Shown here piece after piece: positions 1 through 64,000 of a stretch of DNA of 64,000 nt. The DNA lies in NCBI GenBank assembly GCA_913050115.1, contig CAJWZU010000006.1, positions 1 through 64,000 on the forward strand. The letters run 5' to 3'. Positions within the stretch are counted from its first letter, which is position 1; every line of letters starts with the position of its first letter. Origin of the DNA: an uncultured Cellvibrionales bacterium (GTDB lineage Bacteria > Pseudomonadota > Gammaproteobacteria > Pseudomonadales > Cellvibrionaceae). A model generated the notes under the pieces. That model did no database searches. It saw only the letters and a list, made by a program, of their open reading frames with translations, and was not told the origin of the DNA. The position numbers were made by a program, and so were the translations under genes.

Positions 1-1184
1 AACACCAGCATGCCACCAGCCTCAATACGCCCTCGACTGATGACATCTTCGGGGGGAAAATCGATTTGACCCGCTTCACTCATTACCGCCAGATAAGTCT
101 CTGTCTGCACCGAGCGCAGAGGCCTGAGACCGAGACGGTCAAGTCGCGCACCAACTTTGACCCCATCAGAAAAAATCAGTGCAGCAGGGCCGTCGTTTTT
201 TTCTTCGCAGAGACTAAAATACTCAAGCATAGCGCGCACATCGCCAGAGTAACTGTCATCGTTTTCCCAAGCTGGTGGCATCATTGCCAATATGGCTTCA
301 TCAATATCGAGCCGATCTTCGAGTACTCGACGCCCTAACGTTTGATCAAGACGTGCCGAATCCGACTGACCTGGTGGAAAAATTATCTTCTTATTATTTT
401 GCCGAGCGATAGCGTCCTCACTCAAGCGATTTTTTTTATCGGTATTCAATTCACCATTGTGCGCCATGCGTCGAAAAGGCTGAGCAAACATCGGGTTAGG
501 CGCGGTGTTAGTCGAGAAACGCGTGTGAAAAAATAACGTATGCACTTGATGTTCTGGGTGGCTCAGATCCTCAAAATAAGGCATCACCTCCCAAGAATTA
601 AGACGACCTTTATAGACCTGAGTTCGACAACTCATCGACAGCGGATACAGCCCGCTCAAGCTTTCGCGGGTAAAAGCGGGAGCTTCGATATCCAACAGAG
701 CTTCATCGATCTGATCGGCAAAAGCATCTACATCAACAGTGTCTTGTGGACAACCAAACACCACCTGATAAAGCGGCAGCTGAGCTTTTAGCGATGCAGC
801 ATTAACGGCGTCAGGATTAACAGGAATATTGCGCCAGAGCAGCACCGGCATAGAAAAATTAGCCAGTGTCGTGCGTATGAGCTGTTCAGCCTCTGCAAAA
901 CCAGCACTAGAAGTTGGCAAAAAAAAGTTACCCACTCCAAACTCGCCCAACTGCAGCGTATTATCACTGCATAAATGACGGAAAAAAGCCAACGATAGGT
1001 CTATATTTACGCCAGCACCATCGCCAATACCCTCGGCGCTCATGCCGCCACGGTGAGGAATTTTGCATAGGGCTTGATGTGATAGCTGCAGCAGCTCTTG
1101 AGTCTGCTCGCTGCGCTTGTTAGTTATAAACCCCACACCACAACTGGAGTGCTCGCGAGAGGCGTCATATAAAGTGCGTGTCAT
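1..1184 (-). CDS. gltB: Glutamate synthase large-subunit family, glutaminase domain (partial, 3' end outside window)
   Basis: This is the first 394 residues of a class II glutamine amidotransferase of the GltB family. It continues past the left edge, so only the glutaminase domain is seen. Translation from the ATG at 1184 gives a short N-terminal stretch and then SSCGVGF, where Cys15 would become the N-terminal nucleophile after propeptide removal, as in other glutamate synthases. Further family marks are PHRGGMSAEG, GDGAGV, FHTRFSTNT and AHNGELNT. In the family this domain releases ammonia from glutamine and channels it to an FMN/Fe-S synthase domain that aminates 2-oxoglutarate. The synthase half and a gltD partner cannot be checked here, so another GltB-like enzyme is possible. 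Confidence 0.88.
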   Translation of the reverse strand, partial: MTRTLYDASREHSSCGVGFITNKRSEQTQELLQLSHQALCKIPHRGGMSAEGIGDGAGVNIDLSLAFFRHLCSDNTLQLGEFGVGNFFLPTSSAGFAEAEQLIRTTLANFSMPVLLWRNIPVNPDAVNAASLKAQLPLYQVVFGCPQDTVDVDAFADQIDEALLDIEAPAFTRESLSGLYPLSMSCRTQVYKGRLNSWEVMPYFEDLSHPEHQVHTLFFHTRFSTNTAPNPMFAQPFRRMAHNGELNTDKKNRLSEDAIARQNNKKIIFPPGQSDSARLDQTLGRRVLEDRLDIDEAILAMMPPAWENDDSYSGDVRAMLEYFSLCEEKNDGPAALIFSDGVKVGARLDRLGLRPLRSVQTETYLAVMSEAGQIDFPPEDVISRGRIEAGGMLV

Positions 1185-1487
1185 TCTAATGAACCTCGTC
1201 TTGCAATCGGCACAGGAAAAGGAAAAAGAAAAGCCGATATTCGGGGCCCTCAGTCAGCTGAGAGCCCGATTCCGCCGCAGCGGCCGAGAAGTCTAACCAA
1301 AGAAGATACAAATCACAACAATAATGATTCGCATTAATATCTATACAAAATGCATCAAGTAAGTCAGTTAGTCATTTTTGTACTGATAGAGTCGGTTAGC
1401 CCACTTACAGTAGTTTTACGCCCAGAAAACATGATTGGACCAACTAAACAAAAGCAATTAAGCTCTTTTTATTATTACATTGTATTT
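1185..1487 (-). promoter_or_regulatory. gltB leader and upstream region with a hairpin
   Basis: This 303-base gap holds no gene. On the minus strand it is the gltB leader. At 1244-1267 there is a hairpin with 10-base arms (GGGCCCTCAG on the plus strand, one mismatch, loop TCAG). Reading toward gltB it is followed by a pyrimidine-rich stretch, CTTTTCTTTTTCC, about 40 bases before the start codon. A second GC-rich foldable segment, GCCGCTGCGGC, lies just upstream. An attenuator or a structured leader is possible. No riboswitch class was recognised. Confidence 0.4.
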
Positions 1488-2630
1488 TTAGTCACGAGCA
1501 TCGTAATAACTCTGTTCTGACAGCTCGTGATAATTTTTCGCGCCCTCGGCAAACTCACGATAATGTTGGTAGATGCGAGCAAAGCTTTCATCTTTCGCCG
1601 ACATATCGGCATACATTTTATCGCTAGTCACTTTTAAGTAATCGATTACTGACTGCGGCAACCGCTCAACTTTCACGCCGTGCACCTCAACCAACTCCTG
1701 TAATGCAGAATTATTGCGAGCGGTGTACTCGTCAAGCATATCTTGGTTTACTGCCCGCGAGGCCATCTCGATTATCTGCTGTAAATCTTCAGGCAACGAC
1801 TCATAAGCGGTTTTATTCACCATTAACTCGAGTGTCGGGCCGGGCTCATGCCAACCTGGGTAGTAGTAATGTTTAGCTATCTGTTGAAAACCAAACGCTA
1901 AGTCGTTGTAGGGACCAACCCATTCCACCGCGTCAATCACACCCGTCTGCAGAGATGTGTATAACTCACCGCCAGGAATATTCACTGCGGTGCCACCAGC
2001 GCGATTCCATACTTCACCGGCGAGGCCTGGAATACGCATTTTCAGACCTTTGATATCATCGACACTGTTAATTTCTTTGTTGAACCAGCCTGCCATCTGT
2101 ACACCCGTATTTCCCGCTGGAAACGGTATTAAATCAAAAGGCTCATACAGTTTGCGCCACAATTCAAGACCACCACCGTAACGCAGCCAGCCATTCATTT
2201 CTTGTGCGTTCATACCGAAAGGGACCGAGGTAAAAAATGGCGAAGCCGGGATTTTGCCCTTCCAATAGTACGCCGCACTGTGACCCATTTCGGCAGCACC
2301 ACTCGATACCGCATCAAATACACCCAATGCCGGTACCAACTGACCACCGCCATACACTTTTACCTGTAAACGGCCACCACTGGCTTCATTAACATATTTG
2401 GCGAAGTTCTCCGCGGCACTGCCTAGCCCTGGAAAGTTTTTCGGCCAAGTCGTGACCATGCGCCACTTATAAACTTTTTGTGGCTGCGCCGAGATTTCAG
2501 CTGTGGATAACTTAACGGATTTATCATCTGATTTTTCCACCACCAACAGTGCAAATAGCAGCACCACAAGGGCGACTAACCCAAGAATGATGGCGGGGGA
2601 GTAATTTAGTTTTTCTGTTTGTGCGTTCAT
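1488..2630 (-). CDS. TRAP transporter solute-binding protein (DctP/TakP family)
   Basis: This is a 380-residue periplasmic receptor of the TRAP (tripartite ATP-independent periplasmic) family, closest in pattern to receptors for 2-oxo acids and similar carboxylates. Family marks are WRMVTTWPKNFPGLG, the loop GLKMRIPGLAGEVW, GGELYTSLQTGVIDAVEWVG and YYPGWHEPGPTLELMVNK. Residues 13-30 form a single hydrophobic segment with no obvious signal-peptidase or twin-arginine motif, so the protein may be membrane-anchored. No dctQ or dctM membrane genes lie beside it, so its permease must be elsewhere. The ligand cannot be assigned from sequence alone. It shares the strand with gltB but is separated from it by 303 bases. 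Confidence 0.9.
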   Translation of the reverse strand: MNAQTEKLNYSPAIILGLVALVVLLFALLVVEKSDDKSVKLSTAEISAQPQKVYKWRMVTTWPKNFPGLGSAAENFAKYVNEASGGRLQVKVYGGGQLVPALGVFDAVSSGAAEMGHSAAYYWKGKIPASPFFTSVPFGMNAQEMNGWLRYGGGLELWRKLYEPFDLIPFPAGNTGVQMAGWFNKEINSVDDIKGLKMRIPGLAGEVWNRAGGTAVNIPGGELYTSLQTGVIDAVEWVGPYNDLAFGFQQIAKHYYYPGWHEPGPTLELMVNKTAYESLPEDLQQIIEMASRAVNQDMLDEYTARNNSALQELVEVHGVKVERLPQSVIDYLKVTSDKMYADMSAKDESFARIYQHYREFAEGAKNYHELSEQSYYDARD

Positions 2631-2722
2631 TATTATTTTTCTTGTTTAATAAAAGAATTACGGGGAATCAAGAAGGAGTGATTTTTATTCGCTGGCAAGA
2701 AAAAACCGCGCGCAAAGGAGGA

Positions 2723-2806
2723 GTGTATATCGCCACGGATGGCGTGTATGCAGATTTTGCAGGAGCAAAAATCGCCACCTCAGGTCGCTCCTTTACATCC
2801 ATGTAA
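2723..2806. repeat. Intergenic element rich in small inverted repeats (possible dispersed repeat)
   Basis: The 244-base gap between uvrD and the TRAP gene contains a dense run of short palindromes. They are CGCCA-cgga-TGGCG, GATTTTGC-agga-GCAAAAATC (one bulge), AGGAGC paired with a later GCTCCT, and TTACAT-cc-ATGTAA at 2793-2806. On the plus strand a GTG at 2723 after AAAGGAGG would open 27 codons, but the peptide looks like structure-driven sequence rather than a protein. Its style resembles dispersed intergenic repeats of marine gammaproteobacteria. I found no second copy in this window, so repeat status is inferred. Confidence 0.35.
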
Positions 2807-2874
2807 GCGCGACATACCGTTCATCCTGAACATAAGCACGGATCTGACGCCGCCAGAGGACCAAAAGCGCCCTT

Positions 2875-5061
2875 CTAAATCGCGGTAAGCTTGGCGTATT
2901 GGACCACTAGCCACTTGGTTCCCGGCTCATCGAATTTAACCTGCACTCGTGCATTTGCTCCAGAACCTTCGAAATGCAAAATAGTACCCTCACCAAAGAT
3001 CTTGTGTTGCACACGCTGACCCAAACTAAAACCGGTATCGTCACCCTGATCACTCATAGTGGCAATGCGCATTGGCCGCTTGCGATTAAAGCTAACTGGA
3101 CGGCTAATTTCCGTTTTTAAACGCACCTCTTCAATGACTTTTTCAGGAATTTCTTTAACGAAACGAGATACCTGATTGAAAGTTTCAGTACCATAAAGAC
3201 GCCGGCTCTCGGCATAAGTTATGTATAATTTTTGCATGGCGCGGGTTATACCGACATAAGCAAGGCGGCGCTCTTCCTCTAAACGGCCCGGCTCTTCCAG
3301 TGACATTTTATGTGGAAAAAGCCCTTCTTCAACGCCAGCTAAAAATACCAGTGGAAACTCCAAACCTTTAGCCGAGTGCAAGGTCATCATTTGCACCGCA
3401 TCTTCAAATTCATCCGCCTGGGCATCGCCGGCATCTAATGCAGCGCTGTCGAGAAATTGCTGCAGTGGGGTTAAATCTTCCTCGCCCTCATCTTGGTCGC
3501 CGGCAACAAAGGCACCACACGCATTAATAAGCTCTTCTAAGTTTTCCGCGCGCGCCTGACCCTTCTCGCCCTTCTCGGATTTGTGAAATTCAAATAGGCC
3601 AGTCTTCTTCAGCATCTGGTCGGCAATAACTTCTAAGGTTTTGCCTTCAGTGCTAACTTGTAATTCGGTAACGGTTTGCATGAAAGCTAGCACGGCATTG
3701 CCAGCGCGAGCGGCGAACACTTTTTTATCAACCATCTTGGTCGAGGCCTGCCACATACTGCAGCCCTGCTCGCGAGCAAACAGTCGAATGTTATCCACAG
3801 TCTTACCACCAACACCGCGGGTAGGCGTATTGACTACTCGCTCAAAGGCAGCATCGTCTTCTGGATTAGCAATCAGGCGTAAATAAGCCAGGGCATTGCG
3901 AATCTCTAAGCGTTCGTAGAAACGCTGGCCACCATAGATTCGATAAGGCACAGCTTCACGCAATAACGCTTCCTCTAAAATGCGTGACTGAGCGTTAGAT
4001 CGGTAAAGAATAGCGCAGGACTCTTTTTTGTTGCCCTTTCGACACCACTGTTCAATTTGCTCAACAATAAAGCGCGCTTCATCCTGTTCATTAAAGCCGG
4101 CATACAGCGACACTTTATCGCCAGTATCACCCTCGGTGAACAACGTTTTACCTAAGCGACCACTGTTGTTACTAATCACACCATTGGCGGCTTCAAGAAT
4201 ATTTTTGGTCGAGCGATAGTTTTGCTCTAACTTAACCGTCTCGGCCTTGACGAAGTCTTCGGTGAAACGCTGAATGTTCTCGATCTTGGCGCCACGCCAG
4301 CCATAAATAGACTGATCGTCGTCGCCCACGGCGGTCACACCACTATTGGCACCGAGTACCCGCAACCAAGCGTATTGAATGGTGTTGGTATCTTGGAACT
4401 CGTCCACCAAAATAAACGGGAAACGCTGCTGGTAATGTTTCAGCACATCAGGGTTATGCAACCACAGTTCGTGCGCACGCAAAAGTAGCTCGCCAAAATC
4501 GACCATACCTCCGCGCTGACAGGCTTCTTCATAAGTACGGTAAATATTCAGCATGGTCTGCTGATAGGGGTCCGCCGTCTCTTGAATGTGATCCGGGCGC
4601 AGACCCTCGTCTTTTTGCGCGTTAATAAACCACTGCGCCTGCTTCGGTGGCCAGCGGGTATCGTCTAGCTGCAACTGCGAGCAAACACGCTTGACCAGTC
4701 GCAACTGGTCATCGCTGTCGAGAATCTGAAAGTTCTGCGGCAGCTTAGCCTCACGCCAATGCTGCTTTAATAGACGATGAGCAGTACCATGAAATGTGCC
4801 TACCCAGAGGCCTCGAGGGTCCATACCCAGCACACTTTCAAGCCGAGCACGCATTTCCTTGGCGGCTTTATTGGTAAATGTTACCGCCAAAATAGAATAG
4901 GGCGATACCTGCTCAACCTGTATCAACCAAGCGATACGGTGTACCAGTACTCGAGTCTTGCCCGAGCCAGCACCGGCCAATATCAGCTGATTACCCGCTG
5001 GCGCTGATACGGCCAGACGCTGAGGTTCATTCAGACCGTCGATAAGGGTTGAAACATCCAT
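2875..5061 (-). CDS. uvrD: DNA helicase II
   Basis: This is a superfamily 1A 3'-5' helicase of 728 residues, the usual UvrD length (E. coli 720). UvrD unwinds DNA in nucleotide excision and mismatch repair. Motifs in order are Walker A (GAGSGKT), DEFQDTN, GDDDQSIYGWRGA, the motif IV region EQNYRST, TLHSAKGLEFPLVF and EERRLAYVGITRA. The C-terminus carries the Tudor-like segment GQRVQHKIFGEGTI that in UvrD contacts RNA polymerase. The ATG at 5061 (MDVSTLIDGLN) matches the family start. An in-frame TTG 18 bases upstream is less likely. The gene has its own upstream gap after glmU. Confidence 0.96.
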   Translation of the reverse strand: MDVSTLIDGLNEPQRLAVSAPAGNQLILAGAGSGKTRVLVHRIAWLIQVEQVSPYSILAVTFTNKAAKEMRARLESVLGMDPRGLWVGTFHGTAHRLLKQHWREAKLPQNFQILDSDDQLRLVKRVCSQLQLDDTRWPPKQAQWFINAQKDEGLRPDHIQETADPYQQTMLNIYRTYEEACQRGGMVDFGELLLRAHELWLHNPDVLKHYQQRFPFILVDEFQDTNTIQYAWLRVLGANSGVTAVGDDDQSIYGWRGAKIENIQRFTEDFVKAETVKLEQNYRSTKNILEAANGVISNNSGRLGKTLFTEGDTGDKVSLYAGFNEQDEARFIVEQIEQWCRKGNKKESCAILYRSNAQSRILEEALLREAVPYRIYGGQRFYERLEIRNALAYLRLIANPEDDAAFERVVNTPTRGVGGKTVDNIRLFAREQGCSMWQASTKMVDKKVFAARAGNAVLAFMQTVTELQVSTEGKTLEVIADQMLKKTGLFEFHKSEKGEKGQARAENLEELINACGAFVAGDQDEGEEDLTPLQQFLDSAALDAGDAQADEFEDAVQMMTLHSAKGLEFPLVFLAGVEEGLFPHKMSLEEPGRLEEERRLAYVGITRAMQKLYITYAESRRLYGTETFNQVSRFVKEIPEKVIEEVRLKTEISRPVSFNRKRPMRIATMSDQGDDTGFSLGQRVQHKIFGEGTILHFEGSGANARVQVKFDEPGTKWLVVQYAKLTAI

Positions 5062-5119
5062 GGGGAGACCTGCGGGCAATTAATGTAATTGACTGTATAT
5101 TAACACAGCTTTAAATATA

Positions 5120-5158
5120 TAAAAAAAGCCTGACCTAGATACAGCAGATCAGGATTTT
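5120..5158 (-). terminator. Rho-independent terminator of glmU
   Basis: Read on the minus strand, CCTGATC pairs with GGTCAGG (7 base pairs with one wobble). The stem is followed by CTTTTTTT and lies just downstream of the glmU stop codon. Confidence 0.7.
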
Positions 5159-5180
5159 GTGGTGGATAAGTTTCTGATCT

Positions 5181-6542
5181 TTAGTGCTTCTTTGAAGGTC
5201 TCACCCAGCCGTCAATATTGCGCTGCTTGGCCCTTGAAACAGCTAGCTGATTTTTACCAACACTGTTGGAAATAACTGAACCGGCACCAGTAGTGGAGCC
5301 ATCGGCCAATGTCACTGGGGCAACCAGCGCTGTATTGGTACCAACAAAGACATTGTTGCCGATTTCTGTTTTAAACTTATTGGCACCGTCGTAATTACAA
5401 GTGATAACACCGGCACCTAGATTACAGCCGCTACCGACAACAGTGTCACCGACATAGGACAGATGATTGACCTTAGAATTAACACCGATTACTGCTTTTT
5501 TGGTTTCCACAAAGTTGCCGATCTTCACGCCTGATTGCAACTCAGTACCGGGGCGTAAACGAGCATATGGACCCACCTCACAATCATTAGCAACCGTCGC
5601 ATCATCGATCATTGAGTTGGCTTTGATCACCGTATTATCACCGATCACAGCATTTTTAATGACGCAGTTAGGGCCAACTACAACACCATTACCCAGCTTT
5701 ACTTCGCCTTCGAATACACAGTTCACATCGATATGAACGTCGCGACCTACTGCTATTGAGCCACGGCAGTCGAAACGCATGGGGTCCATCATGGTGACAC
5801 CATTGACCATAAGGTCCTCAGCAATACTTTGCTGAAAATGGCGCTCTAACATAGCCTGCTGCATGCGATTGTTAACACCCAGCACTTCCATCTCGGATTC
5901 GGCTTTGGCGGTAGCAATAGCGATGCCTTTTTCATGGGCGATAGCAATCATATCCGTGAGATAATATTCACCCGATGAATTTTTATTGCTAATTAAGTGC
6001 AACCAAGCTTTTAGATGGGAGCCCTTAAACGCCATAACACCGGTGTTTATTTCGCAAATCTCGAGCTGCTCGCATGTAGCATCTTTATGCTCAACAATCG
6101 CAATAACTTCGCCGTTGTGATCACGCACAATACGACCGTAACCGGTGGCATTGTCAATATCTAGGGTCAATAAGCCCATAGAATTAGCACTGACTTGAGC
6201 GACTAGATCGGTCAGTGTTGATTGTTTAATGAGTGGTACATCGCCGCACAAAATAATCACAACAGCATCGTCACGCAATAAATGCTCAACCTGTTGTACT
6301 GCATGGCCGGTGCCTAACTGCTCGGTTTGCATGACAAATTTTACATCGCTGGCAGCCACTGTTTGCTCCACAAGTTCAGAGCCGTGACCGATCACCACGT
6401 TAAGATTGTCGGCACCCACTTTGCGAGCAGTATCCAGCACATGCGACAACATTGGCTTACCCGCAATGGTGTGCAAAACTTTGGGTTGATCAGACTTCAT
6501 GCGCGTGCCTTTACCGGCCGCAAGAACAACGATATCGAGCAT
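5181..6542 (-). CDS. glmU: Bifunctional GlcNAc-1-P uridyltransferase / GlcN-1-P acetyltransferase
   Basis: GlmU makes UDP-GlcNAc for peptidoglycan and lipid A, first acetylating glucosamine-1-phosphate and then adding UMP. The 453-residue length is normal. The N-terminal nucleotidyltransferase has LAAGKGTRMKSDQPKVLH, QLGTGHAV and GDVPL. From about residue 250 the protein is a left-handed beta helix of hexapeptide repeats with RLRPGTEL, GNFVETKKA and NHLSYVGD, the acetyltransferase signature. It starts at an ATG preceded by AAAGGA. It follows the atp operon on the same strand, as in many gammaproteobacteria, but a terminator and a large leader hairpin separate them, so it is probably transcribed separately. 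Confidence 0.97.
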   Translation of the reverse strand: MLDIVVLAAGKGTRMKSDQPKVLHTIAGKPMLSHVLDTARKVGADNLNVVIGHGSELVEQTVAASDVKFVMQTEQLGTGHAVQQVEHLLRDDAVVIILCGDVPLIKQSTLTDLVAQVSANSMGLLTLDIDNATGYGRIVRDHNGEVIAIVEHKDATCEQLEICEINTGVMAFKGSHLKAWLHLISNKNSSGEYYLTDMIAIAHEKGIAIATAKAESEMEVLGVNNRMQQAMLERHFQQSIAEDLMVNGVTMMDPMRFDCRGSIAVGRDVHIDVNCVFEGEVKLGNGVVVGPNCVIKNAVIGDNTVIKANSMIDDATVANDCEVGPYARLRPGTELQSGVKIGNFVETKKAVIGVNSKVNHLSYVGDTVVGSGCNLGAGVITCNYDGANKFKTEIGNNVFVGTNTALVAPVTLADGSTTGAGSVISNSVGKNQLAVSRAKQRNIDGWVRPSKKH

Positions 6543-6559
6543 TTTTTAATCCTTTGAAA

Positions 6560-6607
6560 AAGCTAAACGGGAAGAGCGTATTTAAGCTCGCACTTCCCGT
6601 TTAGCTT
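6560..6607 (-). promoter_or_regulatory. Large hairpin in the glmU leader
   Basis: A perfect 15-base inverted repeat (AAGCTAAACGGGAAG at 6560-6574, complement at 6593-6607) encloses an 18-base loop that itself contains GAGC/GCTC. It ends 18 bases before the glmU start codon and just upstream of its AAAGGA ribosome site. No U-tract follows, so it is not a simple terminator. mRNA stabilisation, processing or translation control are possible roles. Confidence 0.5.
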
Positions 6608-6743
6608 CTAGTTATTATGAGTACCGCAGTACATCTTAACATTGCCACTAGCGCTGTCCTGACTCTCACAGCATAGGAGCCACATGGATTTGGAAAGTGC
6701 CGATGTTACACGGAGCAGTCATCGGCCAGTATATCCCGTAGAT

Positions 6744-6778
6744 AAAAAAAGGGGCGGCATCTCTGCCACCCCTTTTTA
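6744..6778 (-). terminator. Terminator of the ATP synthase operon
   Basis: The stem GGGGxGGCA/TGCCxCCCC (one internal mismatch, loop TCTC) is flanked by A and T tracts. On the minus strand it ends in CCCCTTTTTTT, 28 bases past the atpC stop codon. The symmetry would allow it to work in both directions. Confidence 0.88.
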
Positions 6779-6805
6779 TTAGATAATCATTTCACTTTCG
6801 TAAAA

Positions 6806-7231
6806 TTACTTACCTGTTCTTTTACGTATAGCTTGTAGCGTACGCAATTGCGCGGCAGCTTCTGCCAACTGAGTAGCTGCACTGGCGTAGTCGAATTCTG
6901 TCGACTGGTCCTGCATTCTCTTCTCAGCATCTTTCTTGGCATCAAGCGCTGCGGCTTCATCCATATCGTCGGCACGCAAGGCGGTATCAGCCAGTACAGT
7001 AACCGCGTACGGCTGCACTTCCAAAAATCCGCCCGAGACGTAGTAGACTTCTTCTTCGCCATTTTGCTTAATGACGCGAATTGGACCCGGCTGCAAACTA
7101 GTCAGCAGCGGTGCGTGGCCATAAGCCACACCTACATCACCTTCGGTACCGGCGGCAATAACCATTTCGACCAGGCCAGAGAAAATTTCTTTCTCTGCAC
7201 TGACGATGTCACAGTGGACTGTCATAGCCAT
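6806..7231 (-). CDS. atpC: ATP synthase F1 epsilon subunit
   Basis: This 141-residue protein is the central-stalk epsilon subunit, which links gamma to the c-ring and can inhibit ATP hydrolysis. It shows the N-terminal beta-sandwich ([52 protein letters not shown]) and a C-terminal helical hairpin rich in Ala, Lys and Glu. The first ATG is used because GAGAGG lies 8 bases upstream. It is the last gene of the atp operon. Confidence 0.96.
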
Positions 7232-7312
7232 AATTGTTGCCTCTCATCTTTTGCCTATAGAGCAATGAGCATCGAGACCTGTATACAACAAAGTTATACA
7301 CAGGTCAGCCGA

Positions 7313-8749
<1,437 letters not shown>

Positions 8750-8807
8750 TCAACGTTAAATCTGTTCAAGCGTCAGCTCAGCTCTTCAATCGCTGTGTGT
8801 GCAGGCC

Positions 8808-9668
8808 TTATACGGCCGAGGCACCACTTACGATTTCAGACAATTCTTGGGTAATCGCAGCTTGTCTGGCTTTGTTATAAACCAGTTGCAAGTCGTCGAT
8901 CATATCGCCGGCGTTGTCGGTGGCAGATTTCATTGCCAACATACGCGCCGCCTGCTCACAAGAACCATTTTCTACTACGGCTTGATAAACCTGTGACTCA
9001 ATGTAACGAGTCAGCAAACCTTCAAGCAAATCGCGAGCTTCTGGTTCATAGAGATAATCCCAAGCGTGCTTGAGCTTCTCGTTGTCATCGGCCAGCAAAG
9101 GCAACAACTGATTTACGTGTGGGTTTTGCGTCATCGTGTTAACGAATTCATTGCCCACTAAGTAAATCTTGTCGATTTTGCCTTCTGCGTAAGCATCCAA
9201 CATGACCTTTACGCTACCGATCAAATCGGCCACGCTCGGTGTTTCACCGAGGTCTCGTACAGAGGCAACTACATTGCCTCCATAGCTTTTGAAAAATGCT
9301 CCAGCTTTAGCTCCAATCAAGCACAGGTCAATTTCGACCTCTTGATCAGCCCATTCTTTCATGGACTTAATACCAGCCTTGAACAGGTTGGTGTTTAATC
9401 CACCACACAAACCGCGGTCGGTAGACACCAGAATATAACCCACGCGTTTTACTTCGCGCTCAAGCATAAAGATATGCTTGTACTCTGGTGCTGCGTTAGC
9501 AATATGTCCTACTACCGAGCGAATTCGCTTAGCGTAAGGCTTACCGAGCAGCATGCGTTCTTGTGCTTTACGCATTTTACTAGCAGCAACCATTTCCATG
9601 GCGCTGGTAATCTTCTGCGTACTTTTAATACTCGTAATTTGAGTACGAATTTCTTTTCCGCTTGCCAT
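8808..9668 (-). CDS. atpG: ATP synthase F1 gamma subunit
   Basis: This is the rotating central shaft of F1, 286 residues from the ATG at 9668 ([20 protein letters not shown]), preceded by AGAGG. Eleven extra codons upstream do not match the family. It has the conserved N-terminal helix [18 protein letters not shown], the Rossmann-like part [11 protein letters not shown] and the C-terminal helix [21 protein letters not shown] followed by [16 protein letters not shown]. It lies between atpA and atpD. Confidence 0.97.
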
Positions 9669-9759
9669 ACCAGCCTCTAAACAGAATCGGTTGACTTTCA
9701 ATCACAGAAGGAAGCAAGCTTCCTCCCAATTATTGCCCAAAGGCATTAATTGTTTGTGA

Positions 9760-11304
9760 TTACCAAGTTTGCGTAGACTTGAACTTCTCAAGTGCCGCTT
9801 TAAATCCACTGGCGATTTCGTCGTTGTAATCACCGGATTCATTAACTTTCGCCATCAAATCAGCGTTTTCGCTGTTCATGTAAGAAAGCAGGGCAGATTC
9901 GAAGTCACCAATCTTGGCAAGTTCAACTTCGTTCAGATGACCTTCGTTAGCGGCATAAACTACGATAGCCAGCTCGGCAACACTCAGTGGAGAGTACTGC
10001 TTTTGCTTCATCAGTTCAGTTACGCGCGCACCTTGGTCAAGCTGTGCTTTAGTTGCTTCATCCAGGTCAGACGCAAACTGAGAGAAAGCTGCCAACTCAC
10101 GGTACTGAGCAAGAGCGGTACGAATACCACCGGACAATTTCTTCACAACTTTAGTCTGGGCTGCACCACCAACACGAGATACCGAGATACCGGCGTTCAT
10201 TGCAGGACGGATGCCGGCGTTGAACATGTCAGTCTCAAGGAAGATCTGACCATCGGTGATCGAGATCACGTTGGTTGGTACGAATGCAGAAACATCACCG
10301 TCTTGAGTTTCAATGATAGGCAGAGCGGTTAAAGAACCGGTTTTGCCTTTCACTTCACCGTTGGTGAACTTCTCAACGTAAGCTACGTTTACACGAGAAG
10401 CGCGTTCCAATAGACGAGAGTGCAAATAGAAAACGTCACCTGGGTAGGCTTCACGGCCCGGTGGACGACGCAACAGCAATGAAATTTGACGATAGGCCCA
10501 CGCCTGCTTAGTCAAATCATCAAAGATGATCAGTGCGTCTTCACCGCGATCGCGGTAGTACTCACCCATAGTGGTACCGGCAAACGGTGCCAAAAACTGC
10601 ATTGCTGCAGGATCAGACGCGGTAGCGGCAACAATAATAGTGTGGTCCATAGCGCCGTGCTCTTCTAACTTGCGCACAACGGCGGCAATAGAAGAAGCTT
10701 TTTGGCCAATCGCAACATAGACGCATTTAACGCCTGTGCCTTTCTGGTTGATAATTGCATCAACGGCGATTGCGGTTTTACCCGTCTGGCGGTCACCAAT
10801 GATCAGCTCGCGCTGACCACGGCCAACAGGAACCATAGTATCGATAGCTTTCAGGCCAAGCTGAACTGGCTGATCAACACTTTGACGCTCAATTACGCCC
10901 GGTGCTACTTTTTCGATAGCGTCGGTAAGTTTGGCGCCAACAGGGCCTTTACCGTCGATTGGAAGACCTAGTGCATCGACAACGCGACCTTGCAGTTCCG
11001 GACCTACCGGTACTTCAAGAATACGGCCAGTACACTTACAGGTTTGCCCTTCGGCAATACCCTGATAATCACCCAAGACTACTGCACCAACAGAGTCTTG
11101 CTCCAGGTTCAGTGCCATACCGTAAACACCACCGGTAAACTCGATCATTTCACCGTACATAGCGTCGGCTAGACCGTGGATACGGATAATACCGTCGGTT
11201 ACAGAAACAACAGTACCTTCGTTCTGTGCTTCTGTAGCAACGTCGAAGTTATCGATGCGCTGCTTGATAATGTCGCTAATTTCAGCGGGATTCAATTGCT
11301 GCAT
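9760..11304 (-). CDS. atpA: ATP synthase F1 alpha subunit
   Basis: This is the 514-residue non-catalytic nucleotide-binding subunit of F1, of normal length. It opens with [17 protein letters not shown] and shows Walker [16 protein letters not shown], the alpha-specific [20 protein letters not shown] and the ATP-synthase signature region [17 protein letters not shown]. It alternates with beta in the hexamer and supplies the arginine finger to the catalytic sites. Confidence 0.98.
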
Positions 11305-11345
11305 GCTAGTTTCCTCAATATCCTATTACTTCAATGAGCTCAGGA

Positions 11346-11882
11346 TTAGGAGTTCATGGCTTCGGCGAGCTTGGCCAAATGGCCTTTCACGGAACCGTCG
11401 ATTACTGTGTCACCGGCGCGAATCACTACGCCACCGATCAGGCTTTTATCTACAATACCTGTCACATTTACTTCGCGGTCCAGCTTTACACTCAATGCTT
11501 TCGCCAACTGTTCTTGTACTGAGGTGGAGAGTTCAAATGCACTTTGTAACTCAACATCAACAGATTTTTCTTTTTGAGCCTTGAAAGCTTCAAACAACTG
11601 CGAAATAGACGGCAGAAGTTCGAAACGCTTATTTTCAGCCAATATCTTAATAAAATTGCCGGCTTGCTCGTTCAGCGTATCACCACAGATTTCAATAAAG
11701 GCTGCGCCTTTTTGTTCTGTAGTCAGCGTTGGTGAGCCCAACAATTTATTAATACCAGCGCTGCTAGAAACAGCTCCAGCCTGCGCCAACATTTCAGACC
11801 ATAGGTCTAAAGTATTTGCGCTATTGGCAAAATCAAAAGCGGCTTTCGCGTAAGGACGGGCTAAGGTCGTTAGTTCAGCCAT
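11346..11882 (-). CDS. atpH: ATP synthase F1 delta subunit
   Basis: This 178-residue protein joins the peripheral stalk (b subunits) to the top of alpha. Marks are the N-terminal ARPYAKAAFDFA and the C-terminal block SVKLDREVNVTGIVDKSLIGG then VIRAGDTVIDGSVKGHL. The start is 12 bases after the atpF stop, fitting coupled translation. Confidence 0.96.
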   Translation of the reverse strand: MAELTTLARPYAKAAFDFANSANTLDLWSEMLAQAGAVSSSAGINKLLGSPTLTTEQKGAAFIEICGDTLNEQAGNFIKILAENKRFELLPSISQLFEAFKAQKEKSVDVELQSAFELSTSVQEQLAKALSVKLDREVNVTGIVDKSLIGGVVIRAGDTVIDGSVKGHLAKLAEAMNS

Positions 11883-11894
11883 CGTAACCTCCGC

Positions 11895-12365
11895 TTATAG
11901 CTCAGCAGCGAGTTTACTAACCAACTCACTGTTGGCACTTTCATCGATTGACGCGCCGAGAATTTTCTCAGCACCAGCTAATGCCAAAGCAGAAACTTTG
12001 CCACGCAATTCTTCTTTCGCGCGGTTTGATTCCATTTCGATTTCAGCTTGGGCCGCAGTCAGAAGACGATCGCCTTCGTCGCGGGCCTTATCTTTGGCTT
12101 CGTCAACAATTTGTGCCGAACGCTTATTGGCAGCATCAACGATAGCAGCGGCGCTAGCCTTTGCTTCGCGAAGTTGCTCGCCGGCCTTATGCTTAGCCAG
12201 CTCGAGATCTTTGTCGGCGCGATCAGCGGCTTCAAGACCATCGGCTATTTTCTTCTCACGCTCTTCCATTACGGAAATCAGAGCAGGCCATACAAACTTC
12301 GTACAGAACCAGATAAATAGTGTGAACGAGATCATTTGACCGATGAGAGTCAGGTTGATATTCAT
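11895..12365 (-). CDS. atpF: ATP synthase Fo b subunit
   Basis: This is the 156-residue peripheral stalk subunit, exactly the usual length. The N-terminal membrane segment ([24 protein letters not shown]) is followed by a long charged coiled-coil helix rich in Ala, Lys and Glu. Two copies hold the stator against rotation. Confidence 0.96.
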
Positions 12366-12416
12366 ATCAACACCCCTTGCTTAAGTTAAAGTTTAGCTAA
12401 AAGCGAAGAGTATTAA

Positions 12417-12683
<267 letters not shown>

Positions 12684-12777
12684 TTAAGTTAAAAGTTTAA
12701 AGTTAAGTTTTCTATTACTTCGTTTACTTCGAAATCGTTATTTTGCGTCAGCTAGGCTGACGCAACTGAACGCTCCC

Positions 12778-13707
<930 letters not shown>

Positions 13708-13795
13708 CTACTAAGTTTTTAGGTTTTTAAGGTTTAAACTTTTTATTCGCCCGCCTTTGCGATTTATCCTCAGGCCAACGTCTGTATATTCTTAT

Positions 13796-14194
13796 CTACG
13801 ACTTTTTCTTTTGCGGCCGCAACACTCTAGGTGTTGCCCAAAATTGTACTAGCAGCATGACAGCATAGGACACAAATACCATACCGCCATATTCAGCCTG
13901 TAACTGCTTGCCGAAAACACTAAATAGCACGGCAAAACCGACCAAAGTCATTACATATTTTCCCACTTCACCGCGATAAAACGACTGCACAATTAAGTAA
14001 CTTGCACGGGCGCCACGATAGCGAAAGGCCAGCAGAGAAAAATAGGCACTGGGGATTATTTGAATCAACCCACCTGCCAGAGCTGCCAATGCCAGGCGCC
14101 CATCAAATAAACTCAACCCCAGTCCCAGCGCCAGTAAGAGCGACAACTGCCAGAGCGTTATTTGATAAACCGGGGGTCTTTTGATTCTAACCAC
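13796..14194 (-). CDS. atpI: ATP synthase protein I
   Basis: This small four-helix membrane protein of the AtpI family is thought to help c-ring assembly or ion supply. The hydrophobic segments start at QITLWQLSLLLALGLGLSLF. A GTG at 14194 is preferred as start because GGGAG lies 8 bases upstream, giving 132 residues. A TTG at 14215 would add seven residues but has no ribosome site. It is the first gene of the atp operon, directly behind the promoter at 14262-14290. Confidence 0.85.
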   Translation of the reverse strand: MVRIKRPPVYQITLWQLSLLLALGLGLSLFDGRLALAALAGGLIQIIPSAYFSLLAFRYRGARASYLIVQSFYRGEVGKYVMTLVGFAVLFSVFGKQLQAEYGGMVFVSYAVMLLVQFWATPRVLRPQKKKS

Positions 14195-14261
14195 TGTGCC
14201 AACTCCCGAATCCAAGCAACCGAACTACGTATCCGTATTGGACACGCAAAAAGGCGACAGC

Positions 14262-14290
14262 ATTATAGGGGTTTAAAGAGGAGGGTTCAA
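14262..14290 (-). promoter_or_regulatory. Sigma70 promoter of the atp operon
   Basis: On the minus strand TTGAAC and a perfect TATAAT are separated by exactly 17 bases. The predicted start of transcription is near 14255, about 60 bases before atpI. It sits between the parB terminator and atpI, where the operon promoter is expected. Confidence 0.8.
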
Positions 14291-14294
14291 TTGC

Positions 14295-14320
14295 AAAAAA
14301 CGCCCTCAAGGGGCGTTTTT
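14295..14320 (-). terminator. Terminator downstream of parB
   Basis: AAAAAACGCCC-tcaag-GGGCGTTTTT forms a compact hairpin flanked by A and T tracts. On the minus strand it lies 22 bases after the parB stop and just upstream of the atp promoter, insulating the two operons. Confidence 0.88.
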
Positions 14321-14341
14321 ATCGGGCGATAATCATTTTGA

Positions 14342-15247
14342 TCAAGCTTTGTAGTTCAGGTGGGCCAGAATACCGTCGAGTTCATCGAGAGAGTTGTACT
14401 TAAACGTCAGCTTGCCTTTGCCCTTGGCGCCATGTTGTAGCTGCACTGGAACACCGACCTTGTCAGCTAGACCGTCTTCCAATTTTTTAATATCGGGGCT
14501 AATTTTAGTTTCGGCTTCAGGGCGGGTTAGCTGTTGCTGTAATCGGCGCACCAGTGCCTCTGTTTGACGTACAGACAAACCTTTGGAAACCACTTGGCGG
14601 GCAACATTGCGCTGTTCTGGGCTATCTAGGGTCAACATGCAGCGAGCATGGCCCATCTCCAGATCACCGTGTTCGAGTAGTTTTTTTACTTCCTCTTCAA
14701 GTGACATCAGGCGCAATAAGTTTGTCACGGTAGTCCGCGACTTACCCACGGCCTGTGCTACCTCGGCATGGGTTAAGTCAAACTCATCCTGCAGGCGTTT
14801 AAGCGCGGCAGCTTCTTCGATAGGGTTGAGGTCTTCACGCTGAATATTCTCAATCAGCGCCATAGCAATGGCGGCTTCGTCAGATACATCTCGGATCATC
14901 GCCGGAATTTTATCCAGACCCGCCAACTGAGTGGCTCGCCAGCGACGCTCACCAGCGATAATCTCATAGCGTTGTTCAGCGTTAGCGGTATCGCTAATGG
15001 GGCGAACGACTATTGGCTGCATGACACCTTGAGCCTTAATTGACTCAGCCAGCTCTTCCAGTGCTTCAGGGTGCATGTCGCGGCGCGGCTGATACTTGCC
15101 GCGCTGCATAAACTCGACCGGCAATTCGGCTAGTTTGCCGTCCAGTGCCTTTCCGGTGGTTTCCGATGACGCTTTACCAATAGCAACGCCACCATCAATG
15201 AGTGCGCCTAACCCCTTACCCAAGCCGCCTTTGCGTTTTAACGCCAT
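14342..15247 (-). CDS. parB: Chromosome partitioning protein ParB
   Basis: This 301-residue CTP-dependent DNA clamp binds parS and spreads to build the partition complex. The N-terminal KGGLGKGLGALI is the ParA-stimulating motif. The ParB/Srx domain has MQRGKYQPRRDMHPEALEELA, IIAGERRWRA and IENIQREDLNPIEEA (boxes I and II). The helix-turn-helix is in DLTHAEVAQAVGKSRTTVTN. The C-terminal dimer domain ends the protein. Two parS-like sites lie in recF. It forms an operon with parA, rsmG and mnmG. Confidence 0.97.
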   Translation of the reverse strand: MALKRKGGLGKGLGALIDGGVAIGKASSETTGKALDGKLAELPVEFMQRGKYQPRRDMHPEALEELAESIKAQGVMQPIVVRPISDTANAEQRYEIIAGERRWRATQLAGLDKIPAMIRDVSDEAAIAMALIENIQREDLNPIEEAAALKRLQDEFDLTHAEVAQAVGKSRTTVTNLLRLMSLEEEVKKLLEHGDLEMGHARCMLTLDSPEQRNVARQVVSKGLSVRQTEALVRRLQQQLTRPEAETKISPDIKKLEDGLADKVGVPVQLQHGAKGKGKLTFKYNSLDELDGILAHLNYKA

Positions 15248-15300
15248 GTCCTTTCAAACCTTATTTTTGTTCGCGAAACACCTAAAACGATGCCCTAAAA

Positions 15301-16098
15301 TTAACTTGCAGCTTTCAACTCTGCTTTTTGATCAGCTTCGTTGCGGCGGATAAATTCTCCCGCCAACGCCAAATAGGCCAATGCACCTTTGGATTGCTTG
15401 TCATAGGCCAGAGCGGGCAGACCATAACTCGGCGCTTCGGCCAAGCGTATATTGCGAGGAATACAGGTGCGGTAAACTCGATCACCAAAATGTTCGGTCA
15501 GCTGCTCTGATACATCTTTGGTCAAACTGCTGCGCGGATCGTACATAGTGCGCAAAATACCTTCGATCTTTAGGCTAGGATTAAGCACTGCACGCACCTG
15601 CTCGATAGTACCGATCAGGGCCGACAATCCTTCCAGCGCATAGTACTCGCACTGCATAGGCACAATTACCCCATCGCAGGCGGTTAAACCGTTTAACGTC
15701 AGCATGTTTAGCGAAGGCGGGCAATCGATCAGTATGTAGTCGAATTGCGGCTCGAGTATTTTCAGTGCTTTGTCGAGTCGATATTCTTTGTGCTCAAGAT
15801 TCAACATTTCAACTTCAGCGGCGGTCAAGTCACCATTCGATGGCAGCACCTGATACTGACCAGACTCAGACAGAACCATGCACTCGGCGGGCTTAGCGCG
15901 CCCGGTGAGTAGATCGTAAACTGACAACTCTAGCTCATTTTTATCGATACCACTCCCCATTGTGGCGTTGCCTTGTGGGTCGAGATCCACCAACAGCACG
16001 CGTTTTTTAGTCGCGACCAAAGATGCAGCCAAATTAACGCAGGAAGTGGTCTTACCGACACCACCCTTTTGATTGGCTATCGCGTATATTTTACTCAA
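15301..16098 (-). CDS. parA: Chromosome partitioning ATPase ParA/Soj
   Basis: This 265-residue deviant Walker ATPase moves ParB-parS complexes along the nucleoid. The deviant Walker A is NQKGGVGKTTSCVNLAASL, followed by LLVDLDPQGNATMG and DYILIDCPPSLNMLTLNGL. The short N-terminus, without a helix-turn-helix, marks the chromosomal Soj type. It lies between rsmG (17 bases) and parB. Confidence 0.97.
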   Translation of the reverse strand: MSKIYAIANQKGGVGKTTSCVNLAASLVATKKRVLLVDLDPQGNATMGSGIDKNELELSVYDLLTGRAKPAECMVLSESGQYQVLPSNGDLTAAEVEMLNLEHKEYRLDKALKILEPQFDYILIDCPPSLNMLTLNGLTACDGVIVPMQCEYYALEGLSALIGTIEQVRAVLNPSLKIEGILRTMYDPRSSLTKDVSEQLTEHFGDRVYRTCIPRNIRLAEAPSYGLPALAYDKQSKGALAYLALAGEFIRRNEADQKAELKAAS

Positions 16099-16115
16099 AA
16101 TAAGCCTCTCTCGAT

Positions 16116-16778
16116 TTAAGCGTTAGTCGGTTCAAGCAGCAGTAAATGCCTTTCGCCATCGCAATTGGGCACCAGTAAGCGATGCGAGGATGCGACAGTA
16201 TAGTTTTTTTCCACCGCTGCCAACTCATCCAGAGGATAGACCCCCTTCATGGCCCAAAAGTATCTATCTGGCTTTAACAAGTGAGCACAGCCATCGGTCA
16301 TGTCTTTGAGGCTGGCAAAAGCGCGACTGATCACTCCGTCGAATAACTCACTAGGCTGGAATTTTTCGACACGATTATGCTCAATGGTCACATTTTTTAA
16401 CTTCAATGAAGTTTTTACCTGAAACAAAAAGCGCGTTTTCTTGCCGTTTGAATCCAGCAGAGTGAAAGACTTTTCAGGAAAAAATATTGCCAATGGAATT
16501 CCCGGCAGACCACCACCGGTGCCAACATCGATAAAGCGTTCGGCATTGGTGGTAGCAAAGTATTGTTCGACATGGGTCATTACCGCCAGTGAATCGAGCA
16601 GATGACGCGATACCATCTCGCTAATTTCGCGCACCGCTGACAAATTGTAAGCGCGGTTCCATTTGTCGAATAGTTCAATGTAATCGAGCAGCTGCGATAA
16701 CTTTTCTGCGCTCACGTCCAATTTTAATTGGCTAGCGCCTTTTTTCAGTTGACGCTGTAAGTCTTGTCGAGAGGCCAT
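16116..16778 (-). CDS. rsmG: 16S rRNA (guanine527-N7)-methyltransferase
   Basis: RsmG (GidB) methylates G527 of 16S rRNA using S-adenosylmethionine. It is 220 residues long with AYNLSAVRE, the SAM-binding loop FIDVGTGGGLPGIPLAI and the conserved VISRAFASLKDM. Its ATG overlaps the mnmG stop by one base (TAATG), so the two are translationally coupled. Confidence 0.96.
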   Translation of the reverse strand: MASRQDLQRQLKKGASQLKLDVSAEKLSQLLDYIELFDKWNRAYNLSAVREISEMVSRHLLDSLAVMTHVEQYFATTNAERFIDVGTGGGLPGIPLAIFFPEKSFTLLDSNGKKTRFLFQVKTSLKLKNVTIEHNRVEKFQPSELFDGVISRAFASLKDMTDGCAHLLKPDRYFWAMKGVYPLDELAAVEKNYTVASSHRLLVPNCDGERHLLLLEPTNA

Positions 16779-18700
16779 TACGACGACTCCTGAGCTTTTT
16801 GATTAAAACCATCCTGTTGGGACTTGCGCAACAGGCCACGTTTTTTCAAATACACCATCAACAGCGAAACGGCTGCAGGGGTCACGCCAGGAATGCGCGA
16901 GGCCCGCGCCAACGTTTGTGGTTTGGCCTCAGATAATTTTTGCTTAAGCTCGTTGGAAAGTCCCTCAACCGATAGGTAATCAAATTCTGACGGTATGGCG
17001 GTGTTCTCGTGCGCGCGCAAACGATCGATATCTTCCTGCTGACGAGCGATATAGCCCGAATACTTGGCATCGATCTGCACTTGCTCCGCAACTCGCTCGG
17101 CAACAGGACCTGTTTCGGGCTCACCTTTGAGCGCGCCTAAATCGGCATACTCTAATTCAGGTCGTTTGAGCAGATCATACAGGGAAGCTTCACGACTGAG
17201 CGGTGATTTTAATTTATCTTGCAGCTGGTCGGCTTCAGCTGACTTAGCCTGAATCCAAGTTTCTTTCAGGCGCTGATTTTCCAGCGTTATTGCCTCCCGT
17301 TTTTCACAAAAAGCAGACCAGCGCGTATCGTTAACCAAACCCAATTCACGGCCTTTTTCGGTCAGGCGCAAATCTGCATTGTCTTCCCGCAGTAGCAAGC
17401 GATATTCGGCGCGACTGGTAAACATGCGATACGGCTCGCGCGTACCCATGGTGATCAAATCGTCGACAAGTACACCGATGTAAGCCTCGTCGCGACGGGG
17501 GCACCAACCCTCTTTGCCCTGAGCGCTAAGTGCGGCATTCGCTCCCGCCAGTAAACCCTGCGCACCGGCTTCTTCGTAGCCGGTGGTGCCGTTAATTTGG
17601 CCAGCAAAGAACAAGCCGTTAATGGCTTTTGTTTCTAAGTTGTATTTTAAATCCTGCGGATTGAAAAAATCATATTCGATAGCGTAGCCAGGCCGAGTGA
17701 TGTGGGCGTTTTCAAACCCCTTCATTGAGCGCACCAAGTTAATCTGCACATCAAACGGTAGGCTGGTGGAAATACCATTGGGATAGAGTTCGTTTGTGGT
17801 CAAACCCTCCGGCTCGACAAATACCTGGTGCGAGTCTTTATCGGCAAAACGGTGGATCTTGTCTTCGATCGATGGGCAGTATCGCGGCCCCACACCCTCG
17901 ATAACACCGGTGTACATCGGAGATCGGTCTAGACCGGCGCGAATAATATCGTGGGTTTTCAGGTTGGTGTGAGTAATCCAGCAGCATACTTGGCGCGGCT
18001 GCTGTTCGCGCGACCCCATATAACTCATGATTGGCTGGTGTTTATCACCCCACTGTTCCTGTAGACCGTCTAAATCAACCGAGCGCGCATCAATACGCGG
18101 CGGGGTACCTGTTTTCAGACGCTCTACGCGTAAGTTCATCTCACGAAGACGCTGTGCTAAGCCTATGGAGGCTGGATCACCTGCGCGCCCGCCAGTGTAG
18201 TTCTGTAAACCAATATGAATTTGACCGGCGAGAAAGGTACCTACGGTCAATACGACCGAATTCGCCGTAAACTTAAGGCCCATCTGGGTAGTCACACCTT
18301 TGACTTGATCGCCCTCGATGATCAAGTCGTCTACTGACTGTTGAAATATTTGTAGGTTTTCCTGATTTTCCAATATTTCGCGTATCGCCGCTTTGTACAG
18401 GGCTCTGTCTGCTTGGGCGCGAGTTGCACGCACGGCAGGGCCTTTGCGGGCATTTAAGGTGCGAAATTGAATACCACTGCTGTCGGTAGCCAATGCCATC
18501 GCGCCACCTAAGGCGTCGATTTCTTTAACCAGATGGCTTTTACCGATCCCGCCAATTGCAGGATTACACGACATCTGCCCGAGCGTATCGACATTATGAG
18601 TAACCAAAAGGGTACTGCAACCCATGCGGGCTGCAGCTAAGCAAGCCTCGGTGCCGGCGTGTCCGCCGCCAATCACAATTACATCGTAGTGATGTTCCAT
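16778..18700 (-). CDS. mnmG: tRNA uridine-5-carboxymethylaminomethyl modification enzyme, FAD subunit
   Basis: MnmG (GidA) works with MnmE to modify the wobble uridine of certain tRNAs. The start is the ATG at 18700 ([20 protein letters not shown]), giving 640 residues. The longer frame to 18838 adds 46 residues outside the family. Visible are the FAD-binding [34 protein letters not shown], the GTPPRID motif and [16 protein letters not shown]. Upstream lies the AT-rich DnaA-box region. Confidence 0.97.
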
Positions 18701-18856
18701 CGATAGATCTCGTTGGGTGTTGTTAAAAGTACTTCTGCAGCGGTTTAAACAGTGCTGTCGATACAGGTGCAAATCAAGAGGGCGCGCATTATATGTTCTT
18801 GCAGCCCATTGTACAAAACCTGTTCGTTTTTTAAGCAAGTTTTTTTCACTGAAAAA

Positions 18857-19290
18857 TTAACTTTTACACATCAAATCTAATAAATAAGTATTTATATTAC
18901 TTATATATATATATATGTTTTTTATAGATGTAGTAATAAATAGGGGCCTTAAAATCTGTGCATAAACAAATATTTAACATACAAAACAATAACTTATAGC
19001 AAGTGTAAGCAGGCAAATAAACGCTTAGAAAGCTGCTCATTAGGTGGTAGTTAGCTGAGGATTAAAATGTGAATAACTTTCCCATATCGATGAAAGCATG
19101 GTTATTCACAATTAACTCCTCAGTATTTATAGAGCTTATTCAACTAGTTATTCACAGTGAAAATTCAAGCTCAGCTGATCGTTTGTTTTTCATACAGAAT
19201 ATTGCAGAAAATCAATAGGTTAGGGGATAAACCTGTGAATGAATGTGGATAACCTCTGCAACGGTTGTTTACAAAACATTTTATTCATAA
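18857..19290. other. Probable origin of replication (oriC) with DnaA boxes
   Basis: This non-coding gap between mnmG and mnmE carries six boxes fitting TTWTNCACA. They are TTTTACACA 18862-18870 (+), TTATGCACA 18957-18965 (-), TTATTCACA 19069-19077 (-), 19102-19110 (+) and 19148-19156 (+), and TTATCCACA 19244-19252 (-). One-mismatch boxes lie near 19234 and 19281. The third and fourth boxes sit in the arms of a 23-base inverted repeat (19055-19077 / 19101-19123, 20 of 23 matching). A very AT-rich stretch with a TA run (18878-18925) could be the unwinding element. Only one GATC was seen, so SeqA-type control is unlikely. A caution: mnmE to rpmH would run against the rightward fork. Confidence 0.7.
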
Positions 19291-19301
19291 ATAGCGGGTA
19301 T

Positions 19302-19340
19302 AAAAAAGCCCTCACCAACAAAAGTCGATGAGGGCTTTTT
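19302..19340 (-). terminator. Terminator of mnmE
   Basis: AAAAAAGCCCTCA pairs with TGAGGGCTTTTT across a 14-base loop. On the minus strand it lies 13 bases past the mnmE stop and ends in a T tract, separating the gene from the candidate origin. Confidence 0.88.
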
Positions 19341-19352
19341 ATTATTATTTAA

Positions 19353-20735
19353 TTACTTACCGATACAAAAACTAGAGAAAATACGACCCAATAGTTCATC
19401 TGGAGTAAATTCACCGGTGATTTCAGAGAGTGTATTTTGAGTTTGACGCAAATCTTCGGCTAACAGTTCGCCTGCGGCTGCAGACTCTAATTGCGCTTGC
19501 CCGGCATCCAGTAAATCGCTGGCGCGTTGCAGTGCATCCAGGTGGCGTCTGCGGGCCGTAAATTGGCCTTCCCCTGCATCGCTAAAGCCCATAACCTGTT
19601 TCAAGTGTTGCTTTAAATCATCAAGGCCTGCGCCATCACTGGCACTAATACCAATACAGAGTGGGTCGGTATTTTCTATGCCTGCCTTCTCACCAGTTAA
19701 ATCGACCTTATTGCGGATGAGTGTGACCTTGTTGCTGTCGGGTAGGTTGTCTATAAAGGTGGGCCAAATGTCATGCACATCGCGTGTGCTTGTTGTCGTT
19801 GCATCGACTAACAATAGTATACGATCGGCCTCGGCTATTTCATTAAGGGCTCGCTCAATGCCTATTTTCTCGACTTGATCGGGATTATCTCTAAGCCCTG
19901 CTGTATCGATAATATGCAGGGGCATACCGTCGATGTGAATGTGCTCGCGCAAGACATCTCGAGTAGTGCCCTCGATGTCGGTGACGATGGCACTGTCGCG
20001 CCCGACAAGAGCGTTCAATAGGCTCGATTTACCCGCATTGGGGCGGCCAGCGATAACGACCTTCATGCCGTCGCGCATGAGTAGCCCCTGCCTTGCCTCT
20101 GCAAATACAGCCGCCAACTTGGTGATGATGTTATTGAGGTCAGCGCTTACTTTGCCATCACCGAGAAAATCGATTTCTTCTTCGGGAAAGTCTATGGCGG
20201 CCTCAACATAGATACGCAGGTGGATTAGTGCTTCAACTAAATCACCAATACGCTCAGAGAAGACTCCCTGTAATGAATTGAGCGCGTTGCGAGCCGCCTG
20301 CTCTGAGCTGGCATCAATCAGGTCGGCAATAGCTTCAGCCTGGGTTAGGTCGAGTTTGTCGTTCATAAAGGCGCGCTCGGAGAACTCGCCTGGTCGCGCC
20401 ATACGCACGCCTTTATTGGTAATTTCACGCATCAGCATATCGAGAATAACAGGCCCGCCATGGCCCTGAAACTCGACTACATCTTCGCCGGTAAATGAGT
20501 GAGGGTTCGGAAAGAAGAGTGCTATACCTTCGTCTATCACCTTATTTTTGCTGTCGAGGTTTTGTGAGGAATAGAAGGGCCCGTAGTGGGCGTAGCGAGG
20601 TTTTAGCTCTCGTTGGCATAGAGCTTGGCCAATGGCGTAGGCTTTAGGGCCTGAGACTCGAACAATTCCTACACCACCGCGACCGCTGGGTGTGGCAATG
20701 GCGGCAATGGTGTCGTTGTTAGTCAGCACGGTCAT
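19353..20735 (-). CDS. mnmE: tRNA modification GTPase
   Basis: MnmE (TrmE) is the GTPase partner of MnmG in wobble-uridine modification. The 460-residue length is normal. The N-terminal tetrahydrofolate-binding domain ([35 protein letters not shown]) is followed by a G domain with [29 protein letters not shown] and NKVDL. The C-terminus ends in FCIGK, holding the conserved functional cysteine. It is a single-gene unit bounded by hairpins on both sides. Confidence 0.97.
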
Positions 20736-20800
20736 AGCGTTTTCCGTTAGTCATATTTGTAGTGTTCATAATACCAAGCAGCTCAATGGCGTTCATGCTT

Positions 20801-20827
20801 TGTCTGTATACAGTATGTCTGTATACA
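20801..20827. repeat. Tandem TGTCTGTATACA direct repeats upstream of mnmE
   Basis: Two identical 12-base copies (20801-20812 and 20816-20827) are spaced 15 bases start to start, and each contains the palindrome TGTATACA. They lie 66-92 bases upstream of mnmE, next to the yidC terminator, where an operator or activator site could be. No known regulator was matched. Confidence 0.45.
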
Positions 20828-20828
20828 T

Positions 20829-20863
20829 AAAAAAAGGGGACCGCGCTAAAGCGCGGTCCCCTT
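20829..20863 (-). terminator. Terminator of yidC
   Basis: AAAAAAGGGGACCGCGC-taaa-GCGCGGTCCCCTTT has a perfect GC-rich stem. On the minus strand it is followed by a run of T, 22 bases past the yidC stop. Confidence 0.92.
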
Positions 20864-20885
20864 TCGGAGGCTTAAACAGACAGCG

Positions 20886-22601
20886 TTAGACGCTTGGAAG
20901 CTTGTCTTGTTTGTCTTTACCTGCATTTTCAATGTTTCTGGTGATGACATACTGCTGGCAAATCGACAGGGTGTTATTTGTCACCCAATACAGAACCAGA
21001 CCCGCCGGGAACCACATAAACAAGAACGTAAACGCAACAGGCATAATCTGCATTATTTTCGCTTGGGTAGGGTCTGGAGGCGTGGGGTTCAGCTTCATCT
21101 GAATGAACATGGTTAAACCCATCAGTAGTGGCAGAATGAAGTAGGGGTCTTTTACTGAAAGATCGCCTAACCATAGGAACGAGGTGTGGCGTAATTCAAC
21201 CGATTCCATTAACACCCAATAGAGAGCGAGGAATACCGGCATTTGAACTAAGACAGGCAAACAGCCGCCCATCGGATTGACCTTCTCCTTTTTATACAGC
21301 TTCATCATTTCTTGCGACATGCGCGAGCGATCACTGCCGTACAATTCTTTCATGCGAACCATCTGTGGCTGAATTTTGCGCATGTTTGCCATGGAACGGT
21401 AGCTGGTGGCTGACAATTTATAGAATACTGCTTTAACCGCCATGGTCAGAAAAATAATAGACAGGCCCCAGTTGCCGACAAAATCATAAATAAAGTAAAG
21501 AAAGTGTGACAGTGGCTTGGCTATCCACCATAAAAAGCTGTAATCAACTGTGAGATCTAAATAAGGCGCGATTTCTTCAAGTCGATAGACATCTTTAGGG
21601 CCTGCGTAGAAACTGGCACCGATGATACCCTGCTCACCGCTATTTATTGTTAGGCGTGGTGTAGTGAATCCAAAGCTGTAGAGATCGTTTGTTTTAAATT
21701 TCTGCAGAGTAAAGCGATTCTCTTGTCCTTGATCGGGAACCCAAGCACTAATGAAATAGTGCTGCACCATGGCGACCCAGCCGCCATTGACGGTTTCTTT
21801 AAATTTTTGCTCTTCTATGTCGTCAAAGTTGAATTTTTTGTAGTTTTCTTCTTTTGTGGTTAACGCTGCCCCCAAGAATGGCTGCATACCTATGCCTGCA
21901 TCGGTAGCTGGAGCATGAGTATCGCGCAGAATCTGAGCGTACATATTACCTTTCCAGGTATCGTTACTTTGATTGTTGAGTCGATACTGCAGGTCAATAA
22001 GGTAGTCGCCGCGCTTAAATGTGAACACTTTTTCAATAGCGACATCACCTTGTTGGGTGCTGAGTATTACTTCCAATGTATCTTCGCCATCGAGCATGCG
22101 ATATTCAGTGTTGCTGCTGGTGAATACTGGGCGCTGACCAGGCTTGTCGGTACCATTAACACCAATCAGACCGCTCTGAGCAATGTAAGTGGTATTTTCG
22201 GTACGGTTAAGCAATACGAATGGCTGGTCTGGTGTATCGATTTTTGCAAAATGACGCGGCAACGCCACCTTAATAATATCGCCACCTTGTCTGTCGATTA
22301 GTACATCCAAGCTGTCAGTGACTATATGAATCATTTGTTGCTGTGGTGCAATAGCTGCGCTGACCAAGGACTCTTCATCGGGACTTTGCGGAATCATATC
22401 GCCGTCGGCGAAAGCTTCAGGTGCTGATGCTTGAATGGCACTAACGGTGGTAGAGGTGTTGGTTACAGACACTGTCGTAGTATCAATAGCGACTTGTTTC
22501 TGATCTCTAAAGTCGCTATAGCGCAACAACAGCATAAAGGCTACAGCGGCCATACCGGCAAAGAGTAAGTATTTCTGCCAATCTAAGTTCGATTTAATCA
22601 T
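20886..22601 (-). CDS. yidC: Membrane protein insertase YidC
   Basis: YidC inserts and folds inner-membrane proteins, alone or with SecYEG; the Fo c subunit is a classic substrate. The 571-residue protein has an N-terminal membrane anchor (residues 10-26), a large periplasmic beta-supersandwich domain and a C-terminal core of five helices. Core marks are GNWGLSIIFLTMAVKAVFYKL, MRKIQPQM, GGCLPVLVQMPVFLALYWVL and LVLYWVTNNTLSICQQ. The start codon overlaps a relic yidD stop, and the first codons are duplicated in the tandem repeats upstream. Confidence 0.97.
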   Translation of the reverse strand: MIKSNLDWQKYLLFAGMAAVAFMLLLRYSDFRDQKQVAIDTTTVSVTNTSTTVSAIQASAPEAFADGDMIPQSPDEESLVSAAIAPQQQMIHIVTDSLDVLIDRQGGDIIKVALPRHFAKIDTPDQPFVLLNRTENTTYIAQSGLIGVNGTDKPGQRPVFTSSNTEYRMLDGEDTLEVILSTQQGDVAIEKVFTFKRGDYLIDLQYRLNNQSNDTWKGNMYAQILRDTHAPATDAGIGMQPFLGAALTTKEENYKKFNFDDIEEQKFKETVNGGWVAMVQHYFISAWVPDQGQENRFTLQKFKTNDLYSFGFTTPRLTINSGEQGIIGASFYAGPKDVYRLEEIAPYLDLTVDYSFLWWIAKPLSHFLYFIYDFVGNWGLSIIFLTMAVKAVFYKLSATSYRSMANMRKIQPQMVRMKELYGSDRSRMSQEMMKLYKKEKVNPMGGCLPVLVQMPVFLALYWVLMESVELRHTSFLWLGDLSVKDPYFILPLLMGLTMFIQMKLNPTPPDPTQAKIMQIMPVAFTFLFMWFPAGLVLYWVTNNTLSICQQYVITRNIENAGKDKQDKLPSV

Positions 22602-23037
22602 GGGTAGGCTTCGTTAATAGTGAATCGGTTGAGGTTTTGAGCGGTGGAACATTATCTATTCCGCCCTCGAGCCAGCTTGTTTGTCATTTTATAAGGCGGC
22701 GCAACATTAAATAACCCCCTTTTTCATTCTGCGATGTCTATTAATGTTCTAATTTAGTCATGGGAATATTTTGTTACCAGTGAAGCAGACGAAGTTCTAA
22801 ACGGCAGAACATTATCTATTCCGCTCTCGTGCCAGCTTCTGCGTCATTTTATAAGGCGGCGCAAGATTTAATAACCCCTTTTTTATTCTGCCACGACTAT
22901 TAATGTTCTAATTTAGTCATGGGAATGTTTTGTTGCTAGTGAAGCAGACGAGGTTTTAAGTGGCGGGACATTATCGATTCCGCCTTCGTGCCAAGGTTGG
23001 CATTTTATAAGGCGGCGCAACATTAAATAACCCCCTT
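22573..23037. repeat. Three tandem ~160-base copies of the yidD-tail / yidC-head junction
   Basis: Three imperfect copies with a period of 159-160 bases are visible, with ATTTARTCATGGG recurring near 22592, 22752 and 22911. The rightmost copy is the real 3' end of yidD, and the left edge of the leftmost is the real yidC start. On the minus strand each unit runs from yidD RRLIK through its stop, overlaps an ATG resembling yidC codon 1, and continues to about yidC codon 10. The two left tails still read GIDNV and end in HD-stop but carry TGA after RRLIK. They are decayed duplicates, not genes, and they separate two genes that were probably overlapping. Confidence 0.85.
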
Positions 23038-23170
23038 TAATAGAACCATGTTCTTTTATTGCCTGTTCGGCATAACTTGAGCATGTTGGGTAGAAGCGGC
23101 ATTGATTACCTACCCATGGACTAAGTAGGTAGCGATAGCTGTGGATGATTTTAATGAGCAACCACTTCAT
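22913..23170 (-). CDS. yidD: Membrane protein insertion efficiency factor YidD
   Basis: This 85-residue member of the YidD (DUF37, haemolytic) family is thought to aid YidC-dependent membrane insertion. Visible marks are IKIIHSYRYLLSPWVGNQCRFYPTCS, YAEQAIKEHG and RRLIKCQPWHEGG. The N-terminal amphipathic helix and three conserved cysteines are intact. The last 18 residues are a tail past the usual PWHEGG end. The start lies two bases from the rnpA stop. The 3' half lies in a tandem duplication. Confidence 0.95.
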   Translation of the reverse strand: MKWLLIKIIHSYRYLLSPWVGNQCRFYPTCSSYAEQAIKEHGSIKGGYLMLRRLIKCQPWHEGGIDNVPPLKTSSASLATKHSHD

Positions 23171-23171
23171 A

Positions 23172-23552
23172 TCAGGATTCTGGTGTTATTTGTGCTTTTC
23201 GAGCTTTTTTAAGTACGCGCTGCCATTGTTGTTGTAGCTGTTTAGTAAAATCGGCATTATCCATTTCGCCCAAACCACGGCGGGTTAAAAACACCGCATC
23301 CACGGCAATATCATCGGCGGTCAGTTGACGAAAACATTCACGCACCAATCGTTTAACACGATTGCGGTCGACAGCGAGTTTGATATTTTTCTTGGCTATG
23401 ACTAATCCCAGACGAGAAGTGTCTGTATTGCTCGGGCGAGCGAGGATCAGGAAATATTTGTGCGAAGCACGAAAGGGGGCATTATCAAAAACAGGTTGAA
23501 AGTCGCTGGAATTAAGCAGACGACGCGATCTAGTAAACGCGTATTTACTCAC
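23172..23552 (-). CDS. rnpA: Ribonuclease P protein component
   Basis: This small basic protein (126 residues) assists the RNase P RNA in cutting 5' leaders from tRNA precursors. It has the signature RLGLVIAKKNIKLAVDRNRV followed by KRLVRECFR. The start is a GTG at 23552 with AAAGG about 10 bases upstream. It is co-transcribed with rpmH, the usual arrangement. Confidence 0.96.
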   Translation of the reverse strand: MSKYAFTRSRRLLNSSDFQPVFDNAPFRASHKYFLILARPSNTDTSRLGLVIAKKNIKLAVDRNRVKRLVRECFRQLTADDIAVDAVFLTRRGLGEMDNADFTKQLQQQWQRVLKKARKAQITPES

Positions 23553-23588
23553 TCCAGCAGCCTTTCAGGTAGGTATAAAGAGCGCTAA

Positions 23589-23723
23589 TTATGCAGCTAA
23601 CTCTTTACGACCTTTGGCACGGCGACGAGCAAGAACGGCACGACCGCTCTTAGTAGCCATACGAGAGCGAAAACCGTGAGTGCGCTTGCGTTTAAGTACG
23701 CTAGGCTGAAATGTTCTTTTCAT
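23589..23723 (-). CDS. rpmH: 50S ribosomal protein L34
   Basis: This is the 44-residue L34, starting [19 protein letters not shown] and ending in a basic tail, which is the family in full. A longer in-frame reading to 23819 is not supported, because the family begins at the ATG at 23723. It heads the rpmH-rnpA-yidD-yidC cluster. Confidence 0.97.
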
Positions 23724-23776
23724 GACTCTACCTAAATATTCAGTGTTGTTTGCCACGGCTGAAATAGACGCAGCGG

Positions 23777-23819
23777 TATAAAGACGGCGGATTTTAAAGA
23801 AGCAAGCCCGATGACGCAA
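23777..23819 (-). promoter_or_regulatory. Overlapping sigma70 promoters of rpmH
   Basis: Two candidates on the minus strand both have 17-base spacers: TTGCTT/TTTATA (23800-23805 and 23777-23782) and TTGCGT/TAAAAT (23814-23819 and 23791-23796). Either gives a leader of about 45-60 bases before rpmH. Confidence 0.5.
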
Positions 23820-23905
23820 GGCTTTGTGTTAAATAATGGGTGTTTTTCGCACAATTAATGCTTGATATAACTTACACTCAGCTTTCCAACAAGTTCTTAA
23901 CAGGT

Positions 23906-24019
23906 TTATACACATGCGCTGTTTTGTATAGTCTTTGGTTGCCCCTGTTATTTGTAGTCTTATTTGAGCGTTTCACAGAAATTATCCAATGGTATATCTT
24001 GGGTAAAAGTTGTGGATAA
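23906..24019. promoter_or_regulatory. DnaA boxes in the rpmH-dnaA gap
   Basis: Two consensus boxes are present, TTATACACA at 23906-23914 (+) and TTATCCACA at 24011-24019 (-), with a weaker TTATCCAAT near 23983. The gap 23724-24161 has no gene. The boxes suit autoregulation of dnaA. In Pseudomonas this gap is itself the origin, so it is the second oriC candidate. Confidence 0.7.
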
Positions 24020-24161
24020 CTTTGCTGCCGAAAGGTAAACTTCTCCTCCTTCCACGGTGCTTTATACTCACTTTTTACTGAGCTTACCTGTTTCGCGAAT
24101 TATACGCTGACGCAGGGCCGTGACGATCAAATTATTTAGATGTATAAATGGGAGTTTGGGG

Positions 24162-25721
24162 TTGCCGCAAGCTATTTGGGAACAATGTGTATCCAGTCTG
24201 CAGGGTGAGTTGTCTGCGCAGCAGTTTAATACGTGGATTCGCCCGCTGCAGATCGACAGCAGCTTTGACAGCGGTACCAGTAATGGCGAGCTTAGCCATA
24301 TACGTCTTTTAGCCCCTAACCGTTTTGTGCTCGACTGGGTGTCCAATAAGTTTTTGGCGCGCATTCATGAGTTGGTTAGTCAAAACGCCAACGGCCGTTT
24401 TATTGAGGTATCGTTGGTCACGGCAAATCGTGATAATTCTCGCTTTACGCGTCGTGAGCCATCGCAGGCTCCTGAGCCTATCACCAGTAGTCCGTTTGGC
24501 CAGGTGCCTCAACAATCTGTGCAGCCATCGACTATTATTCAGCCGTACTCTGCGAATCATACTTCAGTATCTAAGCCAACTTTTACATCGGCACCAGTGC
24601 AGGCTGGGGCTGGTTTGTTCTCGGAACCACCGCGCGAAGCGCCGGCCATTATAAGCCCCTCTAAGAGTCGCAGCGTCGACGTTGAAGGTGGTCTTAAGCA
24701 CCGTAGCTACCTAAATGAGAGCTTTACCTTTAAAAGTTTTGTCGAGGGTAAGTCGAATCAATTGGGCTTAGCGGCGGCTCGTCAAGTTGCAGAAAATCCT
24801 GGTGGCGCCTACAACCCTCTGTTTATTTACGGTGGTGTGGGTTTGGGTAAAACCCATTTGATGCACGCTGTGGGCAATGCTTTGCTGGAGAATAACCCCA
24901 ATGCTAAGTTGGTTTACCTTCACTCTGAACGCTTTGTTGCCGACATGGTTAAAGCCCTACAACTTAATGCTATCAATGACTTTAAACGCTACTACCGCTC
25001 GGTGGATGCACTTTTAATTGATGACATTCAATTTTTTGCCGGTAAAGAGCGCTCGCAGGAAGAGTTTTTCCATACTTTCAACGCTCTACTTGAGGGTGGC
25101 CAGCAGATTATCCTCACTTGTGATCGTTACCCGAAAGAACTAAATGGTTTGGAAGAGCGTCTTAAGAGTCGTTTTGGTTGGGGTTTGACGGTCGCTGTGG
25201 AGCCGCCAGAGCTTGAAACTCGTGTCGCTATATTGATGACCAAGGCCGAGCAGGCAGGTATGGATTTGCCCAACGATGCTGCCTTCTTTATTGCTCAACG
25301 TATTCGCTCTAATGTTCGCGAACTCGAAGGAGCCTTAAAGAGAGTGGTAGCGAATGCTCACTTCACAGGTCGAGCTATCGACGTAGAGTTGGTTCGTGAG
25401 TCGCTAAAAGATTTGCTGGCACTGCAAGATAAGCAGGTGGGTATCGACAATATTCAGCGGGTAGTGGCTGAGTACTATAAAATTAAAATTAGTGATCTAC
25501 TGTCCAAGCGCCGCTCGCGTTCAGTAGCTCGCCCACGCCAGATGGCGATGTCGCTGGCCAAAGAGCTCACCAATCACAGTCTGCCTGAGATAGGTGACGC
25601 ATTTGGTGGCCGCGACCACACTACTGTGTTGCACGCTTGTCGTAAAATCAAAGAATTAAAAGAAGAAGATGTAGATATTCGTGAAGATTATAAAAATCTT
25701 CTGCGTTCATTAACGACCTAA
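24162..25721 (+). CDS. dnaA: Chromosomal replication initiator DnaA
   Basis: DnaA binds DnaA boxes and opens the origin. Domain I begins [22 protein letters not shown] low-complexity linker follows (about residues 90-190). The AAA+ domain has Walker [17 protein letters not shown] and Walker [11 protein letters not shown]. The C-terminal DNA-binding signature is [15 protein letters not shown]. The start chosen is TTG at 24162, because GGGAG ends seven bases before it and the reading then begins like other DnaA proteins (519 residues). A GTG at 24120 would add 14 unmatched residues and has no ribosome site. A TTG start may limit DnaA output. Confidence 0.97.
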
Positions 25722-25802
25722 TATTAATAACCTGTTAAAATTTAATGTTATATAAAATAATAACCTCTTATATAAATACGGACACTTAAGAAGAGACTTG
25801 CA

Positions 25803-26906
25803 ATGAAATTCACTGTATCTCGGGAAGCCCTGTTAAAGCCGCTACAACTAGTAGCGGGTGTTGTTGAGCGCCGTCAAACTCTGCCGGTATTGTCAAACGT
25901 GCTGGTGGTATTAGATGGCCTTCAACTCTCTTTAACTGGCACAGACCTGGAGGTCGAAATTGTTGGCCGCGTAACTTTAGAGCAGGCGGGCGAATCTGGC
26001 GAGATAACCGTTCCGGCGCGCAAGCTAGTCGATATTTGTCGATCGCTACCTGATGGCGCTATTATTGATTTTATCGAAGATAATCAGCGTATTATTGTTA
26101 AGAGTGGTCGCAGCCGCTTCACTTTATCGACTCTACCAGCGACTGATTTTCCTAATGTTGAAGATGGTCGCTCGGATTTACAATTTAGCTGCGCACAGAA
26201 AGAAATTAAGCGCTTGATTGATAGGACTGCATTCGCCATGGCGCAGCAAGATGTGCGCTATTATCTTAATGGTATGTTGTGGGAAGTGACTAACGAGCAG
26301 TTGCGCGTGGTTTCTACTGATGGTCATCGTCTGGCTATGTGCACTCGTCAGATCGATGTACAGTGTGCAGAGAAGGTACAGGCAATTTTGCCCCGCAAAG
26401 GCGTGATTGAGTTGGCTCGTTTACTCGATAATCCTGATGCCCCTGTAGATATCAAACTCGGCAGTAATCATATTCGTTGTTCTACCGAGACATTTACCTT
26501 TACGTCTAAGCTAGTTGACGGCAAATTTCCTGATTACGATCGTGTTCTGCCGCGTGGTGGCGATAAGTTGGTGTATGGTTCACGTACTGATCTTAAGCAG
26601 GCTTTTAGTCGCACGGCTATTTTGTCGAATGAAAAATATCGTGGCGTACGTTTAATTTTGGCCGATGGTGTTATGACGATCGTTGCCAATAATCCTGAGC
26701 AAGAAGAAGCTGAAGAGCAGGTTACAGTAGACTATGCCGGTGAAAGCATTGAAGTTGGCTTTAATGTTAGTTACTTACAAGATGTCTGTACCGTACTCGA
26801 TAGTGACAATATTAAATTTACTTTGGCTGATGCCAGTAGTAGTGCCTTGGTTGAAGAACCAGATGGCGGTGATTCAGTTTATGTTGTCATGCCGATGCGT
26901 CTTTAA
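25803..26906 (+). CDS. dnaN: DNA polymerase III beta sliding clamp
   Basis: This 367-residue clamp encircles DNA and tethers the replicative polymerase. The start MKFTVSREALLKPLQLVAGVVERRQTL and the end YVVMPMRL match the family, with three repeated clamp folds between. It follows dnaA by 81 bases, and a terminator-like hairpin separates it from recF. Confidence 0.98.
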   Translation: MKFTVSREALLKPLQLVAGVVERRQTLPVLSNVLVVLDGLQLSLTGTDLEVEIVGRVTLEQAGESGEITVPARKLVDICRSLPDGAIIDFIEDNQRIIVKSGRSRFTLSTLPATDFPNVEDGRSDLQFSCAQKEIKRLIDRTAFAMAQQDVRYYLNGMLWEVTNEQLRVVSTDGHRLAMCTRQIDVQCAEKVQAILPRKGVIELARLLDNPDAPVDIKLGSNHIRCSTETFTFTSKLVDGKFPDYDRVLPRGGDKLVYGSRTDLKQAFSRTAILSNEKYRGVRLILADGVMTIVANNPEQEEAEEQVTVDYAGESIEVGFNVSYLQDVCTVLDSDNIKFTLADASSSALVEEPDGGDSVYVVMPMRL

Positions 26907-26930
26907 GTTTCATTTTTACAGGTGATTATC

Positions 26931-26966
26931 AACGGGGGACACCAACAAGTGTTCCCCGTTTTTGTT
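26931..26966 (+). terminator. Terminator between dnaN and recF
   Basis: AACGGGGGACAC-caacaa-GTGTTCCCCGTT forms a 12-base stem with one wobble pair, followed by TTTTG. It lies 25 bases past dnaN and ends about 26 bases before the recF start, so part of dnaN transcription probably stops here. Confidence 0.8.
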
Positions 26967-26991
26967 TCAGTATTCAGCGTCCCCCTTTAAT

Positions 26992-28092
26992 ATGACCATC
27001 TCCCATCTATCTATTACTCAATTGCGCAATATTGTATCGGCCGAGCTGTCGCCATCCTCGGGTGTTAACCTTATTTACGGCGCTAATGGCAGTGGTAAAA
27101 CTAGTACATTAGAAGCGCTTAGCGTGCTCGGTATGGGACGGTCCTTTCGTAGCCATAAATATAAAACTCTTATTAATAATGACCATGATTCGCTGACGGT
27201 TTTTGCGCGCCTCCAGCATGCTGGTGGTGCTGTCGTTCCTATAGGGGTAAGTCGTCACCGGGGTGGTGATTCAACTTTTCGTGTTGCAGGTGACAATGTT
27301 CATTCAGCTGCGGCATTGGCTGCCCATTTACCTATACAAGTCATCAATTCCCACACTTACGAATTGTTAGAAGGTTCACCAAAATCGCGTAGACAATTTA
27401 TAGATTGGTTAGTGTTTCACGTGGAACCTCAGTTTTATCCATTGTGGAAGGCCGCGCAGCGTTGTCTAAAACACCGCAATAGTCTGCTTCGGCGTGATAG
27501 AATAGACCGTTTAGAGGTTACCCCTTGGGATGTAGAGCTTTGTTCTCTAACTGAGGCGATAGAGGGTTACAGGCAGCAGACACTGGACTTGTTTCAAACT
27601 GAATTCAAGCAATTGGTGTCCGAGTTTGTTGCTGTTGATGGCTTAACTTTAGGTTATCAACGTGGTTGGGATGCCGATCAAGACTATGCCCAGCATTTAC
27701 AGCAGAGTTTTGAGCGCGATTGTCAGAGTGGCTATACCCGCGCTGGTGTTCATAGGGCTGATATAAGAATAAAAGTAGGTCGCCAGTTAGCGGTTGATAT
27801 TCTCTCGCGAGGCCAGCAAAAGCTTTTGGTTTGTGCAATGAAGATTGCTCAGGGCTTGGTTTTTTATCGCCAAACAGGGCGCCGTTGTATATATTTGGTC
27901 GACGATTTACCCGCTGAGCTAGACCCTCAGTACCGCCAATTACTGGCGCACTGGCTGCACAAAATTGGTAGCCAGGTGTTTGTAACCGGTGTCGAAAAAG
28001 AGACTTTACTGTCCAGTTGGCAGAAGATTACCGATGTGGATAAACGAGTGTTTCACGTGGAACACGGCACGGTTACACAAATAGACGTGTAA
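26992..28092 (+). CDS. recF: DNA replication and repair protein RecF
   Basis: RecF is an SMC-like ATPase that helps load RecA at gapped DNA. From the ATG at 26992 (MTISHLSITQLRNI) it has 366 residues. Walker A is YGANGSGKTSTLEAL, the ABC signature is LSRGQQKLLVCAMKIAQ and Walker B is IYLVDDLPAELD. An upstream TTG at 26962 would overlap the terminator tail and is not supported. Two parS-like sites lie within the coding sequence. Confidence 0.96.
   Translation: MTISHLSITQLRNIVSAELSPSSGVNLIYGANGSGKTSTLEALSVLGMGRSFRSHKYKTLINNDHDSLTVFARLQHAGGAVVPIGVSRHRGGDSTFRVAGDNVHSAAALAAHLPIQVINSHTYELLEGSPKSRRQFIDWLVFHVEPQFYPLWKAAQRCLKHRNSLLRRDRIDRLEVTPWDVELCSLTEAIEGYRQQTLDLFQTEFKQLVSEFVAVDGLTLGYQRGWDADQDYAQHLQQSFERDCQSGYTRAGVHRADIRIKVGRQLAVDILSRGQQKLLVCAMKIAQGLVFYRQTGRRCIYLVDDLPAELDPQYRQLLAHWLHKIGSQVFVTGVEKETLLSSWQKITDVDKRVFHVEHGTVTQIDV
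27413..27428. other. parS centromere site 1 (in recF)
   Basis: TGTTTCACGTGGAACC differs at only two positions from the widely conserved ParB-binding palindrome TGTTTCACGTGAAACA. It keeps the CACGTG core. It lies inside recF, about 8 kb from the candidate origin and 12 kb from parB. Confidence 0.85.
28049..28064. other. parS centromere site 2 (in recF)
   Basis: TGTTTCACGTGGAACA differs at one position from the consensus parS palindrome. It lies in the 3' end of recF, 636 bases from site 1. These are the only two strong matches seen in the window. Confidence 0.88.
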
Positions 28093-28123
28093 CTGCAGTA
28101 AATAGATATGTTGATGGAGTTAG

Positions 28124-30544
<2,421 letters not shown>

Positions 30545-30571
30545 GGGTGCGAGCATCAATAGACTAGAGGC

Positions 30572-30605
30572 AAAACCCGCTGCACTATAGCAGCGGGTTT
30601 TTTTT
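30572..30605 (+). terminator. Terminator of gyrB
   Basis: AAAACCCGCTGC-actata-GCAGCGGGTTTTTTTT has a perfect stem followed by eight T, 27 bases past the gyrB stop codon. Confidence 0.95.
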
Positions 30606-31031
30606 ACTGTAATTAATAGTAAGTGTTAACTTACCTTTTGGGTCAATGATGGAAGGGGGTAACCATTTCAAATGCTAACTAAGTATCTACTCAGAACTTT
30701 ACTCCGGGGTTCAAAAATCAAAGCACTAGAAAAGTAATGACTATAACGCTGCAATAATATTGCAGCGTTTCAATAGTGACTCGGCAACAACAGGCACGTT
30801 TACTAAAAGCAAAATTCAGCTGAATTTTTCGCTAAAAGTTATGCAGGTTATGTAAATTAATAGCAGTAAGTAGTGAACGGTTACTAGCGCACGAAGTGCG
30901 TTACAGGCATCGCTAGCAACGGTAACAGGAGGCGGTAATCAAAGGCAGTTTCTTGGCATCCATGCCAATAGTAAAGATGTTCTGCTAAAAACAGAGCTAG
31001 AGGATTAGATGCCTCGACAACTAACCACCTG
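30606..31031. other. Structured non-coding region between gyrB and plsC
   Basis: No convincing gene lies in these 426 bases. There are several inverted repeats. The first has 12-base arms AACGCTGCAATA around a single central base (30745-30769), extended by ACTAT/ATAGT. The second is GTTAC-TAGCG paired with CGCTA and GTAAC (30880-30925), enclosing an inner CGCAC-gaa-GTGCG. The third is TTGGCAT-cc-ATGCCAA (30953-30968). An unrecognised RNA or repeat relics are possible. No promoter could be assigned. Confidence 0.4.
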
Positions 31032-31739
31032 TCAGTTCATCTCAGCAATCGTCCCTTCAATCCAGGCTTCTACATCGGCCATGATTTCTTTGCTCTTACG
31101 GCCGTCGGTAGACATAGGCGAGCCGATGGTTACTGTAATAGTACCGGGCTGCTTAATAAATTTACCTTTAGGCCAATGCCTGCCGGCATCGTGGGCGATT
31201 GGGATAATCTTAACACCGGCGGCCTTGGCGATATCGGCGCCTGAGCGTGCGTAGGTGCCCTTATCGCCAAAAGGTATACGAGTGCCCTCGGGATAGATTA
31301 AAACGTTGGTACCGTCCGCTAAGCGTTGCTTACCTTCTCTCTTAATTTGCTTCAGTGCTTGTATGGGGCTGCCGCGATCAATAGCGATCGGGCGCAGGGT
31401 AGCCAGGCCCCAGCCAAAGAACGGAATTCGCAGTAATTCGCGCTTAAGAATGGTGCTGATGGGCTGAAAGTAGTACTGCAGAAACATCGTCTCCCAAGTA
31501 CTCGAGTGCTTGGATATAACTACGTAAGGGCCTTCACTGGCATCATAATGGCCTTTAATTTGAAATCGTATACCGCAGCAGACACTAACCCAAACCATCA
31601 CAAAGCGGTTTAACAGTGTGACAATTTGAAAGCGAAATTTAAACGGCAGCGGCCAAGCCAGAACACCTAAAATAGAGATGACAATTACGGCGACAAAATA
31701 GCCGAGAGAAAACAGCAGCGAGCGCATAAATAACAGCAT
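31032..31739 (-). CDS. 1-acyl-sn-glycerol-3-phosphate acyltransferase (PlsC family)
   Basis: This 235-residue inner-membrane acyltransferase would make phosphatidic acid for phospholipid synthesis. The first two-thirds of the N-terminal 45 residues are hydrophobic. The catalytic motif is SKHSSTWETMF, an HX4E form of the family HX4D box that is common in Pseudomonas-type PlsC. The glycerophosphate-binding motif is YPEGTRIPFG, and GWGLATLRPIAIDRG is motif II. It closes the glyQ-glyS-gmhB-plsC run, 14 bases from gmhB. Confidence 0.9.
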   Translation of the reverse strand: MLLFMRSLLFSLGYFVAVIVISILGVLAWPLPFKFRFQIVTLLNRFVMVWVSVCCGIRFQIKGHYDASEGPYVVISKHSSTWETMFLQYYFQPISTILKRELLRIPFFGWGLATLRPIAIDRGSPIQALKQIKREGKQRLADGTNVLIYPEGTRIPFGDKGTYARSGADIAKAAGVKIIPIAHDAGRHWPKGKFIKQPGTITVTIGSPMSTDGRKSKEIMADVEAWIEGTIAEMN

Positions 31740-31753
31740 AAGCAGAGATTCTC

Positions 31754-32341
31754 TTAGCTATAAGTCTTGATGATGTGGGGGACGGCCGCAGCAAGATTGT
31801 CGAAACAGGTCACTTTAATACCGTCAAAGTCACTGCAGTTACTTATCTCGCCTAGGGTTTTTTCACCATTACCGGTTTTTACCAGAATGGGGTCACAGCC
31901 TTTCAATAGGCCCGCCTGTAAATCGCGCAGGCTGTCGCCAACAAAGGGCATGCCCTCGGCAGAGGCATTAAACTCAGCCTCAATGGCTTCTATTAAGCCG
32001 GCTTTAGGTTTACGGCAGTAGCAGTTGTCCTGGGCTTTATGGGGGCAGTAAAAGATGGCGCCAATTTCACCATTGGCATCCAATACCAAGTTAGTAAATT
32101 TGGCATGCATGGCCTCTAAATCATCCAAGTCAAACTTATCCCGAGCCAGCCCTGATTGATTAGTCGCGATCACCACGGTGAAACCGGCGCTGTGCAAGCG
32201 TGCGATCGCGTCGATACTGCCCTCAATTGGCACCCATTCGTCAGCAGATTTTACAAAATCCGAGCGCTCTACGTTAATCACTCCGTCTCTATCGAGAATG
32301 ACTAATTTAGTTATACCGGCTTCGAGAATGTTGTCGCTCAT
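31754..32341 (-). CDS. gmhB: D-glycero-beta-D-manno-heptose-1,7-bisphosphate 7-phosphatase
   Basis: This HAD-superfamily phosphatase of 195 residues acts in making ADP-heptose for the LPS inner core. HAD motifs are LDRDGVIN, TNQSG and GDSLRDLQAG. The GmhB zinc site CPHxxxxxCxCRKPKAG is intact. It lies between glyS and plsC, an arrangement common in Pseudomonas relatives, with two bases between its start and the glyS stop. Confidence 0.94.
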   Translation of the reverse strand: MSDNILEAGITKLVILDRDGVINVERSDFVKSADEWVPIEGSIDAIARLHSAGFTVVIATNQSGLARDKFDLDDLEAMHAKFTNLVLDANGEIGAIFYCPHKAQDNCYCRKPKAGLIEAIEAEFNASAEGMPFVGDSLRDLQAGLLKGCDPILVKTGNGEKTLGEISNCSDFDGIKVTCFDNLAAAVPHIIKTYS

Positions 32342-32343
32342 GA

Positions 32344-34428
32344 TTACTTCTTCTTTTCAGGAACCAAAAGTGAGATATCAGCAGCTTCCAAGAACAGGCC
32401 GCGCAGCTGAGCCAACAGTGCCAGACGGTTGTTGCGCAGAGCCAAGTCATCGCACATAACCATCACATCGTCGAAAAAAGTGTCGATGGTACTTTGCAGA
32501 CTAGCAAGTGCGGCCAGGGCTTCTGCATATCTGCGCTCGGCAAATAGTGGCGCTACTTCAAGTGATTTGCTGGCAACCTGTTCAGCGAGGGCTTTCTCAG
32601 CGCTCTCCTCCAATAATCCACTGTCTAGGGTACTCGGCGCTTCGCCCTCAAGCTTGCCAAGTATATTGGACACGCGCTTGTTGGCGGCAGCTAAGGCTTG
32701 GGCTTCTGGCAGTTGAGTAAAGGCGTTAACGGCATGTACACGCTTATTAATATCCAGTGGTGTAGTGAGCTGCTTGGCACTTACGGCCTGATAGACCTCG
32801 GCGGCGATATTCTCATCTAAATACCAAGCGCGGAAACGCTCGAGCATATAGGCCAGAGACTCACTGGCAGCTGTGTCAGCTGTTTCAATATTGTCACCGT
32901 GACCTTTGGCGGCTAGCAGCAATAAATCGCTCAGGTCTAAGTCGAGCTCTTTCTCGACCAGCAGGCGCAGGGCACCCAAGCTGGCGCGGCGCAGAGCAAA
33001 AGGATCTTTAGAGCCGGTAGGCTTTTGACCGATGCCGAAAATACCGACAATAGTGTCGAGGCGATCGGACAGTGCCACCAGTGTTCCCGTTAGCGTCTCT
33101 GGGAGCTTGTCGCCGGAAAATTTAGGCAGGTACTGTTCAGCCAAAGCTTCAGCAACTTCGGCTGGCTCACCGTCGTTGAGCGCGTAATAGCGCCCAGCGA
33201 TACCCTGCATCTTGTCGAACTCGCAGACCATCTCGCTGACAAGGTCTGATTTACACAGCAGGCCTGCGCGTGCAGCGTAGTCGGCATTGCCACCGATTAG
33301 CCCAGCAATGTTGGCCGCAAGCTTCGATACTCGCTCGGTTTTGTCATAAATTGTGCCCAGCTTAGCTTGGAAAACGATCTTCTGCAGGCGCTCGCGCATG
33401 GCGCTGAGGTTGGACTTTTTATCAGTCTCAAAGAAGAATGCGGCATCGGCTAAGCGCGGGCGAATAACACGCTCGTTACCGTCGATTACCTGTGCTGGGT
33501 CTGTAGAGATGATATTGGCAACAGTAATAAAGTTAGGCTTCAAATTACCACTGGCATCCACCACATGAAAATATTTCTGATGCTCAGCCATAGAAGAAAT
33601 CAGTGCTTCGGCTGGTACATCTAAAAAACGCTGCTCAAATTTACCAGTTAAAGCAACAGGGTATTCCACAAGAGCCGTTACTTCATCGAGCAGATCTTGT
33701 GATATTACGGCTATACCACCGACATTGTTGGCCTCAGCTATAACCTGCTCTTTAACCATTGCTTGGCGCTCAGCGTAGTCGGCAATAATGTGGCCAGGTG
33801 CGCGCAATTGCTCAGCATAGCTGGCGGGCGAGTCGATGATTAAATTTTGGTTGTAGTGAAAGCGATGGCCGCGAGTGACGCGATTAGCCTTAATACCCAG
33901 CACGTCGGCGTCGACGACTTCATTGCCAAGTAACATAATTAACCAGTGTGCCGGGCGTACAAATTCAGTGCGGCTAGCACCCCAGCGCATACGTTTGGCA
34001 ATGGGCAGCGCTTTAACCGAGGCATTAACAATAGCACCGAGTAATTCTGCAGTATTGACGCCGCCAGCGCTGGCGCGGTGGCAAAGTTTGTCGATCTTGC
34101 CGTCACTCTCGGTTTGCAGATCGCTAACGTCTAAGCTGTTTTTTCGAGCAAAGGCTTCGGCCGCTTTGGACGGATTACCCTCGGCATCGAAGGCAATTTT
34201 TGCCGGAGGTCCCCAGGCTATAACTTCTTTAACCGGAGTCTGCTCGGCAAGTTGCTCCACCACTAGTGCTAAACGACGCGGTGTAGCGTAGCTTTTAACG
34301 GCGCCAAATTCTAATTCCTGCTCTTTTAAGCCTTTGATAATGCCCGCGCTAAACGCGGCGCTAAGTTTCTTTAGCGCTTTCGGCGGTAGCTCTTCAGTGC
34401 CCAGTTCTACCAGAAAATCTGTGCTCAT
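32344..34428 (-). CDS. glyS: Glycyl-tRNA synthetase beta subunit
   Basis: This 694-residue beta chain of the alpha2beta2 glycyl-tRNA synthetase recognises tRNA and contributes to aminoacylation. It starts with TDFLVELGTEELPPKAL and contains RMRWGASRTEFVRPAHW, ALVEYPVALTGKFEQRFL and DPFALRRASLGALRLLVE. The C-terminal anticodon-binding helices are complete. It partners with glyQ just upstream. Confidence 0.97.
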   Translation of the reverse strand: MSTDFLVELGTEELPPKALKKLSAAFSAGIIKGLKEQELEFGAVKSYATPRRLALVVEQLAEQTPVKEVIAWGPPAKIAFDAEGNPSKAAEAFARKNSLDVSDLQTESDGKIDKLCHRASAGGVNTAELLGAIVNASVKALPIAKRMRWGASRTEFVRPAHWLIMLLGNEVVDADVLGIKANRVTRGHRFHYNQNLIIDSPASYAEQLRAPGHIIADYAERQAMVKEQVIAEANNVGGIAVISQDLLDEVTALVEYPVALTGKFEQRFLDVPAEALISSMAEHQKYFHVVDASGNLKPNFITVANIISTDPAQVIDGNERVIRPRLADAAFFFETDKKSNLSAMRERLQKIVFQAKLGTIYDKTERVSKLAANIAGLIGGNADYAARAGLLCKSDLVSEMVCEFDKMQGIAGRYYALNDGEPAEVAEALAEQYLPKFSGDKLPETLTGTLVALSDRLDTIVGIFGIGQKPTGSKDPFALRRASLGALRLLVEKELDLDLSDLLLLAAKGHGDNIETADTAASESLAYMLERFRAWYLDENIAAEVYQAVSAKQLTTPLDINKRVHAVNAFTQLPEAQALAAANKRVSNILGKLEGEAPSTLDSGLLEESAEKALAEQVASKSLEVAPLFAERRYAEALAALASLQSTIDTFFDDVMVMCDDLALRNNRLALLAQLRGLFLEAADISLLVPEKKK

Positions 34429-34499
34429 CTTATTATTCCTTAGACCGCTCGTGCGCGCGTCTCTTTGTCAGCCCGCTCGCGGCGTGCCTGATTAATTCG

Positions 34500-35480
34500 T
34501 TATTTGGCGTTGGCTTGTTTGGCGTCATTAGCTGCGGCGATGAGTTCATCGGCCAGAGCTTTATCGGCCAGCGGGAAGCCTAGCGCCAGACGCTTGTCGT
34601 AATAAGCCTGAGCCACGGCGCGAGCCAGAGTGCGCACTCGTAAAATATAGCGCTGACGCTCAGTCACCGAGATAGCATGGCGGGCGTCGAGCAGGTTAAA
34701 GGCATGAGAGGCTTTCATCACCATTTCGTAGGCGGGCAGCGGCAGGCCTTTTTCGACCAAGCGAGCCGACTCGCGTTCACAGACATCAAAAGTCTGGAAC
34801 AAAAAGTCGACATCAGCCTCTTCAAAGTTGTAAGTACTCATTTCCACTTCATTCTGGTGGAAAACATCGCCATAAGTGATTTTTTTGCCGTCGGCATTTA
34901 CGGTCCAAACCAAATCGTAAATTGAATCGACACCCTGCAGGTACATAGCAATGCGTTCCAAACCGTAGGTTATTTCGCCGGTGACAGGGAAACACTCAAG
35001 GCCGCCGACCTGTTGGAAGTAGGTGAACTGAGTTACCTCCATACCATTTAACCAAATTTCCCAGCCTAAGCCCCAGGCACCCAGCGTCGGTGATTCCCAG
35101 TTGTCTTCAACAAAGCGAATATCGTGCACGTTAGTGTCTATGCCCAGTTCGCGCAGTGACTCCAAATACAGATCCTGAATATTGTCAGGGTTTGGCTTAA
35201 GCACTACCTGAAATTGATAGTAGTGTTGCAGGCGGTTGGGGTTCTCGCCATAGCGACCATCAGTGGGGCGGCGGCAGGGCTGTACGTAGGCAGCGCTCCA
35301 TGTTTCGGGGCCGATGGCGCGCAGGAAGGTGGCGGGGTGAAAGGTGCCGGCGCCCACTTCCATATCCAGTGGCTGCAAAATCACACAGCCCTGACGAGCC
35401 CAGTATTGTTGCAAGGCTAAAATAAGACCCTGAAAAGTGGAAACATCGGGTTTTTGTTGTTCTGCTGGAGTATCTGACAC
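34500..35480 (-). CDS. glyQ: Glycyl-tRNA synthetase alpha subunit
   Basis: This class II catalytic subunit activates glycine. The body [58 protein letters not shown] and [20 protein letters not shown] is fully typical. The likely start is GTG at 35480 (MSDTPAEQQ, 326 residues) with GGGA upstream. A TTG at 35522 would add 14 residues unlike the family. Confidence 0.95.
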
Positions 35481-35631
35481 GTTTTTGTCCCGCTTATGGT
35501 TCGCATGCGCCCAGTTCGACAAACAAGAAAGGGGCTTGTGGCGCTAAAAAACCGCTGATTATAGCGAGATGCAAGCCAGGCTGCACCTTATCGTCGTCGA
35601 GAATCTGGGCTATGCTGCGTTCTTTTGAATA

Positions 35632-36528
35632 ATGCGAATAAAACAGCGAAACATTACCGTGCAAAAACTCGTACCATTATTGATAACAGCGATTGGTCAC
35701 CTGCCTCTATCTTGGGGGCGAAATTTGGGGGCTTTAAGCGGCAAGATCCTGTGGTTGCTACAGCGCCGCGCAGCAACAGTAACTCAGACCAACTTGCAGT
35801 TGTGCCTGCCTGCGCAGGAAGATGCGGAGCGTAAGGTACTGGCCAGAGCAAGCTTAATAGAGACAGGTAAAACGCTGTTTGAAGCCGCACAAGTGTGGAT
35901 TAAACCACACGCATGGCTCGAGACTAAAGTGCTGACAGTAGTCAACGAAGCAATAGTTATCGAGGCTATTAGCACCGGTAAGGGCGTTATGTTCCTGTGC
36001 CCCCATTTAGGCAACTGGGAAGTTACTGGCCCCTATATTTGTCAGCGTTGGGGACTCACAACCATGTATGCGCCGAGTAAAAATGCTGCCTTGGATAGAC
36101 TGGTTTTAGAGTCGCGAGAAAAGGCTGGTTCAACGCTGGTACCAGCAGATTTAAAAGGCGTTATAGCTTTGATTAAAACGCTTAAACAGGGCGCTTGTGT
36201 GGGAATGCTACCAGATCAGGTGCCAGACAACAGGGGCGGTATCTACGCCCCCTTTTATGGGCAGAAGGCGCTTACTATGACGCTGGTTCACAAGCTTATT
36301 GATCGCACCGACTGCACCGCCGTCATGGTGCAGGCTAAGCGAGTGAAAGGCGGGTTTGAAATGATGTTCGCCAAGCCCGATGCGGATATTTACTCAGCTG
36401 ATTTATTGCAATCAGCAACAGCACTGAATAGATCAATCGAAGACAGTGTCAGTAATTGTGTCGAGCAGTATCAATGGGAATATAAGCGCTTTCGTAAGCA
36501 GCCAGAAGGAGCAGATAAAGTGTATTAG
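35632..36528 (+). CDS. Lipid A biosynthesis lauroyl/myristoyl acyltransferase family (LpxL/HtrB-like)
   Basis: This 298-residue inner-membrane acyltransferase would add a secondary acyl chain to lipid A. The catalytic HX4E motif is PHLGNWEVTGPY. GMLPDQVPDNRGGIYAPFYG and YQWEYKRFR are further family marks. It is divergent from glyQ. Whether it adds the first or second chain cannot be told from the sequence. Confidence 0.9.
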   Translation: MRIKQRNITVQKLVPLLITAIGHLPLSWGRNLGALSGKILWLLQRRAATVTQTNLQLCLPAQEDAERKVLARASLIETGKTLFEAAQVWIKPHAWLETKVLTVVNEAIVIEAISTGKGVMFLCPHLGNWEVTGPYICQRWGLTTMYAPSKNAALDRLVLESREKAGSTLVPADLKGVIALIKTLKQGACVGMLPDQVPDNRGGIYAPFYGQKALTMTLVHKLIDRTDCTAVMVQAKRVKGGFEMMFAKPDADIYSADLLQSATALNRSIEDSVSNCVEQYQWEYKRFRKQPEGADKVY

Positions 36529-36712
36529 CGCTTAAGCAGGGCAGGTTTTACTTGATGACAAGCTATCTTCTCTGGTTTTCTTGCTCCTGCATAATCATTG
36601 TTACTGCCCTGTAACAACTTCTGTAGTCTATCCAGGTCTTATGCGCTCTACTTTCTACGTTGGCGATATGAGCAGGCACTGGAAAATTTGAGATACGTTA
36701 CCTGCTAAGGCT

Positions 36713-36913
36713 TTATGGCAAAGCCCACCAGATTAAAAGTAATCCCGCCGATAAGCCAAGAATGAACAGCCCCCATAGAGTTCCAATATTAGTCTCATCG
36801 CCAAATTGGTCTGAAACTTTAAGCGCACGAGTAAAAAGTGCATAACCCGATAACCCACCAAGTAACAATAGGCCGCTGCCAACCACTAATACTACGATTT
36901 CGAACGAAGACAT
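36713..36913 (-). CDS. Small two-helix membrane protein of unknown function
   Basis: This 66-residue protein has hydrophobic helices at about residues 5-26 and 46-63. The ATG at 36913 is preferred over a GTG at 36922 because AGGTGG lies five bases before it. It starts 10 bases after the PH-domain gene stop, so the two form a pair. The family was not recognised. Confidence 0.6.
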   Translation of the reverse strand: MSSFEIVVLVVGSGLLLLGGLSGYALFTRALKVSDQFGDETNIGTLWGLFILGLSAGLLLIWWALP

Positions 36914-36922
36914 GCCGGCCAC

Positions 36923-37345
36923 CTATTCGAAATCTACTTCACGAACGCCCTTCTTCAACCGACACGCTTCAACCTGTGTACGCAGTTTCTCGCGTAACTC
37001 TTCACCATTAGGGATAGCCCTGAGAACTACCTGTGGATCAGATTTATCGGAAGTTTGCAGAACAATGTTGCCCAAAGAGAATAATCTGAGGAAAAAAGGC
37101 TGTTCATATTTGTAGTCACGAACACGATAAAGTTCTAACTCGTCAGTTTTTTTATTGAGGACTCCATGGCGTGTTGTAAGGCGCTCTGTAGTCAGTTCAT
37201 ATTTAGTGTTTTTTATGACCAGCCACTTCCAAAGAATAATGAGCAGCGGGATTACCAGCCAAAAAAGTAGCCCCAACAGTATGAATGTACCAAGATTTAC
37301 CACTTGGGATGGGTTTCCAAACCAGACTTCTTTTTCTTCTGACAT
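36923..37345 (-). CDS. Membrane-anchored bacterial PH domain protein (YdbS/YvbH-like, DUF304 type)
   Basis: This 140-residue protein starts at the ATG at 37345 with a strong AAGGAG. Short N-terminal residues EVWFGNPSQVV are followed by two hydrophobic stretches (GTFILLGLLFWLVIPLLIILW) and then a bacterial PH fold, KNTKYELTTERLTTRHGVL, then LELYRVRDYKYEQPFFLRL. The function of such domains in bacteria is poorly known. A membrane-bound scaffold role is possible. It is followed by a small membrane protein in the same unit. Confidence 0.82.
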   Translation of the reverse strand: MSEEKEVWFGNPSQVVNLGTFILLGLLFWLVIPLLIILWKWLVIKNTKYELTTERLTTRHGVLNKKTDELELYRVRDYKYEQPFFLRLFSLGNIVLQTSDKSDPQVVLRAIPNGEELREKLRTQVEACRLKKGVREVDFE

Positions 37346-37606
37346 AACTATCTCCTTTTGAGAGTGAAATTCATTACTCAATGATCCGTTATCACTGACA
37401 GTTCAATGCTTAAAGTTGGTACATTAAACACGGCTATCTTTTAATCGGGTGACAGCCCTCTGTGGTGTGCTAGCCGTTTGCGCATATTAGACGGTAACCA
37501 CTAGCGAATGGCAAGGGCATAGCCGCCAGGATTTGCTCGGCTAAAGTTGCTCGAACACTACAATTCGGCGAACTGAAATTACCTAAAGTCGATGTGATGT
37601 GTAGTG

Positions 37607-37957
37607 TTACAGGCTCGACAACTGTAAATCTAACAGGAGTAGCGTGCAGATTGCTGATACACCAACCCCACAGCCAAGACCTAAGGTCATGGCCTGTGTT
37701 TGCCAGCGAGTAAAAATTTTGGATTTAAGTATCACTGGTGCTAATGATGCAGAGCTTGCAGCAATTCCCGCGATAAATAGGACTATAGCTGCTTGAAAAC
37801 TTGTGCCGTCGCCTTTTAGCTGAACACAAATAACAAGAGCGATGGCTGACATTGAAATAATAGCCATCTCGATGAAATGATATATACGCTTCCAGAGCCT
37901 TTGCTCTTTTTGACAGTACCACTGTATTTTTTCAGATAATGACTTCAAAGACCTCAC
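37607..37957 (-). CDS. Small membrane protein, possibly SLATT/DUF4231-like
   Basis: This 116-residue protein has an N-terminal charged helix (SEKIQWYCQKEQRLWKRIYHF) followed by hydrophobic helices at about 30-45, 55-75 and 90-113. The layout, an amphipathic helix then paired membrane helices, is like SLATT or DUF4231 proteins, but I cannot confirm family membership. The start is a GTG without a good ribosome site, so the true N-terminus is uncertain. Confidence 0.55.
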   Translation of the reverse strand: MRSLKSLSEKIQWYCQKEQRLWKRIYHFIEMAIISMSAIALVICVQLKGDGTSFQAAIVLFIAGIAASSASLAPVILKSKIFTRWQTQAMTLGLGCGVGVSAICTLLLLDLQLSSL

Positions 37958-38071
37958 CGACTGTTGGTTTAATGAATGTAAATAACGCTTTATTAAGCAG
38001 CGCGTAACAGCTTGCTAAAATGGCAAGGAACCAACGCTAATAAATAGCTAGCATTTGCTTAAATAACTTTC

Positions 38072-38488
38072 TTAAGCAATAGATATACCACATAAAATAA
38101 TCAGTAGAATATTAGCGATTAGTGAAATTAAATAAAAATAACTTCTTGGGCTAGGATTTTTTTCTGTCGATATTGAATAATATAAAACCATATGAATTAT
38201 TCTTGATACTGCCATGATCCAGATTATTAAGCCTGTCCAAAATGCATCCACCCCAACAAAGATTGCTAAAAAAGAAGCCCCAAGCATTACGGCAATATTC
38301 TCTAATGAATTAGCAAAGGTTCTATTGGCGCGAAAAACAAATGATGAATGAGTTAAAGATATATCAATTTTACCCGGTATAGCGCCTGGTTCAGCAGCCT
38401 TAGATATAGCGGCTATTAGACTTTGAATTACAACCGTTAATATGATTATCAATATACCTAATAAAGCGACTGTCTGTGTGTCAAACAT
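38072..38488 (-). CDS. MAPEG family membrane protein
   Basis: This 138-residue protein has four membrane helices. FRANRTFANSLENIAVMLGA is the MAPEG signature region, with the conserved Arg, Asn and Glu-Asn. Human relatives act on glutathione conjugates and eicosanoids, while most bacterial members have no known substrate. The coding DNA is more AT-rich than that of its neighbours. Confidence 0.82.
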   Translation of the reverse strand: MFDTQTVALLGILIIILTVVIQSLIAAISKAAEPGAIPGKIDISLTHSSFVFRANRTFANSLENIAVMLGASFLAIFVGVDAFWTGLIIWIMAVSRIIHMVLYYSISTEKNPSPRSYFYLISLIANILLIILCGISIA

Positions 38489-39156
38489 AAAAAATATACT
38501 CCAATAAATTTTGCATGGGTGTTAATTGCAGACATAAATCATCAATAATAGACTTAATTATTAGTAGGTAGTTATACGATACCCTGACAATTAATGCGCT
38601 AAAATAATTGTAACAGTAGTCATAATTTTTGAAGTATTAAAAAATCGAGAAAAATAATGAGTGTTTTGCGAGGGTGCTCCTTATTTTTTATTCTCATTAC
38701 TACGGTCTTATTTTATTGTAGTTACTAATATTATTTAGTTTAAAAAATTAACTGTGTTTGCATTGGCCCCTGAATTAACTTTTTTACCGAATTTGTTACA
38801 AAGGTTTCTAACACCTTTACTATTAGAGCTGCCATGGAAGATTTTTTAAGTACCTTGATTAGCTTTTATAAAATTTGGAGTTAGCGATCAATAAGCGAAT
38901 ATTATCTTTGCAGACTGAGGCAGTTGAGCGCACCCGTCGGGACGACTACTGGGACGTAAGAGGTAGAGCAAGATAAAGGCAGTGGCCGAGCATACAAGTA
39001 AATGTGTTAACTCACGGCTGAAGATCATAATTGTCATCAGCACACACTCTTCATTTTTAATATAACTACTTATCTTTTGACAGCGTACGGAAAAACCCGC
39101 TTACCTCAATCATCTGCCAGCTTGCACTTATAAACGGCGATTGCTTTATATGTGCC
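38489..39156. other. 668-base gap without a convincing gene
   Basis: This is AT-rich sequence with short open frames only. A 23-codon frame at 38657-38728 (+) encodes a hydrophobic peptide (FFILITTVLFYC) but has only a weak GAGAA upstream. Another short frame near 38880-38990 has no start signal. The base composition differs from flanking genes and suggests relic or acquired DNA. Confidence 0.4.
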
Positions 39157-40605
39157 TTATTTGCGCCAAAACATCGGCGTAAACAGCACCAGTAAGGTAA
39201 ACACTTCTAAGCGCCCCAACAACATGGCAAAACACAACACCCATTTAGCAAAGTCATTGATATTGCCATAGTGAGCGGCAACCTGGCCCATACCAGGGCC
39301 TAGGTTATTAATACAGGCACCGACCGCTGAATAGGCGGTGATGAAATCGAGACCCGAGGCTAGCAATAACATAAACATGGCCACAAAAGCCAAAAGGTAA
39401 ACTGAGAAAAATCCCCACACTGATTCCAGTACTCGATCGGACACTGTGGTGCTGCCGATCTTTATCGGAAAGACGGCGTTGGGGTGAATGAGGCGATATA
39501 TCTCGCGCATGCCCTGCTTGTAAATGAGCAGCACGCGAATGACTTTCATGCCGCCAGCCGTCGAGCCAGCACAGCCCCCCATAAAAGCAAACAGGAATAG
39601 CATAAAGGGTAAAAATGTCGGCCAAAGACTAAAGTCTGCGGTGCCAAAGCCGGTGGTGGTCAGAATGGAAACCAGCTCAAAGCTACCATGCAGTAGGCTG
39701 TCACTTAAGTTGTAGGTATTGCTCCAGTAAAGATAGCTCACAGTAATCACTATCCCTACGGCGATCCAGCCGAGATAAAAACGGCATTCGGGGTCTCGTA
39801 AATAATTACGCAAGCTTTTGTCGTTCCAGCCTAAAAAATGTAGGGCAAAATTGATACCCGCCACTATCATAAAAAAAGTACAAATGATCGAAATGGTGGG
39901 GCTGTCGAAATAGCCAATGCTGGCATCGTGAGTGGAAAAACCGCCAATGGCGACGGTGGAAAAAGCATGACCGACGGCGTCAAAGGTAGACATACCGGCT
40001 AGCCAATAGGCGAATCCGCAGATGACGGTGAGGGCCAAATACATCAAGAACAGCGCTTTGGCGGTCTCGGTGATGCGTGGTGTTAACTTCGAATCTTTAA
40101 CGGGCCCAGGAGTCTCCGCACGATATAACTGCATGCCACCGATACCGAGCATCGGCAGTATCGCCACGGCGATAACAATAATACCGATACCGCCCAGCCA
40201 TTGTAGTTGTTGGCGATAGTAGAGAATGGATTTGGGCAGTATATCCAACCCTGTGATCACTGTGGCCCCAGTAGTGGTGAGGCCAGATAGCGATTCAAAC
40301 AGGGCATCGGTGAACGATAAACTGAGGCTGTTGGACAATAGAAAAGGAAGAGATCCGAACAGGCCTAGTACTGTCCAGAAAAGTGCAGTCACCAAAAACC
40401 CGTCGCGAGTACGCAGATCACCGCGGTGGTTATGGACTGGAAACCATGATGCTAAACCGGTACTAAAGGTAATGGCAAAAGCCAGTAAAAAGGCGAGATG
40501 ATTAGCGTCTGCGTACCAAATAGACACTAAAATTGGTGGAAATAGGGTCAGGCTGAACAGCATTAAGAGTATGCCGAGAACCTTGGCGATAATAGCAAAG
40601 TGCAT
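39157..40605 (-). CDS. trkH: Trk potassium uptake channel subunit TrkH
   Basis: This 482-residue integral membrane protein carries K+ through four pore-loop repeats. Selectivity-filter segments are TTTGATVITG, STVAIGGFSTHD, TTTGFGTADFS and INNLGPGMGQV. AFMGGCAGSTAGGMKVIR is the gating-loop region. It lies 28 bases behind trkA, whose RCK protein gates it. Confidence 0.95.
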   Translation of the reverse strand: MHFAIIAKVLGILLMLFSLTLFPPILVSIWYADANHLAFLLAFAITFSTGLASWFPVHNHRGDLRTRDGFLVTALFWTVLGLFGSLPFLLSNSLSLSFTDALFESLSGLTTTGATVITGLDILPKSILYYRQQLQWLGGIGIIVIAVAILPMLGIGGMQLYRAETPGPVKDSKLTPRITETAKALFLMYLALTVICGFAYWLAGMSTFDAVGHAFSTVAIGGFSTHDASIGYFDSPTISIICTFFMIVAGINFALHFLGWNDKSLRNYLRDPECRFYLGWIAVGIVITVSYLYWSNTYNLSDSLLHGSFELVSILTTTGFGTADFSLWPTFLPFMLFLFAFMGGCAGSTAGGMKVIRVLLIYKQGMREIYRLIHPNAVFPIKIGSTTVSDRVLESVWGFFSVYLLAFVAMFMLLLASGLDFITAYSAVGACINNLGPGMGQVAAHYGNINDFAKWVLCFAMLLGRLEVFTLLVLFTPMFWRK

Positions 40606-40633
40606 TAGCGATTAATTTCCATGATTGGGTTAT

Positions 40634-42022
40634 TTAAAAAAAGCTAAAGCCAACTTGGAATAGCTTCTCGATATCCCGGGTATGACGCTTGTCGACTAGA
40701 AATACAATCACATGGTCGCCGGTCTCAATGACGGTATTGTCATGAGCGATAATGACGCTACTGTGACCGTCGTATTCGCGCACTATAGCGCCGATATTAG
40801 CGCCCTGTGGCAGGTCGATATCTTCCACGGCTTTGCCGACGACTTTTGAGGTGCGCGAATCGCCGTGGGCAATCACTTCAATAGCTTCTGCGGCTCCGCG
40901 GCGAAGTGAGTGCACATTAACCATATCGCCGCGGCGCACATGAGTGAGCATCGAGCCGATGGTGGTGCTCTGTGGAGAGATGGCGATATCAATCTCGCCG
41001 CCTTGCACCAAGTCGACATAGGCGGGGTTATTAATGAGAGCCATCACCTTTCGAGCCCCTAGGCGCTTGGCTAGCATAGACGACATAATATTGGCTTCGT
41101 CGTCATTGGTTAGGGCTAAAAAAACATCGGTGTCCTCGATGTTTTCTTCCAGCAATAAGTCTTGGTCTGAAGCGCTGCCCTTAATTACCAGTGTGTGCTC
41201 GAGGATATTACCTAAGTGCTCGGCGCGCTGGTCATTAAACTCTATCAGGCGCACTGAATAACGTTGTTCCAGTCGGCGCGCTAAACGCAGGCCGATATTG
41301 CCACCGCCGGCAATCGTGATGCGTTTATAGGGGCTTTCTAGGCGGCGCAGCTCACTCATTACCGCGCGGATATCACTTTTGGCGGCAATAAAGAAAACTT
41401 CGTCTTCGGCTTCGATTACCGTTGAGCCTTCAGGTGTGATCGGCCGATCGCGGCGGAAAATGGCCGCTACCCGTGTGTCTACACCGGGCATATGCTTGCG
41501 TAAAAAACGCAGTTCCTGACCGATTAGAGGGCCACCATAGTAGGCCTTCATGGCTACGAGTTGTACTAAGCCATCGGCAAAATCGAGTACTTGCAGTGCG
41601 CCTGGGTGTTCGATTAGGCGGAAGATGTAGTCGCACACCAGTTGTTCGGGACTGATCAAAACATCAATGGGGATGGCGTCGTTTTGAAACAATTTGTCTT
41701 TATTGTCGAGGTAGGAGCTGGAGCGCACTCGGGCAATTTTGGTGGGAGTGTTAAACAGGGTGTGGGCCACCTGACAGGCGACCATATTAATCTCATCGTT
41801 ACTGGTCACGGCAATCAGTAGGTCAGCATCTTCGATACCCGCTTGCAGCAGGGCGCCGGGATGAGAGGCTGGCCCGTTGACCACACTGATATCGATGCGG
41901 TCACGCAGTTCGCGCAAGCGAGCATCTGAGGTGTCTACCACCGTGATATCGTTGGCCTCGTTAGCGAGGTTTTCAGCCAGTGTACCGCCAACTTGGCCGG
42001 CGCCGAGAATGATAATTTTCAT
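40634..42022 (-). CDS. trkA: Trk system regulatory protein TrkA
   Basis: This 462-residue cytoplasmic NAD(H)-binding regulator has two RCK modules. Each has a Rossmann motif ([16 protein letters not shown] at the start and [16 protein letters not shown] near residue 235) and a TrkA-C domain. It binds nucleotide and controls TrkH. Gene order rsmB-trkA is ancestral in this group, with trkH added downstream here. Confidence 0.96.
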
Positions 42023-42039
42023 TTTTTTACCGTTTCCCG

Positions 42040-43377
42040 TCAGGCATCAAGTTTAGTTAAAACGGCATAATAAAAGCCGTCGTTACCACCGTGTTGTGGC
42101 AGCAATTGGCGGCCACAAGTCTGCTCTAAACCCCATGTTACGTCTAGGCGGAACTCATTGCAGTCAGCTTGTGTAGTGATAAATTGTTCAATAACCCGCG
42201 TATTCTCTAGCGGTATCACCGAGCAGGTGGCATACACCAAGCGGCCGCCAGGCTTAAGCAATGGCCACAACGCCTGCAGAATTTGTAACTGCAACCGCGC
42301 CAGCTTATCAATATCGGCGGGTTTGCGCAGTAGCTTGATATCGGGATGGCGGCGAATAACACCTGTGGCGGAACAGGGGGCGTCGAGTAGAATGCGGTCG
42401 AAGCTGACGCCGTCCCACCACTTTGAGGGTTCGGCGGCATCGCCACAAATCACTTCTACTCGATCTGTTTGACCGAGCCGCGTTAAGTTTTCAAAGACAC
42501 GGGTGAGGCGCTTTTGCTCTAGATCAAGCGCCACTATGGGCCCTAACTGAGGTTGGGTTTCGAGCAGGTGGCCGGTCTTGCCACCGGGAGCGCAGCAGGC
42601 ATCTAGCACTCGTTGACCGGGCTGTAAGTCGAGCAGCGAAGCGGCTAGCTGTGCGGCTTCATCTTGCACACTGACGCTTCCTTCGCTAAAGCCTGGCAAG
42701 GTGAAAACATCGCAAGCTTGCGCTAAAGTAACGCCCACATCACTAAATGGCGTTACTTTAGCGTCTTTGTTGACTGTCTGCAGTTTTAACAAATAGTCGG
42801 TGGGGCTGCAGTAGGCTGGATTAATACGCAGGCTAAAAGGGGGTTGCTGATTGTTGGCATCAAACACACTGCTCGCTTCGTTAAGCCAAGACTCGGTAAT
42901 ACTGTTTACTAACCACTTAGGATGAGCGCTAATAAAGCTGGGGTTGCTTTTCTGTTCGCTAAATAGCTGTTCGCGCTGGCGCTGAAAATTTCGCAACACC
43001 CCATTCACCAGCTTGCTGGCCCAAGGTTTTTTTAGACGTTTGGTGATCTCGACGGTAGCGGCAATAGCCGCGTGGTCGGGTACGCGGCTGTGCAATAATT
43101 GATACAGACCTATTAGCAGTACCGCTTGAATGTCACTGTCTTTACTCTTCAACGGTTTAGGTACCAGGCTGCTGAGCAGTGGGTTGAGCTGGTAAAACCA
43201 ACGCAAACTGCCATAGCAGAGCTGTTGGTAAAAACTCCGCTCGCTTTCTGCCACGCTGGGCAGCGTAGCCGGCAGCAAGCTGGCCAAGGATTCGTTGTGA
43301 GCAAACACGCGTGCCAATGTTTTTGCGGCGGCGGTGCGAGCGTCTTGGGGCGCTTTAGTGCTGGGCGCTGGTGTCAT
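42040..43377 (-). CDS. rsmB: 16S rRNA (cytosine967-C5)-methyltransferase
   Basis: RsmB (Sun) methylates C967 of 16S rRNA. The N-terminal NusB-like RNA-binding domain ([14 protein letters not shown]) is followed by a SAM-binding domain with [16 protein letters not shown]. The two catalytic cysteines are in [17 protein letters not shown] and [11 protein letters not shown]. 445 residues is slightly longer than E. coli RsmB (429). It starts three bases after fmt. Confidence 0.96.
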
Positions 43378-43380
43378 ACT

Positions 43381-44346
43381 TTAAACCTCGGCGCCAAGCA
43401 CACTGTTAAGGGGAAATTTGTCACTGCTACCGCGCAAAATATCGGCAACCGGCATGGCTTTTTTACCCGGTAATTGCAGTATTGTAAGTGCTAACTGACC
43501 TGTGCCGCAGTTAACAGTAATGCCTGTGCTATTAATGACGCTAATAGAGCCTGGCTTGCCATTGCTTTTTTGCGAAGTCATATCGGCGGCCCAAACTTTT
43601 AAGCGCTGACCACCAAGGGTGCTGTAGCACACAGGAAAAGGGTTAAAAGCGCGAATAGAGCGATGTAAATCGGTGGCCGCTTGCGACCAGTCGATCAATG
43701 CTTCGTGTTTACTTATTTTAGCGGCATAGTTCGACAGGGTGTCATCCTGTTGTTCGGGTTTAAGAGTACCCGTCGCAACCTGTGCCAGTGTTCGCAGCAG
43801 GGCCGGTGTGCCGATTTCAATTAATTCATCGTGCAGGCTGGCGGTAGTGGTGGACTCGGTGATATCACATTCGGTTTTCAACAGCATGGCGCCGGTATCT
43901 AAGCCGATGTCCATCTGCATAATTGTGACGCCGGTTTTGTTGTCGCCCGCTGCAATGGCTCGCTGAATCGGTGCAGCACCGCGCCAGCGCGGTAATAAAG
44001 AGCCGTGCACATTGATACAGCCGTGCTTTGGCGTCGCTAAAATAACTTTCGGTAGCAGTAAGCCGTAGGCAACCACCACCATGAGGTCGGCATTGAGCTC
44101 TGCCAGCTGTTGCTGATCGGGCTCAAGTTTAAAGTTAAGCGGCTGATAAATCGGAATATCGTGTGTAAGCGCTAGCTCTTTTACCGGGCTGGCCTTGAGC
44201 TTTTTGCCGCGTCCAGCCGGTCGGTCGGGCTGCGAATAAACTGCAATTACTTGATGGGTGCTGTCGAGCAGTGCCTGCAGGTGGGCGGCGGCAAAATCGG
44301 GTGTGCCGGCAAAAATAATTCGCAGGCTATCGGGCGCTTGAGTCAT
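43381..44346 (-). CDS. fmt: Methionyl-tRNA formyltransferase
   Basis: Fmt formylates initiator Met-tRNA using 10-formyltetrahydrofolate. The 321-residue protein has IIFAGTPDFAAAHLQALL at the start, the folate site NVHGSLLPRWRGAAPIQRA and IMQMDIGLDTGAML. The C-terminal OB-like domain is present. It is coupled with def, which removes the formyl group. Confidence 0.97.
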   Translation of the reverse strand: MTQAPDSLRIIFAGTPDFAAAHLQALLDSTHQVIAVYSQPDRPAGRGKKLKASPVKELALTHDIPIYQPLNFKLEPDQQQLAELNADLMVVVAYGLLLPKVILATPKHGCINVHGSLLPRWRGAAPIQRAIAAGDNKTGVTIMQMDIGLDTGAMLLKTECDITESTTTASLHDELIEIGTPALLRTLAQVATGTLKPEQQDDTLSNYAAKISKHEALIDWSQAATDLHRSIRAFNPFPVCYSTLGGQRLKVWAADMTSQKSNGKPGSISVINSTGITVNCGTGQLALTILQLPGKKAMPVADILRGSSDKFPLNSVLGAEV

Positions 44347-44379
44347 AAGTATTCGCTATTAGGTGTTTATCGCAGGGCG

Positions 44380-44886
44380 TTAAGCGTTGTGCTTATGGGC
44401 TTTTTCCAACTTTTTCTTAATACGATTGCGCTTCAGAGGGGACACATAGTCGACAAACAGCTTGCCGTTAAGATGGTCTATCTCGTGTTGAATACACACA
44501 GCCAATAAACCGTCGGGTTCAAGGGTAAAGCGGTCGCCATTGCGATCCAGTGCGGTAACGCGAATGTGTTCGGGGCGAGAGACCGGCTCGTAAAAGCCAG
44601 GCACAGACAAACAACCCTCTTCGTATTCATGCAGAACCTCATCCAGCGCTGCAACCGTAGGGTTGATGAATACCAGTGGTTGATCTTGCTCTTCGGAGGT
44701 GTCGATTACCATTAAACGCTGGTGCACGTTAATTTGTGTGGCGGCTAAACCCACACCCGGTGCGGCGTACATGGTTTCAAACATGTCGTCGATTAAGGTG
44801 CGTATTGCGTCATTAACGCTGGCAACATCTTTGGCAACAGTGCGCAAACGCGGGTCGGGAAACTCTAAAATATCAAGAATAGGCAT
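44380..44886 (-). CDS. def: Peptide deformylase
   Basis: This 168-residue metalloenzyme removes formyl groups from new proteins. The three family motifs are intact: [18 protein letters not shown] (metal cysteine) and [12 protein letters not shown] (HExxH). It heads the def-fmt-rsmB-trkA-trkH run and is divergent from the LysM gene. Confidence 0.97.
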
Positions 44887-45092
44887 AATTGCTGTGACAA
44901 ACTTCTAGTAAAAGAATAAATTGCACTGCATACATTATGAATCTGTTGGACTTCTATCTAAACTGAAGTACCTTCATTATGCTCAGTTTTGGTGTATAAA
45001 GAGCATATGACAGAAAATGCGCAGAGGTTTAAGCTATTATAACGTCTATAACTAGCCATCTCCCAGTGCCGAATGCAATAGGACCTGTTTCC

Positions 45093-46151
45093 ATGATAAA
45101 GAAGACACTACTCGGCTTGGCGGCCGCTACTTTACTTAGTATGCCCACTTGGGCAGAAGAAGTAATGCTGAAATCAAATCATCCCGATAGCCACACTGTG
45201 GTTAAGGGCGACACGCTGTGGGATATCTCCGATACTTTTTTGCAGAACCCATGGATGTGGCCAGAGATTTGGCAGGTTAACCCGCAGATTGATAACCCAC
45301 ACCTCATCTATCCTGGTGACGTGGTGCGTTTAATCTATCTCGATGGCAAAGCGCGCCTGACGGTCGATCGTGGTAATGGCAGTCGCACATATAAATTGCT
45401 GCCCTCCGATGGCATCACCAAATTGTCGCCGCAAGAGCGCGTGGTTCCCTCTGCTGCTGCGATTCCTGCTATTCCGTTAGATGCGATAGATAACTTCTTG
45501 TCGAAGGGGCGTATTGTTACATCGGCCGAGCTCGATGACGCCGCTTATGTGGTACAGGGCAGTGATGGCCGTTTGATTGTGGGTGCAGGTGACGAGCTAT
45601 ACGTTCGCGGTACTCTAGACGAGGACACCCCGGTATTTGGCGTTTATCGTCGCGGTAAAGTTTATAAAGACCCGGTAACCAATGAAATTTTGGGTTTAGA
45701 GGCGCTCGACATCGGCACTGTAAAGTTGCGCGATCGCCATAACGACATCAGTACCATGGAGGTGACCCGCACCACCGAAGAAATTCGTATCGCTGACCGC
45801 CTGTTACCCTTTGAGGAGCGCGCTGTTGAATCGACCTTTTATCCTTCTCCACCAGAGGAGTTTGTAGAAGGTGTGATTATGGACGTTGAGGGTGGGGTTT
45901 CTCAGGTCGGTAAGCTTAACGTGGTAATGATTAATCGCGGCGACCGCGAGGGTTTGGAAGAGGGCAATGTACTGGCTATCTACAAGCGAGGCGAGACTAT
46001 TCAGGATCGTGTTCGCAATGAAACCATTACCCTGCCGGACGAGCGCGCCGGATTGCTGATGATTTTCCGCACCTTCGAGAAAATGAGCTACGGTTTGGTA
46101 TTAGAGGCTAGTAAGCCTTTAACCGTGAACGACAAGGTTAAGAAGCCTTAA
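45093..46151 (+). CDS. Secreted LysM peptidoglycan-binding protein
   Basis: This 352-residue protein has a clear signal peptide (MIKKTLLGLAAATLLSMPTWA) and one LysM domain at about residues 34-85 (HTVVKGDTLWDISDTFLQNP, then NPHLIYPGDVVRL). The rest is a beta-rich conserved domain of unknown role. The start at 45093 is preferred over a GTG at 45066, since the signal peptide begins there and AGGA precedes it. Homologues stand beside dprA in many Pseudomonas-type genomes. A periplasmic, wall-bound location is inferred. Confidence 0.9.
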   Translation: MIKKTLLGLAAATLLSMPTWAEEVMLKSNHPDSHTVVKGDTLWDISDTFLQNPWMWPEIWQVNPQIDNPHLIYPGDVVRLIYLDGKARLTVDRGNGSRTYKLLPSDGITKLSPQERVVPSAAAIPAIPLDAIDNFLSKGRIVTSAELDDAAYVVQGSDGRLIVGAGDELYVRGTLDEDTPVFGVYRRGKVYKDPVTNEILGLEALDIGTVKLRDRHNDISTMEVTRTTEEIRIADRLLPFEERAVESTFYPSPPEEFVEGVIMDVEGGVSQVGKLNVVMINRGDREGLEEGNVLAIYKRGETIQDRVRNETITLPDERAGLLMIFRTFEKMSYGLVLEASKPLTVNDKVKKP

Positions 46152-46171
46152 ATGGCTTAACTTATTCGTTA

Positions 46172-46197
46172 CCAACCCCTAATGGACTAGGGGTTGG
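46172..46197 (+). terminator. Hairpin between the LysM gene and dprA
   Basis: CCAACCCCTA-atggac-TAGGGGTTGG is a perfect 10-base stem 20 bases past the LysM gene stop. The following CTCTATTT is a poor T tract, so termination may be partial or the hairpin may protect mRNA. Confidence 0.55.
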
Positions 46198-46220
46198 CTC
46201 TATTTGCACAGGGATGCTGC

Positions 46221-47387
46221 ATGTCTAGAATCGCTTCTGACTTCTGTTCTAAACTCCCCGATTCCACACTTGTCACCTTGGCATTATTGCAACTTCAAGG
46301 TGTGGGTTGTGCTAAATATTGGCAGCTAATGCAGCGCTTTGGTTCTGCCATGGCACTATTGCATCTCGATGAATATCAACGGGCACAAGTCTTTAACGGC
46401 GACGTTAAAAACCTATGGGCAAGTTTCTGTAGCAATCCTTTGAGTTCAAAATTAGGTGAAAAGCTGCAGCGCATACTGTCGGACCTTATCGATTTAAATA
46501 TAGAACTACTAGCCTATGATGATATCAATTATCCAGAGTTGCTAAAGCAAATCAGTCGCCCGCCAGCACTGTTATATTTGCGTGGCAACAGCTCCTGTTT
46601 AGAGTTACCGCAAATTGCTATGGTTGGCAGTCGTCGGCCGACGCCAGTCGGTCTTAACAATGCCAATAACTTTGCACAGGAGCTGGTACAGCAGGGTTTT
46701 GCTATAACCAGTGGCTTGGCATTGGGAATCGATGCAGCAGCTCATGCCGGTGCTCTGCGGGGCGATGGAAAAACACTGGCGGTACTGGGAACCGGGCTTG
46801 ACTGTGTTTATCCACGCCAAAATCAACAGCTGGCTGAAAAGATCTTAGCTGAGGAGGGTCTGTTGGTGTCGGAGTTCTCGCTGGGCTGCGGAGCTCGACC
46901 AGGTAATTTTCCCCAGCGAAATCGTATTATCAGCGGCTTGAGTGTAGGTGTCTTAGTGGTGGAAGCGGCGGCTAAAAGCGGATCGCTGATTACTGCGCGT
47001 TTGGCTGCCGAGCAGGGCCGCGAGGTGTTTGCGTTGCCTGGTTCAATTCATTGTCCGGTTAGCCACGGTTGCAATGGTTTGATTCGCCAAGGCGCGACAC
47101 TGGTTGAGTCGACCGAGCAAATAATAGATGAAATACACGGGCTGCTGGCGTTTAAATCAGAACAGCTATCGCTACTGCCGAGTTCTACCTCGGAATTAGT
47201 GCCTGAGAAGGGTATCAGCACAGAGCAGCAGCAATTACTGCATTATATGGGGTATGACGTCGCCTCATTGGATACTCTTGCCGAGCGCAGCGCTATGGAT
47301 ACAGGGGTTTTGCTGGCAGAGCTAATGGCTCTGGAGTTAACCGGGGTTATCTCACAGGTGGCAGGCGGCTATTTGCGTGTAAAATAG
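46221..47387 (+). CDS. dprA: DNA processing protein DprA
   Basis: DprA protects incoming single-stranded DNA and loads RecA during natural transformation. From the ATG at 46221 it has 388 residues: an N-terminal SAM-like region, the Rossmann-like core (VGSRRPTPVG, SGLALGIDAAAH, VLGTGLDCVYP, FPQRNRIISGLSVGVLVVEA, SGSLITARLA) and a C-terminal winged helix. GGGAT precedes the start. The presence of dprA alone does not prove competence. Confidence 0.95.
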   Translation: MSRIASDFCSKLPDSTLVTLALLQLQGVGCAKYWQLMQRFGSAMALLHLDEYQRAQVFNGDVKNLWASFCSNPLSSKLGEKLQRILSDLIDLNIELLAYDDINYPELLKQISRPPALLYLRGNSSCLELPQIAMVGSRRPTPVGLNNANNFAQELVQQGFAITSGLALGIDAAAHAGALRGDGKTLAVLGTGLDCVYPRQNQQLAEKILAEEGLLVSEFSLGCGARPGNFPQRNRIISGLSVGVLVVEAAAKSGSLITARLAAEQGREVFALPGSIHCPVSHGCNGLIRQGATLVESTEQIIDEIHGLLAFKSEQLSLLPSSTSELVPEKGISTEQQQLLHYMGYDVASLDTLAERSAMDTGVLLAELMALELTGVISQVAGGYLRVK

Positions 47388-47531
47388 GCCCACGTTAATT
47401 CTGGCCTACATAATGATTTTTAACTGCACGCGTTATTTTCGAGACCATCGCCCTGCCGACACGCTTAGCGACAGGTCAGCGGTGGTTGTTTGTGTGAAAA
47501 TAGAGCTCCTCAACAACTGGCTCTGTACACC

Positions 47532-48095
47532 ATGAATTATTGGACGCGTAATTTTCGGTTGCACTGCGCGGCGGATACTATTAGCAGCGGCGGTGTTATT
47601 GCCTACCCTACCGAGGCAGTGTGGGGGCTGGGCTGTCATCCCGATAATAAGATCGGTGTTGAACGTATACTCAAACTCAAAGGGCGTTCGGTTGATAAAG
47701 GGCTTATTTTGGTTGCGGCCAATATTGAGCAGCTCCAACCCTATTTGCATGGGCTAGATCAATCTCAGCTCGATAGAATGCAACAAACTTGGCCCGGACC
47801 GACAACGTGGCTGGTGCCCAACAATGGCGTTGCCGCTGACTGGATTACCGGTCGCCATAATAGCTTGGCGCTGCGAGTCAGTAACCACCCGCTAGTGGCT
47901 GCTTTATGTCAGCGTGTTGGCGGCGCTATTGTGTCTACTTCTGCCAACCCGCAGGGTAAAATTTCAGCGCGCAACCGTTTTGAAGTGCGACGTTTTTTTG
48001 CCAAAGGTCTCGACTACTATGCCCCCGGCGAAGTACTCGGGCATAGCAATCCTAGTCAAATCCGCGATTTAATCAGCGATAAAATTATTCGTTAG
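47532..48095 (+). CDS. tsaC: Threonylcarbamoyl-AMP synthase
   Basis: TsaC (YrdC) makes threonylcarbamoyl-AMP for the t6A37 tRNA modification. The 187-residue length from the ATG at 47532 is close to E. coli TsaC (190). Marks are GGVIAYPTEAVWGLGC, LKGRSVDKGLILVA and IVSTSANPQG. No strong ribosome site precedes the ATG. An upstream TTG at 47490 is possible but adds unmatched residues. Confidence 0.95.
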   Translation: MNYWTRNFRLHCAADTISSGGVIAYPTEAVWGLGCHPDNKIGVERILKLKGRSVDKGLILVAANIEQLQPYLHGLDQSQLDRMQQTWPGPTTWLVPNNGVAADWITGRHNSLALRVSNHPLVAALCQRVGGAIVSTSANPQGKISARNRFEVRRFFAKGLDYYAPGEVLGHSNPSQIRDLISDKIIR

Positions 48096-49043
<948 letters not shown>

Positions 49044-49060
49044 CGTGGGTTTTATAAAAG

Positions 49061-49888
49061 ATGAATAAAAAAATTGATCACTACGCCGTATTTGGTAACC
49101 CAATAGAACATTCAAAATCGCCAGAAATTCACCGCAATTTTGCAGAGTTAACAGGCGAGGCAGTGGTCTATGAAAAGCAATTGGTCGATGTAGATAGTTT
49201 TGAAAGCGCCGCCACAGATTTTTTTAAGACAGGTAAAGGTCTGAATATCACAGTGCCATTTAAACTAGAAGCCTACAGTTTTGCCGCCCGTTTAACCGAG
49301 CGTGCTCGCCGTGCCGGTGCAGTAAATACCCTAGCGATGCAGGCTGATGGCACTATATTGGGCGACAACACCGACGGCATCGGCATGGTCAGTGATATTG
49401 TCGATCACTTAGGCTGGATCATTGATAATAAAAAAGTATTAATACTCGGTGCTGGTGGCGCCGTGCGTGGAATATTACAGCCGTTGCTTGCGCAGAACCC
49501 CAAAGCACTAGTAATAGCCAATCGCACTGTTGAAAAAGCAAAGCAATTAGCTAAAGGTTTTGGTGAGCTGGGTTCAGTTGAAGGTTGTGGTTTTGAGCAC
49601 CTGAGTGATTTTAAGTTTGATATCGTTATCAATGGCACATCTGCCAGTTTAGCGGGTGACCTACCACCATTGCCTGACACGCTGCTAGCAAAAGGCGCTT
49701 GCTGCTACGACATGATGTATGGTGCCGAGCCCACGGTATTTATGCACTGGGCCAAAGAGCATGGCGCAACCGCTGTTGCCGATGGTTTGGGAATGCTAGT
49801 GGGCCAAGCCGCCGAATCGTTTAAATTATGGCGTGGCGTAAAACCGGAAGTACAGTCGGTTATCGAAAAACAGCGCGCGAAACTGTAG
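49061..49888 (+). CDS. aroE: Shikimate dehydrogenase
   Basis: AroE reduces 3-dehydroshikimate with NADPH in aromatic amino acid synthesis. The 275 residues include FGNPIEHSKSPEIH, the catalytic Lys in GLNITVPFKLEA, NTDGIGMVSD, the NADP site LGAGGAVRGIL, the NRT motif and DGLGMLVGQAAESF. It ends the lysM-dprA-tsaC-hemF-aroE run with a strong terminator. Confidence 0.97.
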   Translation: MNKKIDHYAVFGNPIEHSKSPEIHRNFAELTGEAVVYEKQLVDVDSFESAATDFFKTGKGLNITVPFKLEAYSFAARLTERARRAGAVNTLAMQADGTILGDNTDGIGMVSDIVDHLGWIIDNKKVLILGAGGAVRGILQPLLAQNPKALVIANRTVEKAKQLAKGFGELGSVEGCGFEHLSDFKFDIVINGTSASLAGDLPPLPDTLLAKGACCYDMMYGAEPTVFMHWAKEHGATAVADGLGMLVGQAAESFKLWRGVKPEVQSVIEKQRAKL

Positions 49889-49901
49889 TTTTTAGTCTCT
49901 G

Positions 49902-49948
49902 AAAAACAACCATAATGATGGATATAATCAACATTATGGTTGTTTTTT
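49902..49948 (+). terminator. Terminator of aroE
   Basis: A perfect 16-base stem (AAAAACAACCATAATG at 49902-49917, complement at 49932-49947) with a 14-base loop is followed by more T. The flanking A and T runs could allow it to act in both directions. Confidence 0.88.
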
Positions 49949-49969
49949 GTTTTTTGATGTATATATTCA

Positions 49970-49979
49970 TCATTAATGA
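49970..49979. promoter_or_regulatory. Palindrome upstream of hipB (possible operator)
   Basis: TCATTAATGA is a perfect 10-base palindrome 28 bases before hipB, within an AT-rich segment that could hold the promoter. HipB proteins autorepress by binding operators here, but the E. coli TATCC-N8-GGATA form was not found. Confidence 0.35.
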
Positions 49980-50006
49980 GTGATTGTCTGTCTGTAGGTG
50001 GGTTTA

Positions 50007-50273
50007 ATGAATAACGACAGTTTTTCGGAACTTGGCCAGCAGTTGCGGCGGCTGCGCAAACAAAAGAGCTGGAGTCAGCAGCAGCTGGCCGATTTTTCGG
50101 GTTTAGATAGAACCACTATAGGCGCGCTGGAGCGCAGCGATTACTCGGACATAGGTATTCGAAAAATTCAGCGAGTGTTAGATTTATTCGGTAAACGCTT
50201 AATTCTGGCTGACGCTGGCTTGCCGATGTTGGAGCAATTACAAGCGACAGCAAAGCAACAGGGCTCTGATTAA
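50007..50273 (+). CDS. hipB: HipB-like antitoxin / transcriptional regulator
   Basis: This 88-residue XRE-type helix-turn-helix protein has LGQQLRRLRKQKSWSQQQLAD, then the recognition helix DRTTIGALERSDYSDIGIRK. The C-terminal LFGKRLILADAGLP is typical of HipB partners. The ATG at 50007 has AGGTGGG upstream. Its stop overlaps the hipA ATG by one base (TAATG). In known pairs it neutralises HipA and represses the operon. Confidence 0.88.
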   Translation: MNNDSFSELGQQLRRLRKQKSWSQQQLADFSGLDRTTIGALERSDYSDIGIRKIQRVLDLFGKRLILADAGLPMLEQLQATAKQQGSD

Positions 50274-51484
50274 TGGCCACTGTCGATGTCTATCTAGAAG
50301 CGTGTAAGGTTGGTCACCTCGAAAAAGCTGATTTCAAGCATGTCTTTGGCTATGACAGCCATGCCGCTGAAGCCTTGTCTTTGAGTATGCCGCTGCGTAC
50401 CGAAAGCTATAGCTCGCAGGCGCTGCACCCGCTTTTTCAGATGAACTTGCCAGAGGGCTTTTTGCGCCAAGCGATCGAGCGGATGACGTTGAAGCAGTAT
50501 GGCAGTGATGACCTGGCTATGTTGGCGCTGCTCGGGCCCAATCAAATTGGCCGTACAGGTTATGCCTTGAGTGGTCAGCCACCTTTAGATCCCAGTGCTG
50601 ATTGCCCTGAGTTATCGGACCTACTGGGCAGTGATGACAGCCTGTTGTTTGAGCAATTATTTCAGCAGTACTCGATCCGCTCAGGCGTAGCTGGTGTGCA
50701 GCCAAAAGTGCTTATGGATTTGTCGGATGATGCCTCGACGGATTTGGGTTCGCGGGCCACCCTGACGTTACAGCCCTTCATTGTAAAAAGTTGGGGCAGC
50801 GATTATCCGCAGTTGGCCTGTAATGAATTTATCGGTTTAAGTTTGGCGCGCTATGCGGGCCTAGATGTAGCGAATTTTTATCTCAGTGATAATGGCAAAC
50901 TACTGGTGAGCCAGCGTTTTGATGTGGCTGTTGGCGGCGAACCTCTGGGTTTTGAAGACTTTTGTGTTTTACAGGGCAAGGGTACTCGCGAAAAATACGA
51001 TGCTAGTCTCGAATCTTGTACGCACACTATTCGAAATTTTGTGTCGGCTGAGTTATTACGGCCTGCACTATATGACTTTTTTAAATTAACCTTGGTTAAT
51101 ACTCTGTTGCAAAACGGCGATGCCCATTTAAAAAATAGCGGGATCATTTACTCCGATTTAAAAGACTACCGGTTGGGCATGCAACCACGGTGCGATCGAA
51201 AACTGGCGCCTATTTTTGACATCGTTAATACCACCGCCTATTTAGCCCAAGACACTATGGCATTAACTCTGGCAGGCAGTAAACGCTGGCCCAAGTGGAA
51301 GGCGCTAAATAAATTTGCCCGCCAGCACTGTGGATTAAACGGCAAAGATATCAACAGAGCGCTATCTGAGGTGGCGGCAGCGAGCGTTTTAGTGCAGCCA
51401 CTATTACAACAACTGTCCTGTCAGCATGAAGAGTTTTCGGCTATTGCCGAACATATCAGTGAATTAATTAAACAACCGTTTTGA
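50273..51484 (+). CDS. hipA: HipA-family serine/threonine kinase toxin
   Basis: This 403-residue HipA-like kinase belongs to a family whose E. coli member phosphorylates GltX and halts translation. The N-terminal subdomain has VYLEACKVGHL, FGYDSHAAEALSLSMPLR and NLPEGFLRQA. The G-loop region is SGVAGVQPKVLMDL. The catalytic loop NGDAHLKNSGI and the metal-binding APIFDIVNT are intact, so activity is likely. It is shorter than E. coli HipA (440). Its target is unknown. Confidence 0.9.
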   Translation: MATVDVYLEACKVGHLEKADFKHVFGYDSHAAEALSLSMPLRTESYSSQALHPLFQMNLPEGFLRQAIERMTLKQYGSDDLAMLALLGPNQIGRTGYALSGQPPLDPSADCPELSDLLGSDDSLLFEQLFQQYSIRSGVAGVQPKVLMDLSDDASTDLGSRATLTLQPFIVKSWGSDYPQLACNEFIGLSLARYAGLDVANFYLSDNGKLLVSQRFDVAVGGEPLGFEDFCVLQGKGTREKYDASLESCTHTIRNFVSAELLRPALYDFFKLTLVNTLLQNGDAHLKNSGIIYSDLKDYRLGMQPRCDRKLAPIFDIVNTTAYLAQDTMALTLAGSKRWPKWKALNKFARQHCGLNGKDINRALSEVAAASVLVQPLLQQLSCQHEEFSAIAEHISELIKQPF

Positions 51485-51906
51485 TCTATCTATCCTTATT
51501 TTTCACCGCGTTTATTGCTGCCACGCTACTGCCTGCATTTTCGGAAGTGGCACTGGCGGCAAGTTTATCCACAAACGCCAGTATCTTTTTATTGTGGTTG
51601 TCTGCAACTGCCGGTAATACTTTGGGCTCTTGCGTCAATTGGTATCTAGGCCGAGAGATTTTGCGCTTTAAGCCGAAGTTGGTAGATAGCCGCTGGTTTC
51701 CTGTGACTGAATTACAGTTAGAACGGGCCCAAAATCGATTTAGTCGCTTTGGCGTTTGGTCGTTGCTGCTGGCGTGGTTGCCCATCATCGGCGATCCATT
51801 GACGTTTGTGGCGGGCGTTATGCGGGTTAGGTTTTTATGGTTCTTGCTTTTGGTGACGTTTGGTAAGGGCTTACGCTACGCAGTGGTTGTTTTTTTGATT
51901 GTTTGA
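51481..51906 (+). CDS. yqaA: YqaA-like inner-membrane protein (SNARE-associated / DedA-like)
   Basis: This 141-residue membrane protein has helices at about 2-25, 33-50, 95-115 and 120-140. GNTLGSCVNWYLGR and FSRFGVWSLLLAWLPIIGDPLTFVAGVMR are characteristic of the YqaA branch of the DedA/VTT group, whose members may move lipids. It begins with TTG overlapping the hipA stop by four bases (TTGA), so it is translated as the third gene of the hip operon. Confidence 0.85.
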   Translation: MIYLSLFFTAFIAATLLPAFSEVALAASLSTNASIFLLWLSATAGNTLGSCVNWYLGREILRFKPKLVDSRWFPVTELQLERAQNRFSRFGVWSLLLAWLPIIGDPLTFVAGVMRVRFLWFLLLVTFGKGLRYAVVVFLIV

Positions 51907-52075
51907 AATTATGTGCTTTCAGTATTTTTTACATCGCTATAAGTCAGGTAGGCGTTAGATTTTCTATCGCACCGGTAGCGATTGCATGGTTACAATGTAG
52001 CCGCAGTTATCGAGGAGCAAACAACGAACTTAGGGCAGAATAAGCCTCTCGTTTTAGTCTATCTCCTCTTAACCA

Positions 52076-52618
52076 TTAGCCCTCAGCCAAATACTCATCC
52101 TTCAACTTCACATAATTGCCCGCCGAGTACTTAAAGAACGTCTTCTCGGATTCCTTTAGCGCTCTTGCTTTTTTGCAAGGCGCACCGACGTAGAGAAACC
52201 CGCTTTCGAGCACTTTACCTGGAGGCACTAAGGTACCGGCACCGATTACTACATCATCTTCAACGACGGCACCGTCTAAAATGGTGGAGCCAATACCAAC
52301 CAAAATTCGATCCCCCAAAGTGCAGCCATGCAGATTGACCGAGTGGCCAATGGTGACATCGCTACCGATGGTCAGAGGGTAGCCATTTTTATTAAAGGGG
52401 CCGGCATGGGTAATGTGCAGGATCGAACCGTCTTGTACGCTGGTGCGTGCCCCTATTCGGATCTGATGCATGTCGCCGCGGATAACGGCGTAGGGCCATA
52501 CCGAGGTATCTTCACCCAGCTCAACATCACCGATGATGATTGCGGTCGGGTCGACAAAGGTTTTGCTACCAAAAGTGGGTTTTAGGCCTTTATGAGGCCG
52601 GATATTACTGTCATTCAT
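52076..52618 (-). CDS. Gamma-class carbonic anhydrase-like protein (YrdA/PaaY family)
   Basis: This 180-residue left-handed beta-helix protein of hexapeptide repeats has DTSVWPYAVIRGDMHQIRIG, TSVQDGSILHITH and GHSVNLHGCTLGD. The histidines in ILHITH and TIGHSVNLHG fit the trimer-interface zinc site. Family members include active carbonic anhydrases and others without proven activity. It is divergent from prlC across a 56-base gap. Confidence 0.92.
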   Translation of the reverse strand: MNDSNIRPHKGLKPTFGSKTFVDPTAIIIGDVELGEDTSVWPYAVIRGDMHQIRIGARTSVQDGSILHITHAGPFNKNGYPLTIGSDVTIGHSVNLHGCTLGDRILVGIGSTILDGAVVEDDVVIGAGTLVPPGKVLESGFLYVGAPCKKARALKESEKTFFKYSAGNYVKLKDEYLAEG

Positions 52619-52674
52619 GGTTAATTCTGCCGTGGTATGGTTATTATAGGCAGATTGTCGCAGGAGAAGTATAA

Positions 52675-54723
52675 ATGACCAACCCTTTGCTCGTATCTCA
52701 CCGTATTCCCCCCTTTAAAACCATTCAGGCTGAACATGTTGTGCCAGCCATTACATCGCTGATAGATAGCTGTCGGCAGGGCATGAACACCACTTTAGAG
52801 AACTTAACGACACCGACCTGGGCATCACTGGTGCAAGTCTTAGAGCAGCAGGGCGATAAACTGGAGCAGGCTTGGTCGCCAGTTAGTCATATTAATGCGG
52901 TGCTTAACAGCGACGCCATCCGTCAGGCCTATACCGAAAGTGTTAAGGCGTTGACCGCATATGGCACCGAGGTTGGGCAAAACGGCGCGCTCTATCAGGC
53001 ATATCAGCAGCTGGCCGACAGCGATGAATACGCGCAGCTCAATACGGCTCAGCAAAAAACTATCGACAATGCCCTGCGCGATTTTCGCCTTGCAGGCGTG
53101 GCGCTGGGCGATGACAAAAAACAGCGCTATGGTCAGATTAAGTCACGATTGTCGGAGTTGTCGACGCAGTTTTCTAACAATGTGTTGGATGCTACCCAGA
53201 GCTGGCACAAGCATATTGTCGATATTAAAGACTTGGCGGGTTTGCCCGAGTCGGCACTGGCCCAAGCCGAACAAACGGCTAAACAAAAAGATTTAAAAGG
53301 GTACGTCATCACCCTCGACTTCCCTTCCTATATTGCCGTGATGATGCATGCCGATAATAGCGAGTTGCGGCGCGAGGTTTATACGGCCTTTGCCACGCGT
53401 GCCTCCAGCGAAGGTAAAAAATCTGACGATAGCTCAGCCGCCGAGTGGGATAATAGTGAATTGATCAATGAGACATTGTCACTGCGCCATGAACTGGCGC
53501 AGTTGCTTGGTTTTGACAATTATGCCGAGCGTTCGCTTGCCACTAAGATGGCGGAAGATTGCGATCAGGTGATCGGATTTTTATCGGACTTAGCCGAACA
53601 ATCGCTGCCGATAGCTAAGAGGGATTATGCCGAGTTAGAGGCCTTTGCGGAAAAAGAGTACAACGTAAAGGCATTAAATGCCTGGGATCTCACCTATTAC
53701 TCTGAAAAGTTACGCCAGGCGGTTTACGCCATTTCTCAGGAAGAGTTACGGCCTTACTTCCCCGCTGAAACAGTAACCGCGGGTATGTTTGCGGTGGTAA
53801 AGCGTTTATACAATATTGATGTGATAGAAGAGCAGGGTGTCGATATTTGGCAGGCTGATGTGCGCTATTTTCGTATTGAGAAAAACGGCCAAGAGATAGC
53901 CAGTTTCTACTTAGATATTTTTGCCCGTGAAAATAAACGCGGCGGTGCTTGGATGGCCGATTGTCGAGTGCGCCGTCAAACACCTGCTGGCCTGCAAAAA
54001 CCGGTGGCTTTTCTTACCTGCAACTTCACTCCCCCAGTTGGCGATGTGCCATCGCTGTTAACCCACAACGAAGTCACGACTTTGTTTCATGAGTTTGGTC
54101 ATGGCCTTCACCATATGCTGACTCAAGTTGATGTCGCTGCTGTCAGTGGTATTAATGGTGTGCCTTGGGATGCCGTTGAGCTGCCGAGTCAATTTTTAGA
54201 AAACTGGTGCTGGGAGCCTGAAGTTATTCCAATGATTTCCAGCCACTATGAATCAGGTGAGGCGTTGCCAAAAGAGTTGTTGGATAAAATGCTGGCGGCG
54301 AAAAACTTTCAGTCTGGAATGCAGATGGTGCGCCAGTTGGAATTCTCTTTATTCGATTTCCGCCTGCACCGCGAATATAGTTCAGATAAACCGACCGATG
54401 TGCAGTCTTTATTGAATGATATTCGTCAACAGGTAGCGGTAGTAGCCCCACCGGCATTTAATAAATTTCAAAACGGTTTTAGTCATATTTTTGCCGGTGG
54501 CTATGCAGCTGGTTATTACAGTTACAAATGGGCCGAAGTACTATCGGCTGATGCCTATTCACGTTTCGAGGAAGAGGGCATTTTTAATGTTGACACGGGT
54601 CGCAGTTTTTTAGAGGAGATTTTGGAAATGGGCGGCTCGCAAGAGCCTATGGCGCTATTTGTAAAATTTCGTGGTCGTGAGCCTAATGTTGATGCACTGC
54701 TGCGCCATTGTGGTATTACTTAA
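52675..54723 (+). CDS. prlC: Oligopeptidase A
   Basis: This 682-residue M3A zinc metallopeptidase degrades signal peptides and other oligopeptides in the cytoplasm. The zinc site is TLFHEFGHGLHHML (HExxH) with a downstream Glu in ELPSQFLENWCWE. It starts NPLLVSHRIPPFKTIQAEHV as in E. coli PrlC (680). The conserved YYSYKWAEVLSADAYSRF region is intact. It is followed by the YheV-like gene, a common pair. Confidence 0.96.
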   Translation: MTNPLLVSHRIPPFKTIQAEHVVPAITSLIDSCRQGMNTTLENLTTPTWASLVQVLEQQGDKLEQAWSPVSHINAVLNSDAIRQAYTESVKALTAYGTEVGQNGALYQAYQQLADSDEYAQLNTAQQKTIDNALRDFRLAGVALGDDKKQRYGQIKSRLSELSTQFSNNVLDATQSWHKHIVDIKDLAGLPESALAQAEQTAKQKDLKGYVITLDFPSYIAVMMHADNSELRREVYTAFATRASSEGKKSDDSSAAEWDNSELINETLSLRHELAQLLGFDNYAERSLATKMAEDCDQVIGFLSDLAEQSLPIAKRDYAELEAFAEKEYNVKALNAWDLTYYSEKLRQAVYAISQEELRPYFPAETVTAGMFAVVKRLYNIDVIEEQGVDIWQADVRYFRIEKNGQEIASFYLDIFARENKRGGAWMADCRVRRQTPAGLQKPVAFLTCNFTPPVGDVPSLLTHNEVTTLFHEFGHGLHHMLTQVDVAAVSGINGVPWDAVELPSQFLENWCWEPEVIPMISSHYESGEALPKELLDKMLAAKNFQSGMQMVRQLEFSLFDFRLHREYSSDKPTDVQSLLNDIRQQVAVVAPPAFNKFQNGFSHIFAGGYAAGYYSYKWAEVLSADAYSRFEEEGIFNVDTGRSFLEEILEMGGSQEPMALFVKFRGREPNVDALLRHCGIT

Positions 54724-54763
54724 CTTAGCGAGATAATTAGATCAACAAACAAGAGATAAGAAT

Positions 54764-55009
54764 ATGGCTTATTCTAAAACTCGTCGTTTTGTCGCGGGTG
54801 CCGCCTGTCCAAAATGTTCTTCCATGGACAAAATCGTAGTTTACGCCGAGGACGGAAAAGATTATCGCGAGTGCGTGGCCTGCGACTATAAAGATGAGAT
54901 GCGTTTCGAGCAGCACCCGCGCGCACTGGAAACACGGGTTAATACAACAGAAGATCAGATAGCGGCAGAAACACAAGTGATTCAGTTCCCCCCACCGGAT
55001 GACGAGTAA
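54764..55009 (+). CDS. YheV-like zinc-ribbon protein (DUF2387)
   Basis: This 81-residue protein has RRFVAGAACPKCSSMDKI and ECVACDYKDEM, giving the CxxC...CxxC zinc ribbon of the YheV family. The function is unknown. Its stop codon directly abuts that of the convergent gene at 55010, with no bases between. Confidence 0.9.
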   Translation: MAYSKTRRFVAGAACPKCSSMDKIVVYAEDGKDYRECVACDYKDEMRFEQHPRALETRVNTTEDQIAAETQVIQFPPPDDE

Positions 55010-55729
55010 TCAATACACAGTAAAATCCTCCTCTTTTGGGGGGGGAGCTATGCAGTTGCCGCCAATATTTAATTCTACCTCTAAGTCTTGAGTTAAACAG
55101 GGCCAGCGTTTTAGCTCTTCAGACCAGCCGCGATTGCTGTGATCGCGAGCAAATTTTTGAAAGCCTGAAGTTTTGAAAATCTGCTCACTTTTTACCAAAC
55201 TATCTGCTGCATAGTGCACTATGTTATCGAGATCGTTGGCAAAGCGCTCACCGATTAGGTGGTGAACAATCACATTGGCACGGGTCATATCGAGTGGCAC
55301 AAGCGGGATACCGCAGTGCTGAATAAAACGGTCGTTGAGCTCCTCCATTAAGCGATGGGCTAAATAGGCTGCTTCCATTAACGCAGCTAAACCCCGGTGA
55401 TGGTCGACGATATCAGGTGGTTTCAGAAAGAACTCTTCGGCAATTTTCAGGAAGGGCTCAATATCGCGATCAATGCAGGCCTGTCCTGTTATTTGATAGA
55501 TCGCCTCTAAAAATGCAGGTACATTTTCAACGTAGCGAACCACCAGTTGCTCTAGCGCTTTTTTGGCCGCCTTAGTGTCGCCGGCAGAACCCAGATCAAT
55601 GGCGTTGGGTAGCTGTGCGATGTGCTCTAATACGCCTCGATTGAAATCACCTGACTCGGCTTCATACTCGAGCGCCAGGGCAATTGCCTGGCGAATACCT
55701 TTAATATTTTCAATACTCATTAGATCCAT
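55010..55729 (-). CDS. Conserved-looking helical protein of unknown function
   Basis: This 239-residue soluble, mostly helical protein has no signal peptide or membrane segment. Notable stretches are DIVDHHRGLAALMEAAYLAHRLMEE and MTRANVIVHHLIGERFANDLD. The two His-rich positions (DHH, VHH) could bind metal, but this is a guess. The ATG at 55729 is chosen. An ATG at 55720 or a TTG at 55762 are alternatives. I do not recognise the family. Confidence 0.75.
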   Translation of the reverse strand: MDLMSIENIKGIRQAIALALEYEAESGDFNRGVLEHIAQLPNAIDLGSAGDTKAAKKALEQLVVRYVENVPAFLEAIYQITGQACIDRDIEPFLKIAEEFFLKPPDIVDHHRGLAALMEAAYLAHRLMEELNDRFIQHCGIPLVPLDMTRANVIVHHLIGERFANDLDNIVHYAADSLVKSEQIFKTSGFQKFARDHSNRGWSEELKRWPCLTQDLEVELNIGGNCIAPPPKEEDFTVY

Positions 55730-55825
55730 ACCAACCCAGCGAGAGGTAACAAAAGAATACAATTTACTTACTCAAAAGTAGTCGATTGGGTCAGATTTTG
55801 TAATAACAAATTCTTATAAGTAAAT

Positions 55826-57178
55826 TTATTCGGGGTTGATTCGCTCGCAGCGATTGTCGAACCAGCACTTGGTATGCTGAAAATATAGAAATACAGCGCC
55901 TAATAATAACCCACGGCTTAGCATGAAGGCGCAGAAGGCAAGCCATAATCCAAGGTTGTTATAATCACCTAAAATCCACCAAATCGGTATAAAAACGGCG
56001 AACACCGAAAATAGCATGGTATTTTGCATCGCCTTGGTCTTACCGGCACCAATGAATATGCCATCCAATTGATATCCCCAAACGCTCACTATGGGGAGTG
56101 CAATTATGAAGACGTAATAGCCTTGAGCGATGTCTATGATGGCTTGTATGCTGGTAAAAAATGCTAATAAGTAAGTTTCAAAAAGAGCAAAGGCGGTACT
56201 AAATAATAGCGCTGTTAAGAGCGCCCAGAAACTGGTGCTTTTACACGCGGCGATAAAATCAGTGTGGCTTTTGGCGCCAACTGCTTTGCCAATCATGGCT
56301 TCAGCGGCGTGAGCGAAGCCGTCTAGACCATATGATATTAGCAACAGTAATTGAAACAGCAGGGCATTGGCTGCGAGAGTTTCATCCCCTTGTCTGGCGC
56401 CTTGAGCGGTAAAAAATGCGAAAGTGAATAGTAAGCTGGCCGTGCGCACAAATAAGTGGCGATTAACTTGTAGGAGTTCAGCGTACTGATGGTATCGACC
56501 GAGAGCACGGTAGAGTCTTTTGCGTTCTTGTCCTGCTAATTGAGGACGTATAGTTTTCCATGTCAGGCCCAAGCCCAGTAGTAAACCGCCATATTCGGCT
56601 ATCACTGTGGCCAGTGCAGCGCCATCGCTGTTCATCTTTAGACCTATAATAAAAACAAAGTCGAGAATAATGTTTAGCGCATTTAAGCTGACTATAATCA
56701 GCAGCGGCGCGCGAGTATTTTGTTGACCAATAAACCAGCCCACTAAGGCAAATGTCATCAATGTGGCAGGTGCGCTGTAGATGCGTATTTGGCAATAGGA
56801 CTCAGCCAGTGCTGCCACGGCAGGCGATGCCCCAATAAGGTCTAATGCAAGCGGTATAAACGAACCTTGCAAGGTGAACAGTAATGTGGCCAAAATAAAC
56901 GCTAACAATAAACTTTGCAGCAGTAGAAGCGTGCTGGCATCCATGTCTGCACGGCCTATAGCGCGCGCCACTAAACTGGTAGTTCCCATACGCAGAAAAC
57001 CAAAGGCCCAGAATATAAACGTCAATATACTGGAACCGATCGCTACCGCGCCCAAGTAAATGGCGCTGTCGAGGTGACCGAGAATAGCCGTGTCGACTGC
57101 ACCCATTAAGGGCACGCTGATATTAGTGAGAATCATCGGCCATGCAAGGCGCCAAGTTTCTTGGTGGCTATTATTCAT
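55826..57178 (-). CDS. MATE family efflux transporter (DinF-like)
   Basis: This 450-residue, 12-helix exporter has two homologous halves. The first half holds LAWPMILTNISVPLMGAVDTAILGHL and GFLRMGTTSLVARAIG, which is the DinF branch. Family members exchange Na+ or H+ for drugs or metabolites. The start at 57178 (MNNSHQETW) is preferred over the upstream ATG at 57187. No regulator lies beside it. Confidence 0.9.
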   Translation of the reverse strand: MNNSHQETWRLAWPMILTNISVPLMGAVDTAILGHLDSAIYLGAVAIGSSILTFIFWAFGFLRMGTTSLVARAIGRADMDASTLLLLQSLLLAFILATLLFTLQGSFIPLALDLIGASPAVAALAESYCQIRIYSAPATLMTFALVGWFIGQQNTRAPLLIIVSLNALNIILDFVFIIGLKMNSDGAALATVIAEYGGLLLGLGLTWKTIRPQLAGQERKRLYRALGRYHQYAELLQVNRHLFVRTASLLFTFAFFTAQGARQGDETLAANALLFQLLLLISYGLDGFAHAAEAMIGKAVGAKSHTDFIAACKSTSFWALLTALLFSTAFALFETYLLAFFTSIQAIIDIAQGYYVFIIALPIVSVWGYQLDGIFIGAGKTKAMQNTMLFSVFAVFIPIWWILGDYNNLGLWLAFCAFMLSRGLLLGAVFLYFQHTKCWFDNRCERINPE

Positions 57179-57533
57179 TTTTATCATTTTTTGACAGCAG
57201 TTGGAAAGAATAAAAGTGCGCAGTCTAGTCGAAAAATATCAGCATAATCAATTGCTTATTCCTTGTGCTTAGACAACTGTTGTCGTGGCGTTGAATATAT
57301 TCCTTAATATCATTTAGTTTTTACAGATTGACCTTTTAATTCCGTAATTGCTTGCTAAGCTTAAGTAAATGGGGATTTTACGCTGAGTTAAGATTACGTC
57401 GGCCCAATATAGCAACTTTTTCTTTGCCATAATCGACAGATTAAAAGTAGTAGATAAAAACGATAATAGGCTGCTATTAAGGCTCAGTTATTAAGAGCTG
57501 AAAAAAGTGTCCACTACAAGGAGGCAATGCTAG
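57179..57533. other. Intergenic region between the MATE gene and coxB
   Basis: These 355 AT-rich bases separate two divergent genes and must hold both promoters. I could not fix convincing -35/-10 boxes. AAGGAGG, nine bases before the coxB ATG, is an unusually strong ribosome site. No other gene is seen. Confidence 0.6.
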
Positions 57534-58724
57534 ATGCAATTTTGCATGCTTTTGAACCGCGTATCTGGTTTTTTTCAACGGATAAAAAAACCTACGACCT
57601 GGAGCTTAGCCCTACTGTTCACTTTACTCAGTCAGCAGAGCTTCTCAGTTGATGTAGATCGCTGGCAGTATAATATGACTGAGGGTGTGACCCCAGTTAG
57701 CCGCGATGTTTATGGTTTGCACATGGATATTTTCTGGTGGTGCGTGGCCATTGCTGTGGTTGTTTTTGGTGTTATGTTCTACACCATGATCGTACATCGA
57801 AAGGCAAATGGCGCTAAAGCTTCAAACTTTCATGAAAGTACTCTGCTAGAAATTATTTGGACAGTAGTGCCATTCGTTATATTGATCATAATGGCGGTAC
57901 CTGCCACCAAAAGTCTGATAAATATTTATGATCACAAAGAAGGTGACATGGATATTTTAATCACCGGATATCAGTGGAAGTGGAAATACGATTACATCGG
58001 TAGTGACGTCAGTTATTTTAGTAGCCTCAGTACACCGCAAAATCAAATTAGAAATATGAGTACCAAGGGTGTTAACTATCTTTTAGAAGTTGATGAACCA
58101 TTGGTCATTCCGATTAAAAAGAAAATACGCTTTTTGATTACCGCTAACGATGTCATTCATAGTTGGTGGGTTCCAGATTTTGCCGTAAAGCGCGATGCAA
58201 TTCCCGGTTATATTAATGAAACTTGGGCATTTGTTGATGAACCCGGTACTTATCGAGGTCAGTGTGCTGAGTTATGCGGGAAAAATCATGGTTTTATGCC
58301 GATTGTGGTTGAGGCCTTACCGCAGGCTGAGTACGACACATGGTTGGCCGCTAAGCAAGCCGAGACACTTAAGCTACAAGAACTGACTAATCAAACGTTT
58401 ACCTTTGATGAGTTATATACGCAGGGAGAAACGGTATACAACAATGTTTGCGCGGCTTGTCATCAGGTTAATGGTGAGGGTATACCGCCGATGTTCCCAT
58501 CCATAGCCGGCAGCAAGATAGCAACAGGCGCTATAAATGGCCATCTCGATATAATCGTCAATGGATCAAAAAATAATCCAGCCATGCGCTCTTTTTCCGG
58601 TGAATTGTCAGAAGTGGATATTGCCGCCGTAATTACTTACCAGCGTAATAGTTGGGGTAATAATATGGGCGACTCTGTTCAGCCAATAGATATCTTGCGA
58701 TTTAAAGAGTCTGGAGGAGAGTAA
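57534..58724 (+). CDS. coxB: Cytochrome c oxidase subunit II with fused cytochrome c domain
   Basis: Subunit II passes electrons from cytochrome c to the core of an aa3-type oxidase. The 396 residues begin with a signal-like segment ending near residue 38, then two membrane helices (about 64-88 and 105-125). The periplasmic CuA domain has WWVPDFAVKRDAIPG and the CuA site CAELCGKNHGFM (about 244-255). A C-terminal class I cytochrome c domain has CAACH (about 306-310) and a later Met ligand region (NPAMRSF). The fusion makes this a caa3-like oxidase. Confidence 0.96.
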   Translation: MQFCMLLNRVSGFFQRIKKPTTWSLALLFTLLSQQSFSVDVDRWQYNMTEGVTPVSRDVYGLHMDIFWWCVAIAVVVFGVMFYTMIVHRKANGAKASNFHESTLLEIIWTVVPFVILIIMAVPATKSLINIYDHKEGDMDILITGYQWKWKYDYIGSDVSYFSSLSTPQNQIRNMSTKGVNYLLEVDEPLVIPIKKKIRFLITANDVIHSWWVPDFAVKRDAIPGYINETWAFVDEPGTYRGQCAELCGKNHGFMPIVVEALPQAEYDTWLAAKQAETLKLQELTNQTFTFDELYTQGETVYNNVCAACHQVNGEGIPPMFPSIAGSKIATGAINGHLDIIVNGSKNNPAMRSFSGELSEVDIAAVITYQRNSWGNNMGDSVQPIDILRFKESGGE

Positions 58725-58725
58725 T

Positions 58726-58839
58726 ATGCAGAATATTATATGGACTAATCCCACATTCATTACCTCATCTATTGATAAATATTTTAGTTATTCAATACAG
58801 GCCAGAATAGATATTTTAAAACTCAAGGAGGGTAAATAA
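58726..58839 (+). CDS. Possible 37-residue peptide between coxB and coxA
   Basis: An ATG one base after the coxB stop has GGAGGA about eight bases upstream inside the coxB end. It opens a 37-codon frame that fills the gap, with its stop one base before the coxA ATG. The coxA ribosome site AAGGAGG lies in the last codons. The peptide is polar and slightly basic with no clear membrane helix. It could be a real small subunit or a translation-coupling leader. I know no homologue. Confidence 0.35.
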   Translation: MQNIIWTNPTFITSSIDKYFSYSIQARIDILKLKEGK

Positions 58840-58840
58840 T

Positions 58841-60397
58841 ATGTCCGCACACCATGGGCCTGCTAAAGGCATTACCCGCTGGCTCTACACCACCAACCAC
58901 AAAGATATAGGTACATTATATCTATGGTTTAGTTTTGCCATGTTTTTACTTGGCGGTGCATTCGCATTAGTCATTCGCGCGGAACTTTTTGAGCCGGGTT
59001 TACAAATAATCGAACCAGAGTTTTTTAACCAAATGACCACCATGCATGGCTTAATCATGGTGTTTGGTGCGGTAATGCCCGCTTTTGTCGGCTTAGCCAA
59101 TTGGATGATTCCGTTAATGATTGGTGCGCCGGATATGGCGTTGCCACGTATGAATAACTGGAGCTTCTGGATCCTGCCCTTTGCATTTACCATGCTCACA
59201 TCTACGTTATTTATGGACGGTGGTGCCCCCAACTTTGGTTGGACATTCTATGCACCGCTATCTACTACCTATGCACCACCCAGTGTGACCTTCTTTATTT
59301 TTGCTGTACACATTATGGGAGCCAGCTCGATTATGGGTTCCATTAACATCATAGCCACTATATTAAACCTCCGAGCACCGGGCATGACCTTGATGAAAAT
59401 GCCGCTGTTTGTCTGGACCTGGTTAATTACCGCCTATTTATTGATTGCCGTAATGCCGGTGTTAGCCGGTGTAGTGACTATGATGCTAATGGACATTCAT
59501 TTTTCCACCAGCTTCTTTGATGCTGCCGGTGGTGGTGACCCAGTATTATTTCAGCATGTATTTTGGTTCTTCGGTCATCCCGAGGTTTATATTATGATTT
59601 TGCCCGCTTTTGGTGTGATAAGTGCAATTATTCCAACCTTTGCGCGCAAGCCACTATTTGGCTATGCCTCTATGGTGTACGCCACTTCATCTATTGCCTT
59701 CTTAAGCTTTATTGTCTGGGCGCATCATATGTTTACCGTCGGCATGCCGGTAGCGGGTGAGTTGTTTTTTATGTATGCCACTATGCTTATCGCTGTACCC
59801 ACCGGTGTAAAGGTCTTTAATTGGGTCACAACTATGTTCCGAGGTTCAATAACCTTTGAGACACCAATGCTGTTCTCGGTAGCCTTTGTCATTTTATTTA
59901 CTATTGGTGGATTTTCCGGATTGATGCTGGCTATTGCACCGGCAGATTTCCAGTATCACGATACCTATTTTGTCGTGGCACACTTTCATTATGTATTGGT
60001 ACCGGGTGCAATTTTCTCCATTATTGCTGCTGTTTATTATTGGCTGCCAAAGTGGTGCGGTAATATGTATAACGAAACTATGGGTAAGGCACATTTTTGG
60101 ACGGCTTTCGTCGGCTTGAATTTGACCTTTTTCCCTATGCATTTCTCTGGTCTTGCCGGTATGCCACGCCGAATTCCTGATTACAATATGATGTTTGCCG
60201 ATTGGAATATGTTGTCATCAATAGGCGCTTTCTTTTTTGGTGCCTCGCAGCTGTTATTCTTATTTAACGTAATAGCCACTATTCGCAATGGTCGTAAAGC
60301 TAGCGATCAGGTCTGGGAAAATCCAGAAGGTTTAGAGTGGACATTGCCGTCCCCTGCGCCTTATCACACCTTTACGGCGCCACCTAAAATTGGCTAG
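58841..60397 (+). CDS. coxA: Cytochrome c oxidase subunit I
   Basis: This 518-residue heme-copper catalytic subunit reduces oxygen to water and pumps protons. CuB and heme ligands lie in WFFGHPEVYIMILPAFG, VWAHHMFTVG and HDTYFVVAHFHYVL. The glutamate of the D-channel is in FGHPEVYI, and the K-channel lysine region TGVKVFNW is present. Twelve hydrophobic helices are evident. It overlaps ctaG by eight bases. Confidence 0.98.
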   Translation: MSAHHGPAKGITRWLYTTNHKDIGTLYLWFSFAMFLLGGAFALVIRAELFEPGLQIIEPEFFNQMTTMHGLIMVFGAVMPAFVGLANWMIPLMIGAPDMALPRMNNWSFWILPFAFTMLTSTLFMDGGAPNFGWTFYAPLSTTYAPPSVTFFIFAVHIMGASSIMGSINIIATILNLRAPGMTLMKMPLFVWTWLITAYLLIAVMPVLAGVVTMMLMDIHFSTSFFDAAGGGDPVLFQHVFWFFGHPEVYIMILPAFGVISAIIPTFARKPLFGYASMVYATSSIAFLSFIVWAHHMFTVGMPVAGELFFMYATMLIAVPTGVKVFNWVTTMFRGSITFETPMLFSVAFVILFTIGGFSGLMLAIAPADFQYHDTYFVVAHFHYVLVPGAIFSIIAAVYYWLPKWCGNMYNETMGKAHFWTAFVGLNLTFFPMHFSGLAGMPRRIPDYNMMFADWNMLSSIGAFFFGASQLLFLFNVIATIRNGRKASDQVWENPEGLEWTLPSPAPYHTFTAPPKIG

Positions 60398-60947
60398 TGC
60401 TGAGCAAGAAAGATCGACCGCAAAAATCGCACTAACGTTATGCATTGGTGCGGTGGCAATGTTTGTATTTGCTATTTTTATTATGCCGCCAATGTACGAC
60501 TTATTTTGCGACATTACAGGTCTAAACGGTAAAACCTCTGGACGTTATCAAACAATAAGCGCAGAGATAGATACTAGTCGTGAGATTAACGTGCAGTTTT
60601 TGGCGACTAATAATGCCAGTATGCCTTGGGAGTTTGGCCCAACAATGCAATCAATTAAGGTACATCCCGGAGCGGAAACGCTGGTAAATTATCAGGCCAA
60701 AAATACCACCAGTTATGACATGGTGGCACAGGCAGTACCGAGTCTAGTACCCTTTAAGGCGGCCGAATATTTTCATAAGACTGAATGTTTTTGTTTTAAC
60801 CGTCAGCCATTAGCCGCCGGAAAATCAGCCAAATTACCACTAAGCTTTATTGTTGATATTGGTATACCTAAACAGATACACACCATCACTTTATCCTATA
60901 CGCTTTTTGATATAACTGAACGCGCAACGGATTTAGCAAAAAATTAA
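60390..60947 (+). CDS. ctaG: Cytochrome c oxidase assembly protein CtaG/Cox11
   Basis: This is the copper chaperone for the CuB site of subunit I. The 185-residue protein has an N-terminal membrane anchor (about 15-35), the ITGLNGKT motif, and the copper-binding ECFCFNRQPLAAG near residue 130. The TTG start lies inside the coxA end, so it is translationally coupled. Confidence 0.95.
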   Translation: MASAEQERSTAKIALTLCIGAVAMFVFAIFIMPPMYDLFCDITGLNGKTSGRYQTISAEIDTSREINVQFLATNNASMPWEFGPTMQSIKVHPGAETLVNYQAKNTTSYDMVAQAVPSLVPFKAAEYFHKTECFCFNRQPLAAGKSAKLPLSFIVDIGIPKQIHTITLSYTLFDITERATDLAKN

Positions 60948-60957
60948 GGGAGCTGTT

Positions 60958-61878
60958 ATGTCAGCAGAAGACACCTACTATGTACCCGACCAGAGCAAGT
61001 TACCAATATTTGCCAGTATAGGTTTGTTTTTAACGGTCTTTGGCGCGGCTAATTGGCTTAATGGTAATGATTCTGGCCCAACACTTTTATATTGCGGCGG
61101 TTTGCTATTTGCCTTTGTACTTTGGACTTGGTTTGCCACAGTTATAAAGGAAAATAACGCAGGCATGAATAACGCTCAACTTAAACGGTCTTATGTTTGG
61201 GCAATGGGTTGGTTTATTTTTAGCGAATTTATGTTTTTTGCCGCTTTTTTTGGCGCGCTATTTTATATTAGAAACTTTGCTATGCCATGGCTGTCTGGTA
61301 CCGGTGATAGGGCAATTGAAACAGGGACAATACTCTGGCCAGGTTTTGAAAATGTATGGCCGGTAATGACTACTCCAGATATGGCCGCTAATGGTGCATC
61401 AGCAACAACCACTGGGCCTGATCTGAATATGAGTTTTGCTGAGGCAGAATCTATTTGGAATTGGTTGCCATTTTGGAATACTGCTGTGCTGTTGACCTCA
61501 AGTATTACTGTCCATTTTGCCCATACAGCAATTAAAAATAATCAGCGTAAACCATTTAACATTTGGCTGGGCATTACAGTCGCTTTAGGTTTTATTTTCT
61601 TAGTTTTACAAGTTGAAGAATATATAGAAGCCTATCAGCATATGGGCTTAACACTAGAATCTGGTATATACGGTTCTACCTTTTTCATGCTGACTGGTTT
61701 TCATGGGGCTCATGTAACTTTGGGTACACTGATGCTATTAGTGATGTGGCTGCGTTCAATACTGAAGGGCCATTTCAAACCTGATGATCAATTTGGCTTT
61801 GAAGCCGCTAGCTGGTATTGGCACTTTGTTGATGTCGTTTGGTTGGGTTTATTTATATTTGTGTATATCTTAGGGTAG
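60958..61878 (+). CDS. coxC: Cytochrome c oxidase subunit III
   Basis: This 306-residue membrane subunit stabilises the oxidase. Marks are WFIFSEFMFFAAFFGALFY, the central QVEEYIEA and TGFHGAHVTLGTLMLL then YWHFVDVVWLGLFIFVYI. A 65-residue insert rich in Gly, Ala and Thr follows the third helix, which is common in gammaproteobacterial CoxC. It lies 11 bases after ctaG, and the DUF2970 gene often found between them is absent. Confidence 0.97.
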   Translation: MSAEDTYYVPDQSKLPIFASIGLFLTVFGAANWLNGNDSGPTLLYCGGLLFAFVLWTWFATVIKENNAGMNNAQLKRSYVWAMGWFIFSEFMFFAAFFGALFYIRNFAMPWLSGTGDRAIETGTILWPGFENVWPVMTTPDMAANGASATTTGPDLNMSFAEAESIWNWLPFWNTAVLLTSSITVHFAHTAIKNNQRKPFNIWLGITVALGFIFLVLQVEEYIEAYQHMGLTLESGIYGSTFFMLTGFHGAHVTLGTLMLLVMWLRSILKGHFKPDDQFGFEAASWYWHFVDVVWLGLFIFVYILG

Positions 61879-61971
61879 AGTGAAATATAAATTTACCGCT
61901 ATAAATACAGTTTAAGGTTGTTGTGATATGAGTATTACGAGTTGGGACATTATATTTCTATAGAGGGTTTT

Positions 61972-62196
61972 TTATACTCGAGTATCCCACGGTGCAGTAC
62001 TGTGTAGTACACCCGTTTGAATGTAATAAAAAATTGTTGCCATTAGCAATGTTGCTAAAGTAATACGAATACCTAATGCATAAAGAGTGCGCTTAGATTG
62101 GCCTGCATCAATATCTTTTAATAAAAAGGTTAGACCGCTAGTTAATGATATAAGTACTAAGATAAAAAGTATTAAAATAATAATTTTAGGCCACAT
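61972..62196 (-). CDS. Twin-transmembrane DUF2909 protein
   Basis: This 74-residue protein has two membrane helices (about 4-25 and 42-62) separated by a charged loop (LKDIDAGQSKRTLYALGIRIT). This fits the DUF2909 family, which sits opposite in strand between coxC and SURF1 in Pseudomonas-type genomes, as here. From the ATG at 62196, with GAGAT upstream, it no longer overlaps the SURF1 gene. Its function is unknown and may be linked to oxidase assembly. Confidence 0.82.
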   Translation of the reverse strand: MWPKIIILILFILVLISLTSGLTFLLKDIDAGQSKRTLYALGIRITLATLLMATIFYYIQTGVLHSTAPWDTRV

Positions 62197-62225
62197 TAAA
62201 TTATCTCTATAAATTAGGGTCAGAT

Positions 62226-62972
62226 GTGAACGAAGTCTCCGCAAACAACCCCATCAGTTTAACACTGACACCCAATTATAAAACACTGTTATTGGCCATA
62301 CCGCTAATGCCTCTACTTATTTGGTTAGGATTTTGGCAACTAGACAGAGCGGAGCAAAAACAACAATTATTACAAAGTTATCAACAGCGTTTGGCTGAGT
62401 CCTCAATCCGGCTCCATGGTGATGAGATACTTCCAAATTACAGTCAAGTAGAAGTAGTAGGACAGTTTGATAATCGCTATCAATGGCTATTGGACAACAG
62501 AGTGTTAAAAGGTCGCGTCGGTTATGAGGTCATTAGTCCTTTTCGCTTGGATAACGGGGCTATTGTATTGATTAACCGAGGTTGGGTTCAGGCGCCGCGT
62601 TTGCGCAGTGATCTGCCAGTAATTACCAAGATCCAGGGTCGAGTGACATTGTTAGCCAGCGTATATCGGCCTAGTGTTAACCCTTTAGTAAACCAAAGCT
62701 CTAATCAAATACAGTGGCCGCACATAATTAATACAGTGTCATTTGATGAGATGGCATTACAGTCAAGTTTAACGCTAGCAGCAACTTATTTGCGTATAGA
62801 TGAACTCAGCTCAGCCGCCCTCACTACCGATTGGCGTGTTATCAACACCCAGCCAGAAAAACATACAGCGTATGCCGTACAGTGGTTTGCCATGGCGTTG
62901 GCATTGTGTGTTTTAACACTCATCAGTAATAGCAATGTATCTGTATATATGAAGGCAAGAAGTGATCAATAA
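62226..62972 (+). CDS. SURF1 family cytochrome oxidase assembly protein
   Basis: This 248-residue protein helps place heme A in subunit I. The N-terminal helix contains PLLIWLGFWQLDRAEQKQQLL, the SURF1 signature. The middle has GRVGYEVISPFRL and VLINRGWVQAPRLRSDLP. A second helix ends the protein (WFAMALALCVLTLIS). It starts at a GTG with AGGG six bases upstream. Confidence 0.94.
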   Translation: MNEVSANNPISLTLTPNYKTLLLAIPLMPLLIWLGFWQLDRAEQKQQLLQSYQQRLAESSIRLHGDEILPNYSQVEVVGQFDNRYQWLLDNRVLKGRVGYEVISPFRLDNGAIVLINRGWVQAPRLRSDLPVITKIQGRVTLLASVYRPSVNPLVNQSSNQIQWPHIINTVSFDEMALQSSLTLAATYLRIDELSSAALTTDWRVINTQPEKHTAYAVQWFAMALALCVLTLISNSNVSVYMKARSDQ

Positions 62973-62984
62973 AAGGAAATTGCT

Positions 62985-63644
62985 GTGAATATTAAAAATG
63001 CTAATGTTAAAGATACGATTATGCCGATCTCGGACCCAGTTCCTGTTAGTGCACTGCGCAGTCGTATCATGGGCATGCTTGTTCTCGCCATCATATTAGG
63101 CCCTATGATAGCGGCTTATATCATTTATAAATCGGGGGTTGGCATCCCTATCGGCACGATTAATAAAGGAGACTTACTGCCTCAAGCTCAATCAATTGCA
63201 GGGTTGTCAGTAGCAACACTTGCAGGCGAACCGCTAGATTTAATTAGCGCTAAAAAGCAATGGCGTCTGCTTATCCCTGTGCCAATAAACTGCACAAAAA
63301 CCTGCCTAAAAAATCTTTATACCACTCGACAAATGCATATACGCTTAGGTGAAAAAGCGCGTCGAGTCGAGCGTATTTTACTGTTACAGAATGCTCAGCA
63401 AATAAAGCCCATGCAGAAATTGTTAGGGCAAGATCACCCACGCTTAAAATGGGCTCTAGTCAATAAAGATGAACTGAAATATTTATTGCAATCCGAGGCT
63501 GAATTGAACAGAGATATTTTCCAGCGCTATTACCTAATGGATCAGCAAGGCTTCATTATGATGAGTTATAGCGACGTTCACACCGGTAACCAGCTGTTAA
63601 AAGATATAAAGCGTATGCTTAAATATTCCTACGAGGAGCGATGA
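62985..63644 (+). CDS. Membrane-anchored thioredoxin-fold protein of the cox locus (SCO-like)
   Basis: This 219-residue protein has one membrane helix (about 30-47) and a periplasmic domain. NCTKTCLKNLYTTRQMH carries a CxxxC pair like the copper site of SCO proteins, but the later SCO histidine is not obvious. A GTG start has AAAGGA eight bases upstream. Homologues of unknown function stand before heme A synthase in related genomes. A copper or redox role in oxidase assembly is inferred. Confidence 0.8.
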   Translation: MNIKNANVKDTIMPISDPVPVSALRSRIMGMLVLAIILGPMIAAYIIYKSGVGIPIGTINKGDLLPQAQSIAGLSVATLAGEPLDLISAKKQWRLLIPVPINCTKTCLKNLYTTRQMHIRLGEKARRVERILLLQNAQQIKPMQKLLGQDHPRLKWALVNKDELKYLLQSEAELNRDIFQRYYLMDQQGFIMMSYSDVHTGNQLLKDIKRMLKYSYEER

Positions 63645-64000
63645 TGCAGATCTTTGTAGGTTCGATGAAAACAATAGCCAGCACATGTTTTTTAGTAGCG
63701 ATAATGGTGATATTACTAGGCGCCTTTACCCGTTTAGCAGACGCAGGTCTTGGTTGCCCTGATTGGCCTACCTGTTATGGTCATTTATGGGTGCCTTCGA
63801 GCATCGCTGATATAGAACAAGCTAATCAAAAATTTTCTGATACTCCAGTAGAGACCGACAAAACATGGCCTGAGCAGATGCATCGTATTTTCGCCAGTGT
63901 GCTAGGTTTATTTATCATCGCTTTGGTCGTAGTGTGTTATAAAAATTCTCTACTCACTAAGCAACCATTAAAGTTATCGATATTGTTACTTGGGCTGGTT
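63644..64000 (+). CDS. ctaA: Heme A synthase CtaA/COX15 (partial, 3' end outside window)
   Basis: This is the first 119 residues of heme A synthase, which oxidises the methyl group of heme O. The start MQIFVGSMKTI is followed by a membrane helix and the family motif GAFTRLADAGLGCPDWPTCYG, then EQMHRIFASVLGLF with a heme-ligand His. The ATG at 63644 suits the GAGGAG site best. An adjacent ATG at 63641 overlaps the preceding stop. It runs off the right edge. Confidence 0.94.
   Translation, partial: MQIFVGSMKTIASTCFLVAIMVILLGAFTRLADAGLGCPDWPTCYGHLWVPSSIADIEQANQKFSDTPVETDKTWPEQMHRIFASVLGLFIIALVVVCYKNSLLTKQPLKLSILLLGLV

Follow-up and report, generated by a model that had tools for sequence, protein, structure and literature searches.

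The mnmG–mnmE gap and its elements

The window analysed here, a stretch of 64,000 nucleotides, was taken from contig 6 of a draft genome (100 contigs, 2.72 Mb, 97.85% complete) of an uncultured Cellvibrionales bacterium, belonging to the GTDB order Pseudomonadales and probably to Cellvibrionaceae. On its reverse strand, mnmG has its start codon at 18700 and mnmE its stop at 19353, leaving a non-coding gap (18701–19352), delimited by open reading frames, protein families and alignment, that very probably holds the replication origin. The identities of DnaA, MnmG and MnmE were confirmed by NCBIfam equivalog models, all above cut-offs.

The region 18857–19290 contains six matches to TTWTNCACA: TTTTACACA on the forward strand (18862–18870), reverse-strand boxes at 18957 and 19068, forward-strand boxes at 19102 and 19148–19156 (the latter, TTATTCACA, at a position kept in the family alignment), and a further reverse-strand box at 19244. 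Across 2,000 dinucleotide-preserving shuffles of this region the mean was 0.10 boxes and the maximum 2, and no 434-base stretch elsewhere in the window holds more than two. The six boxes reported by the first-pass annotation are therefore real and exceed chance expectation.

Duplex stability, computed from nearest-neighbour energies, was lowest over the entire window in the 50 bp at 18877–18926 (−43.3 kcal/mol, against −47.2 for the next, a mean of −68.0 and a standard deviation of 4.9). This segment, which lies 30 bp away from the 18957 box, is the candidate DNA unwinding element (DUE). A DnaA-trio run (AAT-AAA-TAG, three NAN units; 18935–18943, forward strand) is followed by a 13-nt spacer containing the GC cluster GGGCC and then by a box pointing back at the trios. 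By scanning and comparison with E. coli, this box, TTATGCACA (18957–18965, reverse strand), is the R1 equivalent directed at the DUE. Alignment and module search further located an IHF-like site, AACAATAACTTA (18985–18996, forward strand), 19 nt from the R1 equivalent as in E. coli; the IHF site beyond R1 is a perfect consensus in six aligned relatives (G007, G008, G025, G028, G035 and G036). Both this site and the one at 19210 were compared with the usual IHF consensus. Two caveats attach to the core: the R1 equivalent reads TTATGCACA rather than TTATCCACA, and the R1-side IHF site carries one core mismatch.

According to PMC8287927, a basal unwinding system comprises a DnaA box, a spacer of at most 16 nt (13 being commonest) and at least three NAN trios. 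The window shares this arrangement in full, with a box carrying one mismatch, a 13-nt spacer and the trios AAT, AAA and TAG, a weak test in AT-rich DNA, where trio runs commonly arise by chance and were never taken alone as proof. An E. coli-derived module of 23 positions with the spacing TTATTAG-13 nt-R1-19 nt-IHF gave a score of 22 for E. coli itself and of 20 for the window at 18937 (forward strand), the next best score on either strand of the 64 kb being 16. The two-part motif lacking the IHF site reaches the window score in 3 of 1,000 gap shuffles and matches 19048 as well as 18937, both in the mnmG–mnmE gap.

The 23-base inverted repeat highlighted at first pass exists, with arms at 19055–19077 (enclosing the reverse box at 19068–19076) and 19101–19123 (enclosing the forward box at 19102–19110), each 23 nt long, 87% complementary and 23 nt apart; the exact arrangement TGTGNATAA-(20 to 50)-TTATNCACA occurs once in the 2.72-Mb draft, at this repeat. 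Its supposed importance did not hold up across the family. The right arm corresponds to GTTATNCNC at the equivalent place in many aligned relatives, but among 16 family gaps the left arm is confined to the own genome, making the inverted repeat a local feature. Moreover, its boxes had been described as face to face and diverge when drawn as the usual 5'-TTATNCACA-3' arrows, and the TA-rich stretch assigned to its side adjoins the box at 18957 instead, ending about 130 bases before the repeat. An opposed box pair with a 15–45 nt spacer was rejected as a family signature, being present in 9 of 58 genomes: between mnmE and mnmG in G000, G006 and G047, adjoining dnaA in one of the three pairs of G043, and elsewhere in the remaining cases.

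Box scanning and alignment also defined a distal block (19210–19252, forward strand) composed of an IHF consensus, AATCAATAGGTTA (19210–19222), the element GGGGATAAACC, and tandem reverse boxes at 19234–19242 (one mismatch) and 19244–19252. Its core pattern was found in 11 of 37 own-family mnmG–mnmE stretches, own included, and also, reversed and separated from the rest of the block, in two rpmH–dnaA gaps (G030 and G032). Towards mnmG, a promoter-like pair, TGTACA-16-TATAAT (18788–18815, reverse strand), is directed away from the origin and coincides with conserved alignment columns; the promoter scan, which found one such pair against a shuffle mean of 3.8, proves nothing by itself. Towards mnmE, an inverted repeat search recovered a hairpin, GCCCTC/GAGGGC with flanking A/T runs (19303–19340, reverse strand), which is likely the mnmE terminator shielding the origin, and which was missing from the results of a consensus scan.

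The rpmH–dnaA gap, as originally stated, holds just two boxes, TTATACACA at 23906 (forward strand) and TTATCCACA at 24011 (reverse strand), together spanning 23906–24019. The DUE-R1-IHF module is absent from this gap in the window (best score 14 of 23), and the two boxes probably serve dnaA autoregulation rather than an origin.

Two observations concern the wider window. Two parS-like sites lie in recF, about 9 kb from the origin (28049–28064, one mismatch; 27413–27428, two mismatches); with the usual parS consensus, shuffles expect 0.44 sites and 9 of 100 shuffles reach two. The GC content is 0.38–0.44 at 37001–40000 and 56001–64000, against 0.44–0.52 across most of the window, and these low-GC stretches are possibly foreign DNA.

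GC skew and conservation among relatives

The choice between an origin near 19 kb and one near 24 kb had been proposed as a question for GC skew, and the cumulative minimum of the window falls at 18685, on the mnmG side. Since the own genome is a 100-contig draft, skew was followed in three single-contig relatives, with about 120 kb examined around the locus. The minimum lies within the mnmG–mnmE gap in G032 (903100), about 11 bp beyond the gap at the mnmG start in G007 (4561548), and 1.1 kb into mnmG in G028 (3964383), where a two-segment change point lies 3.4 kb further. Twenty 10-kb samples of G007 showed sign flips at 4.35–4.70 Mb and again at 2.10–2.35 Mb, near the antipode; twenty samples of G032 turned from plus to minus at 2.98–3.20 Mb, around the antipode, but from 1.00 to 1.45 Mb their signal was weak and its sign mixed.

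Skew at fourfold sites was compared among same-strand genes only, because coding-strand bias dominates. The forward-strand values in the window are +0.18 for mnmG, +0.52 for mnmE and +0.31 for yidC, and the means in relatives are 0.13 for mnmG (n = 47) and 0.28 for mnmE (n = 57). The same step from mnmG to mnmE recurs in nine Vibrionaceae loci (−0.03 to +0.08 and +0.13 to +0.48, respectively) and is mostly missing in Pseudomonas loci. Among loci with both gaps, the cumulative minimum was nearer the mnmG gap in all 32 own-family and all 9 Vibrionaceae loci, counting as nearer that gap the edge-of-locus minima of some short loci. Pseudomonas-type loci also had 18 of 23 minima nearer the mnmG gap, but their skew is flat and many minima lie far from either gap, so that it decides nothing.

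To compare elements across the family, we aligned 16 gaps that we had picked from the 32 own-family loci with a known gap. Conserved blocks were found at the mnmG promoter, at the trio-box-IHF core, at the box at 19148, and in the distal series GGGGATAAACC-TGTGAATGAA-TGTGGATAA. Box counts alone failed to separate mnmG–mnmE from rpmH–dnaA gaps across relatives, and we therefore turned to the module search. Scores of at least 17 were reached in 58 of 91 mnmG–mnmE gaps (named and unnamed loci, Vibrionaceae included) on the expected strand and in 0 of 91 on the other; the corresponding counts for rpmH–dnaA gaps were 20 and 2 of 128. Within the own family the module reached this score in 28 of 32 gaps, the misses being G003, G024, G033 and G034, with five further genomes whose mnmG lies beyond the retrieved stretch standing outside the count. 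No module of at least 17 was present on the expected strand in either gap in 27 of the 89 loci with both gaps, including 4 of the own family, and the two-part motif reaches 13 in three own-family rpmH–dnaA gaps. Comparison of MnmE, YidC and DnaA gave 81–83% identity to Microbulbifer for the own-family genomes G003 and G034, and, for order-level relatives, 82% to Marinobacter for G054 and 81% to Pseudomonas for G055; G043 was 76% identical to Endozoicomonas over the two proteins compared.

The control layer of enteric origins was sought in the same genomes. Two GATC sites occur in the 652 bases of 18701–19352 (shuffle mean 0.93). SeqA (PF03925) was found in 0 of 19 genomes, own included, with a profile that detects E. 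coli among 14 controls, and MethyltransfD12 (PF02086) had no match in the own genome and was present in 4 of the 19. These results fit the suggestion, originally made from the few GATC sites, that SeqA control is lacking. The own genome encodes four HU/IHF-type proteins, two of which score above the cut-offs of the IHF alpha and IHF beta models; a fourth, L275 (G000:C7:53685-53954), falls under the cut-offs of all HU/IHF models it matched. The E. coli ruler (DUE-13-R1-19-IHF) thus persists where neither SeqA nor a Dam-type methylase was found, indicating that ruler and methylation layer are separable.

Assignment of the origin and rival readings

Collectively, these results identify 18857–19290 as the predicted chromosomal oriC, with a probability of about 0.92. 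The assignment to the mnmG–mnmE gap, rather than to rpmH–dnaA, follows from the skew minimum at 18685 together with the minima of the three single-contig relatives, from the least stable DNA of the window and the E. coli DUE-R1-IHF geometry, both located there, and from the presence of the module in nearly all own-family gaps (28 of 32). The origin of a draft genome could in this way be located from sequence alone.

Among the closest known systems is E. coli oriC (NC_000913, 3925744-3925975), which reads TTATTAG-13-TGTGGATAA-19-ATCAACAACCTG with mnmG on the same side as in the window. Both origins lie upstream of mnmG, have their DUE at the end facing mnmG, follow the same TTATTAG-13-R1-19-IHF ruler (with a one-mismatch candidate as the IHF site of the window), and have R1 reversed relative to the distal boxes. 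In contrast to E. coli, the window has mnmE instead of mioC on the far side, differs from the E. coli-derived motif at three of 23 positions, and possesses an extra, second IHF-like site at 19210. It likewise departs from Dam/SeqA-controlled enteric origins, showing few GATC sites and no cluster of them, no mioC, and no detected SeqA or Dam-type methylase. The chromosome-1 origins of Vibrionaceae (Vibrio, Photobacterium and Enterovibrio; nine loci, scores 19–22) share gene side, module and polarity, but their mnmG–mnmE stretches span 905–7308 bases, some containing genes, and carry 14–58 GATC sites against 2 in the window.

The Pseudomonas origin, which is said to have been placed in the rpmH–dnaA gap by Yee and Smith in 1990, has DnaA boxes and the mnmE–dnaA gene order in common with the window, whose own rpmH–dnaA gap lacks the core module. 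The initial description of an enteric place within a Pseudomonas-like gene order was right, but 17 of 23 Pseudomonas-type loci also hold a more degenerate, related module in the mnmG gap. gammaBOriS uses motifs to class gammaproteobacterial origins (PMC7174414), PMC2099444 speaks of gidA, rpmH and dnaA as members of an ancestral origin-gene cluster, and two elements from P. aeruginosa are cited in PMC4403523. Origins on the gidA side are already in DoriC, and the oriC of the window is of a known kind. The finding is correct but mostly of an ordinary sort: the oriC is of enteric type, the lineage has a Pseudomonas-like gene order, and this genome shows no Dam/SeqA layer.

On this reading, DnaA would bind at 18957, the R1-like box, with cooperative binding to the boxes at 19102, 19148 and 19234–19252, while IHF would bend the DNA just past R1, and perhaps at 19210 also, joining the two arms. 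DnaA-ATP may then spread from R1 over the 13 nt onto the TAG trios, and melting of the TA-rich DUE (18877–18943) would follow on the side facing mnmG, the predicted place of helicase loading. Two forks would depart, one through mnmG-rsmG-parA-parB-atp and the other through mnmE-yidC-rpmH-dnaA. Such an origin would correspond to the E. coli/Vibrio type, stripped of GATC clusters, Dam and SeqA.

Binding, bending, melting and firing are thus predictions, and the elements, their spacing and conservation, the computed instability and the skew are what was observed; against these observations three other readings were weighed. An origin in the rpmH–dnaA gap as in Pseudomonas, with the mnmG gap reduced to a DnaA-binding regulatory or titration site, would accommodate the two perfect boxes there (mostly two or three in relatives), would make mnmE, yidC, rnpA and rpmH co-directional with the fork rather than head-on to it, and has a precedent in other lineages where the module is found in that gap. 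We nevertheless regard it as very unlikely, given that the window's rpmH–dnaA gap has no DUE-R1-IHF module, that the skew minimum lies 5 kb away and on the mnmG side in all three single-contig relatives, and that the window's DNA is least stable in the mnmG–mnmE gap.

It is also improbable that the origin is split, with the mnmG gap melting and the rpmH–dnaA boxes helping to load DnaA from 5 kb away. A pair of forward and reverse boxes upstream of dnaA does recur in many relatives, a pattern that autoregulation would equally need. Split origins exist elsewhere according to PMC4285127, which however describes a spacer that is usually dnaA, compared with five intervening genes here. E. coli offers evidence on both sides: PMC12000880 reports that in rnhAB mutants the oriC site contributes to the full induction of a dnaA-bordering initiation zone, yet oriC lies about 42 kb from dnaA and functions beside mnmG. 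That the box cluster only regulates mnmG transcription would agree with the conserved promoter-like pair in the gap, but the conserved elements extend more than 400 bases past this promoter, much further than an operator would, and fall where the skew turns, making this reading extremely unlikely. We therefore retain the chromosomal oriC at 18857–19290 as the preferred reading.

A possible two-address origin module

The distribution of the module across the order points to a broader scenario, in which a portable origin module would have two addresses within the order, one ahead of mnmG and one ahead of dnaA, with its orientation unchanged. Copying from one address to the other and subsequent loss of either copy would have shifted the origin while the genes stayed in place. 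Two-copy genomes (G063, G107 and, with degenerate pairs, 15 of 23 Pseudomonas-type loci) would represent intermediates, and the Pseudomonas rpmH–dnaA origin, which has been described as a class of its own, would descend from the enteric-type module. We give this scenario slightly less than an even chance. A literature search of titles and abstract openings returned no origin module common to, or moved between, both addresses, which is weak evidence of absence. The two-address pattern is the part most worth a specialist's time, and a comparison of genomes that carry the module at mnmG, at dnaA or at both addresses would allow origin relocation to be tested directly.

The short pattern WWWTAG-13-TGTGNATAA was present in 40 of 145 genomes of the order, compared with 26 of 145 for a reversed control tallied by hand. 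Alone it is weak and mildly enriched, and only the places of its matches are telling: 15 of 57 lie upstream of mnmG or dnaA in the expected orientation, just upstream of mnmG in G000, G040, G043, G049, G051, G063, G080 and G164, the dnaA-side matches being in G053, G054, G063, G069, G094, G107 and G131. In G064 the short pattern lies ahead of dnaA but is oppositely oriented, and G164, with the short pattern at mnmG, has the longer motif (score 18) solely at dnaA.

Loci in which mnmG was not found beside mnmE extend this distribution. With the longer motif, a dnaA-side module was detected in 16 of the 39 such loci with an rpmH–dnaA gap, whereas the other strand gave no case. Named Marinobacter and Halomonadaceae loci make up 13 of the 16; in most loci of these groups mnmG falls outside the retrieved stretch and may carry a second module. 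Named enteric loci in the same set have rpmH–dnaA scores below 17, as expected if their origin lies at the distant mnmG. Among the 23 Pseudomonas-type loci with both gaps (named loci among L111–L190), 15 have TGTGGATAR-26-TGTAC in each gap on one and the same strand; the other strand shows such a pair in none. This paired motif suggests copied modules, with convergence as the alternative.

The skew minimum mostly follows the module. Where the module is only at mnmG (score at least 18), the minimum is nearer mnmG in 48 of 49 loci; where it is only at dnaA, the minimum is nearer dnaA in both loci, with 38 loci having neither. In G069 the dnaA-side module (score 20) lies 2.3 kb from the cumulative minimum and mnmG 73 kb from it, and an additional place scoring 18 lies 11 kb upstream of mnmG. 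In G131 the distances are 1.3 kb and 37 kb, with a two-segment change point at 24.5 kb against a cumulative minimum at 12.6 kb. G039 has its module at mnmG and its minimum nearer dnaA.

Two genomes carry modules at both addresses. In G107 they lie 22 kb apart (G107:C1 4951449+ and 4973189+), and the skew minimum falls inside mnmG, yet the dnaA-side module is strong (score 21). In G063, which belongs to the same family as G131, the modules are at G063:C1 4583056+ and 20+; the minimum is 4.7 kb from the mnmG-side module, and the change point is 18.5 kb beyond dnaA.

Two further cases were observed. Five Marinomonas loci (L116, L145, L146, L156 and L166) have six to seven boxes in the rpmH–dnaA gap, yet a skew minimum nearer mnmG. 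In G065, a TATTAG-13-box match (G065:C3:83465-83492) lies off the contig bearing mnmG and dnaA, and the longer motif scores just 17.
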